Positions 1 through 64,000 of a DNA stretch of 64,000 nt are shown here, in pieces. The notes under the pieces are model-generated. The model saw nothing but the letters and a program-made list of their open reading frames with translations, searched no databases and had not been told where the DNA came from. Positions within the stretch are counted from its first letter, which is position 1; every line of letters starts with the position of its first letter. The position numbers and the translations under genes were made by a program. The stretch is from a virus: the IMG/VR virus record IMGVR_UViG_3300022074_000012, positions 30,872 through 94,871 of that record, one strand, 5' to 3'.

Positions 1-792
1 GCAGCCAAAAATATTGTTTTATCTTTCTACGTTAGATCAAATAAAACTGGTAATTATGGTCTTTGGATTCAACAAAGTGATAACAGTTTTAAACAAGTAA
101 CTTTGCAATATACAATAAATTCTGCTGATACTTGGGAAAGAAAAACATTTTCGATTGCTGGGGATACTTCTGGAGTTATCAATGATGACAATGGAGATGG
201 TTTTATTATTGCATGGGGTCTTGCTTCTGGTACAGATAAAACAAGTGGTTCATTAAGAAGTAGTTGGACTGCCCAAGCCGCAGCAGATCAATTTGCTGGA
301 CAAGGAGTAAATTTATTAGATTCAACTTCAAACGAGTGGTATTTAACAGGAGTTCAATTAGAAGTTGGTCCTGTAGCGACCCCGTTCGAGCACCGCAGTT
401 TTGGAGATGAACTTGCACGTTGCCAACGCTATTATTATATGCATCATAACACTAGTAAGACTGGTACTGAAGGTAATTACAGAGTGTTATGTCTTGGATT
501 TGCATCTGGCACAACCGAGGTTACTGGTCATATTTTCTTTCCTGTTACAATGAGAGCTAATCCCTCAATAGATGCTAATTCTGGTGTTGTTGGTGGTATT
601 GGATATTGGAGAATAGGAGGTGGTGTTCACGGAGGTGACAAATACATAGATGGTGCTTGGGCTTTAGCTTCACCTACTACTCGGTCAACTCGTATATACG
701 CAACACCTAGAGTCAGTCTCACTAATGGTGCAACTGGATACATAGATGGTAGAAATGATGCCTCATATATGGCATTTTCTGCAGAACTGTAG
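1..792 (+). CDS. Tail-fibre-like protein, 3' part
   Basis: The reading frame is open from base 1, so the start lies outside the window. The visible ~263 residues are a beta-rich, Gly/Ser/Thr-rich sequence. The middle (YVRSN..., ELGVQLEVG-like, FEHRSFGDELARCQRYYY) and the end (AFSAEL) match the C-terminal half of the protein at 52415-53608, including an identical 12-base stretch GTTCGAGCACCG. By family this is a cyanophage fibre or particle-surface protein whose LSFYVRS segment looks like a carbohydrate-binding jelly-roll. Function is inferred; the paralogy is seen directly. Confidence 0.75.
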   Translation, partial: AAKNIVLSFYVRSNKTGNYGLWIQQSDNSFKQVTLQYTINSADTWERKTFSIAGDTSGVINDDNGDGFIIAWGLASGTDKTSGSLRSSWTAQAAADQFAGQGVNLLDSTSNEWYLTGVQLEVGPVATPFEHRSFGDELARCQRYYYMHHNTSKTGTEGNYRVLCLGFASGTTEVTGHIFFPVTMRANPSIDANSGVVGGIGYWRIGGGVHGGDKYIDGAWALASPTTRSTRIYATPRVSLTNGATGYIDGRNDASYMAFSAEL

Positions 793-799
793 GAGACAC

Positions 800-806
800 A
801 TAAATA
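800..806 (+). promoter_or_regulatory. T4-type late promoter
   Basis: CATAAATAATTAAAA lies 17-24 nt upstream of the ATG at 823 and fits the T4 late consensus TATAAATA with the extended AATTAAAA tail shared by other fibre genes here. Confidence 0.6.
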
Positions 807-822
807 ATTAAAAATATAAAAA

Positions 823-1842
823 ATGTCGAGAATTAGAGCAAATACAATAACGAACCAGAATGCAAATGGTGCGCCTAATTTTCCTGATGGTTTAACTGTT
901 ACTGGTATAGTTACTGCAACAGTATCAAGTTCCACACTTGGTTCTCTCTCCGTGACTGGTAATGCAACAGTCGGAGGAAATCTTAGTATTGGTGGCACAT
1001 TAACATATGAAGACGTAACAAATGTAGATTCGATTGGTATAATTACAGCAAGAAGCAGTATTAATGTTAATGCTGCTAGTAGTGGTATAGGTGTAACAAT
1101 AAATTCTGGTGGTATTAATGTTGCAGGTATTGTAACTGCAACAAGTTATAGAGGTGATGGTTCACAATTATCAGGAATAAGTGTTGATCCATCAGCAGCT
1201 GCGAGTTCTTCTGGATTTTTAAAAGTTTTAAACGCATCAACTCCACAAATAAGATTAAATAATGATGCAAGTGATGGTGCCACTACAAGAGCATTTTTTG
1301 GGATTGCATCAGGTAGTAATAATTTCGTAAATGGTTCAACAGCAAATGACACAGTTTTAACTGCAAGAGCGGCTGGTGATTTATTAATTGGATGTGGTTC
1401 TACAGTAAGAATGAGAATAAGTGAAAATGGACATGTAACAAAACCAAATACTCCAATGTTTCAGGCTCGTCATTCTACTAATGGTGCTATAACTATTAAC
1501 CAAGGAGTAATTCCTTTTGGTACTGTTATAAACAATGTAGGAAGTCATTATAATAATAGTAACTACCGATTTACTGCACCTGTGGCTGGCATTTATTTAT
1601 TTTATGTTGGTTGGTTTGTAATAAGTCATAGTACTCATAGAGTATCCTTACGAGTTAACGGTGGAGATTTTTCAACCCCATATATTAATGGTTTTAACAC
1701 TGGTCAAATTAGTGGTGTAGTGAATCCAGCGGGTTCTCATTTTTTATCTTTATCAGCAAATGATTATGTAGATTGTTATACAGATGGTGCGTTTACACCC
1801 TACGGAACTCATTTAGGATGGGGTGGTTGTTTATTACATTAA
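823..1842 (+). CDS. Tail-fibre-like protein with C1q-type C-terminal domain
   Basis: 339 aa. The N-terminus (MSRIRANTITNQNANGAPNF) is nearly the same as that of the 38766 protein, so it is probably a shared attachment module. It is followed by the repeated modules VTGIVTAT, GGTLTYEDVTNVDSIGIIT and SYRGDGSQLSGI that recur in other fibre genes. The last ~120 residues (TAPVAGIYLFYVGW...) look like a C1q/TNF jelly-roll, a fold used in trimeric phage fibre tips. Probable role is host surface contact; this is inferred from architecture. Confidence 0.75.
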   Translation: MSRIRANTITNQNANGAPNFPDGLTVTGIVTATVSSSTLGSLSVTGNATVGGNLSIGGTLTYEDVTNVDSIGIITARSSINVNAASSGIGVTINSGGINVAGIVTATSYRGDGSQLSGISVDPSAAASSSGFLKVLNASTPQIRLNNDASDGATTRAFFGIASGSNNFVNGSTANDTVLTARAAGDLLIGCGSTVRMRISENGHVTKPNTPMFQARHSTNGAITINQGVIPFGTVINNVGSHYNNSNYRFTAPVAGIYLFYVGWFVISHSTHRVSLRVNGGDFSTPYINGFNTGQISGVVNPAGSHFLSLSANDYVDCYTDGAFTPYGTHLGWGGCLLH

Positions 1843-1931
1843 GATAAAAACTTCCTAAATATAATTACCTACATCAGAACTTGCGTGGTATTTTAGCAAG
1901 GAGATAATAGGGGAAGAGTTTTTACACCAAG

Positions 1932-2084
1932 ATGGACGATATCCAAAAAGAACTTAAAGATGTGCAAAAGAAGATAGATGATATTGAAAAGAAACAAGAA
2001 ATGTTAAAACGGATACAAGAATTAGACCGTTTACGTGAGGAAAAGCAAGCAAAACGACCAACTGGACATTCTTATGAAAAATGA
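1932..2084 (+). CDS. Small coiled-coil protein
   Basis: 50 aa beginning MDDIQKELKDVQKKIDDIEKKQ, an almost pure charged heptad-like helix. The downstream gene starts 11 nt before its stop (ATGAAAAATGA), suggesting coupling. A late-promoter-like CTAAATATA lies about 70 nt upstream. Function unknown; it could pair with the helical membrane protein encoded next. Confidence 0.6.
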   Translation: MDDIQKELKDVQKKIDDIEKKQEMLKRIQELDRLREEKQAKRPTGHSYEK

Positions 2085-2499
2085 TATACTAGATAATAAA
2101 AAGAAATCCACCATGATAAGGCAATTAATTACTGAGTTTCCTTTGACTGATGTTCCTGTAGAAAGATCTGTCACTGAGGAAAAAATTCGCAAGTATACTT
2201 ACTCGAAAGATGAAGTAGATGTGCTAATTGCTGCTGCAGTTAAAGAAGCAGTTGACGAAGCAGTCAAGATTGATGAAGCATCAATGGCAAAGCATAATCG
2301 TGATGCAACTGTCCTAAGTATGATTCTCGGATTCACTACACTCGCATTATTTGTTGACGGTTTGTTAAGAGTGTTGGGTATTATTCCACCATTTATGGAT
2401 TTAGATGTTAATATATTAGAAAGGATTGTTGATCGTGTTGAAGTCGATGTGATTGATAAAATCAAACAAGTTCCTATACAAAAATTATTCCATCGATAA
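2074..2499 (+). CDS. Unknown membrane protein
   Basis: 141 aa from the ATG at 2074; an in-frame GTG at 2035 would lie deep inside the preceding gene. It has a charged N-terminal half, an Ala/Glu-rich amphipathic helix (VLIAAAVKEAVDEAVK), then one hydrophobic segment (SMILGFTTLALFVDGLLRVLG) and a short soluble tail. The next gene overlaps its stop by 1 nt. No family recognised; likely a single-pass membrane protein. Confidence 0.7.
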   Translation: MKNDILDNKKKSTMIRQLITEFPLTDVPVERSVTEEKIRKYTYSKDEVDVLIAAAVKEAVDEAVKIDEASMAKHNRDATVLSMILGFTTLALFVDGLLRVLGIIPPFMDLDVNILERIVDRVEVDVIDKIKQVPIQKLFHR

Positions 2500-2768
2500 T
2501 GAATGACGTTACAGTTTTAATATATTTGGCATGCTTCGTTGCATTATTCGGAGCAACCTTTGCTTTTATGTGGAGAATGATGGGATCTACATTATCAGAA
2601 TTTAATAAGACACCAGTTAATTCTTATGGTGATGCAATGAAGGCATATAAAATTCCAGCACCACACCCAGAAATGGAGGGTATACAGTATGGTGAAGAGT
2701 TATTAGTTTTCAATCCAGAAGAAGAAGATGATGATGACGATGATGGGGATATTGTAGTAAGAGCTTGA
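2499..2768 (+). CDS. Small single-pass membrane protein with acidic tail
   Basis: 89 aa. One N-terminal membrane helix (VLIYLACFVALFGATFAFMW), then a soluble part with the motif PAPHPEMEGIQYGEELLVF and a run of Asp/Glu near the end. The 75-aa protein at 54206 has the same plan: N-terminal helix, PRPHPEM, an acidic end. They appear to be paralogues. Function unknown. Confidence 0.75.
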   Translation: MNDVTVLIYLACFVALFGATFAFMWRMMGSTLSEFNKTPVNSYGDAMKAYKIPAPHPEMEGIQYGEELLVFNPEEEDDDDDDGDIVVRA

Positions 2769-2793
2769 CAGAAAAACGATAAAAACTTATAAT
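2765..2793 (+). promoter_or_regulatory. Sigma-70-type promoter
   Basis: TTGACA (2765-2770), a 17-nt spacer and TATAAT (2788-2793): a perfect consensus. It starts inside the end of the preceding gene and would start transcription near 2800, just before the ATG at 2818. Confidence 0.8.
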
Positions 2794-2817
2794 ACAGAGG
2801 TAAACCGATATAGAGTA

Positions 2818-3027
2818 ATGACACTCACCTCTAAATTTAAAAAAGACATAAGCACTCTCCGTGCAGCAGCAAACAAAGAAATATTCTTGGATGTTAAATA
2901 TCCAAAGTTATTTAAGAAAGTAAAAAGATATTACGAAGGATTACAATATATTGATTTAAAGGGTGAAGACCCTGACGCAGACTATAATGCTGTGATAGAA
3001 TGTATTATAGAGGACTTAAACCAATGA
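2818..3027 (+). CDS. Unknown small protein
   Basis: 69 aa, rich in Lys, Asp and aromatic residues, predicted mostly helical and soluble. First gene after the consensus promoter at 2765. The following gene overlaps by 4 nt (ATGA). No family recognised. Confidence 0.7.
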   Translation: MTLTSKFKKDISTLRAAANKEIFLDVKYPKLFKKVKRYYEGLQYIDLKGEDPDADYNAVIECIIEDLNQ

Positions 3028-3251
3028 TTGAAGTACTAGTACAGAATGAACCATACAGGTATGTAAAAATGCCTAATCCACTAGAGAATGGTCAACCAGA
3101 CTATCGTATTCAAAAGTGGAATAATCACAATGGATATAAAGACATGTATCTCTGTGACAACTATATGCAGTTTCAAACTGCTATAGATGACTTTGAGTAT
3201 ACAAAATGGTTAGATCCTGCAGGAGTGCCTTGTTATGTGTGTGATAAATAA
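3024..3251 (+). CDS. Unknown small protein
   Basis: 75 aa starting MIEVLVQNEPYRYVKM. The ATG at 3024 overlaps the previous stop as ATGA and is preferred over the in-frame ATG at 3000, which lies in the previous gene. Rich in Tyr and Asn; ends CYVCDK. No family recognised. Confidence 0.65.
   Translation: MIEVLVQNEPYRYVKMPNPLENGQPDYRIQKWNNHNGYKDMYLCDNYMQFQTAIDDFEYTKWLDPAGVPCYVCDK
3243..3250 (+). promoter_or_regulatory. T4-type late promoter candidate
   Basis: GATAAATA overlapping the preceding stop codon, 22 nt before the ATG at 3272. Confidence 0.4.
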
Positions 3252-3271
3252 ATCAGAGTTTATTAATAAAC

Positions 3272-3478
3272 ATGGCATATAAAAGCACAGGAACAGCAGG
3301 TAAGTCTGCAAGTGGAGCATCAATGTCTAAGTATGATGTTGAAGTAGAAGCAAGACTTCAAGCACTTGAAGCAGTTGTACATGATCATAGTGAAGGTACT
3401 TCTGATGCAACACTTGAAGATAAGGTTGCAAAAATTACAAAGTGGTTGGAAGATAACACATCTTACTACGGACATTAA
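3272..3478 (+). CDS. Unknown small protein
   Basis: 68 aa. Low-complexity Gly/Ser/Ala N-terminus followed by an amphipathic helix (EVEARLQALEAVVHDH) and an acidic, aromatic end. A possible late promoter precedes it, which would suit a virion or assembly component, but nothing in the sequence fixes a function. Confidence 0.6.
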   Translation: MAYKSTGTAGKSASGASMSKYDVEVEARLQALEAVVHDHSEGTSDATLEDKVAKITKWLEDNTSYYGH

Positions 3479-3493
3479 TTATAATCTTTTATA

Positions 3494-3844
3494 ATGAGAA
3501 AGTTTGAATTTAGACCTTGGGGTTGGTACATCACTCTTGATGAAGGGATTAACTACAAGGTTAAGAAGATACATTTAAATCCAAACACAAAATTATCACT
3601 TCAATACCATCACCATCGTGATGAACATTGGACAGTGGTGGAAGGTTCTGGTAAAGCGATCGTAAATAAAAACGTTTTTATTATGAATGATGGTGATGAT
3701 ATGTTTATTGCAAAAAAAGCAGTGCATCGAATGGAAGCAAGTCCAGATGGTGTAACTTTTGTAGAAGTGCAGAGAGGGAAGTGTGATGAGGAAGATATTG
3801 TAAGACTACAAGATGATTATGGTAGAGTTGACAAACAAGCTTAA
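3494..3844 (+). CDS. Cupin protein, mannose-6-phosphate isomerase type II-like
   Basis: 116 aa, the size of the cupin domain found at the C-terminus of bifunctional mannose-1-phosphate guanylyltransferase/phosphomannose isomerase. It shows the RPWGWY opening, LSLQYHHHRDEHWTVVEGSGKA (metal-binding His cluster and Glu) and the later H of AVHRME. Such stand-alone cupins interconvert fructose-6-P and mannose-6-P or act on nucleotide sugars. Its place just before a GDP-mannose epimerase supports a GDP-mannose supply role. The next operon's promoter lies inside its 3' end. Confidence 0.8.
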   Translation: MRKFEFRPWGWYITLDEGINYKVKKIHLNPNTKLSLQYHHHRDEHWTVVEGSGKAIVNKNVFIMNDGDDMFIAKKAVHRMEASPDGVTFVEVQRGKCDEEDIVRLQDDYGRVDKQA

Positions 3845-3856
3845 TTTTCTTATACT
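3828..3856 (+). promoter_or_regulatory. Sigma-70-type promoter of the polysaccharide operon
   Basis: TTGACA (3828-3833), a 17-nt spacer and TATACT (3851-3856). The -35 box is within the last codons of the cupin gene. Predicted start near 3863, before the ATG at 3887. The -10 box also runs into ACTAAATATA, a weak late-promoter match. Confidence 0.75.
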
Positions 3857-3886
3857 AAATATATTGATCGACTATTCCTATAGGAT

Positions 3887-4990
3887 ATGAGAGAGTACAA
3901 AAAAACCGCACTTGTTCTTGGTGCAGGTGGATTTATTGGCAGTCATATGGTAAAGAGACTGCGTAAAGAAGGATATTGGGTAAGAGGTGTAGACCTTAAA
4001 TACCCTGAGTTTTCTAAGACAGAAGCAAACGAATTTGTTTGTATGGATCTTAGAGATGTAGAAGTTGTCCGTAGAGTCATTCGTTTCGGAGGATATACTG
4101 GTAACTTTTATTCACAGATTGTAGATAAGTTCTTAGAACCATTTGATGAGATATATCAGTTTGCTGCTGATATGGGTGGTGCAGGATTTATATTTACAGG
4201 AGAAAATGATGCAGACATCATGCATAACTCTGCTTCAATTAATTTGAATCTGTTAGAAGAACAAAAGAAATGGAATAAAGATAAAAAAACAAATCATACA
4301 AAAATATTCTATAGTAGTTCTGCGTGTATGTACCCAGAACACAACCAACTAGACCCTAACAATCCAGATTGTCGTGAAGAATCCGCTTACCCTGCTAACC
4401 CTGACTCCGAATATGGATGGGAAAAACTCTTCTCGGAAAGATTATATCTCACTTATAATCGTAACTATGATATACCTGTTTGTGTTGCTCGTTACCATAA
4501 TATCTTCGGTCCAGAAGGAACATGGGATGGAGGCAGAGAAAAAGCTCCAGCAGCAATCTGTCGCAAAGTGGCTCAACTCTCGCCGCAAGGTGGAACCATC
4601 GAGGTGTGGGGAGATGGCTTACAAACTCGTTCCTTCCTGTTCATTGATGAATGCATCGAAGCAACTTGGAGACTAATGCAATCAGACTTTATGGGACCTG
4701 TGAATATAGGTTCTGAAGAGATGGTTACTATTAATCAGTTGGTTGAAACAGCAGCAAAAGTTGCAAACAAGAAAGTTGAAAAGCAACACATACTCGATGC
4801 ACCTCTTGGTGTTCGTGGACGTAACTCTAACAATGATCTTGTGAGAGAAAAACTTGGTTGGGATTATTCTCAATCATTAGAAGAAGGAATACGCAAAACA
4901 TATAATTGGATATGTTTGCAATTATATAGCACAACAGAAGAAAATGTGCTACAATCAGAAGAAGAACTTGAATTATTAGCCTCTGGATAA
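3887..4990 (+). CDS. GDP-mannose 3,5-epimerase-like NAD-dependent sugar epimerase
   Basis: 367 aa extended SDR enzyme. N-terminal Rossmann motif GAGGFIGS, the ADMGGAGFI segment, SSSACMYPE, the catalytic YGWEK (YxxxK), and GREKAPAAICRK ... WGDGLQTRSFLFIDEC ... RGRNSNND all follow plant GDP-D-mannose 3',5'-epimerase closely. By homology it converts GDP-mannose to GDP-L-galactose or GDP-L-gulose for surface glycans. First gene of the large operon, with the promoter at 3828. Confidence 0.85.
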   Translation: MREYKKTALVLGAGGFIGSHMVKRLRKEGYWVRGVDLKYPEFSKTEANEFVCMDLRDVEVVRRVIRFGGYTGNFYSQIVDKFLEPFDEIYQFAADMGGAGFIFTGENDADIMHNSASINLNLLEEQKKWNKDKKTNHTKIFYSSSACMYPEHNQLDPNNPDCREESAYPANPDSEYGWEKLFSERLYLTYNRNYDIPVCVARYHNIFGPEGTWDGGREKAPAAICRKVAQLSPQGGTIEVWGDGLQTRSFLFIDECIEATWRLMQSDFMGPVNIGSEEMVTINQLVETAAKVANKKVEKQHILDAPLGVRGRNSNNDLVREKLGWDYSQSLEEGIRKTYNWICLQLYSTTEENVLQSEEELELLASG

Positions 4991-4992
4991 AA

Positions 4993-5766
4993 ATGATACG
5001 AATTGATAGTTATGAAGATCTAACAGAAAAGATTGTTAGATGGTTAAAAGATTACTACTATGAACATAGTATTGATGCATTTGTAATAGGAGTATCAGGT
5101 GGAATTGATTCTGCTGTAGTATCTTCTTTATGTGCAAGAACAGGACTACCCACCTATGTTGTGTGTATGCCTCTTGATTCTAAATTTCAAAACTCAAAAC
5201 TCTCTGATGTTCATTCAAAAACATTAGCAGAAAAGTATGATAATGTTAGAAGAATTGAAATAGAACTTTCGAGTGTATATGAAGGTTTCTTAAAGTCAGT
5301 TGAATGGTGGTCTGAAGCACAGCAATATCATAAAAAAGAATTCACTGCAAGTCCACATGCAAATGCGAATACAAAATCACGTATTCGTATGGTAACACTG
5401 TATCAGATCGCAGGTTCAGTTGGTGGAATTGTAGTTGGTACAGGTAACAAAGTGGAGGATTATGGAGTCGGTTTTTATACTAAGTATGGTGACGGTGGTG
5501 TTGATATCGCCCCTATTGCTGACCTTTATAAATCGGAAGTCTGGGAATTAGGTGAATACCTTGAGGTAGATCAACGTATTGTTGATGCACAACCAACTGA
5601 TGGACTTTGGGACGACTCAAGAACTGATGAAACACAACTTGGTGCATCATATCCAGAGTTAGAAGAAGCAATGGAAACAGGCACAGGACCTGGTGTTGAG
5701 GTTTTAAATAAATTCAATACATTAAACAAACACAAAATGGAGCCAATACCTACATTTAAATTATGA
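4993..5766 (+). CDS. nadE: NH3-dependent NAD synthetase
   Basis: 257 aa. The ATP-pyrophosphatase P-loop SGGIDSA is at about residues 35-41; RIRMVTLYQIA, GTGNKVEDYGVGFYTKYGDG and IADLYKSEVWELGEYL are classic NadE segments. It lacks a glutaminase domain, so ammonia would be the nitrogen donor for NaAD to NAD. It sits 2 nt after the epimerase gene and overlaps the next gene (ATGA). Most neighbours are NAD-using sugar enzymes, so it may raise cofactor supply during infection (inference). Confidence 0.88.
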   Translation: MIRIDSYEDLTEKIVRWLKDYYYEHSIDAFVIGVSGGIDSAVVSSLCARTGLPTYVVCMPLDSKFQNSKLSDVHSKTLAEKYDNVRRIEIELSSVYEGFLKSVEWWSEAQQYHKKEFTASPHANANTKSRIRMVTLYQIAGSVGGIVVGTGNKVEDYGVGFYTKYGDGGVDIAPIADLYKSEVWELGEYLEVDQRIVDAQPTDGLWDDSRTDETQLGASYPELEEAMETGTGPGVEVLNKFNTLNKHKMEPIPTFKL

Positions 5767-6881
5767 AAATTGGATTAATTGGAGCAGGTAGATTAGGAAT
5801 CTGCCTTGCTTTGTTGATTGAAAAAGCAGGATATAATGTTCTTGCTTCTGATAATCGGGAAGATTACGTAAGAAATTTACAGAAAGGTATTATTGATACT
5901 GCTGAACCAGAAGTTCAACAGTATCTTTCTAATGCAAATAATATAGAGTTTACTACTGATAATATCAGAGTCATCGCAGAGTGTGATATTATATTTACTC
6001 TTGTTGCAACACCTTCTTTAGAAGATGGTAGTTATGATGTTAGTGCTGTATGGAAAGTTATAGATGATTTTAAAAATGTTCCTATATTATTAGATGAAAA
6101 ATCACTTATAGTTGGTTGCACTACAAATCCTGGTGATTGTAATGATTTTCAAAATGCACTTAAAAATACAGGTATAGATGTATTCTATAACCCAGAGTTT
6201 ATTGCACAAGGATCTATAATAACAGATTTGCAAAATTCTAATATGGTTATAATTGGTGGAAACGGTAATCATAAATCAGAGTTAGAACAGATATATGAAA
6301 AGATACAAATGGGTTTCATTAGTCCATCTGTTTATTTTATGAGCACTAAAGCAGCAGAGATAACAAAAATTGCTGTTAACTGTTATCTTACTACAAAGAT
6401 AAGTTATGCAAATATGCTAGGGCAAGTTCTTACACTATCTGGTATGGAAGATGAGATTGATAATGTATTAAAATCTATTGGTTCAGATAATCGAATAGGT
6501 AAAAAATATTTAAAATATGGTTTTGGGTTTGGTGGTCCTTGTTTTCCAAGAGACAATCGTGCATTCGCATCATATGCAAGTAAGGTCGGTATAGATCATA
6601 ATCTTGGTAGTATAACTGATGCCTTTAATGAAGATCATGCAGTGTTTTTAAAAGAACATTTTCTTTTTAAAAATAAAAAGAAAATACCTTTCTTTTTTAA
6701 TTATCTATCATACAAACCTAATACTGATATTCTTACAGAGAGTCAACAATATCGTCTATGTTTAGATCTTTTAAATGAAGGATATACAGTTTACTGTGCA
6801 GATTCATCAATTCAAAATCAATGTGACTCACGAATTCTTTTTGAAAAACCAGATGAAGAAGTTTTTGAAATTAAATTATGA
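5763..6881 (+). CDS. UDP-glucose/GDP-mannose dehydrogenase family protein
   Basis: 372 aa. N-terminal NAD-binding GLIGAGRLG, central helical region with TKAAEITKIAVNCYLTTKISYAN, and the catalytic-Cys motif GFGFGGPCFPRDNRAF. These enzymes oxidise UDP- or GDP-sugars twice to uronic acids. Slightly shorter than typical Ugd. The substrate cannot be read from sequence. A second family member is at 15647. Confidence 0.85.
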   Translation: MKIGLIGAGRLGICLALLIEKAGYNVLASDNREDYVRNLQKGIIDTAEPEVQQYLSNANNIEFTTDNIRVIAECDIIFTLVATPSLEDGSYDVSAVWKVIDDFKNVPILLDEKSLIVGCTTNPGDCNDFQNALKNTGIDVFYNPEFIAQGSIITDLQNSNMVIIGGNGNHKSELEQIYEKIQMGFISPSVYFMSTKAAEITKIAVNCYLTTKISYANMLGQVLTLSGMEDEIDNVLKSIGSDNRIGKKYLKYGFGFGGPCFPRDNRAFASYASKVGIDHNLGSITDAFNEDHAVFLKEHFLFKNKKKIPFFFNYLSYKPNTDILTESQQYRLCLDLLNEGYTVYCADSSIQNQCDSRILFEKPDEEVFEIKL

Positions 6882-7717
6882 TTGGATCTAATACTTTAGG
6901 AACTAACGGAAGATTAGGTAATCAAATGTTTCAGTACGCCTCTTTGAGAGGTATTGCCGATAAACATGGTTATGATTTTTGTATACCACCAGAGGATCAT
7001 CCTACCTATGCAGATTATGCTTTATTTTTAGCATTTAAAATGGAGGGTATTAAGACAGGATTAGTTAATGGTGACACAGTATCAGAATCTGGATATGAGT
7101 TTGATGAAAATCTTTTTAATACTTGTCCTGATAATGTAAACATTAATGGATACTATCAGACAGAAAAATATTTTAAACATGCAGAAAAAAATGTAAGAAA
7201 AGATTTTACATTTAAAGATGATATTCTATCAGCATGTAAAGAATATATGGATCAGTATGATGATATATCTTTTTTACATATTCGTAGAGGTGATAATGTA
7301 GGTCGTGAAGATTATTATCCTATGCCAACCCCAGAGTGGATGGGTGATATGGTTGAAAAACATTTTTCAAATAAACCAATATTAATTTGCACCGATGATT
7401 TAGATTGGGTTCAATCACAAGATGCTTTTAAAGATGATAAGTATATAATTTCAGAGACAAGATTATACTACGACACTCCTGTAATGATAGGTGGTGGTTC
7501 ATATGCAAAATCTCTTATACCCTACTATGATTTGTGTATGATGTCATTATGTAATGGTGCAATAATTGCCAACTCATCACTATCATGGTGGGGTGCATGG
7601 TTACAGGCATCACCAGATAAAAAAATTGTGGCTCAAGACCCTTGGTATGGTCCGCAACTTGCATCTAATAATACAAAAGATTTGTATCCCGAATCTTGGA
7701 TTGTGGAGAAGATATGA
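6878..7717 (+). CDS. GT11 alpha-1,2-fucosyltransferase-like protein
   Basis: 279 aa with the GT11 pattern: GRLGNQMFQYASLRG near the N-terminus, YYQTEKYF, the GDP-fucose-binding HIRRGD, and IANSSLSWWGAWLQ near the C-terminus. By family it transfers L-fucose (or a related GDP-sugar) to a glycan. Overlaps both neighbours by ATGA. Two further full paralogues follow at 8562 and 9461. Confidence 0.88.
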   Translation: MIGSNTLGTNGRLGNQMFQYASLRGIADKHGYDFCIPPEDHPTYADYALFLAFKMEGIKTGLVNGDTVSESGYEFDENLFNTCPDNVNINGYYQTEKYFKHAEKNVRKDFTFKDDILSACKEYMDQYDDISFLHIRRGDNVGREDYYPMPTPEWMGDMVEKHFSNKPILICTDDLDWVQSQDAFKDDKYIISETRLYYDTPVMIGGGSYAKSLIPYYDLCMMSLCNGAIIANSSLSWWGAWLQASPDKKIVAQDPWYGPQLASNNTKDLYPESWIVEKI

Positions 7718-8562
7718 GAGTTACGATATTAGGATCAGGTGGACAAATAGGATCATATCTTACACAATATCTTTCAAATAAAGGGCATATCGTAAGAGAG
7801 TTTGATGTTCTAAATGGTGAACATCAAGACATGACTCACATACCAAACACATATCTTCGTAATGCAATCATGGAAAGTGACTTTGTATTCTTTCTTGCCT
7901 TTGATGTTGGTGGATCTCATTACCTTAAAAAGTATCAACACACTTATAAATTTATTAATAATAATACTCGAATAATGGCAAATGTATTTGGTTACTTAGA
8001 GACTTATAAAGTGCCATTTGTATTCGCATCATCTCAAATGAGCAGTATGAGTTACTCTCCTTATGGGGTCATGAAGAGAGTTGGAGAACTATATACTAAG
8101 TCTTTGGATGGATCTATAGTAAAGTTTTGGAATGTCTTTGGAATTGAAAAGGACATGGAAAAGGCACATGTTATTACTGATTTTATTATAAAAGGATTTG
8201 AAACTGGTGTGATTAATATGATGACAGACGGAACAGAAGAAAGGGAGTTCTTATATGCTGAAGATTGTTGCGAAGCTTTGGAAACAATTATGGGTTGTTA
8301 CGATCAATTCACTTGTGATGACGAGCTTCATATCACTACTGGTATCTCTACAAGCATTTTGGAGATTGCACAAATTATACAAGTATTATTCAGAAATATC
8401 GGCAAGGAAGTCGAGGTTATTCCAGCATCGTCGAAAGATGAAGTACAAAAAGATGCTCGTAATATATCAGACCCATACATTGAAAGATGGTGGCAACCAA
8501 AAACTGACGTTGTAGATGGAATAAGTAACGTATTTAATGAAATCAAATTGAATTATTTGTAA
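7714..8562 (+). CDS. NAD-dependent epimerase/dehydratase-like protein
   Basis: 282 aa using the ATG at 7714 (ATGA overlap); an upstream in-frame codon at 7696 lies within the previous gene. Extended SDR: nucleotide motif GSGGQIG (a variant of GxxGxxG), FASSQMS, then YGVMK as YxxxK. The family interconverts nucleotide sugars; the exact substrate is unknown. It sits between two GT11 genes. Confidence 0.8.
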   Translation: MRVTILGSGGQIGSYLTQYLSNKGHIVREFDVLNGEHQDMTHIPNTYLRNAIMESDFVFFLAFDVGGSHYLKKYQHTYKFINNNTRIMANVFGYLETYKVPFVFASSQMSSMSYSPYGVMKRVGELYTKSLDGSIVKFWNVFGIEKDMEKAHVITDFIIKGFETGVINMMTDGTEEREFLYAEDCCEALETIMGCYDQFTCDDELHITTGISTSILEIAQIIQVLFRNIGKEVEVIPASSKDEVQKDARNISDPYIERWWQPKTDVVDGISNVFNEIKLNYL

Positions 8563-9464
8563 TGACTGTTTCTTTTAATGGATTAGGTAATGAGGGTAGA
8601 CTTGGAAACCAAATGTTCCAGTATGCTTTTATTCGTGGTATGTCTAAAAAACATGGATATGATTTTATGATTCCACATCAGAGTGCCGATAGATTTGATA
8701 ACTATGGTTTGTTTGAATGTTTTGAATTAGAAGGATGTAAATATACAGGTGAGGGTATTTTCAAAACATTAGAATGTAGAGATACTGCATTCAATCAAAA
8801 ATTTTTAGATGAGTGCACTAATAATACAAATTACTCTGGTGTATTTCAAACAGAAAAATATTTTACAAATGCAACAGAAGAATTAAGAAAAGATTATACT
8901 TTTCATAAAGATATTTTAAATCCTTGTCAAGAATTTATTGATTCAATTGGTGGTACTGATAAATGTATTTTTCTACATCTTCGTAGAGGTAATCCAAATG
9001 TAATAGGAAAGAGAGGGGAGAAATGGTCATATCAACTATTACAGGATTACCATCCATTATGTAAGAAAGAATATTATCTCAAAGCACTAGAAGAGTTTCC
9101 AGAAGATAAAAATGTTATAGTTTTATCTGATTTATTAGATTGGTGTAAAAAACAAGATTGGTTGCAAGATGATAGATTTTATATGTCAGATGCATCATAT
9201 GAGGTATTTGATGATGGTGCAAGTGTTCCTTATATTGATCTATGCTTGATGTCTTTGTGTAGTGGTGGTATAATAGCAAATAGTTCAATGAGCTGGTGGG
9301 GTGCTTGGTTGCAAAATGATCGAGGCAAAGTCGTTGCTCCTTATCCTTGGTATGGTGCAAAGGCATATAACTATGGTAATGCAGAACTTTGTGACGCAGA
9401 CATTATTCCAGAAAGATGGACTAAAATTTACAACGACCCAACACCGATTGATATTGTAGAATGA
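8562..9464 (+). CDS. GT11 alpha-1,2-fucosyltransferase-like protein
   Basis: 300 aa. Same signature as the 6878 protein: EGRLGNQMFQYAFIRG, VFQTEKYF, HLRRGN (with N in place of the usual final D of RRGD), IANSSMSWWGAWL. The start overlaps the previous stop by one base (TAATG). It has a ~25-residue insertion after HLRRGN compared with the neighbouring paralogues. Confidence 0.87.
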   Translation: MTVSFNGLGNEGRLGNQMFQYAFIRGMSKKHGYDFMIPHQSADRFDNYGLFECFELEGCKYTGEGIFKTLECRDTAFNQKFLDECTNNTNYSGVFQTEKYFTNATEELRKDYTFHKDILNPCQEFIDSIGGTDKCIFLHLRRGNPNVIGKRGEKWSYQLLQDYHPLCKKEYYLKALEEFPEDKNVIVLSDLLDWCKKQDWLQDDRFYMSDASYEVFDDGASVPYIDLCLMSLCSGGIIANSSMSWWGAWLQNDRGKVVAPYPWYGAKAYNYGNAELCDADIIPERWTKIYNDPTPIDIVE

Positions 9465-10270
9465 TTGGATTAAATTATCTTGGTAAAATGGGACAACTGG
9501 GAAATCAGATGTTTCAATATGCAGCACTTAGAGGTGTTGCGGATAGAAGAGGATTGGAATATACAGTTCCTAATCATAAAGAAGTTCTTGAAGATGGTTT
9601 AGGTAATAAACTTCGTATTGAATTGTATGATGCTTTTGATATAAACCCAAAGAATCAAGGTTTATTGCCGACTAATGAATATGTTCAAGAGGCACATTTT
9701 CATTTTGATAAAGATTTATATAATGAATGTCCAGATAATTGTTCAATAGTTGGATTCTTCCAGACAGAAAAATATTTCTTGAATATTCGTGAACAGATCA
9801 TAAAAGATTTTAAAGTTAAAAAAGAATATCGAGATGATTGTAAATCAATACTTAAACAGTTTGATAAACCAATTGCCTTACATATTCGTAGAGGTGACTT
9901 TCTAATCAATTCTTTGAATCATTATAACTTGTCAATGAAATATTATGAAAATGCTTTGGATTGTTTTGATGAAGATAGACAAGTAATTATATTTTCAGAT
10001 GATCCAAATTGGTGCTATAAGCAAAAACTATTTGCAAGTGATAGGTTTATTATAACCAAGTCTGATAGTCCTTATCATGACTTATATCTTATGACTCAGT
10101 GTGATGATTTTATAATTGCCAATTCGACTTTCTCATGGTGGGGTGCATGGCTTTGTCAGAACCCATATAAAGATGTAATATATCCACATAAGTGGTTTGG
10201 TCCTAATAATACAAGTAAATCTACTGTAGATTTATTTCCTAAAAGTTGGAGAATGATTGATGAAAACTGA
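9461..10270 (+). CDS. GT11 alpha-1,2-fucosyltransferase-like protein
   Basis: 269 aa, third GT11 member in the operon: GQLGNQMFQYAALRG, FFQTEKYF, HIRRGDF, IANSTFSWWGAWL. Overlaps upstream by 4 nt and downstream by 11 nt. The three copies differ throughout, so this is old paralogy or separate acquisition, not recent duplication. Confidence 0.88.
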   Translation: MIGLNYLGKMGQLGNQMFQYAALRGVADRRGLEYTVPNHKEVLEDGLGNKLRIELYDAFDINPKNQGLLPTNEYVQEAHFHFDKDLYNECPDNCSIVGFFQTEKYFLNIREQIIKDFKVKKEYRDDCKSILKQFDKPIALHIRRGDFLINSLNHYNLSMKYYENALDCFDEDRQVIIFSDDPNWCYKQKLFASDRFIITKSDSPYHDLYLMTQCDDFIIANSTFSWWGAWLCQNPYKDVIYPHKWFGPNNTSKSTVDLFPKSWRMIDEN

Positions 10271-11138
10271 TTTAAAAAATACAACATTTATAATTCCTCT
10301 AAGAATTGATACAGGAGATCGTCTTCGTAATGTAATCCTATCAACAGCATATCTTTTATATAATTTTGATACTACGGTTATGATAAAAGAGGTTGATTCA
10401 GAACGACGTTTTGAAACATTTGCTTTACCAATAATTGAAAGGTTGGTAGATACAAATAACCTTGTTCATATCTTTGAAGAAGAGACAAGAACTGATGATG
10501 CATTTCATCGCACAAAAGTTCTGAATGATATGGTCATGGAATCTACAACTGATATTGTAGTTAATTATGATACTGATTTAATTCTGCCAGTTAGTAGTTA
10601 CACTGACGCAGTTAAAATGTTGAATGGTGAATATGATGTTGTTTATCCATTTCGTTATGGTAATCATGGTGAGAGAAAAGTAAATCTTGGATTCACTATT
10701 GAAACACAGGAAGATATGGATGACTTTGAAAACAGTGATTTTGTATCTAACTTTTTAAACAATGATTTTGATCATGAATGTTTTGATGATCGTTACTTTT
10801 ATTATCAAAGTGATAGGGGTCAGGGTTGGGCAGAGTATGGTATGGTTCAATTCTTTAATCGTCAAGTTTATATTGATGGTTACTTAGAGAATGAAGGATT
10901 TATTGCATACGCACCAGAAGATGTTGAAAGACATCATCGTTGGAAAACACTTGGATATAATATTGGAAGAGTTGACAATCATGCATATCATTTAGAACAT
11001 CAAAGAACACAGAATTCATGGTATCATAATCCCCATATGGAAAGAAATAATAAATTGTGGGAAGATTTAAAAGTACTGAGTAAAGAAGATTTAATATCTT
11101 ATTATAAAAAACAAGAGTATTATACTAATAGATTATGA
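10260..11138 (+). CDS. GT-A-type glycosyltransferase
   Basis: 292 aa from the ATG at 10260 (an in-frame TTG lies one codon upstream). FIIPLRIDTGDRLRNV opening, then NYDTDLIL with a DxD-like metal site near residue 100, and a C-terminal WAEYGMVQFFNR/ERHHRWKTLGY region like the C-terminal part of galactosyltransferase-type GT-A proteins. Donor and acceptor unknown. Overlaps neighbours on both sides. Confidence 0.7.
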   Translation: MKTDLKNTTFIIPLRIDTGDRLRNVILSTAYLLYNFDTTVMIKEVDSERRFETFALPIIERLVDTNNLVHIFEEETRTDDAFHRTKVLNDMVMESTTDIVVNYDTDLILPVSSYTDAVKMLNGEYDVVYPFRYGNHGERKVNLGFTIETQEDMDDFENSDFVSNFLNNDFDHECFDDRYFYYQSDRGQGWAEYGMVQFFNRQVYIDGYLENEGFIAYAPEDVERHHRWKTLGYNIGRVDNHAYHLEHQRTQNSWYHNPHMERNNKLWEDLKVLSKEDLISYYKKQEYYTNRL

Positions 11139-11884
11139 GTGATGTATATTTAAAGGCTTGGCATGGTGGTCTTGGTGATGCATTACAATTTTCTACCTTA
11201 CCAGAGGAGTTCTCAAAACAACAAGGAAGAAAGACATATATTGTAGCAGATGCACCTTTTAGAAATGATGGTATCTATGATTTAGTATGGGATAAAAATC
11301 CTTATGTTCATGGTAAAAAATTTGGTGAGTGGAATGCAGGTGACTTACCTTCTATTCCTTACAGAGAAGATGGTTTTCTTGAAGAGAATGGTACTAAAAA
11401 TATGATTTCTAACTGGGAAAAGTTTCATGGTCTTCAACCAACTAATAAGTATCCTAAAGTTTATTATGAACCAGAAAAAGATAAGGGTGTAAAGGATCTA
11501 TTCATTGTAGATTTTACATCTACCACTGTGAGTGATAGTAAAGAAGATGTGATCAAATGTTTAGACCAACTTAGGAATGATTATTCTGATCGTAAATTTG
11601 TATCAGTATCATTTGAAGATATTACGCCAACTAAAGATTTGAGTGACGACATTAAATTTGATGGATATATAGAAGTGGAGAATATTTTTAGATACTGTGA
11701 TTTAATATCATCAGTATATGGTTATGTTTCACTTCATAGTGGTGGTACTCATCTGAGTTCTGCATTAAAAGAATATTCACCAAACTTAAAAAGCATTTGC
11801 ATTTTATCAAAAGAGTGGTATAATGAACATGAGGTTCTAGATAATCATTTCCTTTTTGATAACATTGAGTATTTGAAATACTAA
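11135..11884 (+). CDS. Glycosyltransferase family 9-like (GT-B) protein
   Basis: 249 aa. Starts VYLKAWHGGLGDALQFSTLPEEF, the N-terminal glycine loop seen in heptosyltransferase-like GT9 proteins, and later has the GT9-like VSLHSGGTHLSSAL. Shorter than typical GT9 (~320-350 aa). Role in the glycan operon is likely; the donor is unknown. Confidence 0.6.
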   Translation: MSDVYLKAWHGGLGDALQFSTLPEEFSKQQGRKTYIVADAPFRNDGIYDLVWDKNPYVHGKKFGEWNAGDLPSIPYREDGFLEENGTKNMISNWEKFHGLQPTNKYPKVYYEPEKDKGVKDLFIVDFTSTTVSDSKEDVIKCLDQLRNDYSDRKFVSVSFEDITPTKDLSDDIKFDGYIEVENIFRYCDLISSVYGYVSLHSGGTHLSSALKEYSPNLKSICILSKEWYNEHEVLDNHFLFDNIEYLKY

Positions 11885-11885
11885 T

Positions 11886-12272
11886 ATGATTGACCAAATT
11901 ATTACACCATTACCAGAAGTCGTAGATAGATATACAATCTGCCAATTAAAGTTAGAGAGATTAGATCACACACAGATTGATGTTGATTCTATGAAAGAAC
12001 AACTTGAGTATTATAAGAAAGGTATAGATTTTACAAACACACAACTAATAAAATTATCTGAGGATTTATATAATATTAATGGTAGAATCTGGGATACAGA
12101 GGGATCTATCCGTGCAGGATTAGATGATGAATTAGGGTATGATGAGATTGGTAAAAGAGCAGTGCAAGTAAGAGATTTAAACAGAGTAAGAATGAGTATA
12201 AAAAATGACATCACCGAGTTAACAGGTGAAGGATTTAAAGATTGTAAAATGAATTACGCAGGAGAAGGATGA
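11886..12272 (+). CDS. Unknown helical protein in the polysaccharide operon
   Basis: 128 aa, mostly helical, with no transmembrane segment. The DRYTICQLKLERLD opening and the LNRVRMSIKNDITELTGE end are like small proteins often placed between glycosyltransferase genes (possibly DUF6165-like; from memory, not verified). Overlaps the next gene by 4 nt. Confidence 0.6.
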   Translation: MIDQIITPLPEVVDRYTICQLKLERLDHTQIDVDSMKEQLEYYKKGIDFTNTQLIKLSEDLYNINGRIWDTEGSIRAGLDDELGYDEIGKRAVQVRDLNRVRMSIKNDITELTGEGFKDCKMNYAGEG

Positions 12273-13243
12273 CAAAAAGTTTAGTCACAGGTGGCGCAGG
12301 ATTTATAGGATCAAATCTTGTTGACCAACTTATAGAAATAGGACATAAAGTAATTGTAATTGATAATGAGTATTCTGATGCTCATGAACAGTTCTATTAT
12401 AATGATAAAGCAGAATATCATAACTTTGATATTCGTGATGCTGCAACAAGATCCTTATATGATGATGTAGATTATGTGTTTCATATTGCAGCAGAAGCAC
12501 GTATCGGACCTTCAATCGAAAGTCCAATCGAAGCAGTAAGTATTAACTCTGTTGGTACTTGTACTGTTTTACAATATGCAAGAGAAGCAGGTGTCAAGAG
12601 AGTTGTATACTCATCAACATCATCTGCATATGGTTTACAAGAACCACCTCATGTAGAGGCACTACCAGATAATTGTCTGAATCCATATTCAGTATCAAAA
12701 GTAAATGGTGAAAAATTATGTAAAATGTATACAGATCTTTTTGGATTAGAAACTGTGATTTTTAGATACTTTAATGTATATGGAAATAGACAACCAATTA
12801 AAGGGCAGTATGCACCAGTGATTGGAATATTTTTAAGACAACTAGAGAATGATCAAGAACTCACTATCGTTGGTGATGGTGAACAAAGAAGAGATTTTGT
12901 GAACGTCAAAGATGTAGTTCAAGCAAACATATTAGCAGCAACTAAAAAATTAGATAAGGATGCTATTGGTCAGGTATATAATGTGGGTAGTGGTATTAAT
13001 TATTCTGTAAATGAAATCGCAAGTATGATATCTGATTTTTCAATTAATATTGATGCACGACCAGGTGAGGCAAAAGAAACATTAGCACACATTAGTAGAA
13101 TAAATGGTACACTAGGATGGGAACCAACTATTAAAGTTGAGGATTGGATTGCAGAGCAATTAACTCCTGATGTCCCACCCGTAAATCAAAATCTAATTAG
13201 AAGAACTTTTGATAGATTTAAAAATTGGTTACATGGTGAATAG
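12269..13243 (+). CDS. UDP-glucose 4-epimerase-like SDR
   Basis: 324 aa. VTGGAGFIGSNL at the N-terminus (NAD binding), AAEARIGPSIESP, SSTSSAYG, catalytic PYSVSK (YxxxK), RYFNVYGNRQ and GDGEQRRDFV: a textbook GalE/WbpP-type UDP-hexose 4-epimerase or related enzyme. The C-terminus has an unusual Lys/Arg-rich extension. Confidence 0.85.
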   Translation: MTKSLVTGGAGFIGSNLVDQLIEIGHKVIVIDNEYSDAHEQFYYNDKAEYHNFDIRDAATRSLYDDVDYVFHIAAEARIGPSIESPIEAVSINSVGTCTVLQYAREAGVKRVVYSSTSSAYGLQEPPHVEALPDNCLNPYSVSKVNGEKLCKMYTDLFGLETVIFRYFNVYGNRQPIKGQYAPVIGIFLRQLENDQELTIVGDGEQRRDFVNVKDVVQANILAATKKLDKDAIGQVYNVGSGINYSVNEIASMISDFSINIDARPGEAKETLAHISRINGTLGWEPTIKVEDWIAEQLTPDVPPVNQNLIRRTFDRFKNWLHGE

Positions 13244-14008
13244 ATGACTTGGAATTTAATTACAGTTGCTTTTGGTGATCAAAAATATAAACAAGGGCAA
13301 CAATTTTTGACAAAACAAGCAAAGGAATATGGTGTAAATCATATAGAATATTCTGATGAAGATTTGTTTAACTCAGAACTTTATAAAGAATATCCTGAGT
13401 GGATGTCTGCTGAGAATAATTATGGTTGGTTTACATGGAAACCATACTTTATACTACAGGCTATGGAGAATTTAAAAGAAGGTGATAAAGTTCTTCTTTT
13501 AGATACTCTTGATATATTTCATCCAGACATTTTTGACTTTGTTGATGAGGTTATGGGTGATGATGTATGTTTACTACCATTAGGAAACTTTAGAAATGGA
13601 GATCATACTAAGAAAGATTGTTTTGTTTATATGGAATGTGATGATGAAGATTATCATGAATCAAAACAATTAGAAGCAGGTTTTACTTTCTGGAAAGTTT
13701 GTGAAGAATCAAAGAAAATTCTAAGAGAATGGTTAGGTTGGTGTTTAGATGAGAAAGTTAATGGAGAATTAACTGCATTTTCAAATCTAAAAGAAGATGA
13801 TGGATTTGAAGGTTGTCGTCATGATCAAAGTATTCTTACTAATCTAGCAGTAAGAGATGGTCTGTCTGTTGTGGGTCAAGATATAAGAAGTTTGATTGAA
13901 TGTAATGCTGATTATTGGTATGAAAGATATTTCAAAGGACAAGCACAATTGTATAGACCAATAGACACTCATATGGTAAAAATTAAAGATGAGGTAGATT
14001 ACTTATGA
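13244..14008 (+). CDS. Probable glycosyltransferase, nucleotide-diphospho-sugar fold
   Basis: 254 aa starting directly after the preceding stop. NYGWFTWKPYFIL, then LLLDTLDIFHPD and CRHDQSILTNL resemble capsular GT-A-like proteins (W-KP, an Asp-rich metal site, and HDQS). Exact family not certain. Confidence 0.6.
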   Translation: MTWNLITVAFGDQKYKQGQQFLTKQAKEYGVNHIEYSDEDLFNSELYKEYPEWMSAENNYGWFTWKPYFILQAMENLKEGDKVLLLDTLDIFHPDIFDFVDEVMGDDVCLLPLGNFRNGDHTKKDCFVYMECDDEDYHESKQLEAGFTFWKVCEESKKILREWLGWCLDEKVNGELTAFSNLKEDDGFEGCRHDQSILTNLAVRDGLSVVGQDIRSLIECNADYWYERYFKGQAQLYRPIDTHMVKIKDEVDYL

Positions 14009-14319
14009 GCATTTATGTTGTTGATTTAGATGGAACTCTTTGTTATACAGAACCTAATCCTGATGGTCATGGTATGAAATACTATGAAGCAACACCTTAT
14101 CCAGAAAGAATTGAAAAAATTAATAAATTGTGGGAAGAGGGACATACAATTATCATAGAGACAGCAAGAGGTTGTGGAAGTAAGATAAATCATTATGAAG
14201 ATACCTTTAATCAACTACGTTCTTGGGGATTAAAATTTAACTCTTTAAGAACTGGTGTTAAATTTGGTGGAGATTTCTTTATTGATGATAAAGGTATTAA
14301 TAGTGAGGATTTTTTTTAA
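14005..14319 (+). CDS. Small HAD-superfamily phosphatase
   Basis: 104 aa. Motif I VVDLDGTLC (nucleophile D), motif II IETARG, and the C-terminal FIDDKG acidic pair give a minimal HAD fold without cap. In glycan operons such phosphatases remove phosphate from sugar precursors. Overlaps both neighbours by 1-4 nt. Confidence 0.8.
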   Translation: MSIYVVDLDGTLCYTEPNPDGHGMKYYEATPYPERIEKINKLWEEGHTIIIETARGCGSKINHYEDTFNQLRSWGLKFNSLRTGVKFGGDFFIDDKGINSEDFF

Positions 14320-15650
14320 TGGGTTCAGTAAATAAAATTATTAAGAAGTCACCTAATTTTGTTAAGAGTGCTTTCTATAAGTATATTCCATTCAAATATA
14401 GGTATGGAAAAGTTTATGGTGAAACTCTTGATTTTTTATTAGAATCACAACATTGGAATGAAGAAAAATTAAAAGAATATCAACTACAAGAACTTCAAAG
14501 ATTATTAAAACATTGTTATACAAATGTTCCTTACTATCGAAACATTTTTATAAAGAATGGTTGGAGTCCTATGGATTTTAAATCAGTTGATGATTTAAAA
14601 GAATTTCCTGTTCTAACAAAAAGAAAAATTATAGATCATAATCAAATGCTTATTGCAGATGATATGAGAGATAAGAAATCGTTTCCAATCACAACGAGTG
14701 GTTCTACTGGTGATAAATTAAAATTCTATGTTGATGATGATTGTCTCAAAAAAGAAGCAGCTTTTAATATGAGAGCATACATTCAACAGGGAGCAAAGAT
14801 GTATGATACTCCGAGTGTATGGTTAAGAAGATATGTACCTAAAGATAGTGAATCACCTTTATGGTATTATGATAAAGAGTTGAAGAGATTATACATGTCT
14901 GCATATCATCTTAATGATAGGACTATAGGTGATTACGTTGCCAAAATAAATGAAGGTAACTATCAAACAATGTGTACATATCCCTCTGCTGCATATATCT
15001 TTGCTTGTCTGTGTGAAGAGAATAATTTATCTCTTACAAATATTAAAAAGATTCATACAACATCTGAAGTATTGTTAGAGAAGTGGTATAATAAAGTTCA
15101 AGAGGTTTTTGGCATTACACCTTGTGGACATTATGGACAAATGGAGAAAGTTTCTTTCATGAATCAGACAGAAGATTCACGGGACTTAAAACAAAATTTA
15201 GAATATGGAGTTGATCATTTCTATGATAATGAAGATGGCACATATGGATTGATTTCAACTGGTTTTATTAATTACTACATGCCATTTATTCGATACAAGA
15301 CAGAAGATACTTTTGTAATTAAAGATGGTAAAATTAAAGATGTGAATGGTAGAAGTAGTGACATACTTGTATCTAAAGATGGTTCAAGATTGCCTGGTGT
15401 AAACTTTTACAGTTGGATTGATAAGAAAATGCCATCAATAAAACTATTTCAAATTATTCAAAAGACACATGATGATATTATCTTTAACTATGTTCAAAAT
15501 CCTGATCATAATAATGATATCACAGAGGATATATTAGGTGGTTTATCATCACGTTTAGGTAACATGAATTATTCTGTGAATAAAGTTGACGATATAAAAA
15601 GAAATCTTAAAACACAAAAGTTTAAAAACATAATCAACGAGGTTGTATGA
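14319..15650 (+). CDS. CapK/PaaK-like adenylate-forming enzyme
   Basis: 443 aa, related to phenylacetate-CoA ligase and coenzyme F390 synthetase. LLKHCYTNVPYYRNIF near the N-terminus and the adenylate-forming motif TTSGSTGDKLKFYVD at about residues 125-140 are diagnostic. CapK-type members occur in capsule and LPS clusters, but their substrate is unknown. Overlaps the next gene (ATGA). Confidence 0.8.
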   Translation: MGSVNKIIKKSPNFVKSAFYKYIPFKYRYGKVYGETLDFLLESQHWNEEKLKEYQLQELQRLLKHCYTNVPYYRNIFIKNGWSPMDFKSVDDLKEFPVLTKRKIIDHNQMLIADDMRDKKSFPITTSGSTGDKLKFYVDDDCLKKEAAFNMRAYIQQGAKMYDTPSVWLRRYVPKDSESPLWYYDKELKRLYMSAYHLNDRTIGDYVAKINEGNYQTMCTYPSAAYIFACLCEENNLSLTNIKKIHTTSEVLLEKWYNKVQEVFGITPCGHYGQMEKVSFMNQTEDSRDLKQNLEYGVDHFYDNEDGTYGLISTGFINYYMPFIRYKTEDTFVIKDGKIKDVNGRSSDILVSKDGSRLPGVNFYSWIDKKMPSIKLFQIIQKTHDDIIFNYVQNPDHNNDITEDILGGLSSRLGNMNYSVNKVDDIKRNLKTQKFKNIINEVV

Positions 15651-16879
15651 AGATAAGTTTTATTGGACTTGGAAAATTAGGACTACCTCTTGTGTGTTGT
15701 TTAGCAAGGTCAGGCAATCAAATTTTAGGTGTAGATAAGAATGAATATATTCTTGAGAAACTAAACAATAATGAATTACCTTTCTATGAGCCAGGTCTTA
15801 CTGATATATTCCCACATAATAATTTGATAGGTTTTACTGACTCATATAGTAGAGCAGTCGAAGAAGCAGAAACATCTATCATATTAGTTAATACTCAACT
15901 TGGTGATAGTGGTTACTCATCAGAGTTTGTAGAGAGTGCGTTGATTGATTTATCAGTTAATCTAAAGAAAAGTAAGAAAGATTATCATCTTATTATAATA
16001 TCATCAACTGTCTTGCCAGGATCAATTAGTAATCTTATACACTTAGTAGAAAAAATATCAGGACGTAAGTATGGTAAAGGTTTTGGTTTTGCATATGTTC
16101 CAGATTTTGTTAGGCTTGGAAATGTAATTTATGATTTTAAAAATCCAGAATTCTTTTTAATTGGTGCAAATAATCAAAGAGATATTAGTATGGTGCAAGA
16201 AATATGGAAAGACTTTCATGATAACGAACCACCACTCAAGATACTCACATTAGAAGAAGCAGAAGTAGCTAAAGTATCTTTGAATGCTTTTGTTGTAAAC
16301 AAGATTGCATTCGTAAACTTTTTAGGACAACTATGTGATGGTATGGATAATGTGAACGTACATAATATTACTGATGCCATAGGATTAGATAAAAGAATAT
16401 CACCATACTTTTTTAAGTTTGGAACACCTTATGGTGGCACATGTTTTCCAAGAGATTCTGCTGCATTTATTAGGTTTGCATCGAACCGAAAAAGAGATGC
16501 AAAGAATTTAAAATTTGCTGATGAAGTAAATGCAGATTTGTATCAAAGCATACTCGATAAATGTGTTGTATATGATAAGGTTGGTATCATAGGAATATCA
16601 TTCAAACCAAACTCACCTGTTGTTATAGGTTCTCCATCTTCAAAGTTGATACAGGATTTAATTGAAAAGAATATTACTGTATTTGCATATGATGAGTTTG
16701 ATGAATCATTCAGTAATCTTAACGGACTTGAAGACAAAATAATTAAATGTAAAACACCTCAAGAATGTGTAGACAAATCTGATGCAATTGCTATAATGCA
16801 TCCAGATAATAAATTTTCTTCACTGAATACAAGTGATAAATTTGTAATTGATAATTGGGGAGTATTAGATGGGAATTAA
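15647..16879 (+). CDS. UDP-glucose/GDP-mannose dehydrogenase family protein
   Basis: 410 aa, second member of the family in this operon. FIGLGKLGLPLVCCLA (NAD site), EAEVAKVSLNAFVVNKIAFVN, and the catalytic-Cys motif GTPYGGTCFPRDSAAF. More complete in the third domain (GISFKPNSPVV...) than the 5763 protein, and only distantly similar to it, so the two probably act on different sugars. Confidence 0.86.
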   Translation: MKISFIGLGKLGLPLVCCLARSGNQILGVDKNEYILEKLNNNELPFYEPGLTDIFPHNNLIGFTDSYSRAVEEAETSIILVNTQLGDSGYSSEFVESALIDLSVNLKKSKKDYHLIIISSTVLPGSISNLIHLVEKISGRKYGKGFGFAYVPDFVRLGNVIYDFKNPEFFLIGANNQRDISMVQEIWKDFHDNEPPLKILTLEEAEVAKVSLNAFVVNKIAFVNFLGQLCDGMDNVNVHNITDAIGLDKRISPYFFKFGTPYGGTCFPRDSAAFIRFASNRKRDAKNLKFADEVNADLYQSILDKCVVYDKVGIIGISFKPNSPVVIGSPSSKLIQDLIEKNITVFAYDEFDESFSNLNGLEDKIIKCKTPQECVDKSDAIAIMHPDNKFSSLNTSDKFVIDNWGVLDGN

Positions 16880-17906
16880 ATTTAGACAAAGTATAAACAA
16901 TCTACAGACCTATAATGTTGGTGGACGTTCTGATCTATCATCTGATTGGGAATGTTTTGATTGGAATGAATCAGAGTTTCCTCCTACAAATAAAGTATTT
17001 GAAGTAATGAAATCTTTCTATCGTTATGAAAGATATCCTGACATCACTGCAAAATTATTAAAGAGTAAATTATCTGAATATGTTTCTCTACCAGTTGATT
17101 TTATTGAGATATATAATGGTTCTGATGATGCACTGAAAGATATCATAACTGTGTTTGTAGATAAAGAAACTCATGTTCTATCTTATCAACCATCATATAC
17201 ACAAGTGAATACTTTCATCACAACAAATACAGAGAATTACATGAAAGTAAATATCAAAAATCCACTAGGTGAGCATGAATATGATTTTGATTATTGTAAA
17301 GTTGCGAATGTAGTTTATCTTGTTAATCCAAACAATCCAACAGGAAAATTATTAGAAGTAGATGAGATAGAAAAATTATTAAAAACTTATCCAGATACTT
17401 TGTTTATTGTTGACGAAGCATACTATGAATTTGCAAAACAATCTTGTAGTCATCTAGTTATATCACATAAAAATTTAATCGTTACCAGAACATTTTCTAA
17501 AGCATTTGGATTAGCATCTGTGCGATTGGGTTATTGTATGGGACATCCTGATACACTATCACACTTGAGAAAGATAAGAAATGGTAAGGCAGTAAACTCA
17601 CTTGCACAACTATGTGGAGTAGCAGCTTTAGATGACTTAGATTATCTTGATTCACGTATTGATGAAATGAATGATGCTAAGAAGTTTTTTGTTGACAATC
17701 TTCCTCACGGATACTATGCAGTTGATAGTCAAACTAACTTTGTTCTTTTAAAAACACCTGACTCTAAAGAACTTTTAAATAAAATGAAAAATAATAAAAT
17801 CCTCATAAGAGATAGAAGTTCCTTTGACAATCTTGAAAATTGTGTTAGAATAACCATAGGGTCGAAGAAACAAATCATAAGAGTTTTGGATGTAATTAAT
17901 GCATAG
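16869..17906 (+). CDS. PLP-dependent aminotransferase, HisC-like
   Basis: 345 aa fold-type I aminotransferase. NGSDDALKDII, VNPNNPTG, VDEAYYEF and the PLP-lysine motif RTFSKAFGLASVRLGY match histidinol-phosphate aminotransferase relatives. In this context it may make an amino-sugar, amino-alcohol or phospho-amino substituent rather than histidine. Overlaps the upstream gene by 11 nt and the downstream gene by 8 nt. Confidence 0.82.
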   Translation: MGIKFRQSINNLQTYNVGGRSDLSSDWECFDWNESEFPPTNKVFEVMKSFYRYERYPDITAKLLKSKLSEYVSLPVDFIEIYNGSDDALKDIITVFVDKETHVLSYQPSYTQVNTFITTNTENYMKVNIKNPLGEHEYDFDYCKVANVVYLVNPNNPTGKLLEVDEIEKLLKTYPDTLFIVDEAYYEFAKQSCSHLVISHKNLIVTRTFSKAFGLASVRLGYCMGHPDTLSHLRKIRNGKAVNSLAQLCGVAALDDLDYLDSRIDEMNDAKKFFVDNLPHGYYAVDSQTNFVLLKTPDSKELLNKMKNNKILIRDRSSFDNLENCVRITIGSKKQIIRVLDVINA

Positions 17907-18717
17907 TATTATTGTTACCATTCATAATGGTGCAAGAAGATTGCCAAATGGTGAGATACTTTTAGAGAAGGTATTGGATGGTATTGTCAATAATACAGTA
18001 GGAGATTATGAACTCCTTTGTATGCTTGATGGTTGCACTGATGATTCAGATAAAGTTGTAAGTAAGTATGAAAAAGCAAGAGCAATCGTCTTGCCTGATG
18101 TATTTGAATTACTTACGAATAATGCAGCATTTAAAGAAGCAAAAGGTGAATATGTTATTGTAGTTCAAGATGATCAAGTCATATCTGAATATGGTTGGAA
18201 TCAAAGAATGCAAAAACCATTTGATGAGTTTGATGATGTCTTTGCAGTCACTGCAATGTGTGCACATAATTGGATTATAAATCCAAATACATATCATCTT
18301 TATAATCCTACAGCACCAGTTACTGGTTGGTGTGATATTCTAGAACATGTAGATCATGCATCAGCAGTTCATGGATTACCTCGAAATGTATTTGCTGTGA
18401 GAAGTAGTGCTAATCGAGGTCCTTTAATGATTAATCTTGATGATCTTAAAAAGATAAATTATTTGGATGAAAAATTTGCTCCTTGTGATATGGATGATCA
18501 TGACTTAATGTATAGAGCACATTTACAACTAGGTAAAGTATGTGGTGCTTATGTTATTGATATGGAGTCAGATACATCTTGGAGTGGTGCTAGAGTTACT
18601 GGAGACCTACCCATATGGGCATATAAATCACAACATAAAAACAGTAGAATCTTCTATGATAGATATAGTAGTATGTTTACTGATCGTCGTATTATTGACA
18701 ATAGAGAGTTACCATGA
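17899..18717 (+). CDS. GT2-type glycosyltransferase
   Basis: 272 aa. N-terminal SIIVTIHNGARRLP and YELLCMLDGCTDDSDKVV are the GT2 nucleotide-binding strand pattern; YVIVVQDDQVIS supplies the acidic metal site (QDD). A later MDDHDLMYRAHL segment resembles the ED motif of GT2 enzymes. Donor unknown. Confidence 0.78.
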   Translation: MHSIIVTIHNGARRLPNGEILLEKVLDGIVNNTVGDYELLCMLDGCTDDSDKVVSKYEKARAIVLPDVFELLTNNAAFKEAKGEYVIVVQDDQVISEYGWNQRMQKPFDEFDDVFAVTAMCAHNWIINPNTYHLYNPTAPVTGWCDILEHVDHASAVHGLPRNVFAVRSSANRGPLMINLDDLKKINYLDEKFAPCDMDDHDLMYRAHLQLGKVCGAYVIDMESDTSWSGARVTGDLPIWAYKSQHKNSRIFYDRYSSMFTDRRIIDNRELP

Positions 18718-19310
18718 GAATTGAATTAGAACGTTGGCAAGCTGCTCAAACAGAAGAGTTTAGTCATCATCAGGATCTTAGAATAGAAGCATACATTACT
18801 GCGACTAATGTTATTGCAAAATATTTTGGTATAGATTATAAAAAAGATTTCAAAGATAAAGTAATTGTTCAAGTTGGTGCAGGACCAAGAGGATCTATTC
18901 TCAGTACAGAGGGTAATTTTAAAAGAGGTTTGATAGTCGAACCACTTATAGATCGTTGGCCATCTAATATTAGAGAAGATTATGAGAAGGTAGGTATTGA
19001 AATTATCGCAGCACCTTATGAAGACTTAGATATAGATGAGAAGGTAGATGAAACATGGTTCTTTAATGTAGTTCAACATGTATTTGATCCAAAGGAACAA
19101 TTAGAACTTGCAAAGAAAACATCTAAAGTTGTTCGTGTATTTGAACCTATTGGAACTGGAACTGATACTGCACATCCACATTACATTACTGAAGAAACAT
19201 TCACTGATGTATTAGGTAACTTCGGACAAATCTTTAAGGGTGGAACTGAAGATGGTTTCTTTAGTTGTGATTGTTATTATGGGACTTGGTATGAATCTGA
19301 TAACGTTTAG
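18714..19310 (+). CDS. Class I SAM-dependent methyltransferase-like protein
   Basis: 198 aa. KVIVQVGAGPRGSIL is a class I SAM-binding motif I (GxGxxG), followed by an acidic strand end (IVEPL) and FFNVVQHVFDP. Probably modifies a glycan or lipid precursor. Overlaps the previous gene by 4 nt. Confidence 0.72.
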   Translation: MRIELERWQAAQTEEFSHHQDLRIEAYITATNVIAKYFGIDYKKDFKDKVIVQVGAGPRGSILSTEGNFKRGLIVEPLIDRWPSNIREDYEKVGIEIIAAPYEDLDIDEKVDETWFFNVVQHVFDPKEQLELAKKTSKVVRVFEPIGTGTDTAHPHYITEETFTDVLGNFGQIFKGGTEDGFFSCDCYYGTWYESDNV

Positions 19311-20106
19311 TTTATTTGGAGATAATCCACTTTATTGTCAAGGTGCAGTAGAGAATGCAAACACTGCAAGAGTCATCTACCCTGAGTGGACTGCAAGATT
19401 TTATGTCGCTCAAGATGTACCAGAACATTATATTGAAGAGATAGAAGATTATGGTGCAGAAGTTGTAAGATGTGAAAAGAAAAATTCTTATGATGGACTG
19501 AACTGGAGATTCAGACCTCTTCATGACCCTGACGTAGAATATTGGATAAGTCGTGATGCAGATAGTCGATTAAGTTGGAGAGAAAGAAATGCAGTAGATG
19601 AGTGGATGGAGTCAGATAAAGCAGCACATCTACTTCGTGATTGTCATAATCATGGTTATACAATCATGGCAGGTATGTTTGGTATTAATAATAAATTATT
19701 TCATAAAAGATATGGAATGATTAACTTAGACAATATTAATGCAAATTACAGAGAGGCAGATCAAACTGTCTTAGAACAACATCTTTGGCCACTAATTAAA
19801 GATGATCATGTTTGTCATGATCATTGGAGGAACTCTGAGATTGTCGGTGAACCAACTTACCAATTAGGAGATCATGTTCATTACAACAAAGCATATGGTG
19901 TTGGATTAAAATATTATTTAAAAGAACATGTATATAAAGTTTTGAGTAACATATATCCAGAGGGTCAAGATAGTCGTCCGTTCCCTGATCATTTACCTAT
20001 GGAACATGGTATATTTGTTGGACAGGTTATAGAAGTTGATGGTAAACCTAGAATGAATATGGATGTTCGTTGGGAATATGAACTAAGAGGTTTATCTTAT
20101 GAGTAG
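19291..20106 (+). CDS. Probable GT-A glycosyltransferase
   Basis: 271 aa from the ATG at 19291 (MNLITFSLFGDNPLYCQGA); in-frame ATGs at 19240-19279 lie inside the upstream gene. EYWISRDADSRLSWRER contains a DxD-like metal site. Related proteins of this type are common in marine phage glycan clusters. Overlaps upstream by 20 nt and downstream by 8 nt. Enzymatic role inferred. Confidence 0.65.
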   Translation: MNLITFSLFGDNPLYCQGAVENANTARVIYPEWTARFYVAQDVPEHYIEEIEDYGAEVVRCEKKNSYDGLNWRFRPLHDPDVEYWISRDADSRLSWRERNAVDEWMESDKAAHLLRDCHNHGYTIMAGMFGINNKLFHKRYGMINLDNINANYREADQTVLEQHLWPLIKDDHVCHDHWRNSEIVGEPTYQLGDHVHYNKAYGVGLKYYLKEHVYKVLSNIYPEGQDSRPFPDHLPMEHGIFVGQVIEVDGKPRMNMDVRWEYELRGLSYE

Positions 20107-21472
20107 TTTCCATATTATTGGAACAGGTGCTTGTGGTTTTCTGAGAGCATATCAAACTCTTAAGAATCATATACCATTAAAGTATAAAGGAGGTAGAGGT
20201 AAATATCAAAACAGTTTTCAAAACTGGAATGATAATGGATTGATATGGAATATTGAATCATTATCAAAAGAAGAAAGAGTAAGAAGAGTTAGTCAACATA
20301 ATACTACAACTAATATCACTCATTCATATTTAAAATATGTTCCAGAGTTTGTAGGATTAGATCCTAACTTAAAATTTTTATGTTTGAAGGGAGATAAACA
20401 TCATTCTATTTTTAACTTAGCAGTTTCTTGGGGTTATCGTAATCCTTGTTTTGTGAAAGAAAGGAGAATAGGTGCAGGTTTTAATCGTTATACTGTAGAT
20501 GAGTTTCCAAATCATAGTGATTGTGATAATGAGTTTGATGCAACAGAAAAATATTGGGAAGAGTATTATCAGATTGCAGATATCATGCAAGACAATTATC
20601 CGTTTAACTTTTTTATAGTTGATGCAATAAAATTTTTTAGTGATATAGAATATAGAACTGATGTACTATCAAAGGTAGATGTTAATATTGGAGATGAACC
20701 ACTTCTTCCTGTTAATATCAATAACTTGAGTATAAGCACTACATTACATGGTGGCATAGGTAATAACTTACTTCAGATGGGAGAGGTAATATCATTTTGT
20801 AAAAAACATAATCTTACTGAACCATTCTTTGGAACTTGGGATCTATGGGATGGTGGTGGTAAGTATCCTCCACCATATAATGCAGATAGATTTCTTGGAG
20901 GACATGAGGGTGATCATAATACAATTAGAAAAACATTTCCAAATTTAAATTGGAAGGGAGATCTGTCCGCTGACTACGACACTACATTTATTATAAATGA
21001 TATGTTTAGATTCAGTGATTGTGATGAACTTGATTATGTAAGAAAGAAATTATCTATTACAGATAAGACAATGCCAAACACTGTTTCCTTGCATTTGAGA
21101 TATTGTACTCAACCTGTTGATGATCATGTCAATGGATATGTTGATGATACATTTTACATTGAATGCTTTAAACACATACCAGAAGAAGTACATGTCTATA
21201 TCTTTTCTGATGATATTTCAAAATCAAGAGGTAAATTACATTGGTTCCAAAAAAATTTCCCCCAAAAATTTTCATGTGTAGAGTCGGACTCTTTTCAATC
21301 TCTTCAAATGATGGTAGAATGTGAGTATCACATACTTCATGTATCTACGTTTAGTTTTTGGTCTGCATTTCTAGACATAAATCAACCGAATAGTAAAGTA
21401 TTTTATCCTAAGTCCTTTACAGATACACATAGTTCGTTTATGATACCTTATAAAGAATGGCAAATGATTTAA
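20099..21472 (+). CDS. Two-domain protein: sulfotransferase-like N-terminus and GT11-like C-terminus
   Basis: 457 aa. Residues ~1-200 begin FHIIGTGACGFLRAYQTL, like the PAPS-binding loop of sulfotransferases, and include FLCLKGDKHHSIFNLAVSW, like their 3'-phosphate-binding segment. Residues ~210-457 follow a degenerate GT11 pattern: LHGGIGNNLLQMGEVISF, VSLHLRY (no RRGD), FSDD, HVSTFSFWSAFLD. This looks like a fusion of a sulfuryl-transfer domain and a fucosyltransferase-like domain. The C-terminal domain may have altered specificity because the HxRRGD motif is lost. Confidence 0.65.
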   Translation: MSSFHIIGTGACGFLRAYQTLKNHIPLKYKGGRGKYQNSFQNWNDNGLIWNIESLSKEERVRRVSQHNTTTNITHSYLKYVPEFVGLDPNLKFLCLKGDKHHSIFNLAVSWGYRNPCFVKERRIGAGFNRYTVDEFPNHSDCDNEFDATEKYWEEYYQIADIMQDNYPFNFFIVDAIKFFSDIEYRTDVLSKVDVNIGDEPLLPVNINNLSISTTLHGGIGNNLLQMGEVISFCKKHNLTEPFFGTWDLWDGGGKYPPPYNADRFLGGHEGDHNTIRKTFPNLNWKGDLSADYDTTFIINDMFRFSDCDELDYVRKKLSITDKTMPNTVSLHLRYCTQPVDDHVNGYVDDTFYIECFKHIPEEVHVYIFSDDISKSRGKLHWFQKNFPQKFSCVESDSFQSLQMMVECEYHILHVSTFSFWSAFLDINQPNSKVFYPKSFTDTHSSFMIPYKEWQMI

Positions 21473-22263
21473 TGGATAAGAATAAATCTGCATTTAAATT
21501 AAAAAATATAGGACCGATATATTATATTAATCTGGATGGTCAACCAGAGAGAAAGGAATATATGGAGGGTCTCTTTAAGTATTGGGAGATCGAAAACTAT
21601 GAGAGAGTGTCAGGATATGATGGTCGTGATGATGATCTAAGTGATATATTAAAAGGTAGATACCCAGAACAGATGACATCAGGTGAAGTTGGTTGTACTA
21701 CATCTCATCTGAAAGCAATCAAGCATTGGTATGAAACATCTGATACACCTTACGCTGTAATTATGGAAGATGACATCGACTTAGATGTTGTCAGGTGTTG
21801 GAATTTTACTTGGAGTAATTTTATAGCAAAGATGCCATACGATTGGGATGTGATTCAACTTGCTATCATATGCACTGGTGGACTTCATGTGACATTACAT
21901 AAAAGATTTGTGAATGATTTTTCAACTGCTTGTTATATTATTAATCGTCATCATGCAGAGAAACTAATAAAATTACATTGTAGAGGAGATAAGTATAAAC
22001 TTGATAATGGTGTGAAACCAAGAGCAGTGGCAGATGATTTAATATACAACTCAGGAAATACCTATGCAGTTCCGATATTTTTATACCGAGTTCAATTAGG
22101 ATCATCCATACACCCAGAGCATGTAGATGCAATACACAAGGCAAGTTATAATGCATTAACCAACTGGTGGACACAATCAGGTATAGATGTAGACATTGAT
22201 AAGTTAATGAATTACGACCCATACCTTGGTCGTGTGACAGAACCTGTACAGAATCAGCAATAA
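21472..22263 (+). CDS. GT25 family LPS glycosyltransferase
   Basis: 263 aa from the ATG at 21472 (TAATG junction); an in-frame ATG at 21457 is inside the previous gene. IYYINLDGQPERKEYM, SGEVGCTTSHLKAIKHW and VIMEDDIDL are the GT25 signature, usually beta-1,4-galactosyltransferases of LPS. Last gene of the polysaccharide operon. Confidence 0.85.
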   Translation: MDKNKSAFKLKNIGPIYYINLDGQPERKEYMEGLFKYWEIENYERVSGYDGRDDDLSDILKGRYPEQMTSGEVGCTTSHLKAIKHWYETSDTPYAVIMEDDIDLDVVRCWNFTWSNFIAKMPYDWDVIQLAIICTGGLHVTLHKRFVNDFSTACYIINRHHAEKLIKLHCRGDKYKLDNGVKPRAVADDLIYNSGNTYAVPIFLYRVQLGSSIHPEHVDAIHKASYNALTNWWTQSGIDVDIDKLMNYDPYLGRVTEPVQNQQ

Positions 22264-22273
22264 TTACCCATAT

Positions 22274-22312
22274 TTTACAAAATATCTGTGAGTCCAGACA
22301 TAGTTTTGTAAA
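22274..22312 (+). promoter_or_regulatory. Inverted repeat between the polysaccharide operon and hli promoter
   Basis: Arms TTTACAAAA (22274-22282) and TTTTGTAAA (22304-22312) are a perfect 9-bp inverted repeat with a smaller inner match (TCTG/CAGA). It ends 5 nt before the -35 box of the hli promoter and lacks a T-tract. It may be an operon-end hairpin or an operator. Confidence 0.5.
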
Positions 22313-22317
22313 GAAAT

Positions 22318-22346
22318 TTGACAAAATTTAATAATTACTATATAAT
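22318..22346 (+). promoter_or_regulatory. Sigma-70-type promoter of the hli cluster
   Basis: TTGACA (22318-22323), a 17-nt spacer and TATAAT (22341-22346): perfect consensus. Expected start near 22353, giving a ~20-nt leader before the ATG at 22374. Confidence 0.85.
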
Positions 22347-22373
22347 TATGTTACGTTTCTTAATAAAACTTAA

Positions 22374-22571
22374 ATGACTGTTACAACTGAATCAGGTGGA
22401 AGACAAAATGCTTTTCCAAATGAAACAAGACCTTATATTGACGAAAGTGCGTCTTATGAGGGATACCCTCAGAACGCTGAGAAAGTTAATGGTCGTTGGG
22501 CTATGATCGGTTTCGTTGCACTTATTGGTGCTTATGCAACTACAGGACAAATTATTCCTGGTATATTCTAA
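22374..22571 (+). CDS. hli: High-light-inducible protein
   Basis: 65 aa. C-terminal single membrane helix with the chlorophyll-binding pattern AEKVNGRWAMIGFVALIGAYATTGQIIPGIF (ExxNGRxAM core). By family, Hli proteins bind chlorophyll and carotenoid in the thylakoid and protect photosystem II during light stress. The N-terminal 30 residues are hydrophilic. First of five hli genes. Confidence 0.93.
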   Translation: MTVTTESGGRQNAFPNETRPYIDESASYEGYPQNAEKVNGRWAMIGFVALIGAYATTGQIIPGIF

Positions 22572-22708
22572 TGACATCATCAAAGAAATCAGTTCCAAAT
22601 TATTGGAAAGAAGCAGAGCAAATCAATGGTCGTCTTGCCATGATGGGATTCTTTGCACTCGTAGTTAACTACGGATTTACTGGATGGATCATTCCAGGCA
22701 TTTTTTAA
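22571..22708 (+). CDS. hli: High-light-inducible protein
   Basis: 45 aa from the ATG at 22571, which overlaps the previous stop by one base (TAATG). Core AEQINGRLAMMGFFALV and ending GWIIPGIF. Short N-terminus. Likely translated by coupling to the first hli gene. Confidence 0.9.
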   Translation: MTSSKKSVPNYWKEAEQINGRLAMMGFFALVVNYGFTGWIIPGIF

Positions 22709-22710
22709 AA

Positions 22711-22863
22711 ATGAAACTTAGGACACAATTCACAATTCAAAAAAGGTACAAACTCATGACACCAGAAGCAGAAAGATTTAACGGTTGGGCAGCTATGCTT
22801 GGCTTCGTTGCAGCAGTAGGAGCATATGCAACAACAGGAAATATCATTCCAGGTATTTTCTAA
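22711..22863 (+). CDS. hli: High-light-inducible protein
   Basis: 50 aa if started at 22711; an in-frame ATG at 22756 with an upstream AAAGG would give 35 aa (MTPEAERFNGWAAMLGF...). The core is AERFNGWAAMLGF, with W in place of the usual R in NGR, followed by GAYATTGNIIPGIF. Loss of that Arg, which forms the intermembrane salt bridge in the family, is notable. Confidence 0.85.
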   Translation: MKLRTQFTIQKRYKLMTPEAERFNGWAAMLGFVAAVGAYATTGNIIPGIF

Positions 22864-22992
22864 ATGAAAAAAGAAATTGAAAAAGAAAAGTTAGTTGCTG
22901 AGAAACTTAACGGAAGATTAGCAATGCTTGGTATCATCGCAGGTTTAGGTGCTTACCTAACCACAGGTCAAATTATACCAGGTTTCGTATAA
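22864..22992 (+). CDS. hli: High-light-inducible protein
   Basis: 42 aa, starting immediately after the preceding stop. Lys/Glu-rich N-terminus, then AEKLNGRLAMLGIIAGLGAYLTTGQIIPGFV with the complete ExxNGRxAM core. The stop overlaps the next ATG. Confidence 0.9.
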   Translation: MKKEIEKEKLVAEKLNGRLAMLGIIAGLGAYLTTGQIIPGFV

Positions 22993-23081
22993 TGAAAAGA
23001 CATCCTGTACCATTTAAAGTAGTGCCATACATTTTTATGTTGGCACTAGGTACAAGCACTTTTACTAGTGTTTTTGCCTAA
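22992..23081 (+). CDS. Tiny membrane peptide
   Basis: 29 aa beginning MKRHPVPFKVVPYIFMLALG. A basic N-terminus and one hydrophobic helix. The start overlaps the hli stop by one base. Size and placement recall small photosystem subunits, but I cannot match it to one; it may act with the Hli proteins. Confidence 0.5.
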   Translation: MKRHPVPFKVVPYIFMLALGTSTFTSVFA

Positions 23082-23127
23082 AACTTTACAAAACTAAATA
23101 ATATTACCAATTGTAACAATTAACTTA

Positions 23128-23301
23128 ATGATCGATTATCAACTAGCAACAGATTCTTTTCCAATATGGAAAGCAATACTATGGTGTTTCTATCCAATGG
23201 GTGCTCTCGTTGCTATCGAAATGTTTTTTCGTGTAGCTGATGACGATGATGACGATGATGAAGGTGGTGGTGTTATGACTCCTGTATACCAAGGAGCATA
23301 A
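23128..23301 (+). CDS. Small membrane protein with poly-Asp stretch
   Basis: 57 aa. One helix (WKAILWCFYPMGALVAIEMFF) followed by seven Asp, Glu and a Gly cluster, then a short tail. The start overlaps nothing upstream; a CTAAATAA box is at 23094. The next hli gene starts in its stop codon. Function unknown. Confidence 0.6.
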   Translation: MIDYQLATDSFPIWKAILWCFYPMGALVAIEMFFRVADDDDDDDEGGGVMTPVYQGA

Positions 23302-23399
23302 TGGATTGGTCACATTCGTATTGGAAATACGCAGAACTTATTAACGGACGCTTAGCAATGATAGGTGTCACCATACTTTTAATCAAATGCCTCAACTAA
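23301..23399 (+). CDS. hli: Very short high-light-inducible protein
   Basis: 32 aa: hydrophilic start MDWSHSYWKY, then AELINGRLAMIGVTILLIKC. It has the ExxNGRxAM core but a helix shorter than usual and lacks the TTGxIIPG tail of the other four. It resembles a minimal Hli. Confidence 0.75.
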   Translation: MDWSHSYWKYAELINGRLAMIGVTILLIKCLN

Positions 23400-23461
23400 C
23401 TTTTATCCTCACTATAGTTGCCTACGTTGCATTTAACGCAGGTCAATTTGTATACTCATGA
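23387..23461 (+). CDS. Tiny membrane peptide
   Basis: 24 aa beginning MPQLTFILTIVAYVAFNAGQ, almost wholly one hydrophobic helix. Overlaps the preceding hli by 13 nt and the next ORF by 4 nt. The packed overlaps suggest it is translated, but the size makes it uncertain. Confidence 0.4.
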   Translation: MPQLTFILTIVAYVAFNAGQFVYS

Positions 23462-23574
23462 ATGTTTTACAAACTATACTAACTAATATACCACCAGGAA
23501 CCAGAGATCTAATAGAATTTGGGTTCTTTTTGTCTGTGGGTGTAACCGCAGGATCACTAGGACTATTATCATGA
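23458..23574 (+). CDS. Tiny membrane peptide
   Basis: 38 aa: MNVLQTILTNIPPGTRDLIE then FGFFLSVGVTAGSLGLLS, one C-terminal helix. The start overlaps the upstream stop (ATGA) and the stop overlaps the next ATG (ATGA). Looks like a small photosynthetic-complex subunit in size only; not identified. Confidence 0.55.
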   Translation: MNVLQTILTNIPPGTRDLIEFGFFLSVGVTAGSLGLLS

Positions 23575-23876
23575 CACAAAGAATTTTAGCGTGGGTGATA
23601 ACCTTCGCATTCCTATTTGGAATCAGTACAACAGCATATGCTATGGATAAGGAACCTGTCATCTGGGTTCAAGTACCACAATGGACAGATGATTGGGCGG
23701 TATGTGCAGTAGATATTCCAGATGCAGCATGTCATTGGTATGTTGCAGAGGCAGATAATACATTCGGAGAAGGATTTGACTGGGAGACAGCACCTTGGTT
23801 CGATGCAAATGGTTTAAATGACGTAGCACCAATACAAAAACTAACAGTCGCACAGAAATTACAAGAGGTAGGATGA
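23571..23876 (+). CDS. Secreted protein of unknown function
   Basis: 101 aa. Classic signal peptide (RILAWVITFAFLFGISTTAYA) with likely cleavage after AYA, then ~77 residues rich in Trp and Asp with two Cys (VCAVDIPDAACHW). Likely exported to the periplasm or thylakoid lumen. The two cysteines could form a disulfide. No copper-site pattern, so it is not plastocyanin. Confidence 0.75.
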   Translation: MTQRILAWVITFAFLFGISTTAYAMDKEPVIWVQVPQWTDDWAVCAVDIPDAACHWYVAEADNTFGEGFDWETAPWFDANGLNDVAPIQKLTVAQKLQEVG

Positions 23877-23977
23877 ATCTACCTCAAATGTTTCAAACGT
23901 TCCTTCTCTTCTTTTCGGGAACGATAATAATGACAGGTGTTGTCTTTGTCATGATGTCTGCTATAATGGAAACATAA
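23873..23977 (+). CDS. Tiny membrane peptide
   Basis: 34 aa with one hydrophobic helix (FLLFFSGTIIMTGVVFVMMS). Overlaps the upstream stop (ATGA). Its stop codon lies within a CATAAATA late promoter. Function unknown. Confidence 0.5.
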   Translation: MNLPQMFQTFLLFFSGTIIMTGVVFVMMSAIMET

Positions 23978-23980
23978 ATA
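23973..23980 (+). promoter_or_regulatory. T4-type late promoter
   Basis: CATAAATA, 19 nt upstream of the ATG at 23999, one mismatch from TATAAATA. Confidence 0.6.
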
Positions 23981-23998
23981 CTTAAAAGTATTTTTGCA

Positions 23999-26900
23999 AT
24001 GGGAAAGTTTTCCAAAATATTTCATCATATAGAATCAAAAGACCTTAGAAATAAGCACGAGCAGAAGAAGGTCGCTAAGATACAGGAAGAAAAAAAGAAG
24101 AAAGAATTTAAGAAATACCTTGTTTCCACAATGGAAACTAAAAAGTATAATTGGCGGGAGGGGATGACCACCTCTGATGTATCAACTATTAGTGTAGAAA
24201 AATTACCTGGTGATGGTGATGTAATATCTGTTGATACAATTGATAGTGCAAGTTATGAAGGTACAACTGGTATTATTAGTGATGGTGATAATTTAGGTGC
24301 AAATGTAGGTACGGAAATAAGAGATAGTGGAACTGGTAATGGAAGTGATGGTGGTTTCAATGTTGGTGGTCAATATCTTGCATTTCAAGGAACAGGAACT
24401 GGAGATAATAATTCAAGATTTGCATCTTTAAGTCCAATTGATACCTCTCAAGTAGATACTCTCACAATCACTGCGATAGTTGGTAATGACGTTAATGGTG
24501 GAGAAGATCCTGACTTAGCATCAGAATGTTTGTTTGTAATGTATAAAACACCTGCGATGGCAAACGCACAATTTTTACTGTTAAAACCTGATGGTAGTGC
24601 TGGAGAAGGTAGTGGTATCATAATTACTACACCTTTAAGTCACAATGGTGGTTTAAATAATTACTCTATATCAGTTCCAGAGTATGCAAGAGCAGAAGGA
24701 ACTCAATTTGTCTTGCTGCAAAATTTTAATAGTGGTGTAGGATTTGATCATTTTGGTGTAACTAAAATTAATTTTCAAAGAAAAGCACCAATGAATGTGG
24801 TTGTTCCTCTTGATAATCCAGAGGCATCATCATTTATTCGTTCAGCACCACCAAAGTCAACATCAACTCCAAAGAAAAGAAAGAAAGCTGTTGATGATAA
24901 ACTACAAGCATCTGATGATTACACTGGTTCAAGATTTGGAGATGAGTTTCCAGGTAGAGAAGTTAGAGTTGGTGGAGAAGATCCATTTGCATCTGCAAAG
25001 ATTGGAGATGACGTTGAACCATCACCACAAAGTAAAGATGATGTTAAAAAAACATTTGCTGCTTCAAGATTGAAGTCTGCACTTGGTAAACCTGAATCAA
25101 AACCAACAACAAGTCCAGAAGAGAAACTAGCGGATATACTTAAAACAACAATACTTAAACCAAATCAACCTAAGTCAGGAAAAGATTTATCTACATTTAA
25201 GTCTGACGGTGAGAATAAGAAAACAGAAGTGGCAGTTTCAACAGAAGCAAGAAATTCAGTTAAAAATTCTCCAGAAATCAGTGAGATGATAAAAGGAATG
25301 ACTGCTGAACAAAAAAAAGCAGCCATTGAAAAAATGTATCCAGAGAAAGCACAGGAAATTCTTGATACTGCTGATAATAATGTGATTAAATCAGCACTCG
25401 AACAGGGAATATCTGCTACTGTCGTTGATGGTATTGCTGAAATTACACAACCTCTTATAGGTGCAAAAACATCTGCGAATGCTTTTAATGAATATAATGA
25501 TTTTCTTGGAAAAGTTGCTAAAGATCCAAACACACCTGGTGCAACTTATGAAAATCCTGTAAATATGTCAAATCAAATTGAAAAGGCTGATATGAATGAT
25601 CTTACCACCACAATTAATTCTGGTAATTATCAAAGTATCGTTAATTCAATAAGAGCTACTAACGATGAAAATGCTCAGAAAGAATTAAAAAAACAACTTG
25701 AATCAATGATCAGTGATACTATAGGTAATAACTTTGGATTAGATAATTTTATGCATAATAATGTAAAAGTAAATCTACCTCATCTTCTTGAAACTGGAAA
25801 AACAAAACTTACTAAAGGATATAAGTTTACAACAGGTGGAAGTATTGAGGGGATTGAAACTGCAACATCATGGGATGATGGATGGTTTTATGGAGCTAAG
25901 TTAATCTCTGATGCTCTTGGATTAGAATATGATACTTTAGGAACAGGTAAAGTTCCTTTCCCACAAACTTTTAATGTGGGTGGTATTGATTTTGCACCTG
26001 GAAATATAATTAATATTCCTGTTTGGACAGCAACAACTTTTGGTCCTGCAATAATCGCAAAACTTGGTCTAACAAATACGAAAAATTTTGATAATTCATC
26101 TTATAAATCTCCTATGATGTTTTATGAAGTTGATGTGCCAGGTAAATATTCTGTTGATTCAAAAGGAAACACAATACAAAGTGCAAAACCATCAGCAGCT
26201 GAACAGATTAAAAAAACTGTAAGTAATGTTCTCAATCAAGGAAAAGAAGTTGTATCTAACTTATTTTCGTTTGGTGCTGAAGATGAGAATGCACCACAAA
26301 GAGAAGATTTTCCAATGGGAAGATCTGGTGCTAAAAAATACAGTGATGCCATGAAATTATATAATGCAGCCAAATCTGTTAGTGATTCATCCGAAGCATC
26401 TGGTATTGATAGTACAGAATATGGTATGGACCCTGCTAGATATTGGGAGACATTACCATTTCCACCTCTTTCAGATGAAAACGCAGCACTCATAGCTGCT
26501 GCAAAGTCAGGTGGTGATGCAGAAATGGATGCATTGGCAAAAGCACATGCAGAAATGATGAAACAGGAAATCATAGCAATGCAAAAAGCTGAGGCAGGAG
26601 GAGCATCCCCTGAATCTTTGATGGCTTTGTCTGTAAAGCAGTATGAAAAAAGAAAACCTTTAGAAGATGCATTGGAGATAGATTCACCAGTTCCTCCTAT
26701 GCCTAGTGAACCAATAGAACCTGACAGAGATGATTTTCCAAATACAATCTCTGGTGATAAACAATATCAAGATGCAAAGAAAGCATTTGATGCAAAACAA
26801 GCAAGTAAAGAGATATCTGAATTAAGTAATGAGGATGCACAAAATAGAGTGTTTGAAATTTATGATGAAGATTCTGATTTATTCAATCAATTATATGATC

Positions 26901-29900
26901 CATTATATGAAAATGATCCTATTTACAAAGAATACATGGGCATATATGATCAGATGGAAAAAAATGCAACACCAGAGGGTCAAGAACTTTTGAAACAACA
27001 ATATGAAGCACTTGAGTTTACTCTTCAAGGTTATGCTTCTAAATTTGTTGATACTGTTCTAGTACAACCAGGTGGAATAAATCCCTTTGGTTATGAAAAT
27101 ACATCAAATCAAGCAGTAACTTATGCAGGTAAAAAAGATGCACCTGCAGGAGTTTACTTTTGGGGTATGACAGATAGAGAACAATTTGAAATGGCTGGTG
27201 TTGATTTAGCAAAGTATGATGAAGCAGAAGCATTCGTAGAACCATATGAAATTGGAAATCTGTTTGGGTTTGTTGAGTCACAACCTGATTACATAGAGGC
27301 ACAAGCAGAAGATGATAGAACAATGGCAATTTATCAAGCTTCTAGTAATATATCAAATTCCGCTTGGGCATCATATGAAGCTCACGCAGACAAATATGCT
27401 GGAAGAGAATTTATTTTACCTCTTGAACAGGCAGAATATGATCGTGTGACAAAACGTGCAGAGGAACTTTATAAAACATATGAAGAGGCAGAGAATAAAT
27501 CATATGATGATATGATGACAATGTTAGATGCAAGTAGAAAGAGATCTGATATCTTTACCAAATATACAAATAAGATAGATGATTCATTCGACATCTTGAA
27601 TGGTGCAAAAGAAAAAAGAAATGAATATTGGGATAATTACGAACAAGAATTAAAATCAAAAATGGATGTGATTTTATCAAAAATTAATGGTGATTATGAT
27701 TATAATGAAGATTTAAGAGCTCTCGATCCACAAATTGAGGAACTGTTTAATCGTATTAATAAGCAATTCTTAAATCTTTATAATAATCTTGATGATATCT
27801 TAGCAGAACCAGAAGAAGGTCCTGAATTTGATCCATTTAAAGATGAACTCAAACCTGGTTTGGGTGCAGAGGATGGTGACGAACTTGCTTTGTTTGGTAA
27901 AAAACCACCTAATCCAGGTGAGAAACAAGGTCGTGCTACACATATTAATATCATCAATTGGTGGCAGAGTGGTGGAATGATGGGTAAGAAACCTGAAGGT
28001 TGGTCAGATCAGGATATTCAGAATTACATAAACAAATTTTATTTAAATAAATCATCATCAAAACCACAAGCATCATCAGATCCAAGAGCTGCATTTGCAG
28101 GAACTGGTGATGACGCAGCTACTTTTGCCTTTGATGGTACAGAACTTGCAAGTACATTTGATTTAATGAAGAGTGGTCAAGTTCCATATATGACAAAAGA
28201 TCAAATTGATAAAATATTAGTAAATCCAAAATTTCAAAAACTTCTTCAAGATGATCCAGATTTATTACCCATATTACAAAGAATGAGAGCAGGTAGATCA
28301 AGTAATGTTCAAGTTGCTCACTTTGTTCCAAGAGGTGATAACTTATCTGAAGTAATGTTGGTAAAGAAAACTAAGTTACAAAGACCAAAACAATTTTTCA
28401 AAGAACCAAATCAATTCTTTAATGTAAATGACATTAAACCTGAGTTCCCAGAGAACCCACCACCTAAGTTAGATCCGAATACAGGTATGCATCCTGAGTA
28501 TGGTAAGAAGGCAAAACGTTATGGTAAATTAGATCCAATCAGTGCTAACTCCATGCCTCCTACTGGTGATCCAGAGATAGATGCAGTGGTCAAAAAGCAG
28601 AAGACAAATGAATCTAAATTGTTTGAAAAACTTAAAAATAAATCTTTCTTTAATCAAGATGATATTAAACCAGAGTTTCCAGAGAACCCACCACCAAAAT
28701 TAGATTCTAAAACTGGTATGCATCCTCAGTATGGTAAGAAAGCAAATCGTTTTACAAAACTTGATCCAATTAGTGCTGATTCAATGCCACTAACTGGTGA
28801 TCCAGAGACAGACGCAATTGTAAAGAAACAAAAAAATAAAAAGAATTTTAAAGAGTGGTCACAACAACTTGATAGTATGTGGAAATCTGATTGGAAAAAT
28901 GAACTTAAAGAACAAATGACCACTTCTGATACTTTTATAACGATAATACCAGGTCAAGGTGATGTTGATTTAAACACTACTGGATTAGGTTACACTGAAG
29001 ACGGTATTCATCAACTTCAAAATATTGAGCCGATGACTAACGTTGATGATCCAACTAATGCTGGTAAAAAATTTGGAAGAACTCATGGTTATGGTGGTAA
29101 CACATATGGTGCTATAAACCAGTATGATACTCAAGCTAAAGCAGATGCAGGAATAGAGGGAACATATTGGGATCAAGCTGTTATTGGAGATTTACTCGAT
29201 GATAATAGTAATGTTCGATTATCTGACTATGTTTGGCCTTTTGATCGTGGTGCAACTCAGGCAGAATCTGATGCTGCTAGAGCTGCTTCAAAAGTTAGAG
29301 GACAGAATGATTGTTTCAGAGCAGTCTATCCAACAAATACTTTTGGAAATAGGCATAAAGCAACTCCAGTAATAACAAATACAACTGTCGGCACTGATGA
29401 TGATTATAATACGGCAGGTTTAAGTATTCAATTTGGCGCTGGAGCAGATACTAGAGCTCCCAAATTTTTTGTTCCAAACCCTGTGAATACATCAGAGATT
29501 GATACGGTACAGATTTTGGCATCCTTACCAGATTCAGACAGTATTACTTCAGCAGGAAGTCAATTGCAATTGTTTTACTGGTCAGGTGATAAACCAGGTT
29601 TCCAATCATTATATCCAGAAACCAGTGGTGGTTATCCATTTACAAAAAATCAAAACGATGGTTGGAGACCAATCGCCATGAAACCAAATGGTGAGACAGA
29701 TAGTTCTGTAAGTAGTAATCTTATTGATATAATAAAACCTGCAGACTACTTGGGTCATGGAGTGATAAATAAATTTTCTATCAAAATTCCTGAGTGGTGT
29801 AGAACAACAAGCACACGATTTATGTATGTTCAGTTAAACGGGAGTGGGAGTCGTGATAGATTACGAATATATTCAATAGGATATCAAAGAAGAAATGGAA

Positions 29901-30322
29901 TTACAATTAATACAACTTTAGAGGATGATATATCATCAGCATATGTAAGGGCGGGTATTAACAGTAATCTTACCTCAGCGGAAAGGAAGAAAAAATTGGA
30001 GGAAAGATTGAGAGCCTCTAGAGAATATATGCTTAAATCATTAGGTTTCGCAGATCTATTTAATGATGAAATAAAGATCTCTGATGTTGTAAGTAATACT
30101 TTTGACTACGAAGCAGTGATGCAGGGTTCAGGAAAATTTGGTAACTCAAGATTTAATGATCTTGTAAGTTTAGAAAAAAGACAGAAAGCAGCTGGAATAA
30201 GAAAACCACAACAAACTAAAAGGAGAGGTAAATTTAGAGGATACCAAAGAACAGGTAGAGATTCAAAGGGAATGACCACACGAGCAAGAGTAAATCCAAA
30301 TGATATTATTGGTTCAATCTAG
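23999..30322 (+). CDS. Very large probable virion structural protein
   Basis: 2107 aa. Lys/Glu-rich coiled-coil start (residues 1-45), then a beta-rich domain (~56-281) starting MTTSDV. The related domain at ~1640-1986 (MTTSDT ... SSAYVRAG) repeats the same order: IDT-type strand, Y/FSIxxPEwxR, xxYQRR. Between them are Pro/Glu/Ser-rich and helical segments, including paired repeats REDFPMGRSGAKKYSDA/RDDFPNTISGDKQYQDA and two copies of IKPEFPENPPPKLD...GMHPxYGKKA. The C-terminus is basic. A late promoter precedes it, so a tail or capsid role is likely; no exact family recognised. Confidence 0.65.
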   Translation: MGKFSKIFHHIESKDLRNKHEQKKVAKIQEEKKKKEFKKYLVSTMETKKYNWREGMTTSDVSTISVEKLPGDGDVISVDTIDSASYEGTTGIISDGDNLGANVGTEIRDSGTGNGSDGGFNVGGQYLAFQGTGTGDNNSRFASLSPIDTSQVDTLTITAIVGNDVNGGEDPDLASECLFVMYKTPAMANAQFLLLKPDGSAGEGSGIIITTPLSHNGGLNNYSISVPEYARAEGTQFVLLQNFNSGVGFDHFGVTKINFQRKAPMNVVVPLDNPEASSFIRSAPPKSTSTPKKRKKAVDDKLQASDDYTGSRFGDEFPGREVRVGGEDPFASAKIGDDVEPSPQSKDDVKKTFAASRLKSALGKPESKPTTSPEEKLADILKTTILKPNQPKSGKDLSTFKSDGENKKTEVAVSTEARNSVKNSPEISEMIKGMTAEQKKAAIEKMYPEKAQEILDTADNNVIKSALEQGISATVVDGIAEITQPLIGAKTSANAFNEYNDFLGKVAKDPNTPGATYENPVNMSNQIEKADMNDLTTTINSGNYQSIVNSIRATNDENAQKELKKQLESMISDTIGNNFGLDNFMHNNVKVNLPHLLETGKTKLTKGYKFTTGGSIEGIETATSWDDGWFYGAKLISDALGLEYDTLGTGKVPFPQTFNVGGIDFAPGNIINIPVWTATTFGPAIIAKLGLTNTKNFDNSSYKSPMMFYEVDVPGKYSVDSKGNTIQSAKPSAAEQIKKTVSNVLNQGKEVVSNLFSFGAEDENAPQREDFPMGRSGAKKYSDAMKLYNAAKSVSDSSEASGIDSTEYGMDPARYWETLPFPPLSDENAALIAAAKSGGDAEMDALAKAHAEMMKQEIIAMQKAEAGGASPESLMALSVKQYEKRKPLEDALEIDSPVPPMPSEPIEPDRDDFPNTISGDKQYQDAKKAFDAKQASKEISELSNEDAQNRVFEIYDEDSDLFNQLYDPLYENDPIYKEYMGIYDQMEKNATPEGQELLKQQYEALEFTLQGYASKFVDTVLVQPGGINPFGYENTSNQAVTYAGKKDAPAGVYFWGMTDREQFEMAGVDLAKYDEAEAFVEPYEIGNLFGFVESQPDYIEAQAEDDRTMAIYQASSNISNSAWASYEAHADKYAGREFILPLEQAEYDRVTKRAEELYKTYEEAENKSYDDMMTMLDASRKRSDIFTKYTNKIDDSFDILNGAKEKRNEYWDNYEQELKSKMDVILSKINGDYDYNEDLRALDPQIEELFNRINKQFLNLYNNLDDILAEPEEGPEFDPFKDELKPGLGAEDGDELALFGKKPPNPGEKQGRATHINIINWWQSGGMMGKKPEGWSDQDIQNYINKFYLNKSSSKPQASSDPRAAFAGTGDDAATFAFDGTELASTFDLMKSGQVPYMTKDQIDKILVNPKFQKLLQDDPDLLPILQRMRAGRSSNVQVAHFVPRGDNLSEVMLVKKTKLQRPKQFFKEPNQFFNVNDIKPEFPENPPPKLDPNTGMHPEYGKKAKRYGKLDPISANSMPPTGDPEIDAVVKKQKTNESKLFEKLKNKSFFNQDDIKPEFPENPPPKLDSKTGMHPQYGKKANRFTKLDPISADSMPLTGDPETDAIVKKQKNKKNFKEWSQQLDSMWKSDWKNELKEQMTTSDTFITIIPGQGDVDLNTTGLGYTEDGIHQLQNIEPMTNVDDPTNAGKKFGRTHGYGGNTYGAINQYDTQAKADAGIEGTYWDQAVIGDLLDDNSNVRLSDYVWPFDRGATQAESDAARAASKVRGQNDCFRAVYPTNTFGNRHKATPVITNTTVGTDDDYNTAGLSIQFGAGADTRAPKFFVPNPVNTSEIDTVQILASLPDSDSITSAGSQLQLFYWSGDKPGFQSLYPETSGGYPFTKNQNDGWRPIAMKPNGETDSSVSSNLIDIIKPADYLGHGVINKFSIKIPEWCRTTSTRFMYVQLNGSGSRDRLRIYSIGYQRRNGITINTTLEDDISSAYVRAGINSNLTSAERKKKLEERLRASREYMLKSLGFADLFNDEIKISDVVSNTFDYEAVMQGSGKFGNSRFNDLVSLEKRQKAAGIRKPQQTKRRGKFRGYQRTGRDSKGMTTRARVNPNDIIGSI
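28432..28835 (+). repeat. Two direct in-frame repeats inside the 2107-aa gene
   Basis: Two ~175-bp units (28432-28607 and 28660-28835) each encode DIKPEFPENPPPKLD, then GMHP, YGKKA, KLDPISA, SMP, TGDPE, VKKQK. About 80 percent of residues agree by eye, so it is a recent tandem duplication in coding sequence. Confidence 0.85.
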
Positions 30323-30339
30323 ATAAGTAGTTATACTTA

Positions 30340-30368
30340 TTGACATCTGTGTAAAGTTTTGTTAATAT
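30340..30368 (+). promoter_or_regulatory. Sigma-70-type promoter of psbA
   Basis: TTGACA (30340-30345), a 17-nt spacer and TAATAT (30363-30368). Start expected near 30375, giving a leader of about 180 nt before the psbA ATG. Confidence 0.75.
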
Positions 30369-30373
30369 AAATA
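30366..30373 (+). promoter_or_regulatory. T4-type late promoter overlapping the psbA promoter
   Basis: TATAAATA, an exact late consensus, sharing three bases with the host-type -10 box. It would give nearly the same transcript start in the late phase. Confidence 0.65.
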
Positions 30374-30378
30374 CAACA

Positions 30379-30555
30379 GTGAGGGTTTCCTCACCATTAG
30401 AAAGGACTCGAAATTATCGTAACCCTGACTACACAACTGCTCCCAACCAAGACCTCTGTAGGCAGTATAATACCTCGTCTTTCATATCCAGTAGTGAGGG
30501 ATTACTGGAAATAAATATCGCATCTTCCCTGATGCCCTATTTAAACGTCTTACTA
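30379..30555 (+). promoter_or_regulatory. Structured psbA 5' leader
   Basis: About 177 nt without a convincing gene. Hairpin 1 (30379-30394) has arms GTGAGG/CCTCAC with loop GTTT at the very 5' end. Hairpin 2 (30487-30509) has arms TCCAGTA/TACTGGA and a 9-nt loop holding GTGAGG (30494-30499). CCTCAC at 30389-30394 can therefore pair with either GTGAGG copy. PhotoRC RNA motifs are described upstream of psbA in cyanobacteria and cyanophages; membership here is inferred, not tested. The frame is open through to psbA, but the extra 59 residues are not D1-like. Confidence 0.6.
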
Positions 30556-31644
30556 ATGACAACTCTTTCAAAACAAGGCAGACAACAAGGTCTGTTAGCA
30601 GGCTGGCCACAGTTCTGCGAATGGGTAACATCAACAAACAACAGAATTTACGTTGGTTGGTTTGGTGTCCTAATGATTCCATGCTTACTCGCAGCAGCAG
30701 CATGTTTCATCGTTGCTTTCATAGCAGCACCTCCAGTCGATATCGACGGAATCAGAGAACCAGTAGCGGGTTCTTTCTTGTATGGTAACAACATCATCTC
30801 TGGTGCAGTTGTTCCTTCATCAAACGCTATAGGTCTACACTTCTACCCAATCTGGGAAGCAGCAACAGTAGACGAATGGTTATATAACGGTGGTCCTTAC
30901 CAGTTAGTTATTTTCCACTTCCTAATCGGAATCTCTGCTTACATGGGCAGACAGTGGGAACTATCATACAGATTAGGTATGAGACCTTGGATATGTGTAG
31001 CATATTCAGCACCTGTATCTGCAGCATTTGCAGTATTCTTAGTATACCCATTCGGTCAGGGATCTTTCTCAGACGGAATGCCACTAGGTATCTCAGGAAC
31101 CTTTAACTTCATGTTCGTATTCCAAGCAGAGCACAACATCCTAATGCACCCTTTCCATATGGCAGGAGTAGCAGGAATGTTCGGAGGATCTTTATTCTCA
31201 GCAATGCACGGTTCTTTAGTTACATCTTCTCTAATCAGAGAGACAACTGAGCAAGAGTCTCAGAACTATGGTTACAAGTTCGGACAAGAAGAAGAAACAT
31301 ACAACATCGTAGCAGCACACGGTTACTTTGGTCGTCTTATCTTCCAGTATGCTTCATTCAACAACTCAAGAAGTTTACACTTCTTCCTAGCAGTATTCCC
31401 TGTAGTCTGTGTATGGTTAACCTCTATGGGTATCTGTACAATGGCATTCAACCTTAACGGTTTCAACTTCAACCAGTCTGTAGTAGACGCAAATGGTAAG
31501 ATTGTACCAACATGGGGAGATGTTCTTAACAGAGCAAACTTAGGAATGGAAGTAATGCATGAGAGAAATGCACACAACTTCCCACTTGACCTTGCTTCAG
31601 CAGAGTCAACAACAGTTGCTTTAACAGCACCTGCAATCGGTTAA
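30556..31644 (+). CDS. psbA: Photosystem II reaction-centre protein D1
   Basis: 362 aa from the ATG at 30556 ([10 protein letters not shown]). It covers the full five-helix D1: [49 protein letters not shown], the redox Tyr in [40 protein letters not shown], and the C-terminal [12 protein letters not shown] with a processing extension. Gln in GRQWE corresponds to Gln130 of the low-light D1:1 form. By known biology it replaces turned-over host D1 during infection. No intron is present. Followed by a terminator. Confidence 0.98.
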
Positions 31645-31666
31645 TTTCTTAACTGATATTCAATCT

Positions 31667-31688
31667 AGGCACCTTCGGGTGCCTTTTT
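31667..31688 (+). terminator. Rho-independent terminator after psbA
   Basis: Arms AGGCACC/GGTGCCT with loop TTCG and five T. It separates psbA from psbD; no promoter is obvious in the 15 nt left before psbD, so read-through may set the D1:D2 ratio. Confidence 0.85.
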
Positions 31689-31702
31689 CATAGGAAAAAT
31701 TA

Positions 31703-32779
31703 ATGGTAGCATCTACTTTACAAGCACCTACAAGGGGTTGGTTTGATGTTCTTGATGACTGGTTAAAGAGAGATCGTTTCGTATTCATCGGATGGTCTGG
31801 TCTTATACTTTTACCTTGTGCTTACCTTTCTATCGGAGGTTGGTTCGTTGGAACTACTTTCGTAACAAGTTGGTATACACATGGTATTGCATCTTCATAT
31901 CTTGAAGGAGCAAACTTCTTAACAGCAGCAGTGTCAACACCTGGCGATGCAATGGGTCATAGTCTTATGTTCCTCTGGGGACCTGAAGCACAAGGTTCAT
32001 TCGTTCGTTGGTTACAACTCGGTGGACTCTGGAACTTCGTAGCACTTCACGGTGTGTTCGGACTCATAGGTTTTATGTTAAGGCAGTTTGAAATTGCAGG
32101 TCTTGTTGGGATTCGTCCTTACAATGCACTTGCATTCTCAGCAGTTATCGCAGTCTTCACTAGCATCTTTTTAATCTACCCACTAGGGCAGCATAGTTGG
32201 TTCTTCGCACCTTCATTTGGTGTCGCAGCAATCTTTAGATATATCTTATTCATTCAAGGTTTCCACAATATAACTCTTAACCCATTTCATATGATGGGTG
32301 TAGCAGGTATATTAGGAGGAGCACTACTCTGTGCAATACATGGAGCAACTGTTCAGAATACTTTGTATGAAGACACATCAATCTATACTGATGGTAAGGT
32401 TCAGAGTTCTACATTCAGAGCATTTGATCCTACACAGGAAGAGGAAACTTATAGTATGATTACAGCAAACAGATTCTGGTCACAGATATTTGGTGTTGCT
32501 TTTTCAAACAAAAGATTCTTACACTTCCTTATGTTGTTCGTACCTGTGATGGGTATGTGGACATCATCAATCGGTATCGTAGGTCTAGCACTTAACTTAA
32601 GAGCATACGATTTCGTATCTCAAGAGATAAGAGCAGCAGAAGACCCAGAGTTCGAGACTTTCTATACAAAGAACATTCTTTTAAACGAAGGTATGAGAGC
32701 ATGGATGTCTTCAGTTGACCAACCTCACGAGAACTTTGTGTTCCCAGAGGAAGTATTACCTCGTGGTAATGCACTCTAA
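31703..32779 (+). CDS. psbD: Photosystem II reaction-centre protein D2
   Basis: 358 aa. Full D2: [55 protein letters not shown], the redox Tyr in [51 protein letters not shown] and the end [12 protein letters not shown]. It has about seven extra residues in the D-E stromal loop ([11 protein letters not shown] between YED and STFRAF) relative to my memory of host D2. Pairs with D1 in the photosystem II core. Confidence 0.97.
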
Positions 32780-32806
32780 ACCAAAAACCACTTTTAATTT
32801 ACATTT

Positions 32807-32837
32807 ACCTCGGAAAAAATTTCGGGGTATTTTTTTG
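32807..32837 (+). terminator. Rho-independent terminator after psbD
   Basis: Arms ACCTCG/CGGGGT (one G-T pair), an A/T-rich inner stem, and a T-tract of seven T. Confidence 0.75.
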
Positions 32838-32864
32838 TCTATTAGACTTTTTTATAGATAAAAT

Positions 32865-33122
32865 ATGATCTTAGAAGAAGCCTGTCATTCTCTTAAACTT
32901 GAATGTGCCCTTAGAGATTTGGGGTTTGTGGATATTGGGTGGAAATGTGTAGCACATGCAGGAATATTTTTCGTTCAACCAATCGGAATACCCGATGATC
33001 CAGAGGGAGACTTACTAGGATTCTCTTTAACATTACCTAATACACATGATATGCGGAGAGTTCGTTTGATGCGAACTGCAAAGCAAGCATTAGATTATGC
33101 AGAAGGAAAAAATGGATATTGA
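32865..33122 (+). CDS. Unknown small protein
   Basis: 85 aa, soluble, beginning MILEEACHSLKLECALRDLG. Alternating beta/alpha look, with CVAHAGIFFVQPIGIPDDPEGD in the middle and a basic helix at the end (MRRVRLMRTAKQALDYA). No family recognised. Its last codons overlap the next gene by 11 nt. Confidence 0.65.
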   Translation: MILEEACHSLKLECALRDLGFVDIGWKCVAHAGIFFVQPIGIPDDPEGDLLGFSLTLPNTHDMRRVRLMRTAKQALDYAEGKNGY

Positions 33123-33465
33123 CTTTGAATTAGAAACTCAACACTTATTTTTAATTGAAAGAGTTTGTAGAGCATGTGGCAAAGAGAAGAATTTAATTGC
33201 AGACTTTTATAAATGTCGTCCTGATGCAACAAAGATATCCTCTTATGCATACGAATGTAAAGAGTGTACTCGTGATCGTGTGAGAGAATATGAGAATAAA
33301 ATTAAGAAGAAATATAATATTGGTGCATGTATAATCTGTAAAGAAACAAACACAAAAGTGTCAAACAATGTGTGTTCAAACTGCGAAAAAGGATTGAAAG
33401 GGTTTAAACATAATGTTGACACCCTCAAAAATGCCATGCTATACTTAGATGAAAGTAATAAATAA
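33112..33465 (+). CDS. Degenerate endonuclease VII (gp49)-like zinc protein
   Basis: 117 aa from the ATG at 33112, which has a strong AGAAGGA upstream; an in-frame ATG at 33097 is less well placed. Four CxxC pairs (C19/C22, C49/C52, C73/C76, C88/C91). The order CRACGKEK...YECKECTRDRVREYE...CIICKE...CSNCEKGLKGFKHNVDTLKNAMLYL matches the recombination endonuclease VII family, including the usual C-terminal helix. The catalytic DHxH normally found between the last two CxxC pairs is absent, so it is probably catalytically dead. Confidence 0.65.
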   Translation: MDIDFELETQHLFLIERVCRACGKEKNLIADFYKCRPDATKISSYAYECKECTRDRVREYENKIKKKYNIGACIICKETNTKVSNNVCSNCEKGLKGFKHNVDTLKNAMLYLDESNK

Positions 33466-33487
33466 ATTTTAACTTACAAAGGATTTT

Positions 33488-33628
33488 ATGGCTAACGATC
33501 TCTGGCACGATATGAGTGTTCTTAATTCACTATATGAAGAACTCATGTGGGACAACCAAGATGATATTCAATTTAGAATTGAAGACGAAAGAATTGTAAT
33601 AAGAAACGTAACAGTCGAGAATGAATAA
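33488..33628 (+). CDS. Unknown small acidic protein
   Basis: 46 aa (MANDLWHDMSVLNSLYEELM...), acidic, soluble. Preceded by AATAAATA at 33459, a possible late promoter, and overlaps the next gene by 8 nt. No family recognised. Confidence 0.55.
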   Translation: MANDLWHDMSVLNSLYEELMWDNQDDIQFRIEDERIVIRNVTVENE

Positions 33629-33872
33629 ACCTTATGATGATTCCAACTGGAGAGAGGAATACAAAGCATTTACATCCAATAAAAGATACCTTGAATTACT
33701 TGAGAATGGACCTCATAGTCTTTCTCAGGCATGGTTATTAGGTGCTTTGCATAATGAATGGAAAAGAATCAAAGGATATAAAGATGAATACCCAGAAGAA
33801 AACAAGGGTCAATTACAATCCTCTCTTTCAGAATGGGAAGAAAATATAAAAAAATATCAAAACGATAAATAA
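33621..33872 (+). CDS. Unknown small protein
   Basis: 83 aa, hydrophilic and helical, rich in Trp, Tyr, Lys and Glu (MNKPYDDSNWREEYKAF...). No family recognised. Confidence 0.65.
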   Translation: MNKPYDDSNWREEYKAFTSNKRYLELLENGPHSLSQAWLLGALHNEWKRIKGYKDEYPEENKGQLQSSLSEWEENIKKYQNDK

Positions 33873-33891
33873 TGGCAAGTCGCAATCACGT

Positions 33892-34263
33892 ATGACAATT
33901 TTATCCTCTCCTCAACAGTATTTGTTTAATTTGGAAACTACAAGTTCACAAGAAGCAAAAAGGTTATGGAGGCGAAAGATAAAGGAGACATGGGATTATG
34001 AGTGTGCTTATTGTGGATCAGATAATCACTTAACAATAGATCACATTGTTCCTCGTTCAAAAGGAGGAGCAGACTTTACAAAGAATGTAGTATGCTGCTG
34101 TCATTCCTGCAATCAAGATAAGTCGCATACTCCGTGGGAAGAATGGTATTTCTCTCAGGAGTTTTTTAGTAATGAGAGATACGAAAAGATAAAAGAATGG
34201 ATGGAACCAGAGCCTCCAACTAACTTATTTGCTTATCGACCAAGACGGAATAATGCAACTTGA
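33892..34263 (+). CDS. HNH endonuclease
   Basis: 123 aa. Zinc pair C38-xx-C41 (CAYCG), catalytic DH at 50-51 (LTIDHIVPRSKGG), N65, and the second pair CHSCNQDKS at 70-77: a complete HNH fold. Free-standing, not in an intron. Its place downstream of psbA/psbD recalls the homing endonucleases known next to cyanophage psbA. A late promoter for the fibre array follows it. Confidence 0.88.
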   Translation: MTILSSPQQYLFNLETTSSQEAKRLWRRKIKETWDYECAYCGSDNHLTIDHIVPRSKGGADFTKNVVCCCHSCNQDKSHTPWEEWYFSQEFFSNERYEKIKEWMEPEPPTNLFAYRPRRNNAT

Positions 34264-34270
34264 ATAAATA
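34263..34270 (+). promoter_or_regulatory. T4-type late promoter
   Basis: AATAAATAACTAAAA overlapping the stop of the HNH gene, about 55 nt before the ATG at 34322; carries the full extended TAAATAACTAAAA motif. Confidence 0.6.
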
Positions 34271-34321
34271 ACTAAAAGGTAGTATATACTGCTTTATTTT
34301 GGTACATACCGAATGAAATAA

Positions 34322-36931
34322 ATGGCAACACCATTCAGGCTGAAAAGGTCTGCGATTGCAAGTAAGCGTCCAGCGACGACTGATCTTCAATTAGGAGAAT
34401 TAGCACTCAATACTTATGACGGATATCTTTACACTGAGAGAGAAGGTGTAGGGTTAGCAACCGTTACAAATCTTACACCTTGGTATGAGAACTATGGTGG
34501 TGGGTCAATATATTATAGTAATTCAGTCGGTATTGGAACAACAGTTCCTCAGTATAACTTAGATGTACGCAAGGGTTCCATAGGTGGATATGATACTCTT
34601 GTAGCACAGCACTCAGATGTAATCAAAGAAATTGCGGTAACAGTCGCAAGTAAGACAGACGATCATAGATATCAAGGACAGGGAAGTGGTAATGGATATG
34701 TACTCGATGGTATTCAATCTCCTGTACTTACATTAACACCAGGTAGAACATATAAATTTAATCTAAGTTCAAGTGACATGTCTAGTCACCCATTTAGATT
34801 CTATCTTGATGAAGCAAAATCAGTTCAATATACAACTAACGTTACCACAACATCTACTTCTGCACAGATAACGATAACAGATGATACTCCAAATATTCTG
34901 CATTATCAGTGCTCATCACACGGGTATATGGGTAATGCCCTTATTATTAATTCAAATGTAATAAACACACCTTATGCTGCAATCATTCGTAATGGATTAG
35001 ATGTTTTAAGTGGTAATGTTGATATTTCATCAAATTTAGATGTTGATGGTAATACTACATTAGATATTACAACCATTGATGGTTTACTTGATATCAATGC
35101 AGGTGGTCAGGCAAATACATTCAAGGTAGAAGATTTAACAGCAGGTCGTGTTGTGATTGCTGGCACTGGTGGTGAATTAGAAGATAGTGGAAACTTATTA
35201 TTCAACGGAACTGATTTATCAGCAGCATCACTTATTGTATCTGATTTAACATCAGGTCGTGTTGTAATCGCTGGTGGTTCAGGTGCAGTTGAAGATAATG
35301 CAAATTTAAAATTCAATACAACTACATCAGAGTTTGAAGTTGTAGGTCATACAATATTAGATTCACTTAATGTATCTGGTATTTCAACTTTCACTGGTGA
35401 TATAGATGCAGATGCCTTTGTTATTGCAGGTTCTACTGGCACTGGTGGTATTAAAGTCGGTACTAGTTTACAGATTTTTGATGCCTCACATACTGCAATA
35501 AGACAACAAAACAGTGGATCAATATTTATTGATGCCGATAATATTGAGTTAAGAAATCGTAGTGCTGGTGGTTTTCGTGCATATGCTAAGTTTGGTAGTT
35601 GGGCTAGTGGAGCAGCAGGACTTTTCCACGATGATGGTTCAAACTCTAATGAAAGACTAAGAACCACTAGCACGGGTGTTTCAATTACAGGAAATGTATC
35701 TGCAGTTGATGGAGCATTTAGTGGAAATCTTACTGTAACTGGTAATGTTGGAATTGCTGGAACATTAACATACGAAGATGTAGATAGAATTGATGCAGTT
35801 GGTCTTAGTACATTTAGAGAAGGATTATTCATACCTGATAATCAGAAAGCTCAATTTGGAAATGCAGCAGGAAGTGCAGATTTAAACATATACCATAGTG
35901 GCAACAATGCTTTTCTTATTAATACTACTGGTTTTACCTCTTTAAAATCTTCAAACGGTATTTTATATCTTAGTGGAAATAGCACTCATATAAGATCAGG
36001 AGATGATGGAGAAACTCAGGCTGTATTTAATGATAATGGATCAGTAGATTTATATTTTAATAATGTAAAGAAATTTGAGACATCTCTCAAAGGCATCAAA
36101 GTTGGAACGGGTGTCACGATTGAAACAAATGGACAGGCAACATTCGCTGGCATTGTAACCGCAACAAAATTTATTGGTGACGGAAGTGATTTAACAGGTA
36201 TTGATGCATCTGCCTTGAAATTTGGTGGATCAGTCAAAGCACAAGCAAATGGTTTTGGTGTCGTTGTTACTGGTGTCACAACATCAAGTGGTGGTTTCTC
36301 TGGTAACTTATCTGGAACTGCGACTCTTGCAACTGATCTTGCAATCAATGGAACTAATCAGTTATTATATCAAGCATCAAATAATGACTCAGCAATCTTA
36401 CCAACTGGTAATTCAGGTCAAATACTACAATCAAATGGTGCAGGTTCTGCTCCACAATGGGTAACTTCTGCTCCTGCTGGTGCAATTGAAGGTATCACAA
36501 TTCGTGAGGAAAGTTCAGTTATTGGTTCAGCAAATAGTATTTCAACAATCAACTTTATTGGGGAATCAGTTACTGCTGATGCTGCTGTTGCCGCTGGTAT
36601 TGCCACTGTTACGATTAATGCTCTTTCAGGAATACTTGTTAAAGATGGTGGTGCAAATGTAGGAACAGGTATCACTGCATTTGATTTTGCAGGTTCACTC
36701 GTTGATGTTGACGCAGTATCAAACACTGGTATTGCTACAGTCCAGATTGATGGTTTATCAGTCAAAGATGAAGGTTCATCAGTCGGAACTGCAGGTAGCA
36801 TTACCACATTAAACTTTGTTGGTGCTGGTATCGTTGTTGATGCAGCTGCAAATGCAGGTGTTGCAACAATTACATCTGCTGGTGGTGTTACGAATGCTGA
36901 TGTTGTTGCTCTGGCGATTGCTTTGGGATGA
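34322..36931 (+). CDS. Large tail-fibre-like protein with cupredoxin-like domain
   Basis: 869 aa. The N-terminal MATPFRLKRSAIASKRPATTDLQLGELALNTYDG is a fibre-type attachment module. Residues ~105-205 look like a cupredoxin: TLTPGRTYKFNLSSSDMSSHPFRF and HYQCSSHGYMGN would give His, Cys, His and Met ligands. The rest is repeated beta modules (LTAGRVVIAGTGG, SGRVVIAGGSG, GTLTYEDVDRIDAVG, ATKFIGDGSDLTGID, GAGIVVDAAANAGVATIT). Probably a long trimeric fibre; first gene of the main array. Confidence 0.75.
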   Translation: MATPFRLKRSAIASKRPATTDLQLGELALNTYDGYLYTEREGVGLATVTNLTPWYENYGGGSIYYSNSVGIGTTVPQYNLDVRKGSIGGYDTLVAQHSDVIKEIAVTVASKTDDHRYQGQGSGNGYVLDGIQSPVLTLTPGRTYKFNLSSSDMSSHPFRFYLDEAKSVQYTTNVTTTSTSAQITITDDTPNILHYQCSSHGYMGNALIINSNVINTPYAAIIRNGLDVLSGNVDISSNLDVDGNTTLDITTIDGLLDINAGGQANTFKVEDLTAGRVVIAGTGGELEDSGNLLFNGTDLSAASLIVSDLTSGRVVIAGGSGAVEDNANLKFNTTTSEFEVVGHTILDSLNVSGISTFTGDIDADAFVIAGSTGTGGIKVGTSLQIFDASHTAIRQQNSGSIFIDADNIELRNRSAGGFRAYAKFGSWASGAAGLFHDDGSNSNERLRTTSTGVSITGNVSAVDGAFSGNLTVTGNVGIAGTLTYEDVDRIDAVGLSTFREGLFIPDNQKAQFGNAAGSADLNIYHSGNNAFLINTTGFTSLKSSNGILYLSGNSTHIRSGDDGETQAVFNDNGSVDLYFNNVKKFETSLKGIKVGTGVTIETNGQATFAGIVTATKFIGDGSDLTGIDASALKFGGSVKAQANGFGVVVTGVTTSSGGFSGNLSGTATLATDLAINGTNQLLYQASNNDSAILPTGNSGQILQSNGAGSAPQWVTSAPAGAIEGITIREESSVIGSANSISTINFIGESVTADAAVAAGIATVTINALSGILVKDGGANVGTGITAFDFAGSLVDVDAVSNTGIATVQIDGLSVKDEGSSVGTAGSITTLNFVGAGIVVDAAANAGVATITSAGGVTNADVVALAIALG

Positions 36932-36932
36932 T

Positions 36933-36940
36933 TATAAATA
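36933..36940 (+). promoter_or_regulatory. T4-type late promoter
   Basis: Exact TATAAATA, 38 nt before the ATG at 36979. Confidence 0.7.
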
Positions 36941-36978
36941 TCTCAACGGGGATATTGCACCTTTTTAAACTATAAAAA

Positions 36979-37308
36979 ATGGCTAATACTTTTAAATTAA
37001 AATCGAAAAATAATATTGGTGTATCCACAGTTGGAATATACACAGTACCTGGTGCGACAACCACAGTTATCATTGGTGTGACTTGTACGAATGTATCTGG
37101 TCAAGGAATTAATGTTGGAATTGGAATATCAAGAGCAACAAATGGAGATGATATAAACATATTAAAGAACGTTCCTATCCCACAAGGATCTGCATTGGAA
37201 ATTATGCAAGGAAATAAGATAGTTGTAGAAGCAGTTGATACAGTCACAGCATTGAGTGATGTTAATAATAGTTTAGATGTTGCCTTGACAATAATGGAAA
37301 TAACATAA
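36979..37308 (+). CDS. Small beta-rich probable virion protein
   Basis: 109 aa, strand-rich with Val/Thr/Ile/Gly (FKLKSKNNIGVSTVGIYTVPGATTTVIIGVT...). The next gene starts 1 nt after its stop. Resembles small fibre-accessory or decoration proteins by composition and place; no family named. Confidence 0.65.
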   Translation: MANTFKLKSKNNIGVSTVGIYTVPGATTTVIIGVTCTNVSGQGINVGIGISRATNGDDINILKNVPIPQGSALEIMQGNKIVVEAVDTVTALSDVNNSLDVALTIMEIT

Positions 37309-37309
37309 T

Positions 37310-38746
37310 ATGGCACTATCCACCTCCAGAACAGTTGTTACCAATACTGGTTTAAGTACTCACGATCATTTTAGAGTTAGAGATCTTATATCTGTTGGTG
37401 TTGCAACCTTTTCTAATTTTAAAACTGGATCTACAAACGTTCATAGTGTAGGAGTTGAAGCTGCTGGAATAAATGTTCTTGGTGGAGACACTCCTATTGG
37501 TACAGGATCAACAATATATGATGACGGTGGAGCAAGATTTAGTGGTGTAGTTACTGCGACATCATTTCATGGTGACATATCACAAGCAACTGGTGCAGCT
37601 GCTGGATTAGGAACTGCTTTATCACAGACACAAACAGATCCATTAAATAAAATTTATTACACAAATAAAGTTTTAAGTATATCCACCACAACTACAATTG
37701 ATCACCCTGCTACTGCTAATCCTGCTTATACTCAGTATAGTGATATAAAAATTGAAGACGGTCATGATTTAATAATAAAAACTGATGATGATTTTAAGTA
37801 TGATATTCTTGGAATATCAACGACTGCATTAGTATCCGCATCATCAGGTGGTGGTGGTTTGAGTGGAAATTTAACTGGTAATGTAACTGGTAATGTAATT
37901 GGTAATGTAATTGGTAATGTAACTGGTAATGTAACTGGTAATGTAAACAACTCAACTCTTTTACTTCAAACTGGAGGTACAGAAAGACTTCGCATCTCAT
38001 CAGATGGCACGGTATCCATTGGAAATAATCCTACTGTTCCTTCTAATACTTTTTTTCACGTTCAAAAACCATCTGGTGAAACTAATGTAATATTTGAAGG
38101 TAGTGATACATTAGGAGCGAGACTTTCATTACAAAATAATATTCCCTCTGGAACTTCGATTAATCAAATTGATTTTTGTGATGCAGGTGGTGAGTCCACA
38201 AGTTCTATAAAAGGTTTTAACACTAATCAAACACAAAATTATGGAGACTTAGCATTTTTTACAAGAAATAGTTCAGGTCAACCTCCAACTGAAAGAATGC
38301 GTATCACAAAGGAAGGATATATAACAAAACCATATCTTCCTGCATTTTCAGGTTATATTAGTTCTGCTCATAACTCCGCAAGACAGAATCAAGGTGCTCA
38401 AATAATGCCATTTGATACAATGTACTTTAACACAGGTGGTCATTTTAACTTAACTGGAAGTAATCAATATAAATTCGTTGCACCCGTTGCTGGCGTATAT
38501 TATTTCTCAGTTTCACAGAATCATACAGGTAGAGTTGATACAAGACTGAAGAAAAATAACTCAGAATTTCATGGTGGTGAAAATGAACATGATACTGCTG
38601 CCAATTGGGAACATCATTTTATAGCTGCTGCTATCGACTTAGATGTTGGTGATTTAGTTCATGTAGAAACTAATTTACAAGATGGTAGTCGATATGCTTG
38701 GAACTCTGGTTACTGGGAAAACTTTACTGGATACCTAATAGGATAA
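37310..38746 (+). CDS. Tail-fibre-like protein with C1q-type tip
   Basis: 478 aa. Fibre shaft modules (SGVVTATSFHGDISQ), a Thr/Gly/Asn/Val tandem repeat at ~residues 187-213, a TGGTERLRISSDGTVSIGN segment typical of phage fibre shafts, and a C1q-like jelly-roll at the end (YKFVAPVAGVYYFSVSQNHTGR...). The end differs from other C1q tips in this window, suggesting varied receptors. Confidence 0.75.
   Translation: MALSTSRTVVTNTGLSTHDHFRVRDLISVGVATFSNFKTGSTNVHSVGVEAAGINVLGGDTPIGTGSTIYDDGGARFSGVVTATSFHGDISQATGAAAGLGTALSQTQTDPLNKIYYTNKVLSISTTTTIDHPATANPAYTQYSDIKIEDGHDLIIKTDDDFKYDILGISTTALVSASSGGGGLSGNLTGNVTGNVIGNVIGNVTGNVTGNVNNSTLLLQTGGTERLRISSDGTVSIGNNPTVPSNTFFHVQKPSGETNVIFEGSDTLGARLSLQNNIPSGTSINQIDFCDAGGESTSSIKGFNTNQTQNYGDLAFFTRNSSGQPPTERMRITKEGYITKPYLPAFSGYISSAHNSARQNQGAQIMPFDTMYFNTGGHFNLTGSNQYKFVAPVAGVYYFSVSQNHTGRVDTRLKKNNSEFHGGENEHDTAANWEHHFIAAAIDLDVGDLVHVETNLQDGSRYAWNSGYWENFTGYLIG
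37877..37948 (+). repeat. 12-bp tandem repeat in a fibre gene
   Basis: Six units of GGTAATGTAACT (variants ending ATT or AAC) encode Gly-Asn-Val-Thr/Ile. The length is a multiple of 3, so copy-number slippage would keep frame and change shaft length. Confidence 0.9.
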
Positions 38747-38749
38747 ATA
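38742..38749 (+). promoter_or_regulatory. T4-type late promoter
   Basis: GATAAATAACTAAAA overlapping the previous stop, 16 nt before the ATG at 38766. Confidence 0.65.
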
Positions 38750-38765
38750 ACTAAAAAGCATAATC

Positions 38766-39668
38766 ATGTCGAGATTAAGAGCAAATCAAATAACAAATGA
38801 GAATGCCAACGGTGCACCTAATTTTCCACATGGTTTAACCGTAACTGGTATTGTCACAGCAACCACTTCTGCCACAACGATGTCACAAATCGTTGTTGGT
38901 TCAGCGGTCACTGCAAATTCACAAGGTATAGATGTTACTGGTATTGTAACTGCAACAACTGTTAAAGTCGGAAGTGCTATATCTGCAACAGATGGTGGTG
39001 TAGCTGCCACAAGATTTTATGGAGATGGTTCCTCATTAACTGGATTAGAATCTGGTTTTACTTCTATGCAAGTTTTCACAACTGCTGGAAGTGCCACTTA
39101 TACAAAACCAAGTGGTATAACTTTAATTAAAGTGACGGTAACTGCTGGTGGTGCTTCTGGTGCAGGTGGAGCAAACTCTAATGAAGATTATGGTTCTGGA
39201 GGTGGTGCAGGTGGCACATCAATTAAAGTTATAGATGCCTCATCTATTAATACTGAAACAGTAACAGTCGGTGCTGGTGGTGCAGGAGTCAATAATACTG
39301 GTAGTGGTAATGCTGGAGGTGCTTCCTCATTTGGTTCCCACTGTTCTGCAACTGGTGGTGGGGTAGGAAGGCACGGAAACGCAGGTCAAGTTAGAGGTGG
39401 TGCAGGTGGAACTGGTTCTGGTGGTAACATAAATCTCACTGGTGGAGCTGGTGCTGGTGGTTTTGATAACCAAGTTGGTACTCATGCCTCTGGTGGTATG
39501 GGAGGCGCATCTTATTTTGGTGGTGCAGGTTTAGGTTTAGCAAACTCAAACAACCCTAGTGGAACTCCAGAGGATGGTACAAACGGTGGTGGTGGAGGTG
39601 GTGCTGCTAACACACTCAATTCTGGTGATGGTGGTGCAGGAATCGTAGTAGTAGAGGAATTTAAGTAA
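38766..39668 (+). CDS. Tail-fibre-like protein with glycine-rich C-terminus
   Basis: 300 aa. N-terminus MSRLRANQITNENANGAPNF shared with the 823 protein; then VTGIVTAT modules and RFYGDGSSLTGLE. The C-terminal ~190 residues are very Gly-rich (GGASGAGG..., GGGGGGAANT) ending GDGGAGIVVVEEFK, the pattern of phage glycine-rich adhesin tips. Next gene begins in its stop (TAATG). Confidence 0.75.
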   Translation: MSRLRANQITNENANGAPNFPHGLTVTGIVTATTSATTMSQIVVGSAVTANSQGIDVTGIVTATTVKVGSAISATDGGVAATRFYGDGSSLTGLESGFTSMQVFTTAGSATYTKPSGITLIKVTVTAGGASGAGGANSNEDYGSGGGAGGTSIKVIDASSINTETVTVGAGGAGVNNTGSGNAGGASSFGSHCSATGGGVGRHGNAGQVRGGAGGTGSGGNINLTGGAGAGGFDNQVGTHASGGMGGASYFGGAGLGLANSNNPSGTPEDGTNGGGGGGAANTLNSGDGGAGIVVVEEFK

Positions 39669-39985
39669 TGGCAAAAAAAATTCTAGTTAAAAGTGGTGTA
39701 GTTCAAGATGTTTCAGATGCAGTATTTCCAGTGCATCCAGATGCAGGAACTTGGAAAGATTGTTCAAACGATAATGTTAAAAAGGATTGGACGGTTAATG
39801 CAGACAACTCTGTTAGTGAACCTGTAAATCCAGAAGAAACTTATGCTGAAAAAAGAGTGAGGGAATATCCTCAACTTGGTGATGTTATTGATGCTTTATT
39901 TAAAAAAGAGGCAGGTAACAGTTCTGAATGGGATGCTTTAGTTACTTCAAGAGCAAATACTAAAACTAAGTATCCTAAATCCTAG
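39668..39985 (+). CDS. Tail-fibre assembly/chaperone-like small protein
   Basis: 105 aa. The end EKRVREYPQLGDVIDALFKKE...TKTKYPKS matches the short phage tail-associated proteins with a (R)eYPplxDqlDalwk ... YP pattern. Translationally coupled to the preceding fibre gene. Role in fibre folding or attachment is inferred. Confidence 0.6.
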   Translation: MAKKILVKSGVVQDVSDAVFPVHPDAGTWKDCSNDNVKKDWTVNADNSVSEPVNPEETYAEKRVREYPQLGDVIDALFKKEAGNSSEWDALVTSRANTKTKYPKS

Positions 39986-40032
39986 TTGATGCAACTGGAT
40001 ACTTTTTATTATAATAATTTTGTTTTTATATT

Positions 40033-40578
40033 ATGGTTAAGATTATAAATCAACTTTTACCTGATGTGTTTCATAATCGTCTTTTAACAATTTTAGATGA
40101 TGAAGATAGATCATTTAATTGGTTTTGGAATAACACAACTGCAGAAAATGTAAATGGTGAACCTTTAGATAGTAATTTTATGTTTACTCATCTTTTATAT
40201 AATAAAGATAAAAATATCAAATCACCTTATTTTGAAACATTTTTTCCAATAGTTTATTTTTTAGAAGGACATATACCTATCAATAATCTTTATCGTATGA
40301 AGTTGAATCTATATCCAAATCAAGGTAAAAAAATAATACATGCAAAACATATAGATTTAAGAAGTGAAGTAACTAAAAAACCTTTAGAAAACTGTACAAT
40401 CACAATTTTAAATTTTACGACTTGTAATGGTGGAACAATTATTGGTGAGGAAAAATATTTATCACAAGGCAATCAAGCATTAAGTTTTGATAATAAAATA
40501 GAACATCAAGGATTTACTCAAACAGATACACCACGAAGAATAATATTAAATATAGCAACGACTAATCCGACTAAATAA
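40033..40578 (+). CDS. 2-oxoglutarate/Fe(II) oxygenase-like protein
   Basis: 181 aa. A jelly-roll (double-stranded beta-helix) pattern with putative iron ligands H106-I-D108 (HAKHIDLRSE) and H158 (NKIEHQG), and R168/R169 as candidate 2-oxoglutarate binders (PRRIILNI). Oxygenases of this class are common in cyanophage genomes near structural genes, but the substrate is unknown. Could hydroxylate a fibre protein. Confidence 0.6.
   Translation: MVKIINQLLPDVFHNRLLTILDDEDRSFNWFWNNTTAENVNGEPLDSNFMFTHLLYNKDKNIKSPYFETFFPIVYFLEGHIPINNLYRMKLNLYPNQGKKIIHAKHIDLRSEVTKKPLENCTITILNFTTCNGGTIIGEEKYLSQGNQALSFDNKIEHQGFTQTDTPRRIILNIATTNPTK
40571..40578 (+). promoter_or_regulatory. T4-type late promoter
   Basis: CTAAATAACTAAAA overlapping the previous stop, 14 nt before the ATG at 40593. 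Confidence 0.55.
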
Positions 40579-40592
40579 CTAAAAATAATATA

Positions 40593-41357
40593 ATGCCATA
40601 CTTAGGTCGAGAACTCACATCAGGTAATTATCTTAAGCTAGATGATATATCATCTCAGTTTAATGGATCTACTGTCACTTTTCAATTGAAGAGTGGTGGT
40701 AGTGATTTTTTTCCTGGCTCATCATTCTCTCTCCTAGTATCAGTTGCAGGTGTAATCCAAGAAGCAGATTCTGCATATCAGATAAACAATAATGAAATAA
40801 CTTTTGCGACAGCACCTGCAAATGCTGATGATGCTTTTATCATAGTTCTTGGTCTTGCATTAGGAGTTGGAGTTCCTGCTGATGGTACAGTTGGACTTAC
40901 ACAATTAAATGATACTGCAAAGTTAGGTATATCAACATCTAATTCTAACAACACATCAACTGTAAAAGTAGGTGGTGGAGTCACCTCTCTTAATTTTGCA
41001 GGTCCAGGTGTTACAACTGCGTTTGTGACAAATGGTATTGCTACAGTATTTGTTCAAGGTGGAGGTGGCAGTGGTGTTGGTGCTGCTGGTACTTGGGCTT
41101 CTGATGAAGTTGGTGTTGCTACAAGTAAAGTTGTTGGTGTTGGTACAGCACAGGCAGTCGGTACAGCAAACTCAGAAGGTGCATTACAGGCACTTGGTAA
41201 TATTGCAATTACCGATGGTGCACTTCTAATTGACAATGACATCAGCAGTAGTATAAACGTACCTGCTGGTAAGAATGGTTTATTAATTGGTACGGTCAAT
41301 GTTGCAGTCGGAGCAACAATTGATGTTGCAACAGGTTCAGTTTTAGTGGTGGTGTAG
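40593..41357 (+). CDS. Tail-fibre-like protein
   Basis: 254 aa. N-terminal MPYLGRELTSGNYLKLDDISSQFNGSTVTF is a variant of the start of the 41359 protein. Strand-rich middle with VGLTQLNDTAKLG, ending in a short segment (INVPAGKNGLLIGTVNVAVGATIDVATGSVLVVV) shared in plan with the ends of 42605-42648, 48660-48706 and 51120-51215. Confidence 0.7.
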   Translation: MPYLGRELTSGNYLKLDDISSQFNGSTVTFQLKSGGSDFFPGSSFSLLVSVAGVIQEADSAYQINNNEITFATAPANADDAFIIVLGLALGVGVPADGTVGLTQLNDTAKLGISTSNSNNTSTVKVGGGVTSLNFAGPGVTTAFVTNGIATVFVQGGGGSGVGAAGTWASDEVGVATSKVVGVGTAQAVGTANSEGALQALGNIAITDGALLIDNDISSSINVPAGKNGLLIGTVNVAVGATIDVATGSVLVVV

Positions 41358-41358
41358 T

Positions 41359-42648
41359 ATGGCATATCTAGGTAATCGTAATGCATCAGGAGAGAATAAT
41401 AGTTTTAAGATCTTAGATGATCTTGCATTTACTACAACCTTTAATGGTTCTGATGGAAATGTAGTAAATCATTCTGCTGATACAATCACAATTAATAATC
41501 ATAGATTTTTAACAGGATCAAGAGTCACATATACGAATGGTGGTGGTGGAAATATTACGGGACTGACAAATGGAACTGTATATTTTACAATCAAGGTAGA
41601 TCATAATACAATCAAGTTAGCAACAAATGCATCAAACGCAAATTCTGGAACTGCAATTAATATCACAGGTACTGGAACTGGTATCTCACATACACTAAGT
41701 GTTGCATTTGATGGAGTCAATACAAAGTTTGTAGCAACATATGATGGTGGTACAAAAGCACAGATGACAAGAGCAGCTCAGTTGTTCTTATCTCATAATG
41801 GTGTCATACAAAGACCACATGATTCAACATCTCCTGCAAATGGATATGGTATTGACTCAAATGGATCTGTAGTTGTATTCTCAGCAGCACCTTCTTCTTC
41901 TGATGTAATCTTTGGAAATCTTGTCGCAAATAATTTCCCAACATTTGACATCTCAGATAATAAGGTAGATACATTCACTGCTGATGGAAGCACTACAACT
42001 TATACTTTATCAAGAGCAGTTGTTAATAACGATAATATATTAGTTGCATTAGATGGTGTGATGCAGTATCCATCTGATTCACAAAACACAAGATCATATA
42101 ATGTATCAGGCACAGGATCTAATTCACTTACCTTCGCATCTGCACCTGCACAAGGAACAGTCATTCACGTAAGACACATTGGTTTTGCTGGTGCATCTAC
42201 TGCAAATGTAACTGGTGTATTTGGTAGAAGTGGTAATGTAACTCTAATAGATTCAGACCCAGTTGTTGGTATTCAATCTGGTGGATTGGGAATTGGAACA
42301 GTTCGTACATTAAACTTTATCGGTGCTGGTAATACTGTTCAAGTTAGAGGTAATGTAATTGATGTTAGTATCGCAGGTGGTGGAGGAGCAAGTGTTTGGA
42401 CTACATCAATCACTGGTATTCAAACTTCTTCTGCAATTGTTGGTGTCGGAACAGATGACGCAGGTGATGCTGACTTACAAGGTATAGGTAATTCTGCAAG
42501 AGGACTTTATATTAGTAATGGTATGATACTATATGATAATGCAATCAATGGTAATCATTATATTGGAACATCAATGAACGGTCTGATGGCAGGTCCTGTA
42601 TCAGTCAACGGTGTTCTGAATGTTGATGGTAATTTTGTGGTGGTATAA
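41359..42648 (+). CDS. Tail-fibre-like protein
   Basis: 429 aa, starting right after the previous stop. N-terminus MAYLGNRNASGENNSFKILDD, a segment with ITINNHRFLTGSRVTYTNGG, then TYTLSRAVVNNDNILVALDGVMQ and FVATYDG modules. Ends with NGLMAGPVSVNGVLNVDGNFVVV, the short tip segment shared with three other genes here. Confidence 0.7.
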   Translation: MAYLGNRNASGENNSFKILDDLAFTTTFNGSDGNVVNHSADTITINNHRFLTGSRVTYTNGGGGNITGLTNGTVYFTIKVDHNTIKLATNASNANSGTAINITGTGTGISHTLSVAFDGVNTKFVATYDGGTKAQMTRAAQLFLSHNGVIQRPHDSTSPANGYGIDSNGSVVVFSAAPSSSDVIFGNLVANNFPTFDISDNKVDTFTADGSTTTYTLSRAVVNNDNILVALDGVMQYPSDSQNTRSYNVSGTGSNSLTFASAPAQGTVIHVRHIGFAGASTANVTGVFGRSGNVTLIDSDPVVGIQSGGLGIGTVRTLNFIGAGNTVQVRGNVIDVSIAGGGGASVWTTSITGIQTSSAIVGVGTDDAGDADLQGIGNSARGLYISNGMILYDNAINGNHYIGTSMNGLMAGPVSVNGVLNVDGNFVVV

Positions 42649-42654
42649 TAAATA
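42647..42654 (+). promoter_or_regulatory. T4-type late promoter candidate
   Basis: AATAAATAAAG around the preceding stop, only 6 nt before the ATG at 42660; the transcript would begin inside the coding region unless a later start is used, so the match may be fortuitous. Confidence 0.3.
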
Positions 42655-42659
42655 AAGAT

Positions 42660-44285
42660 ATGACAGTAATTAGACCAAATAGTATATCAGGAGTTTCAAG
42701 TATCACTGCTAATGGTGGTGATATAAATGTTTTTCGTGCTGATGGATTAAAAGGTGATGTTTTTATTAATAATATAACTGGAGTAGCAGCTACTTTTACT
42801 AACATATCTGCTGGTAGTTCGGTGACTGCTGTAACTTTTCATGGGTCTGGAGCAAACTTAACTACCTTAAACGCAGATAATTTATCAACTGGATCAGTTC
42901 CAAGTGCAAGAATAACACAAGGTAGTGTGACTCAATATGTAACTCCTTTTGATGATGATAATATTGTGAATGATATTTCGACACTTGCCTTAAAAGTAAG
43001 TGCACTTGAAAATTCAACAGCTTCAAATACAAATTCTACCTTTGCAGATACTTATCAAGATACTGCTGGTGTTACAGCACTTACTAATGTTGCAAGGACA
43101 AGTACTGATTTTATTGCATCAGTATATTCAGTAACTACATCATACGATTTAAATGTTGCTGGTACACACGGTCAACCTCAATTATTTGGTTTAAATACTC
43201 GAAATGCGACAAGAAATTCTTATTCTTGGACTAATGATCAAGTAAGAGGATCAAATCCTGGTGCTTCTTCGACATATGGTTCTACTGTAACTGATTTTGC
43301 ATTTGATTTATCTGGTGACTTTACTCACTTTGTTTGGTGGCAAAGTAATACAGTTGGTTCTCTTAGTGTTGGTGCATACCCATCAAATGGTGCTGTTATA
43401 CTTCCTGTAACAACCGTAACGTCAGGTACAGCTCCAACTCTAAGTGGAAGTAGTATTTTTACTGTCAACTCTACAACACAGGCAGCTCTGCAACAAAATC
43501 AAAGTGGAGCAGGATCATATGGACCTCAAGATAATAGTGTAAATAATACCTTACAAAATAGTTTTTCAAGTGCAGCATATTCATCTTTAAATATTGCAAG
43601 CATACCTGCCTCAGATCATAATGGAAATTCAGCAGTAACTCGTGATTACTCAGCTAATGCTAATGCATATGGTTATTTTGTATCAAGTTATCATAATGGT
43701 AATGGTGGAAATGGTGCTGATGGTTCACCTTATGGTATAAAATGGCAATATACAAGAGCAACAAATACTATGATTATGGGATATGTGAAAAATGCATCTG
43801 GTGATTTTAAAAATGACACTAAAATAACAATTACTAATCTACCTACATCTGGTAGAGTGATTTGTTTTGCTGGTAATGCTTCATCAACTACTAACTATTT
43901 CAGTTTAAGAAACAGTGCAGGAGTTAATGGGACTGGTAGTTTTCTCGAATCAGCCACAAATGCTACTGGTTCTTATCAAAGTGTCACGATTAATGCTGCT
44001 GCCACAACTTCAAAAATGGGAGTCGTTATTACTTATGTTGATCATGCAGGAACAGCAACAATAAACACTGACTTAAAAGTTTTCTTATCAGCAAATAATG
44101 GTACAAACTATACTCAAGTGACTTTAGTTGCACAACCTAATTTTGCAACTGGAGTTAAGATGGCAAAAGCAAATGATGTCACCATATCAAACACAGGAAC
44201 TCAATTAAAGTATAAGGTCGAATTTGCAAATCAGGCATCAGGAAGTAAAGAAACAAGAGTCACTGGTGTGTCACTTCAATACTAG
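42660..44285 (+). CDS. Tail-fibre-like protein
   Basis: 541 aa. Shaft modules at the N-terminus (AGSSVTAVTFHGSGANLTTLNADN), LALKVSALEN, then a ~450-residue strand-rich Ser/Thr/Asn region unlike other genes in the window, ending SGSKETRVTGVSLQY. Probable adhesin domain; unique tip. Confidence 0.7.
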   Translation: MTVIRPNSISGVSSITANGGDINVFRADGLKGDVFINNITGVAATFTNISAGSSVTAVTFHGSGANLTTLNADNLSTGSVPSARITQGSVTQYVTPFDDDNIVNDISTLALKVSALENSTASNTNSTFADTYQDTAGVTALTNVARTSTDFIASVYSVTTSYDLNVAGTHGQPQLFGLNTRNATRNSYSWTNDQVRGSNPGASSTYGSTVTDFAFDLSGDFTHFVWWQSNTVGSLSVGAYPSNGAVILPVTTVTSGTAPTLSGSSIFTVNSTTQAALQQNQSGAGSYGPQDNSVNNTLQNSFSSAAYSSLNIASIPASDHNGNSAVTRDYSANANAYGYFVSSYHNGNGGNGADGSPYGIKWQYTRATNTMIMGYVKNASGDFKNDTKITITNLPTSGRVICFAGNASSTTNYFSLRNSAGVNGTGSFLESATNATGSYQSVTINAAATTSKMGVVITYVDHAGTATINTDLKVFLSANNGTNYTQVTLVAQPNFATGVKMAKANDVTISNTGTQLKYKVEFANQASGSKETRVTGVSLQY

Positions 44286-44293
44286 GTAAAAAA

Positions 44294-44719
44294 ATGGGAA
44301 TACAACTAAACGGAATTACAGGAGATATAACCACACCAGGTGACGTTGGTATTGGTGGTACACTAACCTATGAAGACGTAACGAATGTAGACTCAGTTGG
44401 TGTCATCACTGCAAGAGATGGTATAAGATGTACAGGTATTGTCACTGCGACTGCATTTCATGGTGATGGTGCAAACTTAACAGGAGTGAGTGGATTTTCA
44501 ACTGCACTTGGTAATACCGAAGGAACACTTGATAATCTAATATTTAAAACACCAGAAGCATTTACAATTGGTTCTGGCACATCAATCAGAATTGAGTCTG
44601 ATAATATGTCAGGCAATACAGCATTTACAAGATTGAGTAAAATTAATGTCTCGACAGGTGCAACCTTTCACGTATCTGCTGGCACTACATTTATTATGAA
44701 TGTATTGAATGTATTCTAA
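44294..44719 (+). CDS. Short tail-fibre-like protein
   Basis: 141 aa. LNGITGDITTPGDVGIGGTLTYEDVTNVDSVG followed by GIVTATAFHGDGANLTGV and a tip of ~60 residues ending FIMNVLNVF. Carries the TYEDVTNVDSVGVITARDG module seen nearly verbatim in the 50664 gene. Confidence 0.7.
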   Translation: MGIQLNGITGDITTPGDVGIGGTLTYEDVTNVDSVGVITARDGIRCTGIVTATAFHGDGANLTGVSGFSTALGNTEGTLDNLIFKTPEAFTIGSGTSIRIESDNMSGNTAFTRLSKINVSTGATFHVSAGTTFIMNVLNVF

Positions 44720-44727
44720 CTAAATAA
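44720..44727 (+). promoter_or_regulatory. T4-type late promoter candidate
   Basis: CTAAATAAAAAAAA, 15 nt before the ATG at 44743. Confidence 0.45.
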
Positions 44728-44742
44728 AAAAAAAGATTTAAA

Positions 44743-45381
44743 ATGTCTGAAGTCAGAGTTGACAACATAACAGGAGAAAATAAAACTGATGCAGTTAAGT
44801 TTACCAAAGGTATTACTGTAACTGGTATTGCCACTGTTGGAAATGTATCGGTTGGAAGTTCTGTGACTGCTGGTACTCTTTTTGGAAATGGTGCAGGAAT
44901 AACAGGTTTAACTTCAGGTAAATTAATAAAGAAATCATTTTATACCATTACTAGACAATCTATCGCTTCTCCAGCATCATTCCCAAATGATGATACTGCT
45001 CCTCAAATAGATGAGGGAATTGAATTCTTTTCTCAGGCATATACACCAAGCACCGCTAATTGTGATTTATATATTTTTTGCACTGCTGGTATAAGGGAAC
45101 GTACAAACGTAGCAGACGATGTAGGTATGGCATTATTCATAAGTGATAATACAAGTGCATTAAGAGTAGTAACTGAATATAATTCAGGTGGTGGTGCTGC
45201 TCATGGTGCTATTTTAACTATTGCTCATAAAATGCCATCTTGGGGTGTGTCGGCAAAAACATTTTCACTTCGCACACATAAAGCTAATTCAGTAAATTTT
45301 GCAGCATTCGGGTACGCACAAGAAAAATATGGAGCATCAACTCATGCATCCTTATTCAGTATTGAAGAAATTTCAACTTAA
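44743..45381 (+). CDS. Tail-fibre-like protein, tandem copy 1 of 3
   Basis: 212 aa. Shaft start VDNITGENKTDAVKFTKGITVTGIATVG and LFGNGAGITGL, then a ~145-residue jelly-roll-like tip (KSFYTITRQSIASPASFPNDD ... FFSQAYTPSTANCDLYIF ... HASLFSIEEIST). The same tip plan repeats in the next two genes. Confidence 0.75.
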   Translation: MSEVRVDNITGENKTDAVKFTKGITVTGIATVGNVSVGSSVTAGTLFGNGAGITGLTSGKLIKKSFYTITRQSIASPASFPNDDTAPQIDEGIEFFSQAYTPSTANCDLYIFCTAGIRERTNVADDVGMALFISDNTSALRVVTEYNSGGGAAHGAILTIAHKMPSWGVSAKTFSLRTHKANSVNFAAFGYAQEKYGASTHASLFSIEEIST

Positions 45382-45386
45382 TTAAA

Positions 45387-46028
45387 ATGTCAGAGATTAA
45401 AACTACAAAGATAATAGGAGAAACTGGTGTTGATGCAGTCAATTTTACTAGTGGTCTAAACGTAACTGGCGTATCTACTGCCACAAATGTATCAGTCGCA
45501 AGTTCTGTTACTGCTGGTACTCTTTTTGGAAATGGTGCAGGATTGACAAATGCTGGTGGAGGAATTTTATTAAAAAGGACAGCTTATAATATTACTAGAC
45601 AAGCTATGACTCATGCTACTTTTCCATCTGATGATACTATTCCACAAATAGATGAAGGAACTCAGTTCTTTTCACAGGCATATACACCAAGCAACCATCC
45701 CTGCGATATAGTTATTACTGCAACTTGTAGAGTAGGTGAAACTTCTAACGTAGCTAATGAAATGGCTATAGCATTATATGTAAACGACAGCACGGATGCC
45801 TTACGAGTGGTGAGTGGATTAAGTAATCCTAGAAGCAGTATTCATTGTTCTAATATGCTTCTTCTTCATAAAATGTCATCTTGGAGTGGTGCAAAAACTT
45901 TATCACTTCGAGGATCTGGAGGAAATGCTATAAATTATGCAGCTGGTGGTTATGACACATATGATAAACAATATTTTGGAGATGCAACTCATTCAACATT
46001 ATTCATCATTGAAGAAATATCAACTTAA
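45387..46028 (+). CDS. Tail-fibre-like protein, tandem copy 2 of 3
   Basis: 213 aa. Same architecture as the flanking copies (GTLFGNGAGLTNAGG, RTAYNITRQAMTHATFPSDDT, FFSQAYTPSNHPCDIVI, HSTLFIIEEIST) but with a more diverged tip. It shares a long near-identical stretch with copy 3 near the start (IIGETGVDAV), at both DNA and protein level. Confidence 0.75.
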   Translation: MSEIKTTKIIGETGVDAVNFTSGLNVTGVSTATNVSVASSVTAGTLFGNGAGLTNAGGGILLKRTAYNITRQAMTHATFPSDDTIPQIDEGTQFFSQAYTPSNHPCDIVITATCRVGETSNVANEMAIALYVNDSTDALRVVSGLSNPRSSIHCSNMLLLHKMSSWSGAKTLSLRGSGGNAINYAAGGYDTYDKQYFGDATHSTLFIIEEIST

Positions 46029-46033
46029 CTAAA

Positions 46034-46672
46034 ATGTCAGAAATCAGAGTCGAAAACATAATAGGAGAAACTGGTGTTGATGCAGTTCAGTTAACAAAAG
46101 GCATCAATACAACTGAAACTCTCACTAGCACAAATGTATCAGCCGCAAGTTCTGTAACTGCTTCTACCTTTCATGGAAATGGTGCAGGAATAACAGGTGT
46201 AACTTCAGGTGCATTACTAAGAAAATCATTTTACACAATTCCTAGATCAAGTATTGCTTCACACGCATCTTGGCCGTATGATAATACTATTCCACAAATA
46301 ACTGAGGGGGTAGGATTTTTTTCCCAAGCATATACACCATCCACTGCCAACTGTGATTTATATATTTACTGCTCTGCTGGTATAAGAGAACGCTCAAACA
46401 TAGCAGATGATGGGGGTATGGGATTGTTCATCAGTGACAGCACGGATGCATTAAGAGTAGTAACTAGTTACATGTCAGGATACCATAATGGAGAACATCT
46501 TCATCTGTATCACAAAATGCCATCTTGGGGTGTATCAGAAAAAACATTTTCACTTCGATGTCATAAAATGAATGCGATAAATTATCAGGCAGTATATAAT
46601 GGTTTTTTCCAAGAGAAATTTTCAGCAGATGCTTCTGCAACCTTATTCATAGTTGAAGAAATTGCTACTTAA
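46034..46672 (+). CDS. Tail-fibre-like protein, tandem copy 3 of 3
   Basis: 212 aa. Tip resembles copy 1 more closely (KSFYTIPRSSIASHASWPYDN, FFSQAYTPSTANCDLYIYCSAGIRERSNIADD) while the N-terminus resembles copy 2. This mosaic pattern points to recombination among the three copies. Confidence 0.75.
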   Translation: MSEIRVENIIGETGVDAVQLTKGINTTETLTSTNVSAASSVTASTFHGNGAGITGVTSGALLRKSFYTIPRSSIASHASWPYDNTIPQITEGVGFFSQAYTPSTANCDLYIYCSAGIRERSNIADDGGMGLFISDSTDALRVVTSYMSGYHNGEHLHLYHKMPSWGVSEKTFSLRCHKMNAINYQAVYNGFFQEKFSADASATLFIVEEIAT

Positions 46673-46678
46673 GTAAAC

Positions 46679-46686
46679 AATAAATA
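46679..46686 (+). promoter_or_regulatory. T4-type late promoter
   Basis: AATAAATAATTAAA immediately before the ATG at 46692; very short distance to the start. Confidence 0.4.
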
Positions 46687-46691
46687 ATTAA

Positions 46692-47012
46692 ATGGCATCA
46701 GAAATTAGAGTAAATAAAATAACGCACACCGCAGGTGTTGGTACAATCACAACCAACGTCGATGGTATTGTTGTTGCTGGTATTGTTACTGCAAATAGTT
46801 TTAGTGGTAATGGTTCTGGTTTAACAGGAGTCACCTCTCCAGAGGTGTATGGTTTCACTGGAATTGGAAGTAATTTACAAATAACAACAACCAATGGAGG
46901 TGCTGATAATATTACTAGTGCTCAGTACGATGCGTTTGAACAAGTATTGTTCGCACCATCAGGTATAACTTTCAGTATAAATAACAATGGGAATCTAATC
47001 GCAAGCTTCTGA
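46692..47012 (+). CDS. Short tail-fibre-like protein
   Basis: 106 aa. SEIRVNKITHTAGVGTITTN, GIVTANSFSGNGSGLTGV, then a ~55-residue tip (YDAFEQVLFAPSGITFSINNNGNLIASF). A minimal fibre: shaft module plus very small tip. Confidence 0.65.
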   Translation: MASEIRVNKITHTAGVGTITTNVDGIVVAGIVTANSFSGNGSGLTGVTSPEVYGFTGIGSNLQITTTNGGADNITSAQYDAFEQVLFAPSGITFSINNNGNLIASF

Positions 47013-47013
47013 C

Positions 47014-47742
47014 ATGGCAACAATTGATTTAGGAAAAATAAAACAGGTTTTTCGAGGGACGTATAATAATGCAACAGCATACGCCGTCGATGATTTAGTT
47101 ACGTTTACAGATGGTCAAATAACCTCAACTTATATCTGTACGACTGCATCAACGGGTAACAATCCATCGTCAGGTGGAACAGCACATGCAAACTGGGCAT
47201 TTATTGCAAAGGGTGTTGCAGATCCAATACCCTCTCAATCTGGTCAGTCAGGTAAATTTTTAACAACAAATGGATCGGCTTTGTCATTTGGTGAAGCTGG
47301 TGCTGGAAAACTTTTAAAGATACATCATGCTACAACAGGTACAACAGTTAACGTAACCACTCCAACAAGAGCTGACACAGGTTTAACCGTAACTTTTACA
47401 CCAGAGGCACTTGGTAGCACATTTTTTGTTCTAGCTCAACAATTTGGTTTAAACGGTGTAACTAACGATCAGACTCTCTTTAATTTATATATGATGAGGT
47501 CTATTGCTGGTGGAACTGCAACTGAATTAGAGGAATGGTATTATCTTGGAGATTGGAACTCAAATCATAGATCGTATCATTGTTCTGTATTAGGATATAA
47601 AGATACACCTACTTATACATCAGGGCAGACTCTTAATTATCACATTGAAGTAGGATTTTACACAGGTAACTATGCACTAAATTATAGTGCTCAGAATGGG
47701 CAATTAAAGAGTACAATTTATGTATATGAAATGGGAGCATAA
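47014..47742 (+). CDS. Fibre-like protein with carbohydrate-binding-type module
   Basis: 242 aa. N-terminal RGTYNNATAYAVDDLVTF...STYICTTASTGNNPSSGG...WAFIAKG resembles a chitin/cellulose-binding type 5/12 module (Y...aY..gD.V......Y.c......N.P.....W). After SQSGQSGKFLTTNGSALSFG comes a ~140-residue jelly-roll ending TIYVYEMGA. Probably binds a host glycan. Confidence 0.7.
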   Translation: MATIDLGKIKQVFRGTYNNATAYAVDDLVTFTDGQITSTYICTTASTGNNPSSGGTAHANWAFIAKGVADPIPSQSGQSGKFLTTNGSALSFGEAGAGKLLKIHHATTGTTVNVTTPTRADTGLTVTFTPEALGSTFFVLAQQFGLNGVTNDQTLFNLYMMRSIAGGTATELEEWYYLGDWNSNHRSYHCSVLGYKDTPTYTSGQTLNYHIEVGFYTGNYALNYSAQNGQLKSTIYVYEMGA

Positions 47743-47745
47743 ACA

Positions 47746-48105
47746 ATGACAATAACAAAACACGATGCACTTATGTCTTTAAAACCTGGCGAAGGTTGGT
47801 CTTGGGCTGGTTTTGATTATAAAGATTTAAATTGGGAAGGTAGTAGTACAAAACCAACTGAATCAGAAATAGATGCAGAATTAACAAAATTAAATAATGC
47901 AGAACCCATGACACAATTAAGATATGAAAGAAATAAAAAAATAGCAGAGAGTGATTGGAGAGCAAATTCAGACGTTACTCTTTCAGATGAATGGAAAACC
48001 TATCGACAAGCATTGAGAGATATAACAAGTGGTGCATCACCTAAACTAGACAGTGTAGGTAGATTAGATATGACATCAGTAACTTGGCCAACTGAACCAT
48101 CATAA
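47746..48105 (+). CDS. Phage tail-assembly-chaperone-like protein
   Basis: 119 aa. ALMSLKPGEGWSWAGFDYKDLNW start and RYERNKKIAESDWRANSDVTLSDEWKTYRQALRDI...SVTWPTEPS end. The DWrxxxD...W..YRqaLRDip...WPt.P pattern is that of the tail assembly chaperone family associated with fibre genes. A close paralogue lies at 49258. Confidence 0.75.
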   Translation: MTITKHDALMSLKPGEGWSWAGFDYKDLNWEGSSTKPTESEIDAELTKLNNAEPMTQLRYERNKKIAESDWRANSDVTLSDEWKTYRQALRDITSGASPKLDSVGRLDMTSVTWPTEPS

Positions 48106-48121
48106 TTGAAAATATAATATA

Positions 48122-48706
48122 ATGTCTGACATCCGATTTAACAACTGGAAACATCAATCGGGCACGGGAGGTGTCTCGCAAAATTCTGGTGGAAATGTGG
48201 GTATCGGATCTACACTTCCATCATCAAAGCTTGATGTCGGTGGTGATGGTAAGTTCACTGGTGTTGTTACTGCGACTTCTTTTAGTGGTAGTGGTGCAAA
48301 CCTAACTGGTATTGATGCTTCTGCAATTAAGTTTAGTGGAGCAGTCAAAGCACAGGCAAACAATAGTGGTGTTGTAATCACTGGTGTTGCCACTGCGACT
48401 AAGTTTGTTGGTGATGGTTCTGATCTAACTGGTCTTCCATCAGGTAGTGAGTTTAATTTTGGTACAGCAGGTATCACAACTGTTAAGAATCTTGGTATTC
48501 AAACCACCACAGTTGATAATTATGAAACAGTTGGTGCTGCAAATTCATTTAGAGGTATCTACATTGGTGATGGTTCACTTGTATTCAACGCAAGACTTGA
48601 TAATATCAATGGTTATTATATTGGAACTGGACGAAATGCATTGAATGCAGGACCAGTTACATTAGGTTCAACCATGACACTTGACGGTGCATGGGTTATC
48701 GTGTAG
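48122..48706 (+). CDS. Tail-fibre-like protein
   Basis: 194 aa. Starts MSDIRFNNWKHQSGTGGVSQNSGGNVGIGS, then three GDG-type modules (ATSFSGSGANLTGIDASAIKFSG, ATKFVGDGSDLTGLP) closely like those of the 34322 gene, and the short tip GRNALNAGPVTLGSTMTLDGAWVIV. Confidence 0.72.
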   Translation: MSDIRFNNWKHQSGTGGVSQNSGGNVGIGSTLPSSKLDVGGDGKFTGVVTATSFSGSGANLTGIDASAIKFSGAVKAQANNSGVVITGVATATKFVGDGSDLTGLPSGSEFNFGTAGITTVKNLGIQTTTVDNYETVGAANSFRGIYIGDGSLVFNARLDNINGYYIGTGRNALNAGPVTLGSTMTLDGAWVIV

Positions 48707-48718
48707 TATAGGAGAGTT

Positions 48719-49249
48719 ATGACAATTACAATACATCCAGACGGAAGAATGATGCATGGAGGAACTAATGTCACTCCGTCCATAATGGTTGATAGTTGGA
48801 GATTAAGTAGTAATATAACTAACGATGCAACTTTAACATCTGCGAATGGACTTGTAAGAACTAGTAATTTAAATGGAAGAGGTACTATTGGTCCAGCTAT
48901 GTCTGTTGATAGTAGTGGAAAATGGACTTTTCCACTAACAGGAGTTTATCTGGTAATATTTAAAGGTGTATTTGACAATAGAAATGCTGATACTTCGTGG
49001 AATTATATGACTTCACAATCATCAACTGATGGTGGTTCTACTTACACTTCTATTGGAGATGCAGTGCAATTTGCCACTAGTTCTAGTTATAGATTTGCAT
49101 CATGTGAGGGAACGATAGTTTTTAATGTAACAAACACATCAACACATCATCTTAAATTTAATTTTGATACAAATAATAGCAGTTCAATATGTATGGGTAA
49201 TGCAAGAGATGATACAACATTTAAATTTATCCGCATGGCTGACATATAA
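48719..49249 (+). CDS. C1q-like fibre-tip protein
   Basis: 176 aa with no shaft modules; almost the whole protein is a C1q-like jelly-roll (SVDSSGKWTFPLTGVYLVIFKGVF ... HHLKFNFDTNN). May attach to a separate fibre. A late promoter overlaps its stop. Confidence 0.65.
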   Translation: MTITIHPDGRMMHGGTNVTPSIMVDSWRLSSNITNDATLTSANGLVRTSNLNGRGTIGPAMSVDSSGKWTFPLTGVYLVIFKGVFDNRNADTSWNYMTSQSSTDGGSTYTSIGDAVQFATSSSYRFASCEGTIVFNVTNTSTHHLKFNFDTNNSSSICMGNARDDTTFKFIRMADI

Positions 49250-49252
49250 ATA
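49245..49252 (+). promoter_or_regulatory. T4-type late promoter candidate
   Basis: Exact TATAAATA overlapping the previous stop, but only 5 nt before the ATG at 49258. Confidence 0.4.
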
Positions 49253-49257
49253 AGATT

Positions 49258-49620
49258 ATGAAATACGACATTACTCACTCACTAATAGCATTAAAACCAG
49301 GAGCACAGTGGGTTCTTCGTGGAACTGAATACTCTGGTCTTGAATGGTTAGATAGTAGTCAGACAAAACCAACAGAAACAGAAATCAATAGTAAGATTTC
49401 TTCACTTGACTCAGCAGAAGCAATGAGATTATTGCGTATTGAAAGAGATACAAGAATTGCAAAGACAGATTGGAGAGCATCATCTGACTTAACATTAGCA
49501 TCTGCTTGGAGCACTTATCGTCAAGCACTTCGTGATTTACCTGCAAGTGCAACACCTAAGTTAGATTCTAATTATGAATTAGATTTAACATCGGTTACTT
49601 GGCCAACTGAACCTTCATAA
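49258..49620 (+). CDS. Phage tail-assembly-chaperone-like protein
   Basis: 120 aa, paralogue of 47746: HSLIALKPGAQWVLRGTEYSGLEW, RIERDTRIAKTDWRASSDLTLASAWSTYRQALRDLPAS, SVTWPTEPS. The two share about half their residues by eye, so each may serve a different neighbouring fibre. Confidence 0.75.
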   Translation: MKYDITHSLIALKPGAQWVLRGTEYSGLEWLDSSQTKPTETEINSKISSLDSAEAMRLLRIERDTRIAKTDWRASSDLTLASAWSTYRQALRDLPASATPKLDSNYELDLTSVTWPTEPS

Positions 49621-49622
49621 CT

Positions 49623-50114
49623 ATGTCATCAGAATTAAGAGTCGATAAAATAATTCCAACTGGTGGTGTTCCCACTGGTGGTGGAGGTGGAATAGTCCAA
49701 GTGGTGGGAGAGACATATACCTCTTCATCAAACATTATGACTACTTCAACAAGTTTTACTGTTCTTTCAAATTTTAACACCTCAATCACACCTCATTTTT
49801 CAAGTAGTAAGATTTTCGTTCTATTTTCTTTTCCTGCATATGCAACCAATTCATATGATGGAGGGATAGCAGATTACACGATTGGAAGGAATGGTTCTGT
49901 GATTAATAATTTTTCTTATGGATCATTATATCAAAATGTCTCTGGAAGTCATTACTCACCTTACACCATGCACATAGTTGACTCTCCATCAACAACAAGT
50001 GCAGTTACATATAATCTAATGTGCAAAACAAATAGTTCAAGTAACTCTATCGGAGTAGGTTCCTATGGAGCTAATGAGATCATAAGTGTAACACTTATGG
50101 AGGTATCAGCATAA
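49623..50114 (+). CDS. Fibre-tip-like protein
   Basis: 163 aa. Short basic start SSELRVDKIIPTGGVPTGGGGGIVQVV, then a jelly-roll-like domain with TPHFSSSKIFVLFSF, DSPSTTSAVTYNLMCKT and ending ISVTLMEVSA. Same tip family as 50114 and 51238. The next gene starts in its stop codon. Confidence 0.7.
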   Translation: MSSELRVDKIIPTGGVPTGGGGGIVQVVGETYTSSSNIMTTSTSFTVLSNFNTSITPHFSSSKIFVLFSFPAYATNSYDGGIADYTIGRNGSVINNFSYGSLYQNVSGSHYSPYTMHIVDSPSTTSAVTYNLMCKTNSSSNSIGVGSYGANEIISVTLMEVSA

Positions 50115-50638
50115 TGTCAGAATTAAGAACCAATCGAATTATTCCAAGAGATGGACTTCCTGCTGGTGCGAGTGGTGGTGGAATTATTCAAGTTGTACAA
50201 ACAACTAAAACTGACCCTACTACAAGTAATTCAGCTTCTTATGCTGATCTAACTGGTTTATCAGCAACAATAACACCAACAAGATCAGATAGTAAGATAT
50301 TATTTCAATACACTATTCCTTTTTCTCATAGAAACAGTTATGTGCATTTTCGATTAGTCAGAGGGAGTACTGCTATTTTTGTAGCAGATGCCTCTAGTAA
50401 TAGATCTCGAACAACGTATGGTACATGGTCGAATAATGGGGATGGTGATTATATTACAAAACTTTTTTCTGGTTTATATTTAGATTCACCCGCTACAACT
50501 TCAGCAGTAACTTACAAAATACAAGCATTCGTGACAAATAGTAGCACAGTTTATATCAATAGGTCTAAAGGAGATGATGATCAAACTTACGAACCTAGAC
50601 AAGCTTCAAATATTATACTTATGGAAGTATCAGGCTAA
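50114..50638 (+). CDS. Fibre-tip-like protein
   Basis: 174 aa, tandem paralogue of the previous gene: SELRTNRIIPRDGLPAGASGGGIIQVV, TPTRSDSKILFQYTIPF, DSPATTSAVTYKIQAFVTN, NIILMEVSG. Strong conservation at the ends and divergence in the middle suggests variation of an exposed surface. Confidence 0.72.
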   Translation: MSELRTNRIIPRDGLPAGASGGGIIQVVQTTKTDPTTSNSASYADLTGLSATITPTRSDSKILFQYTIPFSHRNSYVHFRLVRGSTAIFVADASSNRSRTTYGTWSNNGDGDYITKLFSGLYLDSPATTSAVTYKIQAFVTNSSTVYINRSKGDDDQTYEPRQASNIILMEVSG

Positions 50639-50642
50639 ATAA
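50635..50642 (+). promoter_or_regulatory. T4-type late promoter
   Basis: CTAAATAACTAAAAGG, 21 nt before the ATG at 50664; the extended motif is present. Confidence 0.55.
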
Positions 50643-50663
50643 CTAAAAGGATATACTAAAAGA

Positions 50664-51215
50664 ATGAGTACCCTTAGAATTCATGGTATTGAGGCAAAGT
50701 CAGATCCTACTAGTGCATCAGTCAACGAAAAAATAAAAATAACAAATTCTAATGGAGACTTACTACTTCATTTAGATGGAACGCAGGCGGGTATTGGTAC
50801 TGTTGGTGTCACAACGACTGGTACAACTTTTCATGTAGATCGTGCGACAGGGGAAATAACTTTTGTAACTGATGCCAAATTCAATGGAACTGTTGGTATT
50901 GCAGGAACATTAACATACGAAGACGTAACTAATATAGATTCAGTCGGTGTTATAACCGCAAGAGATGGACTTCGTGTTACTGGAATCGCAACTGCAACTG
51001 CATTTCATGGTGATGGTTCACAATTAACAGGTATTGCACCTGGTTCTCCTGTTGGTGGTGCATCAACAAACACTGTTTTCTTTGAGAATGACAATTCAGT
51101 CGATGTAAATTACTCTATTACATCAGGTAAAAATGCGATGGCTGCAGGTCCTATCGCAATTAAATCAGGCATCACAGTCACTGTGCCTTCAGGTAGTTTC
51201 TTGACTATCGTATAA
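50664..51215 (+). CDS. Tail-fibre-like protein
   Basis: 183 aa. STLRIHGIEAKSDPTSASVNEKIKITNSNGDLLLHLDG opening, then GTLTYEDVTNIDSVG, ATAFHGDGSQLTGI, and the short tip GKNAMAAGPIAIKSGITVTVPSGSFLTIV. Confidence 0.72.
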   Translation: MSTLRIHGIEAKSDPTSASVNEKIKITNSNGDLLLHLDGTQAGIGTVGVTTTGTTFHVDRATGEITFVTDAKFNGTVGIAGTLTYEDVTNIDSVGVITARDGLRVTGIATATAFHGDGSQLTGIAPGSPVGGASTNTVFFENDNSVDVNYSITSGKNAMAAGPIAIKSGITVTVPSGSFLTIV

Positions 51216-51218
51216 ATA
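51211..51218 (+). promoter_or_regulatory. T4-type late promoter
   Basis: Exact TATAAATA overlapping the previous stop, 19 nt before the ATG at 51238, followed by AGGGAG. Confidence 0.65.
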
Positions 51219-51237
51219 TCAGGGAGTAAAGAATCTT

Positions 51238-51864
51238 ATGCCAGTAACTATTAACGGAAATGGAAGTATAACAGGATTAGCAGTCGGTGGACTGCCAAAT
51301 GGATCTGTGGATGCTGATACTCTAGCATCAAATGCAGTGACAGATGTAAAATTAGCATCAAATGCAGTGACTAGTGCTAAGTTAGCAAATGGTGCAGCAG
51401 CAGGTGTTAAGTTAGGAACTGGTGCAGTGATTCAAACTGTCTCTCAAACTTTTGCACCTTATGGAGATGCTGATAATTCACTGAGAGCACACAGTGGTAC
51501 ATATACTGAAAGTGGAATTAACTTATCAATTACTCCTACTGTAAGCACATCAAAAATATTAGTTATGACAGAAGGTGGTTCTTTTGGATACAAGACAAGT
51601 GATTCTCAGGTAGATTATTATATGAGGTTGGTTGGCACACCGACAGGTGGTAGTCTTACAGAATTTAGAGAAATTGAAGTGAGAATGACAAATATGGGTA
51701 ATACTACACAAAGACTTTTTGATAGTTGGAGTATGAGTTATCTTCACGATCATAACGGGACTGTTGCGATAGAATATAAAGTTCAACATAAGACTGCTAC
51801 TGCTGAATATGCTTGGGCAAGATATAGAGGAGCAACTGTGACATTAATGGAGATTGCAGTATGA
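51238..51864 (+). CDS. Tail-fibre-like protein
   Basis: 208 aa. VTINGNGSITGLAVGGLPNGSVDADTL, a small in-frame repeat (LASNAVTDVK/LASNAVTSAK), then a jelly-roll-like tip (SITPTVSTSKILVMTEGG ... ATVTLMEIAV) of the 49623/50114 type. Overlaps the next gene by 4 nt. Confidence 0.72.
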   Translation: MPVTINGNGSITGLAVGGLPNGSVDADTLASNAVTDVKLASNAVTSAKLANGAAAGVKLGTGAVIQTVSQTFAPYGDADNSLRAHSGTYTESGINLSITPTVSTSKILVMTEGGSFGYKTSDSQVDYYMRLVGTPTGGSLTEFREIEVRMTNMGNTTQRLFDSWSMSYLHDHNGTVAIEYKVQHKTATAEYAWARYRGATVTLMEIAV

Positions 51865-52418
51865 GTAATATAAAATTAGTACATTCGGGAGGCAACAGTG
51901 TCTCTCTCACAACACCAGACAGTAATCCAGCGGCAAATCGCACATTAAAGGTGCCTGGTAATGCTGATGGCACAATCTTAACAGACACATATAAACCAGT
52001 ATTTTTTGCAAGAAATAATAATAATCAATCCATAGCAAATAACACATCAACTAAAATTCAATTTGATGCGGAGGTATTTGACTCACACGGATATTATGAT
52101 CATTCAACTAATTACAGGTTTACACCTCTATTAGCTGGATACTATTATATTACTGCAAGCATATACTATGTGAATGTAAATAATGTATATGCTATTGATA
52201 TTAAAAAAAATGGATCAAGATACGTTAATTTAGATTTTAAAGTTGATTTTGCTGGTACTCGTTCTGCATTTATATCCTCTTTAGTATCATTTAATGGGTC
52301 AAGTGATTATGTGGAAATTTTTGGATATCATACAACAGGTTCAAGTATAACTATTGGAAATGGAACACAATATTCCATCACTGAATTTTCGGGTCATTAT
52401 GTGAGGGCACTAGTATGA
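51861..52418 (+). CDS. Tail-fibre-like protein with C1q-type tip
   Basis: 185 aa. SNIKLVHSGGNSVSLTTPDSNPAANRTLKVPGNADGTILT linker common in phage fibres, then a C1q-like domain (YRFTPLLAGYYYITASIYYVNV ... SSDYVEIFGYHTTG). Overlaps the next gene by 4 nt. Confidence 0.75.
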   Translation: MSNIKLVHSGGNSVSLTTPDSNPAANRTLKVPGNADGTILTDTYKPVFFARNNNNQSIANNTSTKIQFDAEVFDSHGYYDHSTNYRFTPLLAGYYYITASIYYVNVNNVYAIDIKKNGSRYVNLDFKVDFAGTRSAFISSLVSFNGSSDYVEIFGYHTTGSSITIGNGTQYSITEFSGHYVRALV

Positions 52419-53608
52419 GCACATTAAAAGTAGACGCAATCAGACACAATAGTGCAACGAGTGATGCAATCACAACAGCAGCAGATGGAACTTGCACTGC
52501 AAAATTAACTTCTGTAGGTGGAGGACAACTATCTCATCGCAATCTCTTAATTAACGGAGATTACAGAATATCCCAACGAGCCACCTCATCTACATCTAAT
52601 GGATATCAAACGATGGATAGGTGGTATGTATATGCTGCTAATCATAGTGTTACAGTCACCACTGCTCAAGTGGATATAACAAGTGGTAATGCTTATGATG
52701 ATGGATTTAGAAAAGCTGCAAAAATATCTTTAAGTGGTGCAGGAACACTTGCAAATAATACAGAGATACTAATTTATCAAAAAATTGAAGCAACAAATTT
52801 AGCAAATAGTGGTTGGAATTATAAATCAGCATCAAGTAATATTACTCTTTCATTTTGGGTAAAATCAAGTACAGCACAAACATTTGCAGCTCATATAAGA
52901 ACTGAAGATGGCACAGCTTACCTATATTCTTTTACATATACAGTCGCACAAGCTAATGTTTGGCAAAAAATAACGAAAACTATTCCTGGTAATTCTAATA
53001 TAACAATTAGTGATAATAATGGTTCTGGACTCAGAGTTTATGTGGGTGTGCCAGCGATAGGTTCTGATTATACATCAGGGACTGCCGATACTTGGGTAGT
53101 CAGTTCTTCATCAAATAAATTTCCCACAGTTCCAAACACTTGGTTGACTGCAGGATCTTCGACCTTTGAATTAACGGGAGTTCAGTTAGAAGTTGGAGAC
53201 ACAGCAACCTCGTTCGAGCACCGTAGCTTTGGTGAGGAACTCTCGTTGTGTTATCGCTACTATTACAAACTAGGTAAGTTGGATTATATTAGTCAACATA
53301 TGTCTGCTGGAGAACAATATTGTATAGGTATGTCTGATAATGATAATGTTAACATATATGGAATGATAAATTTTCCAGTATTCATGAGAACTCCACCAAC
53401 AGGGATAGATGCAACAAGTGCTGGTAATTATCGAGTTAGACGAGACACAACACAAACTTGCACTGGTGTTCCAACTTTTATTGATGCAGCACATCATTAT
53501 TGTAGAGTCAATTTTCCTAAATCAAGTCATGGTTGGGGAACTGGACAAATGTTATGGTGTCAATCTGGTGGTTCAGGTAGTTACTTAGGATTTTCCGCAG
53601 AACTATAG
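52415..53608 (+). CDS. Tail-fibre-like protein, paralogue of the 1-792 gene
   Basis: 397 aa. STLKVDAIRHNSATSDAIT, then LLINGDYRISQR...TMDRWYV, LSFWVKSSTAQTFAAHI, ELTGVQLEVGDTATSFEHRSFGEELSLCYRYYYK and end YLGFSAEL. This is a recognised cyanophage fibre/baseplate-tip plan with a jelly-roll carbohydrate-binding-like domain. Last gene of the array. Confidence 0.75.
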   Translation: MSTLKVDAIRHNSATSDAITTAADGTCTAKLTSVGGGQLSHRNLLINGDYRISQRATSSTSNGYQTMDRWYVYAANHSVTVTTAQVDITSGNAYDDGFRKAAKISLSGAGTLANNTEILIYQKIEATNLANSGWNYKSASSNITLSFWVKSSTAQTFAAHIRTEDGTAYLYSFTYTVAQANVWQKITKTIPGNSNITISDNNGSGLRVYVGVPAIGSDYTSGTADTWVVSSSSNKFPTVPNTWLTAGSSTFELTGVQLEVGDTATSFEHRSFGEELSLCYRYYYKLGKLDYISQHMSAGEQYCIGMSDNDNVNIYGMINFPVFMRTPPTGIDATSAGNYRVRRDTTQTCTGVPTFIDAAHHYCRVNFPKSSHGWGTGQMLWCQSGGSGSYLGFSAEL

Positions 53609-53609
53609 C

Positions 53610-53638
53610 TTGACAAGTATCAAAAAATACTTTATAAT
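53610..53638 (+). promoter_or_regulatory. Sigma-70-type promoter
   Basis: TTGACA (53610-53615), a 17-nt spacer and TATAAT (53633-53638): perfect consensus. Start expected near 53645. Confidence 0.85.
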
Positions 53639-53644
53639 AGAAAA

Positions 53645-53742
53645 GTCTTTAGCATCCTTGTAGATTTGGGACTAGAGATACTTCCCTGTGGTGGGGGAAG
53701 TGTGTTGGTGGTAACACAAAGGGAGGGTTTCCTCCCTTTTTT
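53645..53742 (+). ncRNA. Candidate small RNA or attenuated leader
   Basis: About 98 nt bounded by a consensus promoter and a strong terminator, with no ORF. After ~35 unpaired nt come hairpin A (53680-53701, ACTTCCC/GGGAAGT), hairpin B (53702-53717, GTGTT/AACAC) and the terminator hairpin, back to back. The glutaredoxin gene starts 36 nt after it, so it is either a free small RNA or a leader with an attenuator for that operon. Confidence 0.6.
53718..53742 (+). terminator. Rho-independent terminator
   Basis: Arms AAAGGGAGG/CCTCCCTTT with loop GTTT and a following T-tract. Confidence 0.85.
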
Positions 53743-53778
53743 ATTTTTATAAATCATTATTTAAGGCTAACAACAAAC

Positions 53779-54021
53779 ATGAATTTCACTGTGTTTTCTA
53801 AGGATGGATGTTCATATTGCGAGAAGGTAAAAAAGGTATTAGAGTTGACAAGTAGTAAGTTTGTGGTGTATACTTTAGGTGAACACTTTGATGAAAAAGC
53901 ATTTATTGAAGAATTTGGATATGATACTACATTCCCACAGGTTGTGTGTGATGGTAAAAAACTAGGAGGTACAGTTGAAACAGTTAAGTTCCTCAGAGAA
54001 CAAAAAATCATCTCCGTCTGA
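53779..54021 (+). CDS. Glutaredoxin
   Basis: 80 aa. Thioredoxin fold with the active site C11-S-Y-C14 (KDGCSYCEKVKKVL), the cis-proline segment TTFPQVV, and the GG of KLGGTVE. Probably supplies electrons to phage or host ribonucleotide reductase, as T4 NrdC does (family knowledge). Confidence 0.92.
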   Translation: MNFTVFSKDGCSYCEKVKKVLELTSSKFVVYTLGEHFDEKAFIEEFGYDTTFPQVVCDGKKLGGTVETVKFLREQKIISV

Positions 54022-54187
54022 GCTAAATAAATCAAACCTCGAAATAAATCGTGGTTTTGAATTTATCCTCAACGCAGGTAAAAAGAAACAAGTGAAACCA
54101 TTTTCATTTGTTTTTGATAAGATATTTAATTTCTTCAATCGAGAGATTGGTATCTACTTTGAATTTTCTTTGTCGAAAAGAAAATAA
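53975..54187 (+). CDS. Possible overlapping gene starting at TTG
   Basis: 70 aa if started at TTG 53975, overlapping the glutaredoxin gene by 47 nt. AGGAGG sits at 53964-53969, 5 nt before the TTG, ideal Shine-Dalgarno spacing, but those bases also encode the conserved GG of glutaredoxin. The product is basic with an aromatic C-terminal half (FSFVFDKIFNFFNREIGIYF). No internal ATG exists. No family. Confidence 0.4.
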   Translation: MKQLSSSENKKSSPSELNKSNLEINRGFEFILNAGKKKQVKPFSFVFDKIFNFFNREIGIYFEFSLSKRK

Positions 54188-54205
54188 CATAACCCAAGGA
54201 GTATC

Positions 54206-54433
54206 ATGGATATTCAAGTCCTGACCGCACTTGCCTTACCTATTTCAATAATGTTTTTCCTACTCGGAATACTTATAGGTTGGGTAGCAAGAGACTATAT
54301 GATGAATTATCGAGAGATTCCTAGACCTCATCCTGAGATGTTTGACATCAATGGAAATTTAGTACCAGATGAAATTGTAGCATTTAGATTTGAAAACAAT
54401 TATGACAACGACAGCGAAGAAGACGACGACTAA
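54206..54433 (+). CDS. Small membrane protein with acidic tail
   Basis: 75 aa. N-terminal helix (VLTALALPISIMFFLLGILIGWVA), the motif REIPRPHPEMFDINGNLVPDEIVAF and an acidic end (NDSEEDDD). Same plan as 2499. AAGGAG stands upstream of the ATG. Overlaps the next gene by 32 nt. Confidence 0.75.
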   Translation: MDIQVLTALALPISIMFFLLGILIGWVARDYMMNYREIPRPHPEMFDINGNLVPDEIVAFRFENNYDNDSEEDDD

Positions 54434-54977
54434 AAAAGATCCACTTGAACTTCCTTTAAAACCATTTGCATTTGAAGTATTTCACCTTGCATCAAAGCAA
54501 AGATCGAAAGCAAAGAAGGTTGAAGTATTGAAAAGATATGAAGATCCATCACTGAAAGCATTATTCATATGGAACTTTGATGAAACTGTTGTATCAGTTC
54601 TTCCGCCAGGTGAAGTTCCTTACACTGGATATGATGAGCAAACATCAAATAGTGGTACTTTGACAACAAAAATATCTCATGAAGTTCGTAAAATGCATGA
54701 GACAGGTTCTTTTTCAATCGGATCAGGTGATAAGCAAGGACATACTACAGTCCGTAGAGAGTTTAAAAACTTTTACCATTTTTTGAAAGGTGGTAATGAT
54801 TCTTTGAATAACATTCGTCGTGAGACAATGTTTATTAACATACTTGAAGGATTACATCCACTTGAAGCAGAGATTATTGTACTTGTAAAGGATAAGAATC
54901 TTGAAGAAAAATATAAAATTACAAAAGATATTGTATCAGAAGCATATCCAGATATTACATGGGGTGGTAGATCATGA
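54402..54977 (+). CDS. Cyanophage protein of unknown function (possibly DUF6433-like)
   Basis: 191 aa from the ATG at 54402; a TTG start at 54390 is less likely. Thr/Lys-rich start MTTTAKKTTTKKDPLE, then VFHLASKQRSKAKKVEVLKRYEDPSLKALFIWNFDE and later LEGLHPLEAEIIVLVKDKNL. I recall this as a conserved myovirus protein (DUF6433-type) found near replication genes; not verified. Confidence 0.65.
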   Translation: MTTTAKKTTTKKDPLELPLKPFAFEVFHLASKQRSKAKKVEVLKRYEDPSLKALFIWNFDETVVSVLPPGEVPYTGYDEQTSNSGTLTTKISHEVRKMHETGSFSIGSGDKQGHTTVRREFKNFYHFLKGGNDSLNNIRRETMFINILEGLHPLEAEIIVLVKDKNLEEKYKITKDIVSEAYPDITWGGRS

Positions 54978-55321
54978 CAACTAAAACTAAAACAGAACCA
55001 AAAGAGAAGAAAGAATTGATTTGGACAAGTCAGGAAAAAGAAAATCATAAGAGTGAATATGGTTGCGAGATTATCGTAGAGAATGGAACTCTTGAACAAG
55101 TATCAGTAACAAATGCTCCAACTGATGCGTGTATCGTTACGTATGAATACAATGAGAAGGTCTGTCGTGACCTCACAAGAGGTGCGAGAGTCAAGTTGTT
55201 TGATATGTATTATGATAAGTTTAAAACAGGTCTGAAGATCATAGACTTTGGTAGAGGAACAATCAAACCTGCACTCTGGAAATATAATAATACACCGACC
55301 AAAACCAAAAAGCGGAAGTAA
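54974..55321 (+). CDS. Unknown basic protein
   Basis: 115 aa, overlapping the previous gene by ATGA. Lys/Thr-rich ends and a structured middle (EYNEKVCRDLTRGARVKLFDMYYDKFKTGLKIIDFGRGTIKPALWKY). No family recognised. The intergenic region after it (55322-55458) shows no gene. Confidence 0.65.
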   Translation: MTTKTKTEPKEKKELIWTSQEKENHKSEYGCEIIVENGTLEQVSVTNAPTDACIVTYEYNEKVCRDLTRGARVKLFDMYYDKFKTGLKIIDFGRGTIKPALWKYNNTPTKTKKRK

Positions 55322-55458
55322 TTTCAAATATACCGCAAAAAAAACTCCCCAAAATTTTTCGTGTGTAGGGTTTTTACGAAACAAAACCCATTATTTAGAT
55401 GCAAAATAGTCATAAATCTAAAATATTTCTAAAAATGTATCATAAATTACAAAACTAC

Positions 55459-55487
55459 TTGCATATATAGAGTGAATGTGTTAATAT
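55459..55487 (+). promoter_or_regulatory. Sigma-70-type promoter
   Basis: TTGCAT (55459-55464), a 17-nt spacer and TAATAT (55482-55487). The start would fall near 55494, right at the first TCGTTCATCC block. Confidence 0.65.
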
Positions 55488-55494
55488 AGACACA

Positions 55495-55504
55495 TCGTTC
55501 ATCC
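55495..55504 (+). promoter_or_regulatory. TCGTTCATCC block at the predicted mRNA 5' end
   Basis: The same ten bases recur at 55731-55740 just before the next small gene; a diverged AACATCC form is at 55937-55943. Only two bases separate it from the ATG at 55507. Confidence 0.5.
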
Positions 55505-55506
55505 AA

Positions 55507-55713
55507 ATGTTAGAAGTTGCATTGCTATCTTCACTTCTCTCTCAACATCATCCGTCCCATTGGACAATGACATGTTTAGAGTGGAATCAAAACAGAGCAG
55601 AGATACTCAGCGATGGGAATCTTAACTCTGATGCTCACGAGTATCTTATAGATTACTTTTATAGCAAAGTTGAAGAAAAGAATTGTAAACCTATGATGTT
55701 TGGACGCAAGTAA
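55507..55713 (+). CDS. Unknown small protein
   Basis: 68 aa, His/Leu-rich start (MLEVALLSSLLSQHHPSHW) and ending CKPMMFGRK. The last codons GGA CGC AAG TAA are the start of the repeated RNA-like element. No family recognised. Confidence 0.6.
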   Translation: MLEVALLSSLLSQHHPSHWTMTCLEWNQNRAEILSDGNLNSDAHEYLIDYFYSKVEEKNCKPMMFGRK

Positions 55714-55740
55714 GCCGACTCGGAACGGGTTCGTTCATCC
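55702..55740 (+). promoter_or_regulatory. Repeated RNA-like element, copy 1
   Basis: GGACGCAAGTAAGCCGACT, then CGGAACGGGTTCGTTCATCC. GAACG/CGTTC can form a 5-bp hairpin with a GGTT loop and CCG/CGG another small stem. It bridges the stop of one small gene and the start of the next (ATG 55743). The blocks resemble, from memory, the cyanobacterial/cyanophage downstream-peptide (glutamine) riboswitch class; not tested. Confidence 0.45.
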
Positions 55741-55742
55741 TT

Positions 55743-55922
55743 ATGTACCAGATTCTTCTTAGTCTAATAGCAATTGGAGCACCACTTGATTGTGATCATG
55801 CTGCTGAACTATTAGATATAGCAAGTAACAATCCTGATAAATCTGAGCAATTAGAGATAACAAGGGTTGTGGTAGCACATACTAATCCCATGTGTTTTTC
55901 AAAGGACGCAAAAGCCGACTGA
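55743..55922 (+). CDS. Small, possibly exported protein
   Basis: 59 aa. Hydrophobic start MYQILLSLIAIGAPLDCDHA looks like a short signal or lipoprotein-like leader; two cysteines (C17, C53). The stop TGA lies inside element copy 2. Function unknown. Confidence 0.6.
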   Translation: MYQILLSLIAIGAPLDCDHAAELLDIASNNPDKSEQLEITRVVVAHTNPMCFSKDAKAD

Positions 55923-55943
55923 AGGAACGGATTTAAAACATCC
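55904..55943 (+). promoter_or_regulatory. Repeated RNA-like element, copy 2
   Basis: GGACGCAAAAGCCGACTGAA, GGAACGG, then AAAACATCC. It shares GGACGCAA, AGCCGACT, GGAACGG and CATCC with copy 1 in the same order. A Shine-Dalgarno TAGGAG follows at 55952 before the ATG at 55965. Confidence 0.45.
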
Positions 55944-55964
55944 AACTACTTTAGGAGCAAAACA

Positions 55965-56090
55965 ATGGCACAAGTCACTTACAGAGGAGTTCAGTACGAT
56001 ACTGAAACTCGTCTACAAGAACAAAAAATCCAACAGCCTCAACAAAAACAACTTGTTTACAGGGGTGTTGAAGTTAAAGGAGGCAAGTAA
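55965..56090 (+). CDS. DUF4278-like small protein
   Basis: 41 aa with two YRGV motifs (QVTYRGVQYDTE and QLVYRGVEVKGGK) separated by a Gln-rich linker, as in the cyanobacterial DUF4278 family. Function of the family is unknown. Next gene starts in its stop. Confidence 0.7.
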   Translation: MAQVTYRGVQYDTETRLQEQKIQQPQQKQLVYRGVEVKGGK

Positions 56091-56179
56091 TGTTGGTCAC
56101 TGCAGAAATTCTCGTGGCTAGCGTAGCATTTCTTGCAATAATCTACGTTGAAGCCAGACTCTTATACAGTTATAAATAA
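56090..56179 (+). CDS. Tiny membrane peptide
   Basis: 29 aa, one helix (AEILVASVAFLAIIYVEARLLY). TAATG junction with the DUF4278-like gene. Its end contains TATAAATA (56171-56178), a possible late promoter for the next gene. Confidence 0.5.
   Translation: MLVTAEILVASVAFLAIIYVEARLLYSYK
56171..56178 (+). promoter_or_regulatory. T4-type late promoter candidate
   Basis: Exact TATAAATA, 23 nt before the ATG at 56202. Confidence 0.5.
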
Positions 56180-56201
56180 TTGTTACAAGAGGTAAAGTCA
56201 A

Positions 56202-56378
56202 ATGTTACATTTAGGGTGGGAACCACCCGAAGTCCCAGATTTCGATCCAGAAATTCATAATCCAGAAAAAGTTTTTGCTTTTCTGTGTTATCGTGGGATT
56301 CACTACGCAAAGTGGGTGTATCTAGACATTTTCAATCACCAAGATTGGAAACTTAAAAATCCAAGAGAAGAGGGTTGA
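56202..56378 (+). CDS. Unknown small protein
   Basis: 58 aa, soluble, Trp/Pro-rich (MLHLGWEPPEVPDFDPEIHNP...YAKWVYLDIF). AGAGG upstream of the ATG. No family recognised. Confidence 0.6.
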   Translation: MLHLGWEPPEVPDFDPEIHNPEKVFAFLCYRGIHYAKWVYLDIFNHQDWKLKNPREEG

Positions 56379-56403
56379 CCTTTTCTCTTTTTTTGTGTAC
56401 AAT
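56375..56403 (+). promoter_or_regulatory. Sigma-70-type promoter
   Basis: TTGACC (56375-56380), a 17-nt pyrimidine-rich spacer and TACAAT (56398-56403). Start near 56410; serves 56422 and, by overlap, thyX and phoH. Confidence 0.7.
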
Positions 56404-56421
56404 ATATAAAAGTCTTATATT

Positions 56422-56583
56422 ATGGATCGTAGTAAATTAAAAGATATTATCCGCACCCTTGAAATAACGCTTGACACATTGAAAGCAGAGGTGTATTCTG
56501 ATGTGGAATCATATAAAAATGATGAAAAAATTTCAACAAAACCACTTGACTATGATGAATTGTATGATGACGGTTCAGATTAA
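56422..56583 (+). CDS. Unknown small acidic protein
   Basis: 53 aa, helical and charged (MDRSKLKDIIRTLEITLDTLKAE...), acidic end. First gene after the promoter; the next ATG lies in its stop. Confidence 0.6.
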   Translation: MDRSKLKDIIRTLEITLDTLKAEVYSDVESYKNDEKISTKPLDYDELYDDGSD

Positions 56584-56741
56584 TGACTAGACAAAAAACA
56601 TTAATTAAATTATTAAAAAGATTAATCAAGCAAGATTATCTATATACTGATGAAAAATTAAGAGAAATGAAACAGACTCTCCGAATTGCAGAAGAAGAGT
56701 TTGCTGAGATTGAAGCAAAAGAATCAAAAGGATTTAAATGA
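56583..56741 (+). CDS. Unknown small coiled-coil protein
   Basis: 52 aa, almost all helix (MTRQKTLIKLLKRLIKQ...REMKQTLRIAEEEFAEIEAKE). Overlaps thyX by 4 nt, so it belongs to the same transcript. Confidence 0.6.
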   Translation: MTRQKTLIKLLKRLIKQDYLYTDEKLREMKQTLRIAEEEFAEIEAKESKGFK

Positions 56742-57370
56742 ACGTAGAACTTATAAGTATCACACCTGATGCCGAAAAAACTATGGCTCACATTGCCAGA
56801 GTTTCTAATCCTGATAATCAAGATAATCCTAAGTACGCAGGGTTACTAAGATATTGTATCAAACATAATCATTGGTCTGTTTTTGAGCAGTCATCAATGA
56901 CACTTGAAATAGAAACGACTCGTGCAATTGCAGCACAGATACTAAGACATCGTTCTTTCACGTTTCAAGAGTTCTCTCAGAGATATGCTGAAAGTAATGC
57001 ACTAGGTAAAATTGAATTACCTGATTTAAGAAGACAGGATAAAAAAAATCGTCAAAACTCTACTGATGATTTAGATCCTTTTGTTCAGCAAAAGTTAGAA
57101 GCACAGATGATTACTCTATTCAGTTCTGCACAAGCACTTTATAATCAGATGATTGAAGAAGGAGTTGCTAAAGAGTGTGCTAGAATGGTATTACCATTAT
57201 GCACTCCCACAAGAATCTACATGACAGGTTCTTGTCGTTCTTGGATACATTATATAAATCTAAGATCTGCACATGGAACACAAAAAGAACATATGGATAT
57301 TGCAGAGGAATGTCGAAAAGTATTCGTTAAAGAGTTCCCCTCAGTATCAGAAGCCCTTGAGTGGGTCTAA
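56738..57370 (+). CDS. thyX: Flavin-dependent thymidylate synthase
   Basis: 210 aa. The ThyX signature is at residues 70-83 (RHRSFTFQEFSQRY, a variant of RHRxxSxNxxSxRY). CARMVLPLCTPTRIYMTGSCRSWIHYINLR follows the family. Makes dTMP from dUMP using FAD and methylenetetrahydrofolate; supplies nucleotides for phage DNA synthesis. Confidence 0.95.
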   Translation: MNVELISITPDAEKTMAHIARVSNPDNQDNPKYAGLLRYCIKHNHWSVFEQSSMTLEIETTRAIAAQILRHRSFTFQEFSQRYAESNALGKIELPDLRRQDKKNRQNSTDDLDPFVQQKLEAQMITLFSSAQALYNQMIEEGVAKECARMVLPLCTPTRIYMTGSCRSWIHYINLRSAHGTQKEHMDIAEECRKVFVKEFPSVSEALEWV

Positions 57371-57374
57371 ATAA
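57367..57374 (+). promoter_or_regulatory. T4-type late promoter candidate
   Basis: CTAAATAACTATAC overlapping the thyX stop, 20 nt before the ATG at 57395. Confidence 0.4.
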
Positions 57375-57394
57375 CTATACATTAATCAATTATT

Positions 57395-57646
57395 ATGGCA
57401 ACATATCCTGTAGTTAATACAAAAACTGGTGAACAGAAAGAAGTGAAAATGAGTGTGAATGATTGGGATCAATGGACAGAAGATAATCCCGATTGGTCAA
57501 GAGATTATTCTGATCCATCCACCATGCCAGGTGTTGGAGAAGTTGGAGAATGGAAAAATAAACTTGTGAGAAGAAAACCAGGTTGGAATGAAGTTTTAGA
57601 AAGAGTGCAGAAATATCCAGGTGCTCAAAAACAAAAGATTGATTAA
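57395..57646 (+). CDS. Conserved cyanophage small protein
   Basis: 83 aa, Trp/Asp-rich (YPVVNTKTGEQKEVKMSVNDWDQW...). Its start resembles FmdB-type regulators without the zinc cysteines. Usually sits between thyX and phoH in cyanophages, as here. Function unknown. phoH starts in its stop. Confidence 0.7.
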   Translation: MATYPVVNTKTGEQKEVKMSVNDWDQWTEDNPDWSRDYSDPSTMPGVGEVGEWKNKLVRRKPGWNEVLERVQKYPGAQKQKID

Positions 57647-58401
57647 TGGGAAGAAAACGAAGTAACGGAGATCAACCTATCGGAGTTGGGTTGACAGGAA
57701 AGCAAATGCGTAGAAAAAAACCAGTAAATTCTGAATATTTGGTGAATATTGAACCAATTACAGAAAATCAAAAAATCTTATTTAATTCTTACAATGAAGG
57801 TAAGAATATAATTTCTTATGGTGCAGCAGGTACAGGAAAAACTTTTGTTACCTTATATAATGCTTTGAAAAATGTTCTTGATGAAAGTACACCCTATGAA
57901 AAAATATATATCGTTCGTTCATTAGTCGCAACAAGAGAAATTGGTTTCTTGCCAGGTGATCACGAAGATAAATCTGATATTTATCAAGTACCATATAAAC
58001 ATATGGTAAAATATATGTTTCAGATGTCATCTGATGCAGACTTTGAGATGCTTTATGGTAATCTGAAAGCACAGGACACAATTAAGTTTTGGAGTACCTC
58101 ATTTTTAAGAGGAACAACACTTGATCGTTCAATTATTATCGTTGATGAATTTCAAAACTTGAATTTTCATGAATTAGATAGTATAATAACAAGAGTAGGA
58201 GAAGACAGTAAAATTTTCTTTTGTGGTGATGCATCTCAAACTGATTTGCAGAAAACTAATGAAAAAAATGGTATTGTTGACTTTATGAAGATAATTCGTT
58301 CCATGCCATCATTTGATGTAATTGAATTTGGTATTGATGATATAGTTCGTTCAGGAATTGTTAAAGAGTATCTTATTGCAAAATTAGAAATGGGTATGTA
58401 A
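57646..58401 (+). CDS. phoH: PhoH-like P-loop ATPase
   Basis: 251 aa. Walker A GAAGTGKT at 59-66, Walker B region SIIIVDEFQNLN, GDHEDKSDIY and IFFCGDASQTDL. PhoH is a widespread cyanophage gene linked with phosphate stress in bacteria; its role in phage is unknown. Overlaps the nuclease gene by one base. Confidence 0.93.
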   Translation: MGRKRSNGDQPIGVGLTGKQMRRKKPVNSEYLVNIEPITENQKILFNSYNEGKNIISYGAAGTGKTFVTLYNALKNVLDESTPYEKIYIVRSLVATREIGFLPGDHEDKSDIYQVPYKHMVKYMFQMSSDADFEMLYGNLKAQDTIKFWSTSFLRGTTLDRSIIIVDEFQNLNFHELDSIITRVGEDSKIFFCGDASQTDLQKTNEKNGIVDFMKIIRSMPSFDVIEFGIDDIVRSGIVKEYLIAKLEMGM

Positions 58402-59081
58402 TGTTTGATCATGTTGATTTGGATCTACCTTCACTTAAACGTGAAACGGTAGACGGAGTTCGTTATTATTCAGTTCCCGATGAAGATGAACTAATTAAAT
58501 TAGTTTCAATCACATCAATTACGAGTCATTACAATAAACAGATTTTCCTTGATTGGAGAAAAAGAGTTGGTAATGCAAAAGCAGATAAAATTACAAAGGC
58601 TGCTACGACTCGTGGAACGGATATGCATACTCTTACAGAGTATTATTTAAAGAACGAGGAACTGCCTAAAGTCCCTCCTATATCTGACTTTTTGTTTAAA
58701 ATATCGAAGGGTAAATTACAGAAAATCAGTAAAATACACACTTTAGAAGGTGCGCTATATAGTAGGCAATTAGGAATTGCAGGAACTGTTGATTGTATTG
58801 CAGAATACAACGATGAGTTAGCAATAATCGATTTTAAAACATCTAAAAAACCTAAACCACGAGAGTGGATTGAACACTATTTTGTTCAAGCAATGGCATA
58901 CGGTTGTATGTTGTATGAGATGAAGGGTATATCAGTTAAAAAATTAGTCATTATTATGGCATGTGAAAACGGAGAATGCGTTGTTTATGAAGAATACGAC
59001 AAATCAAAATACATCAAACTCCTTGGACAATACATTAGAAAGTTTGTTGGGGATAAATTGGAACTCTATGGAACCGAATAA
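58401..59081 (+). CDS. PD-(D/E)XK exonuclease
   Basis: 226 aa. GIAGTVDCIAEYNDELAIIDFKTSKK gives the D...(D/E)xK core (VDC, IDFK), and IEHYFVQAMAYGCML the RecB-type Q-x-xxY motif. Related to Cas4/RecB-family exonucleases of T4-like phages. Possibly used in DNA recombination or host DNA breakdown. Confidence 0.88.
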   Translation: MFDHVDLDLPSLKRETVDGVRYYSVPDEDELIKLVSITSITSHYNKQIFLDWRKRVGNAKADKITKAATTRGTDMHTLTEYYLKNEELPKVPPISDFLFKISKGKLQKISKIHTLEGALYSRQLGIAGTVDCIAEYNDELAIIDFKTSKKPKPREWIEHYFVQAMAYGCMLYEMKGISVKKLVIIMACENGECVVYEEYDKSKYIKLLGQYIRKFVGDKLELYGTE

Positions 59082-59328
59082 AGAACTAGAAAAAGCTATT
59101 GCGAATAAGTTTGTAACTCCACAGAAGTTTGCATTGGATATTGAAAAGATTGTGGTTGATGAACAACTCAATTATATTGATGCGATCATACACTATTGCG
59201 AAATAAACAATATTGAGGTAGAATCAGTAACGAAACTCATATCAAAACCTTTGAAGGAAAGATTAAAGTGGGATGCAATTCGTCTTAATTTTATGAAAAA
59301 GACTTCGAGGGCAAAACTACCCTTATAA
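59068..59328 (+). CDS. 33: Late transcription coactivator gp33
   Basis: 86 aa from the ATG at 59068 (in-frame upstream codons lie in the nuclease gene). FALDIEKIVVDEQLNYIDAIIHYCEINNIEVESVTKLISKPLKERLKWDAIRLNFM aligns with T4 gp33 (IEKMVEEFGMSYLEATTAFLEENSIPETQFAKFI). gp33 joins host RNA polymerase with gp55 and the sliding clamp to read late promoters, matching the many TATAAATA sites here. Confidence 0.85.
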   Translation: MEPNKELEKAIANKFVTPQKFALDIEKIVVDEQLNYIDAIIHYCEINNIEVESVTKLISKPLKERLKWDAIRLNFMKKTSRAKLPL

Positions 59329-59531
59329 TGAAAAAATCAGAGTTAATTCACTGGAGACTTCAAGCAATACTCAGGGAACATAACATGCCAGATTTACAAT
59401 ATCTTGGTGTCAGACCCGATAGTATTGGTATGCCACAACATTGGTATATGATAGGTGATAATGAGGTTCCTTGTGACTCAATTACAGAATTAGATAGTGA
59501 AGATGTTGAAGAGGAAAGTGACACCGTTTGA
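59328..59531 (+). CDS. Unknown small protein
   Basis: 67 aa with a short basic start, LQYLGVRPDSIGMPQHWYMIGDNEVPCDS, and an acidic end (SEDVEEESDTV). Overlaps gp33 by one base and gp59 by 14 nt. Function unknown. Confidence 0.65.
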   Translation: MKKSELIHWRLQAILREHNMPDLQYLGVRPDSIGMPQHWYMIGDNEVPCDSITELDSEDVEEESDTV

Positions 59532-60114
59532 AACATATCAAACTTATCTTTCTATGAAAAGTCATTTTACCAATGGTAAGTATGACTTCTTTAAATATGG
59601 TGGCAAATCCCGTGCCACAGTAACTGCTTTTAATCGAAGAAAAGACAAATACTGGTTTGAGAAAACTTCCCGTAAGTATTCTGATGGTCAGATTGTAGAT
59701 TTTCTTCTTGCCAACTTTGTAACATCAACAAACCCAGAAAACTTATGGATTGGAGAAATTATAAATTCTGGCGAAAGAAATTACTCAGAGTGGATGAGAA
59801 CTCAACAGAGTTTAACTTACTTGTTCAGAGAACAATCAGAGAGATTGCTATCCGAGAACGACTTAGACGAAGTATTCAACTGCTCCAAGGGACACCCAAA
59901 AATACTCAAGAAACACTTGGGTGGAGAACTAAACTTAGAAATCTTGGTAATCTACGAAAAGATCTTTTCTTTCGTAAAAAACCTTGACAAACAACTTGAC
60001 GACCCAGTGTGGGAATCCGTAAAGATGAAGATTAATAAGTATAGTCCTTTCATAAATATTAATGTGTTTCAATATAAAAAATTATTAAAGGAGATTATTC
60101 GTAATGGCTCTTGA
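59518..60114 (+). CDS. 59: DNA helicase loader gp59
   Basis: 198 aa using GTG at 59518 (VTPFETYQTYL); an ATG at 59503 would add five residues and is an alternative. KYDFFKYGGKSRATVTAFNRRKDKYWFEKTSRKY and LLANFVTSTNPENLWIGEI match T4 gp59. It loads gp41 helicase on gp32-coated DNA. GAGG just before GTG is close but short-spaced. Confidence 0.87.
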   Translation: MTPFETYQTYLSMKSHFTNGKYDFFKYGGKSRATVTAFNRRKDKYWFEKTSRKYSDGQIVDFLLANFVTSTNPENLWIGEIINSGERNYSEWMRTQQSLTYLFREQSERLLSENDLDEVFNCSKGHPKILKKHLGGELNLEILVIYEKIFSFVKNLDKQLDDPVWESVKMKINKYSPFININVFQYKKLLKEIIRNGS

Positions 60115-60289
60115 CAATGCGACAGTTCTTGAAAATCTTAAATCTCAACTCAAAGAAGTATCGGGTAAGTTAAACGAACTTAATGAAACCCGTGTTAAAC
60201 TTCTAGGAGCAATTGATGTCCTCGAACAAATCGAGGAAAGTAAAGTTGAACCAGTACAACCAGAAGTTGTGGAGACTAAGAAAAAATGA
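60104..60289 (+). CDS. Small coiled-coil protein
   Basis: 61 aa, heptad-like (LENLKSQLKEVSGKLNELNETRVKLLGAIDVLEQIEE) with a Val/Pro/Glu tail ending KKK. Overlaps gp59 by 11 nt and the next gene by 4 nt. Function unknown. Confidence 0.7.
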   Translation: MALDNATVLENLKSQLKEVSGKLNELNETRVKLLGAIDVLEQIEESKVEPVQPEVVETKKK

Positions 60290-60612
60290 GATTTTTTGAA
60301 TCGGAAATAGTCCGTGAAGAATTATCTGAAATTAATAGATTACAAACTAGCATCTATGGAAAGATGTTTGGTTTTGGTTTTCTAAGTCCTACTGACCAAA
60401 TGGAACATGTAGAAAAATTAGAATCTCTTTTAGAGAAACAAAAATGTATGTGGACTCGGTTATCTTTATCAGATGACCCAGAAGCAAAAGATATGAAAAA
60501 TCAATTGCGTAAGTCCCTAGAAGGTATGGGTTTCCCAGAAGGAACTGATATGCCATCTATTTTTAATGCAATGGATGAAACCATTGGCAAACTCAAGAAG
60601 AGTGTTGACTAA
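60286..60612 (+). CDS. DUF1825-family protein
   Basis: 108 aa, helical. MRFFESEIVREELSEINRLQTSIYGKMFGFG, MEHVEKLESLLEKQKCMWTRLSLSDDPEAKDMK and a C-terminal FNAMDETIGKLKKS match the cyanobacterial DUF1825 family. Function unknown; probably acquired from a host. Confidence 0.75.
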   Translation: MRFFESEIVREELSEINRLQTSIYGKMFGFGFLSPTDQMEHVEKLESLLEKQKCMWTRLSLSDDPEAKDMKNQLRKSLEGMGFPEGTDMPSIFNAMDETIGKLKKSVD

Positions 60613-60633
60613 TTAATCTTTCTTTGTTATAAT
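60605..60633 (+). promoter_or_regulatory. Sigma-70-type promoter of gp32
   Basis: TTGACT (60605-60610), a 17-nt spacer and TATAAT (60628-60633). Start near 60640; ATCCGAGGTAATCTT then leads to the ATG at 60672. Confidence 0.75.
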
Positions 60634-60671
60634 AAAAACAATCCCCCAATCAAATTATCCGAGGTAATCTT

Positions 60672-61568
60672 ATGTCTTTTAAAGACTTAAAAAAACAATC
60701 TAAGCTTGGCTCTTTGACTGCAAAGTTAGTTAAAGAAGTTGAGAAAATGAATAATAACGGTGCGTCTGGTGACGAACGCACATGGAAGTTAGATGTAGAT
60801 AAAAGTGGCAATGGATACGCTGTTATCCGTTTCCTACCTGCACCCGAAAATGAGGATCTACCCTTTGTAAAACTATACTCCCATGCCTTTCAAGGTCCTG
60901 GTGGTTGGTATATTGAAAACTCTCTGACATCACTTGGTCAGAAAGATCCTGTCTCTGAGTACAACACTCAACTCTGGAACAACGGAACCGATGCAGGAAA
61001 AGAAACAGCACGGAAACAAAAACGTAAACTTACTTACATGAGTAACATTTACGTTGTGAAAGATCCAACGAATCCTGAGAACGAAGGTAAGGTATTCTTA
61101 TTCAAATATGGTAAAAAAATATTTGATAAACTTACTGCTGCAATGCAACCTGAGTTTGAAGATGAGGAAGCAATTGATCCGTTTGATTTCTGGCAAGGTG
61201 CTAACTTCAAGTTAAAGGCAAAAAACGTAGCAGGATACAGAAACTATGATAGTTCTGAGTTTGCTGCTGTAACTCCATTACTTGATGATGACGATGCACT
61301 TGAAGGTCTATGGAAGAAACAATACTCTCTCGCAGAGATTGTTGCTGCCGATCAGTTCAAGTCATATGAAGATCTTAAAAAGAGATTAGAATATGTTCTT
61401 GGAAGTAAGAGACCTGCTCAAGACCCAGATGTCTATGAAGAAGATAATGATCGTGGTGAAGCAGAAGAGTTAGTAACTGCTGCTGTATCCGCACCTCCAA
61501 CTACCTCAACGGTAGATAAAGACGAGGATGATGCGTTATCATACTTTGCGAAACTCGCAGAAGAATAA
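60672..61568 (+). CDS. 32: Single-stranded DNA-binding protein gp32
   Basis: 298 aa. SFKDLKKQSKLGSLTAKLVKEVEK (basic LAST-type N-terminus), WKLDVDKSGNGYAVIRFLP, KLYSHAFQGPGGWYIENSLTSLGQKDPVSEYN and KRKLTYMSNIYVVKDP define gp32. The Cys residues of the T4 zinc site are missing from the corresponding loop. The C-terminus is acidic (DKDEDDAL). Binds ssDNA in replication and recombination. Confidence 0.95.
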   Translation: MSFKDLKKQSKLGSLTAKLVKEVEKMNNNGASGDERTWKLDVDKSGNGYAVIRFLPAPENEDLPFVKLYSHAFQGPGGWYIENSLTSLGQKDPVSEYNTQLWNNGTDAGKETARKQKRKLTYMSNIYVVKDPTNPENEGKVFLFKYGKKIFDKLTAAMQPEFEDEEAIDPFDFWQGANFKLKAKNVAGYRNYDSSEFAAVTPLLDDDDALEGLWKKQYSLAEIVAADQFKSYEDLKKRLEYVLGSKRPAQDPDVYEEDNDRGEAEELVTAAVSAPPTTSTVDKDEDDALSYFAKLAEE

Positions 61569-61574
61569 TTATAC

Positions 61575-61600
61575 AGGAGGTCAAACGACCTCCTTTTTTT
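61575..61600 (+). terminator. Rho-independent terminator after gp32
   Basis: Arms AGGAGGTC/GACCTCCT with loop AAAC and a T-tract that runs into the stop codon of the convergent gp53 gene. Confidence 0.9.
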
Positions 61601-62246
61601 ATGGTAATGTTATATTAGTATTTTCTGTTTGTGCTGTTCTCTCATCAATGAATTCTGATGACTCATCATATGTCATCAACTCTCTCATATCATTTAAAAA
61701 TTGTTGTAAATATTCTTCTCTCAAGACAAATATATTTCTTTTTTCATCATTTAAACGAGTTTCATATTCATAATTACTGATTCCCACAACAGGATTTAAA
61801 GTTGCAGTTGGTTCACCAGGTTTTGGTATTGTAAAATTACTATCAACAACTTTACCTTTAGGTAATATCATTCTACCATTTGTATCTTTAACTTCTGTTG
61901 TTTCAAAAAATTTAACTGAGTTTAAACTCTCTCCATATTTGTCAAGTGAATAATCATATATGTCTCGATCACTTAATGGCCATTCATTTCTCACATTTAA
62001 AATACCTGCCACTGTTAATACAACCCAATCTAATTCATCACTACCATATAATTCCTCTGCAACTGTGTCTGGTCGAAGACCCATAGGTATTTCATATTTT
62101 TCAAATACAGTAAAATTATTCTGTAAGTCATCCCTTAATTTTGCACGACGAAATACATTTTTTATTTCAACAAAATCCAAAGAGGATGTTTTATCGGGTA
62201 AAAAAGATGGATATAATAAATTTGGAAGTTCTCTGAAATATCCCAT
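61599..62246 (-). CDS. 53: Baseplate wedge protein gp53
   Basis: 215 aa. Opening FRELPNLLYPSF, KNVFRRAKLRDDLQNNFTVFEKYEIPMGLRPDTVAEELYGSDELDWVVLTVAGI resembles the T4 gp53 plan (RPEELANAIYGNPQLYWVLLM). gp53 joins wedges during baseplate assembly. Stop overlaps the gp32 terminator; start abuts gp48 (TAATG-type). Confidence 0.87.
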   Translation of the reverse strand: MGYFRELPNLLYPSFLPDKTSSLDFVEIKNVFRRAKLRDDLQNNFTVFEKYEIPMGLRPDTVAEELYGSDELDWVVLTVAGILNVRNEWPLSDRDIYDYSLDKYGESLNSVKFFETTEVKDTNGRMILPKGKVVDSNFTIPKPGEPTATLNPVVGISNYEYETRLNDEKRNIFVLREEYLQQFLNDMRELMTYDESSEFIDERTAQTENTNITLP

Positions 62247-63604
62247 TAGTAACCTACTGCTCCATCACCTGGTTTTGAATCATAATCAATATCATAAATT
62301 GGTTGTAACTCTTTGAATGATAAATCTAATTGCATTGATACTGGTGTTCCATCTTCATATGTTGAATATACACCATCACCAGTATATGTTGTTTGCATAT
62401 CAGTCAAGAAACACTGTTTGAATTTGTTTAGAAATGGATGATCATTTGCACCACTTCGATATCTTAACTTAAATACGTTTGGTGCTCTTAAAAAGAAATT
62501 ACCTGAACCTGAAACACCACCTTGTGCTTGTGGAGCCATGTTTCTCTTAAATGCACGAATAATTAATTTAACTTGCTCTGCTTCTCTTGCATTACGAGGA
62601 GTTAATTTAAATGAGAATCTAAAGTTTCTAATTGTCACATCACTGAATAATAATTCCATATTTGGATTTAATATCTCACCAGTTCCTCTTGCCAATAACT
62701 GATTGACTGTTACGTTTGCTCCAAATATATTCACTGCTTCTGATGCTAATTTTTTTGTTAGAACATCTGCTGCTGTGGTTAATGCAGCATTATCACCACC
62801 TAATCCTGATTTTAATTCTTCTTTAAATGTGCCAATATCATCAGAAATATCAAATTTTTGATTATTTGCTACCTGTCCACCGAGTGTTGACATTGCACCC
62901 TCTAAAGCTGAAACACCAGCAGCTGCAAGACCATTCATTTTTGAATCACCATATACAACATTATTTGTATCTTGTAACTGAGCAGGTATTGGTAGTAAGA
63001 TTGTACCTGCATTTATCAGTGGTCTGCGAGATAATTTTCTTGTTCTACCAGCACGGTTCTGAGATGCATTACCAATTACATATCTACTACTACCACCTGT
63101 ATCAGAAATATAACTTTTTCCAATCTCTGCATATCTTTCTATATCAATCTGTAGATAATCTGTGTGTTCTGTAAGCAACTCTGCAGGATATCTCAGCACA
63201 CCACCTTGTCTTCTTTTACCATATCTTGCTAATCTTTTCTTTCTAATATCATCAAAATTTACTGGAGGTGGATTATCTTTAGAACGTTCTGTTAAATTTC
63301 CTGCTTGATCATATTTATTTCCTTTAGTGTCAACAAAAACCTCATCGACTGGATTTGCTGTATCAACTTTTTTACCTCTCTTTGTATTTTTGTAATTAGT
63401 AGTGCTTTTAAGTTCTAATCTGACCTTATCTCCATTATCTAATGTTATTGTTGGTATTCCACCTTCAAACAATTCAATCTCAGCTTCACGATAACTAAAA
63501 CCCTTATTATTTTTTCTAAATTCTGCTATTTTATCTTTCTTTATCTTTAAATTCTGTTGCGTATTGCTAATGTTTTTTCGATTTTGATCTTTTTTTAATG
63601 CCAT
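62246..63604 (-). CDS. 48: Baseplate tail-tube cap gp48
   Basis: 452 aa. Lys-rich start, then YPAELLTEHTDYLQIDIERY, GTILLPIPAQLQDTNNVVYGDSKMN, and near the C-terminus RNFRFSFKLTPRNAREAEQVKLIIRAFKRNMAPQ ... QLDLSFKELQPIYDIDY, a tail-tube-like fold typical of gp48/gp54. gp48 caps the hub and starts tube assembly. A late promoter precedes it. Confidence 0.87.
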   Translation of the reverse strand: MALKKDQNRKNISNTQQNLKIKKDKIAEFRKNNKGFSYREAEIELFEGGIPTITLDNGDKVRLELKSTTNYKNTKRGKKVDTANPVDEVFVDTKGNKYDQAGNLTERSKDNPPPVNFDDIRKKRLARYGKRRQGGVLRYPAELLTEHTDYLQIDIERYAEIGKSYISDTGGSSRYVIGNASQNRAGRTRKLSRRPLINAGTILLPIPAQLQDTNNVVYGDSKMNGLAAAGVSALEGAMSTLGGQVANNQKFDISDDIGTFKEELKSGLGGDNAALTTAADVLTKKLASEAVNIFGANVTVNQLLARGTGEILNPNMELLFSDVTIRNFRFSFKLTPRNAREAEQVKLIIRAFKRNMAPQAQGGVSGSGNFFLRAPNVFKLRYRSGANDHPFLNKFKQCFLTDMQTTYTGDGVYSTYEDGTPVSMQLDLSFKELQPIYDIDYDSKPGDGAVGY

Positions 63605-63616
63605 ATCGACCTATTT

Positions 63617-63967
63617 TTAGTTATTTATACGAAATTTTGCAAATGGTACTGTATTTAGGTCTTGTAACTCCTCATTTGTGACTTGGTAGAGTTGACTTGC
63701 TACTTCTTGAAAGGTATATGAACGAGATTGACCCCAATGAAAGTTGATTCCTTTAAATCCCCATTCATATACATTGGTTACAGCAACTAAAGGATTTTGA
63801 TCATATCTAATGTTAGGTGTTGATGGTTGATATGCAAACACATATATCTTACCAACCTCTGGAATTGATCCTGCACTATCACCAAGTACTCCCATGATGT
63901 CAACTAATAATTCATCAGCAGTTTCACTACCAATAAGATTACCTACTAGTGGTGCAATACGACTCAT
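63617..63967 (-). CDS. Probable baseplate-associated protein, unknown
   Basis: 116 aa, strand-rich, with VGKIYVFAYQPSTPNIRYDQNPLVAVTNVYEWGFKGINFHWGQ. Placed just upstream of gp48, as conserved structural proteins often are in T4-like cyanophages. Function unknown. Confidence 0.7.
   Translation of the reverse strand: MSRIAPLVGNLIGSETADELLVDIMGVLGDSAGSIPEVGKIYVFAYQPSTPNIRYDQNPLVAVTNVYEWGFKGINFHWGQSRSYTFQEVASQLYQVTNEELQDLNTVPFAKFRINN
63622..63629 (-). promoter_or_regulatory. T4-type late promoter of gp48
   Basis: On the reverse strand TATAAATAACTAAAA, exact consensus with the extended tail, 18 nt before the ATG of gp48. Its 5' part lies within the end of the upstream gene. Confidence 0.75.
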
Positions 63968-64000
63968 TTGATTCCTAGTTCTACTTCAGTCATGACTTTA
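63964..64000 (-). CDS. 3' end of an upstream gene, partial
   Basis: Twelve open codons ending KVMTEVELGIK with a stop that overlaps the next ATG by four bases (ATGA). Too short to identify. Confidence 0.35.
   Translation of the reverse strand, partial: KVMTEVELGIK

Follow-up and report, generated by a model that had tools for sequence, protein, structure and literature searches.

A single gene of a T4-like cyanophage joins a domain with a predicted sulfotransferase fold to a GT11-like, fucosyltransferase-type domain. What is directly established is the fusion itself, its conservation, the predicted folds of the two domains and the fact that each half is under purifying selection (Table 1). 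The account that we favour, while giving it slightly less than an even chance, is that T4-like cyanophages use this two-domain protein as an enzyme for building glycans. Specifically, the C-terminal GT-B domain would take an L-sugar (L-fucose or L-galactose) from a GDP donor and transfer it with inversion, as in the fucosyltransferase superfamily, by use of the single retained arginine of the HxR motif (Arg334) together with the GGxGN and STF motifs. The N-terminal domain would act on the same glycan, most likely by adding sulfate from PAPS through a rebuilt phosphosulfate loop. That both domains act on one glycan is fairly probable; the complete proposition, namely that one phage protein both adds L-fucose or L-galactose and sulfates the added sugar by means of a novel phosphosulfate loop, giving cyanophages a bifunctional enzyme for sulfated glycans, is rather unlikely when taken as a whole.

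Table 1. Positions of the fusion gene's domains and motifs, and of cluster genes that bear on its function, in window coordinates.
Feature	Position	Strand	Basis or remark
Mannose-6-phosphate isomerase cupin, same cluster (its start)	3494..3844	+	PF01050, E 2e-28
GDP-mannose-3,5-epimerase homologue	3887..4990	+	phmmer E 8e-84 to 2c59; possible source of GDP-L-galactose
Upstream neighbour, family not recognised	19264..20106	+	8-base overlap with the fusion start; neighbour conserved in relatives
N-terminal domain, residues 1-205, predicted sulfotransferase fold	20099..20713	+	AF2 model, Foldseek/VIA
Loop after strand 1, [IV]-I-G-[ST]-G-[AG]-C-G-F-L-R, residues 6-16	20114..20146	+	Column counts, 23 proteins
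Strand-helix FLC[LF][RK]G.....SL..SW, residues 92-110	20372..20428	+	Place of the 3-prime phosphate-binding element
Variable linker, residues about 181-210	20639..20728	+	2 of 36 columns invariant; homologue lengths differ by up to 7 aa
C-terminal GT11-like domain, residues 206-457, GT-B fucosyltransferase fold	20714..21469	+	PF01531, predicted model
GG[LI]GNN, residues 218-223	20750..20767	+	Equivalent of POFUT1 Gly42-Asn43
Motif I variant H-L-R-[FY]-C-T, residues 332-337	21092..21109	+	Replaces HxRRGD; paired with HIRRGD by hhalign
STFSFWSAFL, residues 416-425	21344..21373	+	Equivalent of POFUT1 Ser355-Thr356-Phe357
Downstream GT25 gene	21457..22263	+	PF01755, E 3e-13; 16-base overlap with the fusion stop; conserved neighbour in relatives

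The gene occupies positions 20099-21472 on the plus strand of the window (the 64,000-nucleotide stretch analysed here, positions 30,872 to 94,871 of IMG/VR record IMGVR_UViG_3300022074_000012). It is a single open reading frame with an ATG start and no internal stops, and it encodes 457 amino acids. Every motif quoted in the sequence-only reading was located in this protein: IIGTGACGF at residues 6-14, FLCLKGDKHHSIFNL at 93-107, GGIGNNLLQMGEVISF at 218-233, HLRYCT at 332-337, FSDD at 369-372 and STFSFWSAFL at 416-425. A scan of IMG/VR for other proteins of this architecture, a check that the same reading had proposed, found the complete two-part gene in 26 other cyanophage contigs from many metagenomes, with one further copy cut by the end of its contig. 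The recurrence of the fusion in 26 other contigs rules out an assembly or annotation artefact, and in none of the fusion contigs are the halves split. The family comprises 23 distinct proteins (that of the window plus 22 more) of about 451-470 residues, with 61-74% identity to the window protein.

Pairwise dN/dS is 0.11 for the N-terminal half and 0.09 for the C-terminal half (56 pairs), indicating that both halves are held by strong purifying selection. The segment joining them, with so few invariant columns and a varying length, behaves as expected of an interdomain linker. A one-domain enzyme running across the junction is not what the relatives show: the junction is poorly conserved and variable in length, and relatives of the C-terminal domain alone exist. 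The two-domain reading also stood at the level of structure, the N-terminal model being sulfotransferase-like and the C-terminal model, which starts at about residue 205, resembling FUT8, POFUT1 and NodZ. A free-standing N-terminal domain was not found in viral contigs, 84,980 prokaryote genomes (a pattern-limited search), phages, plasmids or eleven related phage and viral records, the reach of the pattern searches being that of close relatives.

The source virus record is 94,871 bases long. The psbA- and psbD-like genes at 30379 and 31703 and the phoH gene at 57646 identify the window as part of a T4-like cyanophage. The overlaps at both ends of the fusion gene place it inside a tightly packed sugar-gene cluster that extends from about 3.5 to 22.3 kb, and the relatives share the gene order GT11, GT2-like, another glycosyltransferase, GT2, methyltransferase-like, unknown, fusion and GT25. 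Three more GT11 genes, all with HxRRG motifs, are clustered at 6878-10270, two of them adjacent; together with the fusion, they bring the number of GT11-like domains in the cluster to four.

A PaaK-like adenylate-forming enzyme, a second nucleotide-sugar dehydrogenase and a HisC-like aminotransferase are encoded among glycosyltransferases at 14319-17906, and all three are missing at the matching place in relatives L001 and L008. The same two relatives carry a second gene fusion of this cluster, in which a relative of the window gene at 13244 and a GT2-like gene form one 534-aa open reading frame joining two glycosyltransferases (L001, 1362-2966). A gene for a GT15/KRE2-type mannosyltransferase (PF01793, E 7e-34; L006, 6374-7174) is found between the fusion and the GT25 gene in relatives and is absent from the corresponding place in the window. 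Mannosyltransferases of this type are best known from fungi. Farther downstream in the window, at 34322-53608, a long series of genes shares a repeated segment, TGIVTAT..GDGSQLTG..., and these genes look like side-by-side variants of a tail fibre or adhesin.

The Pfam GT11 family (PF01531) matches the fusion protein only in its C-terminal part, with an E value of about 2e-7 (1.5e-7 to 2.2e-7) and a score of 30.9 bits, above the cut-off of 23.9. All 12 homologues tested match PF01531 at E values up to 1, the best at 7e-10. Alignment by hhalign of the C-terminal domain with a set of canonical GT11 proteins, including the three others of the window, gave a probability of 99.4% over 114 columns. 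The full-length AlphaFold model has a pLDDT of 71, with parts at low confidence; from about residue 205 to the end, it resembles FUT8 (Z 10.1), POFUT1 (Z 9.4) and NodZ (Z 9.0), and FUT8 and POFUT1 are likewise the best Foldseek matches. The fusion thus shares with GT11 α-1,2-fucosyltransferases a Pfam match above cut-off, the motif order GGxGN, HxR, FSDD and STFSFW, and the GT-B fold, but it differs from them by HLR[FY]C in place of HxRRGD, by a conserved DDHVNGYVDD after motif I and by the 205-aa N-terminal domain. With POFUT1 (GT65) and with FUT8 and NodZ (GT23), it shares the fold from about residue 205, and searches of PDB sequences detected no sequence similarity to any of them. POFUT1 has EGF repeats as its acceptor.

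The departure from HxRRGD is real, since the three other GT11 genes of the window have HIRRGD, HLRRGN and HIRRGD at this position. HLR[FY]C is present in all 23 fusion proteins, with H332, R334 and C336 invariant and a single Thr-to-Asn change after the cysteine; the first arginine of the motif is kept, and the second arginine and the Gly-Asp pair are lost. The nearest relative that consists of the C-terminal domain only, outside the fusion family, also has one arginine at this place (L053, NLRIID). Elsewhere in the putative donor site, G218, G219, G221 and N222 are invariant, with one N223I substitution, and STFSFW is identical in 23 of 23 proteins. On the motif I sequence the protein is not a canonical GT11; by the rule of membership, its motifs resemble those of a single-arginine GDP-sugar transferase joined to a sulfotransferase-fold partner.

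The sequence-only reading had taken HxRRGD to be required for GDP-fucose binding, and had suggested that the GT11 domain has become a lectin or has changed its donor. Loss of HxRRGD need not mean that GDP-fucose is no longer bound, because the arginine retained here is the key residue in both POFUT1 and FUT8. In POFUT1, the single Arg240 binds the β-phosphate and is essential, while the D242A mutant has near wild-type activity and the D244A mutant slightly reduced activity (PMC3180450); R365 of FUT8 has the same role as POFUT1 Arg240 (PMC7014118). The remainder of the POFUT1 GDP-fucose site consists of Gly42/Asn43, His238, Ser355/Thr356 and Phe357 (PMC3180450). A POFUT1-like set is present and invariant in the fusion family, as H332/R334, G221/N222 and S416/T417/F418, the correspondence being one of motif and fold. 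Because these invariant HxR, GGxGN and STF residues are those that hold GDP-fucose in POFUT1, which likewise depends on one arginine, the C-terminal domain is probably an active GDP-sugar transferase and not a lectin, and we consider its glycosyltransferase activity likely. A lectin or an inactive glycosyltransferase would account for the family-wide replacement of the second arginine and Gly-Asp by [FY]-C-T. We regard it as unlikely given the invariance of the three motifs, the role of a single arginine as key residue in POFUT1 and FUT8, and the dN/dS of this half. Plant GT106 rhamnosyltransferases were considered as a second precedent for HLRF and dropped, as PMC7343896 gives no motif.

The suggestion of a changed donor fared better, and GDP-L-galactose is a plausible candidate on the evidence of a linked gene. 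The product of the epimerase gene at 3887-4990 is by far closest to plant GDP-mannose-3,5-epimerase, the next family matching only at an E value of 1e-21, and in all 16 contigs tested the fusion is accompanied by a GDP-mannose-3,5-epimerase gene. This linkage makes GDP-L-galactose, the product of such an epimerase, a plausible donor, and several fucosyltransferases accept it (PMC8787198). A scan of epimerases encoded in the window, which belongs to an incomplete record, gave no match to GDP-mannose dehydratase or GDP-fucose synthase above the cut-off; the host may supply GDP-fucose. GDP-mannose-3,5-epimerase also occurs in 37 cyanophage and marine virus records and is not peculiar to phages with the fusion; in cyanophage S-SCSM1, it is named alongside GDP-fucose synthesis genes (PMC9602691). 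Several of these epimerase relatives are annotated as UDP-glucose 4-epimerase, a name that looks wrong. Because the record is incomplete, the host may provide GDP-fucose and the epimerase extends beyond the fusion phages, the donor is one that we infer; transfer of an L-sugar from a GDP donor is reasonably probable.

The N-terminal domain (residues 1-205) has no sequence-family match in Pfam, PHROG, NCBIfam or the PDB, and PDB sequence searches with either half returned nothing meaningful. Its AF2 model, built with only 23 similar sequences and with parts at low confidence, has a pLDDT of 77 and a pTM of 0.76. A Foldseek search of the PDB with this model placed sulfotransferases in all of the top 22 positions, at E values of only about 1e-3. 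In the VIA search of the PDB, the top 32 rows are all sulfotransferases, led by human TPST1/2 (Z 10.9; rmsd of 3.4 over 170 residues for TPST), and among viral models sulfotransferases are among the best named matches. The model therefore supports a sulfotransferase fold, a call that we rate as good, and the N-terminal part was not modelled with a fold unrelated to sulfotransferases, the outcome that would have spoken against the sequence-only reading.

Two other views of the fold were weighed. Comparison by hhalign of the N-terminal profile with phage sulfotransferases, in which the profile is shallow (Neff 1.7), gave the expected register at a probability of 0.3% and a p value of 0.21, which is not significant. 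The N-terminal domain might be unrelated to sulfotransferases, its matches reflecting a common Rossmann-like α/β arrangement; this view draws on the missing profile support, on the low diversity of a single-family alignment and on the weak Foldseek E values. It is the least probable alternative in our estimation, as the leading matches in both programs and both libraries belong to a single family, span residues 1-205 and outscore unrelated folds by about 3 Z units. Alternatively, the domain could use a sulfotransferase/P-loop kinase-like fold to transfer some other group, such as a phosphoryl group, to the same glycan. Nucleoside-monophosphate kinases do rank next below sulfotransferases, the best non-sulfotransferase match being adenylate kinase (Z 7.7), and the loop is glycine-rich yet unlike that of PAPS enzymes. 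However, sulfotransferases are clearly above kinases in both aligners and the Walker A motif GxxxxGK[ST] is absent from the sequence. We consider such a transfer improbable, and the kinase reading itself was rejected for want of Walker A.

The sequence-only reading had described the N-terminal motifs as the PAPS-binding loops of sulfotransferases. The fold bears this out; the 5-prime loop does not, as it is not a known PAPS motif. Residues 6-16 lie where sulfotransferases have their 5-prime phosphosulfate loop, and the stretch reads G[ST]G[AG]CGFLR in 23 of 23 proteins. The K/R-x-G-T-T of known PAPS enzymes (Lys/Arg with Thr/Ser) is absent, the usual Lys/Arg and Thr-Thr, which handle the phosphosulfate, being replaced by Ala/Gly and Phe-Leu throughout. 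Canonical phage sulfotransferases have GLPR[AS]GxT in this loop, and in NDST1 the lysine of the phosphosulfate loop is the proposed catalytic acid (PMC3733922). On this loop sequence, the fusion is not a proven PAPS sulfotransferase. The strand-helix at residues 92-110 has the register of FVVLLRDVQEVVASY in a canonical phage sulfotransferase (L085) and resembles the 3-prime phosphate element. The family consensus of this putative 3-prime phosphate stretch is FLCLRGRREHSIKSLATSW, with Arg or Lys at position 97 in 23 of 23 proteins and Ser106 in 22 of 23, at a spacing one residue longer than the canonical one. Here the window protein, with K97, D99, H101, F105 and N106, is the least typical member of the family.

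Nine polar residues of the N-terminal domain are invariant (R16, K30, K35, R62, R63, H75, R122, N129 and R130), a set that makes the binding of an anionic ligand very probable. Whether it also transfers sulfate bears on the earlier proposal that one protein glycosylates and sulfates a surface sugar. The proposal is supported in part: two domains are present, and the atypical 5-prime loop leaves sulfation as plausible only; sulfate transfer is possible but somewhat doubtful. A competing explanation, to which we give about one chance in three, is that the N-terminal domain keeps the sulfotransferase fold but has ceased to transfer sulfate, and serves to bind or place the acceptor, which may be an anionic or pre-sulfated glycan, for an active C-terminal glycosyltransferase. 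This would fit the loss of the phosphosulfate-loop Lys/Arg and Thr in every family member, the lack of a profile link to phage sulfotransferases, the fusion to a glycosyltransferase in every case within the data searched and a conservation too strong for a decaying domain. On the other hand, the near-invariant G.G.CGFLR loop and the many invariant polar residues exceed the usual needs of a scaffold. No second sulfotransferase was found by PF13469 in the same 94,871-base record, which is a fragment.

Comparison with known sulfotransferases shows the same combination of a shared fold and a divergent loop. The predicted N-terminal fold resembles TPST1/2, the olefin-synthase sulfotransferase 4gox and 3rnl (Z 8.1-10.9), but the domain is without their R-S-G-T-T or K-x-G-T-T loop and is only 6-15% identical to them. 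Stand-alone sulfotransferases of cyanophages (S-SKS1, S-SRM01 and L085) come from viruses of the same host group, and one of them lies next to glycan genes; that of S-SRM01 is canonical and beside a glycosyltransferase. In contrast to the N-terminal domain, they are unfused and have the canonical LPR[AS]G-T loop and R...[DE]...S motif, with profile similarity to the domain undetectable. The L085 gene (1483-2289, PF13469) is located among tail-fibre-like genes on the contig of fusion relative L008. A 1092-aa Hokovirus protein (BFVD A0A1V0SGR8), annotated as GT25, has a model that matches a sulfotransferase-like fold and may also combine a glycosyltransferase with such a fold; it differs from the cyanophage fusion in being GT25, not GT11, and in belonging to a giant virus of eukaryotes.

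Sulfotransferases and fucosyltransferases are known separately in cyanophages (PMC9602691), and within a limited set of open-access papers we found no earlier record or paper on a fusion of a GT11-like domain with a sulfotransferase fold. The fusion brings known folds, with variant motifs, into a new combination and is not a new kind of system. Its C-terminal domain suggests that the single-arginine donor site of POFUT1 also exists among phage GT11-like enzymes. The N-terminal domain represents a family that has the sulfotransferase fold but lacks the standard catalytic loop, and it could reveal a new way of handling PAPS or a route from enzyme to binding domain. If the two halves cooperate, the protein would give a marine cyanobacterial virus a compact route to a charged, fucoidan-like glycan, with consequences for phage attachment, the exclusion of other phages and grazing.

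Follow-up and report, generated by a model that had tools for sequence, protein, structure and literature searches.

An extended PhotoRC-II leader of a cyanophage psbA gene, its overlapping promoters and an RNA module shared with a Phage_OMP leader

The psbA leader described here carries a PhotoRC-II RNA in which, based on covariation among phage leaders, the loop of hairpin P1 pairs with a linker as a pseudoknot and the loop of P2 contacts that of a third hairpin, P3; a 34-nt module (module M) and a 5' hairpin lie upstream. The best explanation, held with slightly more confidence than doubt, is that the leader would form a static protective 5' fold that is made from two overlapping promoters and keeps the start site open, the structure being well supported by covariation and the role inferred. 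This extended structure supersedes the two-hairpin picture of PhotoRC-II and names the individual base pairs to be disrupted and repaired, and the analysis brings to light an RNA module and another family of leaders, both missing from Rfam 15.

Leader data set and features

The window, i.e., the whole stretch of 64,000 nucleotides analysed, runs from base 30872 to base 94871 of a virus record of 94,871 bases. Leaders were collected from psbA-anchored IMG/VR scans, pattern scans for module M and the P1 loop, one more pattern scan and 10 phage isolates; of 238 loci with psbA, 192 had the motif of the P1 loop, and 119 non-redundant leaders were kept, one leader having been dropped from the set owing to a misassigned start. 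The psbA-anchored loci carry no bias as to the pseudoknot partner. The further pattern scan, with TTATAATATCTCTCAT, yielded largely unrelated contigs; its pattern included the AUCUC partner, so that a few leaders of the GAGAU class are biased, but this class is also found among unbiased loci (e.g., L025, L028, L030, L033, L036, L047, and L314). Alignment A1 contains 54 sequences and the psbA tree 98 genes; leaders may recombine as units, moving both sides of a pair together, which would inflate the counts of independent changes on this tree.

The named phages with the closest psbA leader are the Eurybiavirus isolates P-HM2, MED4-213, and P-HM1. A host origin of the leader was rejected, since the pseudoknot signature is missing in 76 of 77 cellular psbA leaders. 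One contig labelled as a Euryarchaeota MAG (L548) encodes psbA with a short phage-like PhotoRC leader and is likely a misbinned phage contig.

Table 1. Features of the psbA leader region, in window coordinates.
Feature	Position	Strand	Remarks
Sigma70-type promoter TTGACA-17-TAATAT	30340..30368	+	10/12 match
T4-type late promoter motif TATAAATA	30366..30373	+	exact; shares 3 bases with the -10 box
psbA leader	30366-30555	+	PhotoRC-II RNA
Hairpin 1, GTGAGG-GTTT-CCTCAC, RNA 5' end	30379..30394	+	varied-sequence hairpin in most relatives
Module M: TAG/CTA stem, 3x3 internal loop, GG/CC, conserved ACTCGAANNNATCGTAAC with CGA/TCG	30398..30431	+	34 nt; outside Rfam
PhotoRC-II RNA (RF01717) match	30426..30522	+	61.8 bits, gathering cut-off 39
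P1 hairpin, stem ACTGC/GCAGT	30436..30466	+	4/6 pairs changed on both sides
Pseudoknot 5' side AAGAC, P1 loop	30449..30453	+	Watson-Crick with partner in 119/119
Pseudoknot 3' side GTCTT	30477..30481	+	partner of AAGAC
P2 hairpin TCCAGTAGT-GAGGG-ATTACTGGA	30487..30509	+	4 pairs changed on both sides, 100% paired
Loop-loop contact, loop 2 side AGGG	30497..30500	+	99.1% of cells paired; compensations in L002, L319, L381
P3 hairpin (P3a AAATA/TATTT; P3b GCATC/GATGC; loop TTCCCT)	30513..30542	+	both-side changes: P3a 2, P3b 5 pairs
Loop-loop contact, loop 3 side CCCT	30527..30530	+	pairs with AGGG of loop 2
Start-proximal single-stranded stretch AAACGTCTTACTA	30543..30555	+	no Shine-Dalgarno-like sequence; GTC[TC]T/CTA conserved in A1
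psbA (D1) coding sequence	30556..31644	+	ATG at 30556

Overlapping promoters and the reading frame upstream of psbA

The original prediction placed a host-type promoter and a late motif sharing three bases upstream of psbA, and both are present: TTGACA at 30340-30345, a 17-nt spacer, TAATAT at 30363-30368, and an exact TATAAATA at promoter position. Sigma70-type promoters with at least 9 of 12 matching positions precede psbA in 115 of the 117 leaders with enough upstream sequence; among these 115, the late motif lies at or beside the -10 box in 72, and in 65 it has the window's +3 register with at least 7 of 8 positions matching, despite a variable -10 hexamer. The association of the two promoters in psbA leaders exceeds chance.

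The cyanophage late motif is NATAAATA, early and late promoters that overlap have been described for these phages, and the combination of a sigma70 box with the late motif has been put forward as a form of middle-mode control in S-PM2 and Syn9 (PMC2984593). The psbA leaders have this combination in common with the overlapping promoters of T4-like cyanophages and RB49; unlike those, they show one fixed register, serve a photosynthesis gene and would give a near-identical 5' end, the arrangement being known at the level of motifs. Downstream, a terminator-like hairpin is located between psbA and psbD (31667-31684).

Translation of the leader as an N-terminal extension of D1 was also considered, as no stop codon interrupts the psbA frame between the GTG at 30379 and the psbA start and a 421-aa ORF is present in the ORF list. 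Nevertheless, the frame is open in just 24 of the 119 leaders and leader lengths are evenly spread modulo 3, which refutes a coding extension with near certainty. In P-HM2, the gene PHM2_211 (GU075905.1 171588-171722; L309:653-787), annotated as a hypothetical protein, sits within the structured leader of psbA and is unlikely to be a real gene.

Assignment to PhotoRC-II

A cmscan against Rfam 15 identified PhotoRC-II (RF01717) as the single gathering-level match in the whole window, in agreement with the PhotoRC element anticipated 5' of psbA. The leader shows the two hairpins, the conserved AACCgAGACC and GAGGG loops and the location 5' of psbA that characterize the family; of the two PhotoRC models, the second accounts for the leader and PhotoRC-I (RF01716) gave no covariance-model match in it even at E<=5. 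Like the family known since 2010 (PMC2864571), this RNA belongs to a marine cyanophage and scores above gathering with the same P1 and P2 hairpins and loops.

Hairpin 1, the promoter and most of P3 fall outside the RF01717 model. Beyond its structure line are the pseudoknot between the P1 loop and the linker, P3, the contact of the P2 and P3 loops and the upstream module M and, beyond the Rfam model as well, the OMP leader family described below. CaCoFold counted PhotoRC-II in 2020 among the families with extra covarying pairs, which the main text of that paper leaves unspecified (PMC7657543); the pseudoknot may thus have been seen already and hence not be new. The manA and wcaG RNAs are, similarly, structured cyanophage leaders whose function is not known, although their models match neither the psbA leader nor the OMP leader studied here.

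The P1 pseudoknot

The core of the P1 loop occurs as AAGAC in 65 leaders, GAGAC in 40, GAGAU in 13 and AGGAC in one, and the exact reverse complement of a leader's own loop core is present at most 75 nt away in all 119, the complements of the other classes being found in 0-2. A sixth U-A pair is formed whenever the loop has the corresponding U (7/7). On the psbA tree the first pseudoknot position changed 27 times and its partner 27 times; 19 of 19 independent pairs on supported branches were concordant (p=3.8e-6), a type of count that is inflated by recombination of whole leaders, and the fifth position was concordant in 6/6. This covariation shows the P1 loop to pair with the linker (AAGAC with GUCUU) as a predicted pseudoknot, a structure that is well supported. 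The pseudoknot part of the originally proposed "switch or pseudoknot" is supported in general terms; the pairing that had been named for it, between CCTCAC and loop 2, is not.

A second GTCTT lies at 30547-30551, just 5' of the psbA start, and is kept as GTC[TC]T whatever the pseudoknot class. As a rival partner of the loop AAGAC it was rejected, given that it remains GUCUU or GUCCU in every loop class.

P2, P3 and the contact between their loops

P3 comes after P2 in 104 long leaders and, in the window, ends 13 nt 5' of the AUG; with rare exceptions, the P3 loop holds CCCU or CCUU, complementing AGGG or AAGG of the P2 loop. For the complete structure, 97.2% of the cells of A1 are paired, vs 87.1% with shuffled letters and 34-54% with slid partners, and double-change cells number 155 vs 35.9, with 18 pairs having double changes. 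The four pairs of the loop contact are mostly invariant (AGGG/CCCU), with compensation in three lineages only; these GC-to-AU compensations (L002, L319, and L381) represent three separate changes on the tree. When AGGG was compared with the 40 nt downstream, shuffles matched too since the region is C-rich, and because this spoils the shuffle test the evidence was taken from the comparison of loop to loop. On these comparative grounds, the P2 loop is shown to pair with the loop of P3 in the predicted structure.

P2 and P3 are both present in 104 leaders and both absent in 15, which have P1 and the pseudoknot only; the state changed eight times on the psbA tree. Among nine short leaders scanned, two were just above the Rfam cut-off (L316, 44.2 bits; L044, 42.5 bits) and the other seven (L023, L026, L031, L035, L046, L317, and L373) gave no PhotoRC match at E<=1.

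Hairpin 1 and the proposed alternative pairing

Hairpin 1, which had been predicted from GTGAGG at 30379-30384 and CCTCAC at 30389-30394, is a real 5' hairpin, above chance as a class: stems at this place in the relatives score 14.5 where shuffles score 10.4, and 34% of them do better than every one of their own 20 shuffles. It had further been suggested that CCTCAC alternates between this hairpin and a second GTGAGG in loop 2 (30494-30499), with six perfect pairs possible either way. Such a triple, a 6-mer present twice together with its reverse complement, is found in 587 of 1276 (46%) 180-nt stretches of the window, so that the coincidence requires no explanation. Furthermore, the hairpin 1 alternative does not track loop 2 among relatives: the GTGAGG..CCTCAC hairpin occurs in 16 leaders, nine with another loop 2 and the other seven being the window and its close relatives, and CCTCAC is missing from most leaders whose loop 2 has GTGAGG. 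In the 100 nt upstream of P1, a 6-nt Watson-Crick complement of loop 2 is present in 11 of 102 leaders (shuffles: mean 6.6, maximum 12), and seven of the 11 are again the window and close relatives. The switch would also disrupt the upper part of P2 along with the conserved contact between the loops. Of the two pairings, the stem of hairpin 1 is kept with varied sequence in most relatives and the alternative with loop 2 does not covary; a mutually exclusive switch of this kind, suggested to respond to light or a ligand, appears highly improbable.

The GTGAGG/CCTCAC combination reappears as hairpin 1 in distant leaders. In the window (30379-30394), as a lead only, it may resemble the CCUCAC motif conserved in Yfr1, a host sRNA.

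Proposed role of the leader

In the favoured explanation, the overlapping promoters, evident as motifs, would yield almost the same RNA early and late in infection. This RNA would present, in order, hairpin 1, module M, PhotoRC-II with its pseudoknot and the contact between the P2 and P3 loops, probably as a mostly static, compact and rigid 5' structure hindering the entry of host ribonucleases, and would leave 30543-30555 single-stranded for a ribosome that binds without a Shine-Dalgarno sequence. D1 would thereby be made whichever promoter is in use. Module M, whose only other copy in the contig lies in a second leader, probably supplies a control or stability function common to both. Use of both promoters and this folding of the RNA in the cell are what we infer from the sequences compared. 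Indirect support for protection comes from the podovirus P-SSP7, as infection of Prochlorococcus MED4 induces RNase E and antisense RNA reportedly shields phage transcripts from it (PMC9692554). Against a protective fold, 15 leaders manage with P1 and the pseudoknot alone, and the loop nucleotides may just as well be conserved as a binding site.

A different role would be that of a ligand- or redox-sensing riboswitch in which PhotoRC-II and the pseudoknot set psbA translation, with the loop contact beside the AUG as expression platform. The invariant loop letters (ACC, GA), which exceed those needed for pairing, and a pseudoknot and loop contact close to the start are typical of aptamers. However, a non-exhaustive search found no conserved, mutually exclusive pairing by which the start would be hidden or a terminator formed, the start-proximal GUCUU/GUCCU is independent of the loop class, and PhotoRC-II was scored "n" for riboswitch by Weinberg et al. 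(2010; PMC2864571). A riboswitch is regarded as unlikely.

Module M and the Phage_OMP leader

Compensatory changes affect all three pairs of the outer stem of module M. Among cyanophage contexts, the pattern scan placed the module in just two, namely psbA leaders and the leaders of a gene encoding a 131-aa signal-peptide protein of the Pfam family Phage_OMP (PF24653). Its reading as an inverted tRNA arm, which GGACTCGAA resembles, was rejected, as no tRNA was called at the site.

A covariance model (R1) detected exactly two copies in the contig of the window, one in the psbA leader (E=7e-18) and the second in the Phage_OMP leader (contig 20897-20933), beyond the window. In P-HM2, MED4-213, and P-HM1 strong R1 matches were likewise limited to these two leaders. 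This distribution, the invariant internal loops of the module and the same promoter layout in both leaders would be expected if module M were a binding site for a protein or sRNA, of phage or host, that co-regulates psbA and Phage_OMP post-transcriptionally as a two-gene regulon. On the other hand, module M is missing from 54 of the 98 psbA leaders on the tree, P-TIM68, P-SSM2, P-SSM7, and P-RSM6 have one strong match each, so that co-regulation would be lineage-specific, and no binder of the module is known; the regulon is a tentative idea, with the odds against it. The same guarded standing is given to a broader proposal, in which module M would be a transferable element of RNA control: a single factor or ligand would read the same 34-nt fold in exactly two messages, those of psbA and the outer-membrane-like protein, and tune both in infection, while the PhotoRC-II pseudoknot and kissing-loop fold would gate psbA translation.

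The OMP leader had no match in Rfam 15. RNAalifold on 34 OMP leaders predicted three hairpins, all seven pairs of the second showing double changes, and recovered module M independently. An undescribed structured leader with three hairpins, module M being the first, is placed 5' of the Phage_OMP gene (L594:112-209, contig 20891-20988) and is found in about 60 IMG/VR contigs (e.g., L118:2549-2647). A manA RNA is located directly 3' of the Phage_OMP gene in one of these (L118:3150-3350) and 3' of psbA in another phage (L013:3710-3912).

What the first reader, a model, noticed from the sequence alone, without database searches (positions are those of the whole stretch)
53610..53742. Candidate phage small RNA: consensus promoter, three stacked hairpins, terminator
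Seen: perfect TTGACA-17-TATAAT, about 98 transcribed nt, no ORF, two hairpins immediately followed by a strong intrinsic terminator. All lies between the last fibre gene and glutaredoxin. The unit is self-contained, as expected for a regulatory RNA; its terminator loop GTTT and GGG/CCC stem echo hairpin 1 of the psbA leader. It could instead be an attenuator leader.
Basis: seen in the sequence. Interest (0 to 1): 0.75.

Follow-up and report, generated by a model that had tools for sequence, protein, structure and literature searches.

The report
Conserved small-RNA gene in cyanophages
Between a tail-fibre gene and the glutaredoxin gene, this cyanobacterial virus carries a self-contained gene for a roughly 95-base folded RNA that makes no protein; it is kept in well over a hundred related virus sequences, is absent from the RNA family catalogue, and probably acts as an early regulator during infection, although its target is unknown.

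Summary
At 53610-53742 there is a perfect TTGACA-17-TATAAT promoter. A transcript of about 98 nt would start at 53645, fold end to end (z = -4.5) and end in a strong intrinsic terminator. The unit recurs in IMG/VR: 208 covariance-model or direct hits give 134 distinct units. The stems show compensatory changes. The promoter is 12/12 in 99 of 129 units, with the spacer fixed at 17 and 6 nt to the RNA start in 125 of 129. Invariant unpaired motifs are a GUGGUG loop and an RUURGUG linker. No Rfam 15 family matches, and the one isolate that carries it (S-SRM01) has nothing annotated there. Most copies sit upstream of glutaredoxin (nrdC), but nrdC has its own T4-late-type promoter (TATAAAT). Some copies lie elsewhere, one followed by a terminator and a new sigma-70 promoter. 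Tests for a mutually exclusive antiterminator were negative. I read it as a new family of early, probably trans-acting cyanophage small RNA. Transcription, targets and function are not shown. The "35 unpaired 5' nt" and the psbA-leader echo are wrong.

The parts
53610..53638 (+). sigma-70 promoter TTGACA-17-TATAAT (early-type)
   Evidence: 12/12 consensus; same spacing and same distance to the RNA in 125 of 129 distinct relatives, 12/12 in 99
53645..53742 (+). small RNA, about 98 nt (predicted +1 at 53645)
   Evidence: MFE -42.4, z -4.5; covariance-model match 53645-53712, 91.5 bits
53645..53679 (+). hairpin P1: outer stem 53645-53651/53673-53679, apical stem 53655-53658/53668-53671, 9-nt apical loop 53659-53667
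   Evidence: compensatory changes in both stems
53680..53701 (+). hairpin P2 with invariant loop GUGGUG (53688-53693)
   Evidence: four pairs with changes on both sides, 98.7% of cells paired; GUGGU invariant in 35 diverse sequences
53704..53710 (+). conserved linker GUUGGUG (RUURGUG in nearly the whole family)
   Evidence: alignment of 35 diverse members
53702..53717 (+). hairpin P3, window-clade only
   Evidence: 18-24 of 25 sequences pair at each position; absent in the divergent clades
53718..53746 (+). intrinsic terminator, 9-bp stem plus T tract
   Evidence: median stem energy -13.2 kcal/mol over 72 units
53748..53754 (+). T4-late-type promoter motif TATAAAT, serving nrdC
   Evidence: found within 140 nt downstream in 125 of 132 units; TATAAAT is the T4 late promoter sequence used for cyanophages in PMC3037559
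53779..54021 (+). glutaredoxin gene nrdC (neighbour, not part of the RNA)
   Evidence: PF00462, E 2e-10; PHROG 22
52415..53608 (+). tail-fibre gene (upstream neighbour, varies between relatives)
   Evidence: PHROG 4492 tail fibre, E 3e-48

Best explanation
This is a free-standing gene for a ~95-nt non-coding RNA, a new family of T4-like cyanophages. Host RNA polymerase with its sigma-70-type factor would make it early from the consensus promoter. P1 shields the 5' end, P2 displays the invariant GUGGUG loop, a conserved RUURGUG linker stays largely single-stranded in most clades, and the intrinsic terminator ends and protects the 3' side. I infer that it acts in trans by base pairing of the GUGGUG loop and/or the linker with host or phage RNAs containing CACCAC or CAC(C/U)AAY. 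nrdC is then expressed separately from the late promoter behind the terminator. Shown by sequence: promoter, terminator, fold, conservation, covariation, separation from nrdC in several genomes. Inferred: transcription and its early timing, action in trans, pairing mechanism, target.
For: Unit recovered upstream of 41 of 78 nrdC loci and in 134 distinct units overall. True hits score 35.9 bits or more, apart from two copies cut off at contig ends (27 and 50 bits); the rest of the list is about 20 bits or less. Compensatory changes: 12 of 25 pairs, 46 cells against 14.6 in shuffles, and far above slid controls; confirmed on a broader set. Promoter geometry is fixed while the spacer sequence drifts: mean identity 81% core, 58% spacer, 78% nrdC. 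Copies away from nrdC: L182 (promoter, RNA, terminator before a glycosyltransferase), L121 group, L245/L263 (terminator followed by a fresh TTGACA-17-TATAAT before the next gene), L140/L152 (212-aa ORF between RNA and nrdC), and a distant subtype upstream of a peptidase gene (L370, L380, L392, L397). One contig (G004) holds two copies.
Against: No transcript data. No convincing target: the best duplexes in the window are no better than shuffled segments, and the one strong S-SRM01 match is a leader hairpin also found in contigs without a clear copy of the RNA. Most copies stay just upstream of nrdC, as a cis element would. Host genomes could not be searched with the model.
Confidence: 0.55

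Rival explanations
1. Cis-acting leader of nrdC: a riboswitch-like or attenuator element in which the terminator is conditionally read through, so that nrdC can also be made from the early promoter.
For: Promoter, structured RNA, terminator, gene is the classical order. Relatives without the RNA have a sigma-70 -10 box directly beside TATAAAT upstream of nrdC, so early expression of nrdC is plausible there. In 21 of 72 units the RNA cut just before the terminator's 3' arm folds with more than half of the 5' arm paired.
Against: Complementarity between the terminator's 5' arm and the P1 apical strand or the P2 5' strand is no better within a sequence than between sequences (-7.10 against -7.02, p 0.69; -8.67 against -8.16, p 0.13); P2-3' with the terminator 3' arm is slightly better (p 0.02, sequences not independent). 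The downstream gene has its own late promoter in 125 of 132 units, and copies precede unrelated genes, once with a new sigma-70 promoter after the terminator.
Confidence: 0.2
2. An RNA that binds a protein rather than another RNA: for instance a decoy for a host or phage regulator, or a put-like RNA that modifies RNA polymerase as it leaves the promoter.
For: Two adjacent hairpins start exactly at +1, and the loops are more conserved than a single pairing target would need. The architecture resembles HK022 put RNA (own knowledge; no paper on it was held).
Against: One copy per genome in nearly every genome searched, whereas an antitermination element would be expected at several operons. It is followed at once by its own terminator, and in L245/L263 by a new promoter.
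Confidence: 0.17
3. No RNA function: a promoter-terminator module kept as a recombination joint between the exchangeable tail-fibre cassette and the conserved nrdC-thyX-phoH block.
For: Upstream fibre genes vary while nrdC stays. L096 has an intact copy at one end and a copy cut in the P2 loop at the other end of an 11-kb fibre cassette, joined to a glycine-rich coding stretch.
Against: Recombination needs sequence identity, not paired compensatory changes; the stems covary while their sequence changes.
Confidence: 0.05

Closest known systems
CfrI antisense RNA of cyanophage S-PM2 (Millard et al. 2010, described in PMC5931967, PMC9602691 and PMC12197685)
   Same: non-coding RNA of a T4-like cyanophage
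   Different: CfrI is ~225 nt and antisense to the 3' end of psbA; the RNA here is ~95 nt, intergenic between a fibre gene and nrdC, and not antisense to a gene
PhotoRC-II, wcaG, manA, glnA RNAs of cyanophages (Rfam)
   Same: structured RNAs of cyanophages found by comparative genomics
   Different: those are described as cis-regulatory elements in 5' leaders; no sequence or structure match of this RNA to any Rfam 15 model at gathering score
abiF RNA (RF03085) reported in cyanophage S-CREM1 (PMC9964418)
   Same: described as an sRNA gene in a cyanomyovirus
   Different: no Rfam match of abiF here
Phage-encoded trans-acting sRNAs such as sar (P22, 68/69 nt), listed in review PMC12197685
   Same: general form: short phage-encoded RNA
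   Different: no sequence relation known; target known for sar, unknown here
HK022 put RNA (own knowledge)
   Same: two adjacent hairpins directly behind an early promoter
   Different: put acts in cis and is not followed at once by its own terminator and a new promoter; not tested functionally

Membership tests
Phage-encoded independent small RNA gene | own promoter at fixed distance | tested here: met
   125 of 129 units with 17-nt spacer and 6 nt to the RNA start
Phage-encoded independent small RNA gene | own intrinsic terminator | tested here: met
   (131 of 134 with T run)
Phage-encoded independent small RNA gene | non-coding, conserved secondary structure | tested here: met
   covariation; no shared ORF
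Phage-encoded independent small RNA gene | discrete transcript detected | not testable with these tools
   no expression data available
Trans-acting base-pairing sRNA | conserved pairing with a target mRNA | tested here: inconclusive
   window screen no better than shuffles; S-SRM01 match probably coincidental; hosts not searched
Attenuator or riboswitch leader | mutually exclusive antiterminator | tested here: not met
   own complementarity equals swapped complementarity for the two 5'-arm helices tested; only P2-3' with the terminator 3' arm slightly better, p 0.02
Attenuator or riboswitch leader | always in the 5' leader of the same gene, which depends on it | tested here: not met
   other neighbours in L182, L121, L245/L263, L140/L152, L370 group; nrdC has TATAAAT behind the terminator
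PhotoRC-II (RF01717) | match to the covariance model | tested here: not met
   only hit in the window is 30426-30522
CfrI | antisense to psbA | tested here: not met
   locus lies between the fibre gene and nrdC, about 23 kb from the PhotoRC-II/psbA leader
HK022 put-like antitermination RNA | makes polymerase read through terminators | not testable with these tools
   needs a reporter assay

The most novel reading that the evidence does not exclude
A widespread cyanophage RNA that acts directly on the host's transcription or translation machinery, or on a set of host mRNAs, in the first minutes of infection through its invariant GUGGUG loop, and so represents a takeover mechanism by RNA not yet known in lytic cyanophages.
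Probability: 0.15. Interest if true: 0.85.

Novelty: new member of a known kind. Interest (0 to 1): 0.62.

Why it matters
Very few non-coding RNAs of lytic cyanophages are known, and the cyanophage genome papers read here report mainly those that Rfam models find. This family is absent from Rfam 15, is common in marine and freshwater viral contigs, carries an ideal early promoter, and is present in a cultured phage with a cultured host (S-SRM01 on Synechococcus KCZYC6). A regulatory RNA made early in infection of abundant phytoplankton can therefore be tested directly.

Tried and rejected
Rfam at relaxed threshold: only enterobacterial or eukaryotic families far below their cut-offs. Other isolates: of 18 phage records plus DSL-LC02 searched with the models, only S-SRM01 has it. 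ACG-2014f and P-TIM40 blastn hits are terminator likeness only. Antiterminator: not supported by swap tests. Target screen: nothing significant in the window; in S-SRM01 the leader hairpin TTCACACCACTGAACC-ATG has 14-nt complementarity to P2, but the same leader occurs in 20 contigs with no clear copy of the RNA, CACCAC hairpins are not enriched over permuted motifs, and the window lacks that leader. A small ORF GTGGTGGGGGAAGTG... is broken by stops and frame changes in relatives. The Doron et al. 2016 Syn9 transcriptome paper is not held in the library.

Full report
What is there. Window 53610-53742 lies between a tail-fibre gene (52415-53608; PHROG 4492) and a glutaredoxin gene nrdC (53779-54021; PF00462) of a T4-like cyanophage contig (a virus record of 94,871 bases). 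It holds a 12/12 sigma-70 promoter, TTGACA-17-TATAAT, and a strong intrinsic terminator at 53718-53739. The predicted transcript 53645-53746 folds into three abutting hairpins and the terminator at -42.4 kcal/mol, z = -4.5, no shuffle as low.

Conservation. A search for relatives of the neighbouring nrdC gave 78 IMG/VR loci. Of 78 loci with nrdC examined, including two phage records, 41 carry the whole unit upstream of the gene. All accepted hits score 35.9 bits or more, apart from two copies cut off at contig ends (27 and 50 bits); the rest of the list is at about 20 bits or less. After removing identical copies there are 134 units. Of the 129 with enough upstream sequence, 99 have a 12/12 promoter, 21 have 11/12, and 125 have exactly a 17-nt spacer and 6 nt from the -10 box to the RNA. 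The distance from RNA start to the end of the terminator stem is 91-103 nt. Across 120 pairs of 16 diverse members, mean identity is 81% in the RNA core, 78% in nrdC and 58% in the promoter spacer.

Structure by covariation. On 25 distinct sequences the P1, P2 and terminator helices keep 94% of cells paired, with 46 double-sided changes against 14.6 in shuffles and at most 18 with slid partners. A wider set of 35 sequences shows the same for P1 and P2. P1, P2 and terminator are therefore real RNA helices. P3 is clade-specific. Nearly unchanged unpaired features are the P2 loop GUGGUG, the linker GUUGGUG (RUURGUG in nearly the whole family), and a 9-nt P1 apical loop. Five further members also fold better than shuffles (z -2.7 to -3.8). 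Frames and lengths vary, so it is not coding.

Independence from nrdC. Behind the terminator nearly every copy has TATAAAT, the T4-late promoter sequence (125 of 132; sequence as used in PMC3037559), just upstream of nrdC. Some relatives of nrdC without the RNA have a -10 box directly beside TATAAAT. Some copies are not beside nrdC. In L182 the unit stands between a sulfotransferase and a glycosyltransferase gene. The L121 group is in a similar neighbourhood but has lost the promoter. In L245/L263 the terminator is followed by a second perfect sigma-70 promoter and an unrelated gene. In L140/L152 a 212-aa ORF lies between RNA and nrdC. A distant subtype (L370, L380, L392, L397) lies upstream of a gene that matches cyanophage peptidase genes. 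One contig (G004) holds two copies. This pattern fits a movable RNA gene better than a gene-specific leader.

Mechanism. Shown: early-type promoter, structure, terminator, selection on the RNA. Inferred: that it is transcribed early by host polymerase (sigma-70 elements mark T4-like early phage genes, PMC5931967), that it works in trans, and that the invariant loop and linker are its contact sites. I tested the attenuator alternative by asking whether any upstream strand has evolved to pair with its own terminator arm better than with those of other members. For the two 5'-arm helices it does not, and for P2-3' with the terminator's 3' arm the difference is small (p 0.02, sequences not independent). 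A screen for pairing with gene starts gave nothing in the window. In S-SRM01 it gave an interesting but probably coincidental match to a leader hairpin (TTCACACCACTGAACC-ATG) that 20 contigs share without a clear copy of the RNA. So the target is open.

Known or new. No Rfam 15 family matches. In the annotated phage collection only S-SRM01 was found to have it, in an unannotated gap at 10977-11047. Papers on cyanophage RNAs that could be read name CfrI, PhotoRC-II, wcaG, manA, glnA and abiF (PMC9602691, PMC9964418, PMC12197685); none is this RNA. It is a new RNA family within the known kind 'phage-encoded small RNA'. No host homologue was found, but the host search was limited to one pattern scan.

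Caveats. No expression evidence exists here. Many sequences are short metagenome contigs and are related to each other, so counts are not independent events. The transcript ends are predicted.

Noticed in passing
window 53845-53874: Second sigma-70-like promoter (TTGACA-18-TATACT, 11/12) inside nrdC; the same spot in L080 and L083 has TTGACA with TATAAT, so an early promoter inside the glutaredoxin gene seems conserved, probably for the thyX-phoH block.
   Followed up: partly
L096 12580-12649 (minus) and 1466-1532 (minus): A copy of the unit cut in the P2 loop and joined to a glycine-rich fibre-like coding stretch, with an intact copy about 11 kb downstream at the other end of a fibre-gene cassette: looks like a recombination scar of fibre exchange.
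   Followed up: partly
S-SRM01 (MW015081) 89338 and 90322; L432-L451: A leader hairpin CAGTTCACACCACTGAACC directly before ATG recurs upstream of several unrelated genes in S-SRM01 and 20 other viral contigs, just behind -10-like boxes; looks like an unnamed shared 5' leader element.
   Followed up: partly
window 30426-30522: PhotoRC-II RNA (RF01717, 61.8 bits) at the psbA leader.
   Followed up: no
window 2765 and 22318: Two further 12/12 sigma-70 promoters with 17-nt spacers on the + strand.
   Followed up: no
L020, L024, L029, L040, L056 upstream of nrdC: Relatives without the RNA have a TATAAT-like box a few bases from the nrdC start, in several beside TATAAAT, as if the RNA and terminator had been deleted from, or inserted into, a joint early/late promoter.
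   Followed up: partly
L140 11538-12176; L152 1285-1923 (reverse-complement coordinates): A 212-aa protein with no Pfam match (L140 copy scanned) inserted between the RNA and nrdC; could be a mobile (homing-type) gene.
   Followed up: no

Follow-up and report, generated by a model that had tools for sequence, protein, structure and literature searches.

Two split RNA elements each enclose a small gene

How can the conserved blocks of a riboswitch come to lie on either side of whole genes? This question was raised by an earlier note on this virus DNA, which described a repeated RNA-like element between tiny genes. We analysed a 64 kb stretch (the window) of a 94,871-base virus record, for which the relatives found are Prochlorococcus and Synechococcus phages; the two units, the promoter before them and the gene after them are on the + strand. 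The sequence GGACGCAA(GTA)AGCCGACT..GGAACG is present twice, at 55702-55727 and 55904-55929, each copy overlapping the stop codon of a small gene as the note had reported, and was given by 0 of 100 shuffles of the window. We found exactly two copies of CGTTCATCC in the 64 kb, at 55496 and 55732, one upstream of each 3' half, and two matches were reached in 2 of 100 window shuffles. The note had placed CGTTCATCC at the mRNA 5' end, where it does occur (55495), and had overlooked the second copy (55731-55740). The first unit runs from CGTTCATCC (55496) through ORF A (55507-55713) to GGACGCAAGTAAGCCGACTCGGAACG (55702-55727), and the second from CGTTCATCC (55732) through ORF B (55743-55922) to GGACGCAAAAGCCGACTGAAGGAACG (55904-55929), followed by AGGAG and a DUF4278 gene at 55965. 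Because 5' half, gene and 3' half follow one another in order, the natural unit extends from CGTTCATCC to GGAACG with the gene inside, and consists of CGTTCATCC (5' half), a small gene, and GGACGCAA..CCGACT..GGAACG (3' half). The repeat unit given earlier, GGACG..CATCC, must therefore be redrawn; the CATCC at 55939-55943 is not equivalent, and a hairpin at CATCC after the second element is unsupported (mean arm of 3.58 bp in relatives, and 3.19 bp in shuffles). The earlier remark on whole small genes intervening between the blocks proved to be the key point: rather than lying between the genes, the RNA surrounds them, and their start codons and stop regions are located in its stems or next to them.

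The 5' half of the first element, which we refer to as aptamer 1, consists of CGUUC (P1), an A, and UCC (P2) at 55496-55504, pairing with 55723-55727 and 55702-55704. The 5' strand of P2, UCCAAAUGUUA (55502-55512), contains the AUG of ORF A (55507-55509) and forms 11 contiguous pairs with the 3' strand, UGAUGUUUGGA (55694-55704). ORF A (68 aa; phrog_6471) lies inside P2, its stop codon UAA (55711-55713) is held within the 3' half, GGACGCAAGUAAGCCGACUCGGAACG (55702-55727), and its C-terminal GRK is encoded by the aptamer. Aptamer 2 is formed by the 5' half CGUUCAUCC (55732-55740) and the 3' half GGACGCAAAAGCCGACUGAAGGAACG (55904-55929), the latter holding the stop codon UGA (55920-55922) of ORF B. 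ORF B (59 aa; phrog_504) likewise lies inside P2; its product has two cysteines and a C-terminal DAKAD encoded by the aptamer. The downstream gene (55965-56090; 41 aa) is preceded by a Shine-Dalgarno sequence, AGGAG, at 55953-55957, and its product, noted earlier as a tiny YRGV peptide, passes the Pfam cut-off for DUF4278 (PF14105; 25.9 bits, cut-off 25.3).

Both elements resemble glutamine-I aptamers

The earlier note suggested the Downstream-peptide/glnA class for the element. In an Rfam search, neither the window nor its record matched the glutamine-I (glnA) model RF01739 (cut-off 35 bits); the genes of about 200 nt that fill P2 account for the models missing the element. By contrast, compact homologues of aptamer 2 scored 35.1-40.1 bits in 8 of 20 loci scanned. 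The compact aptamer 1 homologue of one locus, L010, scored 27.8 bits, under the cut-off. We rejected the Downstream-peptide (glutamine-II) model RF01704, which gave 25.5 bits with the compact aptamer 2 of L010 (cut-off 33) and nothing in the window. The proposed class thus holds for its glnA member, to which the element is nearer. Glutamine-II RNAs, which in marine cyanobacteria form the leaders of small DUF4278 genes (PMC6316151), have similar CGUUCA and GGAACG blocks, but their pseudoknot was not found here. Separately, the sole Rfam match in the window is a PhotoRC-II RNA at 30426-30522 (61.8 bits, cut-off 39).

With glutamine-I riboswitches the window elements share P1, P2, the single unpaired A that separates them, the core, and the nucleotides reported to contact the ligand. 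These contacts are C1, G2, G22, C58 and G59 (PMC6698751); by our own mapping all are present in both window elements, and they are retained in 16 isolate records picked by BLAST. For the P3 helix, the Rfam alignment shows no more than 2-3 pairs. The full loop-E block GGAAGUAG together with the junction GAAG, a further RF01739 feature, is in neither element: aptamer 1 has GCAAGUA and lacks GAAG before GGAACG, and aptamer 2 has GAAG, with a loop-E block of GCAA--A that lacks GUA. These departures could mean a changed affinity or specificity. Tandem copies of glutamine-I riboswitches are known (PMC2864571), as are DUF4278 genes downstream of them (PMC6316151). The elements described here differ in that P2 holds a whole gene, the loop-E and junction blocks are partly altered, and the stems contain or adjoin start and stop codons. 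We conclude from the sequences that both elements are probably aptamers of the glutamine-I type whose halves form P1 and P2, a known class in a new architecture.

The halves pair across the enclosed gene

We scanned a viral collection with a pattern that fixed only the 3' half, yielding at least about 320 loci; the counts describe a sample of loci rather than a census, and are inflated by relatedness, which clustering lessens in part. Since the scans left the 5' half unselected, pairing can be fairly tested by its complementarity to the 3' half. All 169 distinct gene-filled second aptamers among the loci listed form P2 pairs 1-3, and pair 3 covaried among them (UA, CG, UG and AU). For 39 sequences (38 from cluster representatives, and the window), 94.9% of P2 cells were paired, as compared with 82.8±1.2% after shuffling and 30-56% in slid controls, and the P2 covariation score was 0.334, as compared with 0.108 for the control. 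Contiguous P2 averaged 6.23 bp in 57 clustered representatives and 3.74±0.22 bp with swapped partners; for 14 first aptamers the corresponding values were 5.36 and 3.89±0.38 bp. P2 pairs from the fourth onward fall within the start-codon region. Conserved pairing is present, across the gene and with covariation. P1 is invariant in phages and differs in a compensatory manner from that of hosts (CGUUG/CAACG). In the window, P2 of aptamer 1 is 11 bp long including the AUG, and both P2 and P1 appear in the unconstrained minimum-energy fold of a 501-nt transcript; closure of aptamer 2 is weak in silico (probability of P2, 0.16).

The adjacent halves between the two genes are also complementary in the window, and could form a local fold in which the first 3' half joins the second 5' half as a circularly permuted aptamer. 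In relatives, however, these neighbouring halves are often not complementary (TCT faces GAA in 42 of 168 cases listed, for instance), whereas P2 positions 1-3 are paired across the gene in every one of the relatives listed. A permuted fold would also leave the outermost halves, 5' of the first unit and 3' of the second, without partners, and its folding energy in the window is less favourable than that of the aptamer 1 split fold (-114.7 as compared with -123.0 kcal/mol). Because P2 covariation tracks partners across the gene, we rejected this arrangement, which we consider very unlikely.

Compact and gene-filled aptamers coexist among phages

The arrangement of a gene inside an aptamer recurs in hundreds of ocean-virus sequences. 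Among the loci listed (597 elements), the gap from CGTTCA to the 3' half is bimodal, being either 8-40 nt or 135-225 nt, with none intermediate. Aptamers 1 and 2 are compact and filled, respectively, in 135 of the loci listed, both compact in 74, both filled in 48, and filled and compact in 18. Counted from the first base of CGTTCA, the ATG of the gene-filled elements listed starts 9-13 nt downstream, with one exception. Of 190 second aptamers among the loci listed, 182 have a stop codon whose end falls 19 nt into the 3' half; first-aptamer stop codons there lie within the 3' half or at most 11 nt before it. In three loci a manA RNA (RF01745) also follows the glutamine riboswitch, ~225-240 bases further downstream (L041, 1071-1268; L086, 1674-1875; L089, 4460-4657), directly followed in L089 by a tRNA.

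Conservation of the 3' core in loci picked by pattern is partly due to that selection; the 16 named phage records, chosen by BLAST and not by pattern, serve as an independent check and agree with the architectures from the scans. Recurrence beside small genes in other phages, a check named in the note, is seen in both sets, and relatives have the gene-filled P2. Both aptamers are compact in S-PM2, S-CREM1 and P-TIM68 and both are filled in P-HM2, P-SSM4, P-RSM4 and S-TIM5; the second aptamer alone is filled in 9 of the 16 records. A direct comparison between gene-filled (P-HM2, P-SSM4) and compact (S-PM2) isolates is therefore possible. The compact glutamine riboswitches of S-PM2 and S-CREM1 share with the window a pair of tandem aptamers before a small gene, but enclose no genes; the S-CREM1 element has been annotated as a glnA riboswitch (PMC9964418).

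From the 151 genomes of a single cyanobacterial family, we rejected a host origin of the gene-filled form: RF01739 matched in 54 of them, the matches are compact where the sequence is shown, and an enclosed gene was seen in none. A stricter host pattern gave no match, which says little given the different host P1. A phage-like 3' half was found in only four genome contigs among the matches listed, two of them Prochlorococcus records and two unrelated; one of the Prochlorococcus contigs is also in the viral collection and is thus probably phage DNA.

In the open-access literature we found no earlier account of genes within riboswitch loops. Group I introns offer a parallel: in these structured RNAs, peripheral loops house protein genes, those of homing endonucleases. 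By contrast with the elements described here, an intron is a ribozyme and not a metabolite sensor, and the start codon of its gene usually lies outside the core stem.

Enclosed genes evolve as proteins, and their mRNAs fold better than shuffles

Coding selection acts on the enclosed genes, with median dN/dS of 0.26 and 0.17. Their mRNAs also fold better than synonymous-codon shuffles (mean z of -2.55 and -1.87), in contrast to control pieces of other genes from the same contigs (n = 142; z of about -0.45; p = 3e-7 and 1e-12 versus enclosed). P2 closure was 0.78 and 0.80 with the enclosed genes, and 0.53 with synonymous shuffles, and the predicted fold of many enclosed mRNAs is a long rod that prolongs P2.

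All 229 distinct enclosed proteins among the loci listed have at least two cysteines; in those that were aligned, the N-terminus is hydrophobic and the stretch from cysteine to cysteine is predicted to form a helical hairpin. AlphaFold models of enclosed proteins, including that of ORF A, have a hydrophobic N-terminal helix and a Cys-Cys helical hairpin, which suggests small exported disulfide-bonded proteins. A Pfam search with the enclosed proteins gave no match, and a PDB fold search gave no significant match. The C-terminus is often set by the aptamer, as GRK from the first and DAKAD from the second. One gene family occupies both aptamer positions, with both endings (L008 and L077, identical at 48 of 57 residues and at 160 of 189 bases). 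The enclosed genes are probably interchangeable cassettes for small, exported two-cysteine proteins.

Such exchange, and the mixture of compact and filled forms among isolates, would also be expected if the halves were DNA sites for homologous recombination of small genes, with the likeness to an RNA incidental. That account leaves the paired changes in P2 and the extra folding of the mRNAs unexplained, and we regard it as highly improbable; recombination may nevertheless be the way in which the cassettes moved.

A probable promoter precedes aptamer 1

The earlier note had the CGTTCATCC copy at 55495 directly following a promoter. A consensus promoter scan gave no match at 55460-55490; however, TTGnnn and TAnnnT separated by 15-19 nt occur at the corresponding place in at least 249 parsed first-aptamer elements. 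From this sequence and its relatives, 55459-55495 is a probable promoter (TTGCAT ... TAATAT), with its -10 within an imperfect inverted repeat, ATGTGTTAATATAGACACAT, and the RNA probably starts just before CGTTC. We also observed the -10 region at the centre of an inverted repeat in the window (55476-55495) and in at least 222 distinct upstream stretches of related loci. The arms vary among phages yet remain complementary, as in TAGGGG-TATAATAAT-CCCCTA and AGGTC-TATAAT-GACCT, and reach at least 5 bp in 75% of the upstream stretches listed, as compared with 25% of shuffles. The inverted repeat could be an operator family or a hairpin promoter.

A model for reciprocal control by glutamine

Taken together, we consider it probable that the leader of this phage DUF4278 gene consists of tandem glutamine-I-type aptamers, each with a whole gene as its P2, that place the enclosed and downstream genes under reciprocal glutamine control. 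The gene-in-P2 architecture is well supported; ligand binding and the direction of regulation are what we infer. We found no Shine-Dalgarno-like sequence directly before ORF A or ORF B, which suggests that the 5' half is their landing site. With one arm shared by switch and gene, closure would also lock the start signal of the gene. Glutamine binding would lock P1 and P2, bury the start codon of the enclosed gene together with its sole landing site, and so turn that gene off, with aptamer 2 favouring DUF4278 translation as the host ON switch does. At low glutamine, ribosomes would initiate on the enclosed genes, enter the 3' half and hold the aptamer open, and DUF4278 expression would be low. 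A comparison of relatives revealed no expression platform for DUF4278.

The sign of this control could be reversed, with the closed aptamer protecting or exposing the enclosed genes, so that they would be on with glutamine. Glutamine riboswitches described so far, mostly located before DUF4278 genes, are ON switches (PMC6316151), as this reading would have it. However, the start codon of the enclosed gene lies within P2 or directly next to it, so closure should hinder initiation, and we consider a reversed sign improbable.

A less improbable reading, although one we still think unlikely, dispenses with the ligand: the halves would pair around the genes as a riboswitch-derived structural clamp on the start codon that is blind to glutamine and opened by ribosomes or RNA processing. 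Pairing alone would account for the pairing, covariation, P2-length and mRNA-folding results, and both phage cores deviate from the glnA consensus in loop-E or junction blocks. Set against this, the ligand-contact positions are retained in the BLAST-picked isolates, the aptamers remain in tandem and ahead of DUF4278 genes, and compact second aptamers still score at the RF01739 cut-off. We favour a glutamine-responsive RNA. We lean, somewhat less firmly, towards the more general proposal that the gene is itself a helix arm of the aptamer, that one metabolite-dependent fold switches the enclosed and downstream genes oppositely, and that the cassettes are exchanged among phages.

Riboswitches are usually portrayed as non-coding leaders, but the sensor here seems to include a coding gene. 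Sensing and translation would then be in competition for a single RNA, which could drive two genes in opposite directions. For these phages, the arrangement points to nitrogen-state control of small proteins that are predicted to be, and probably are, exported.
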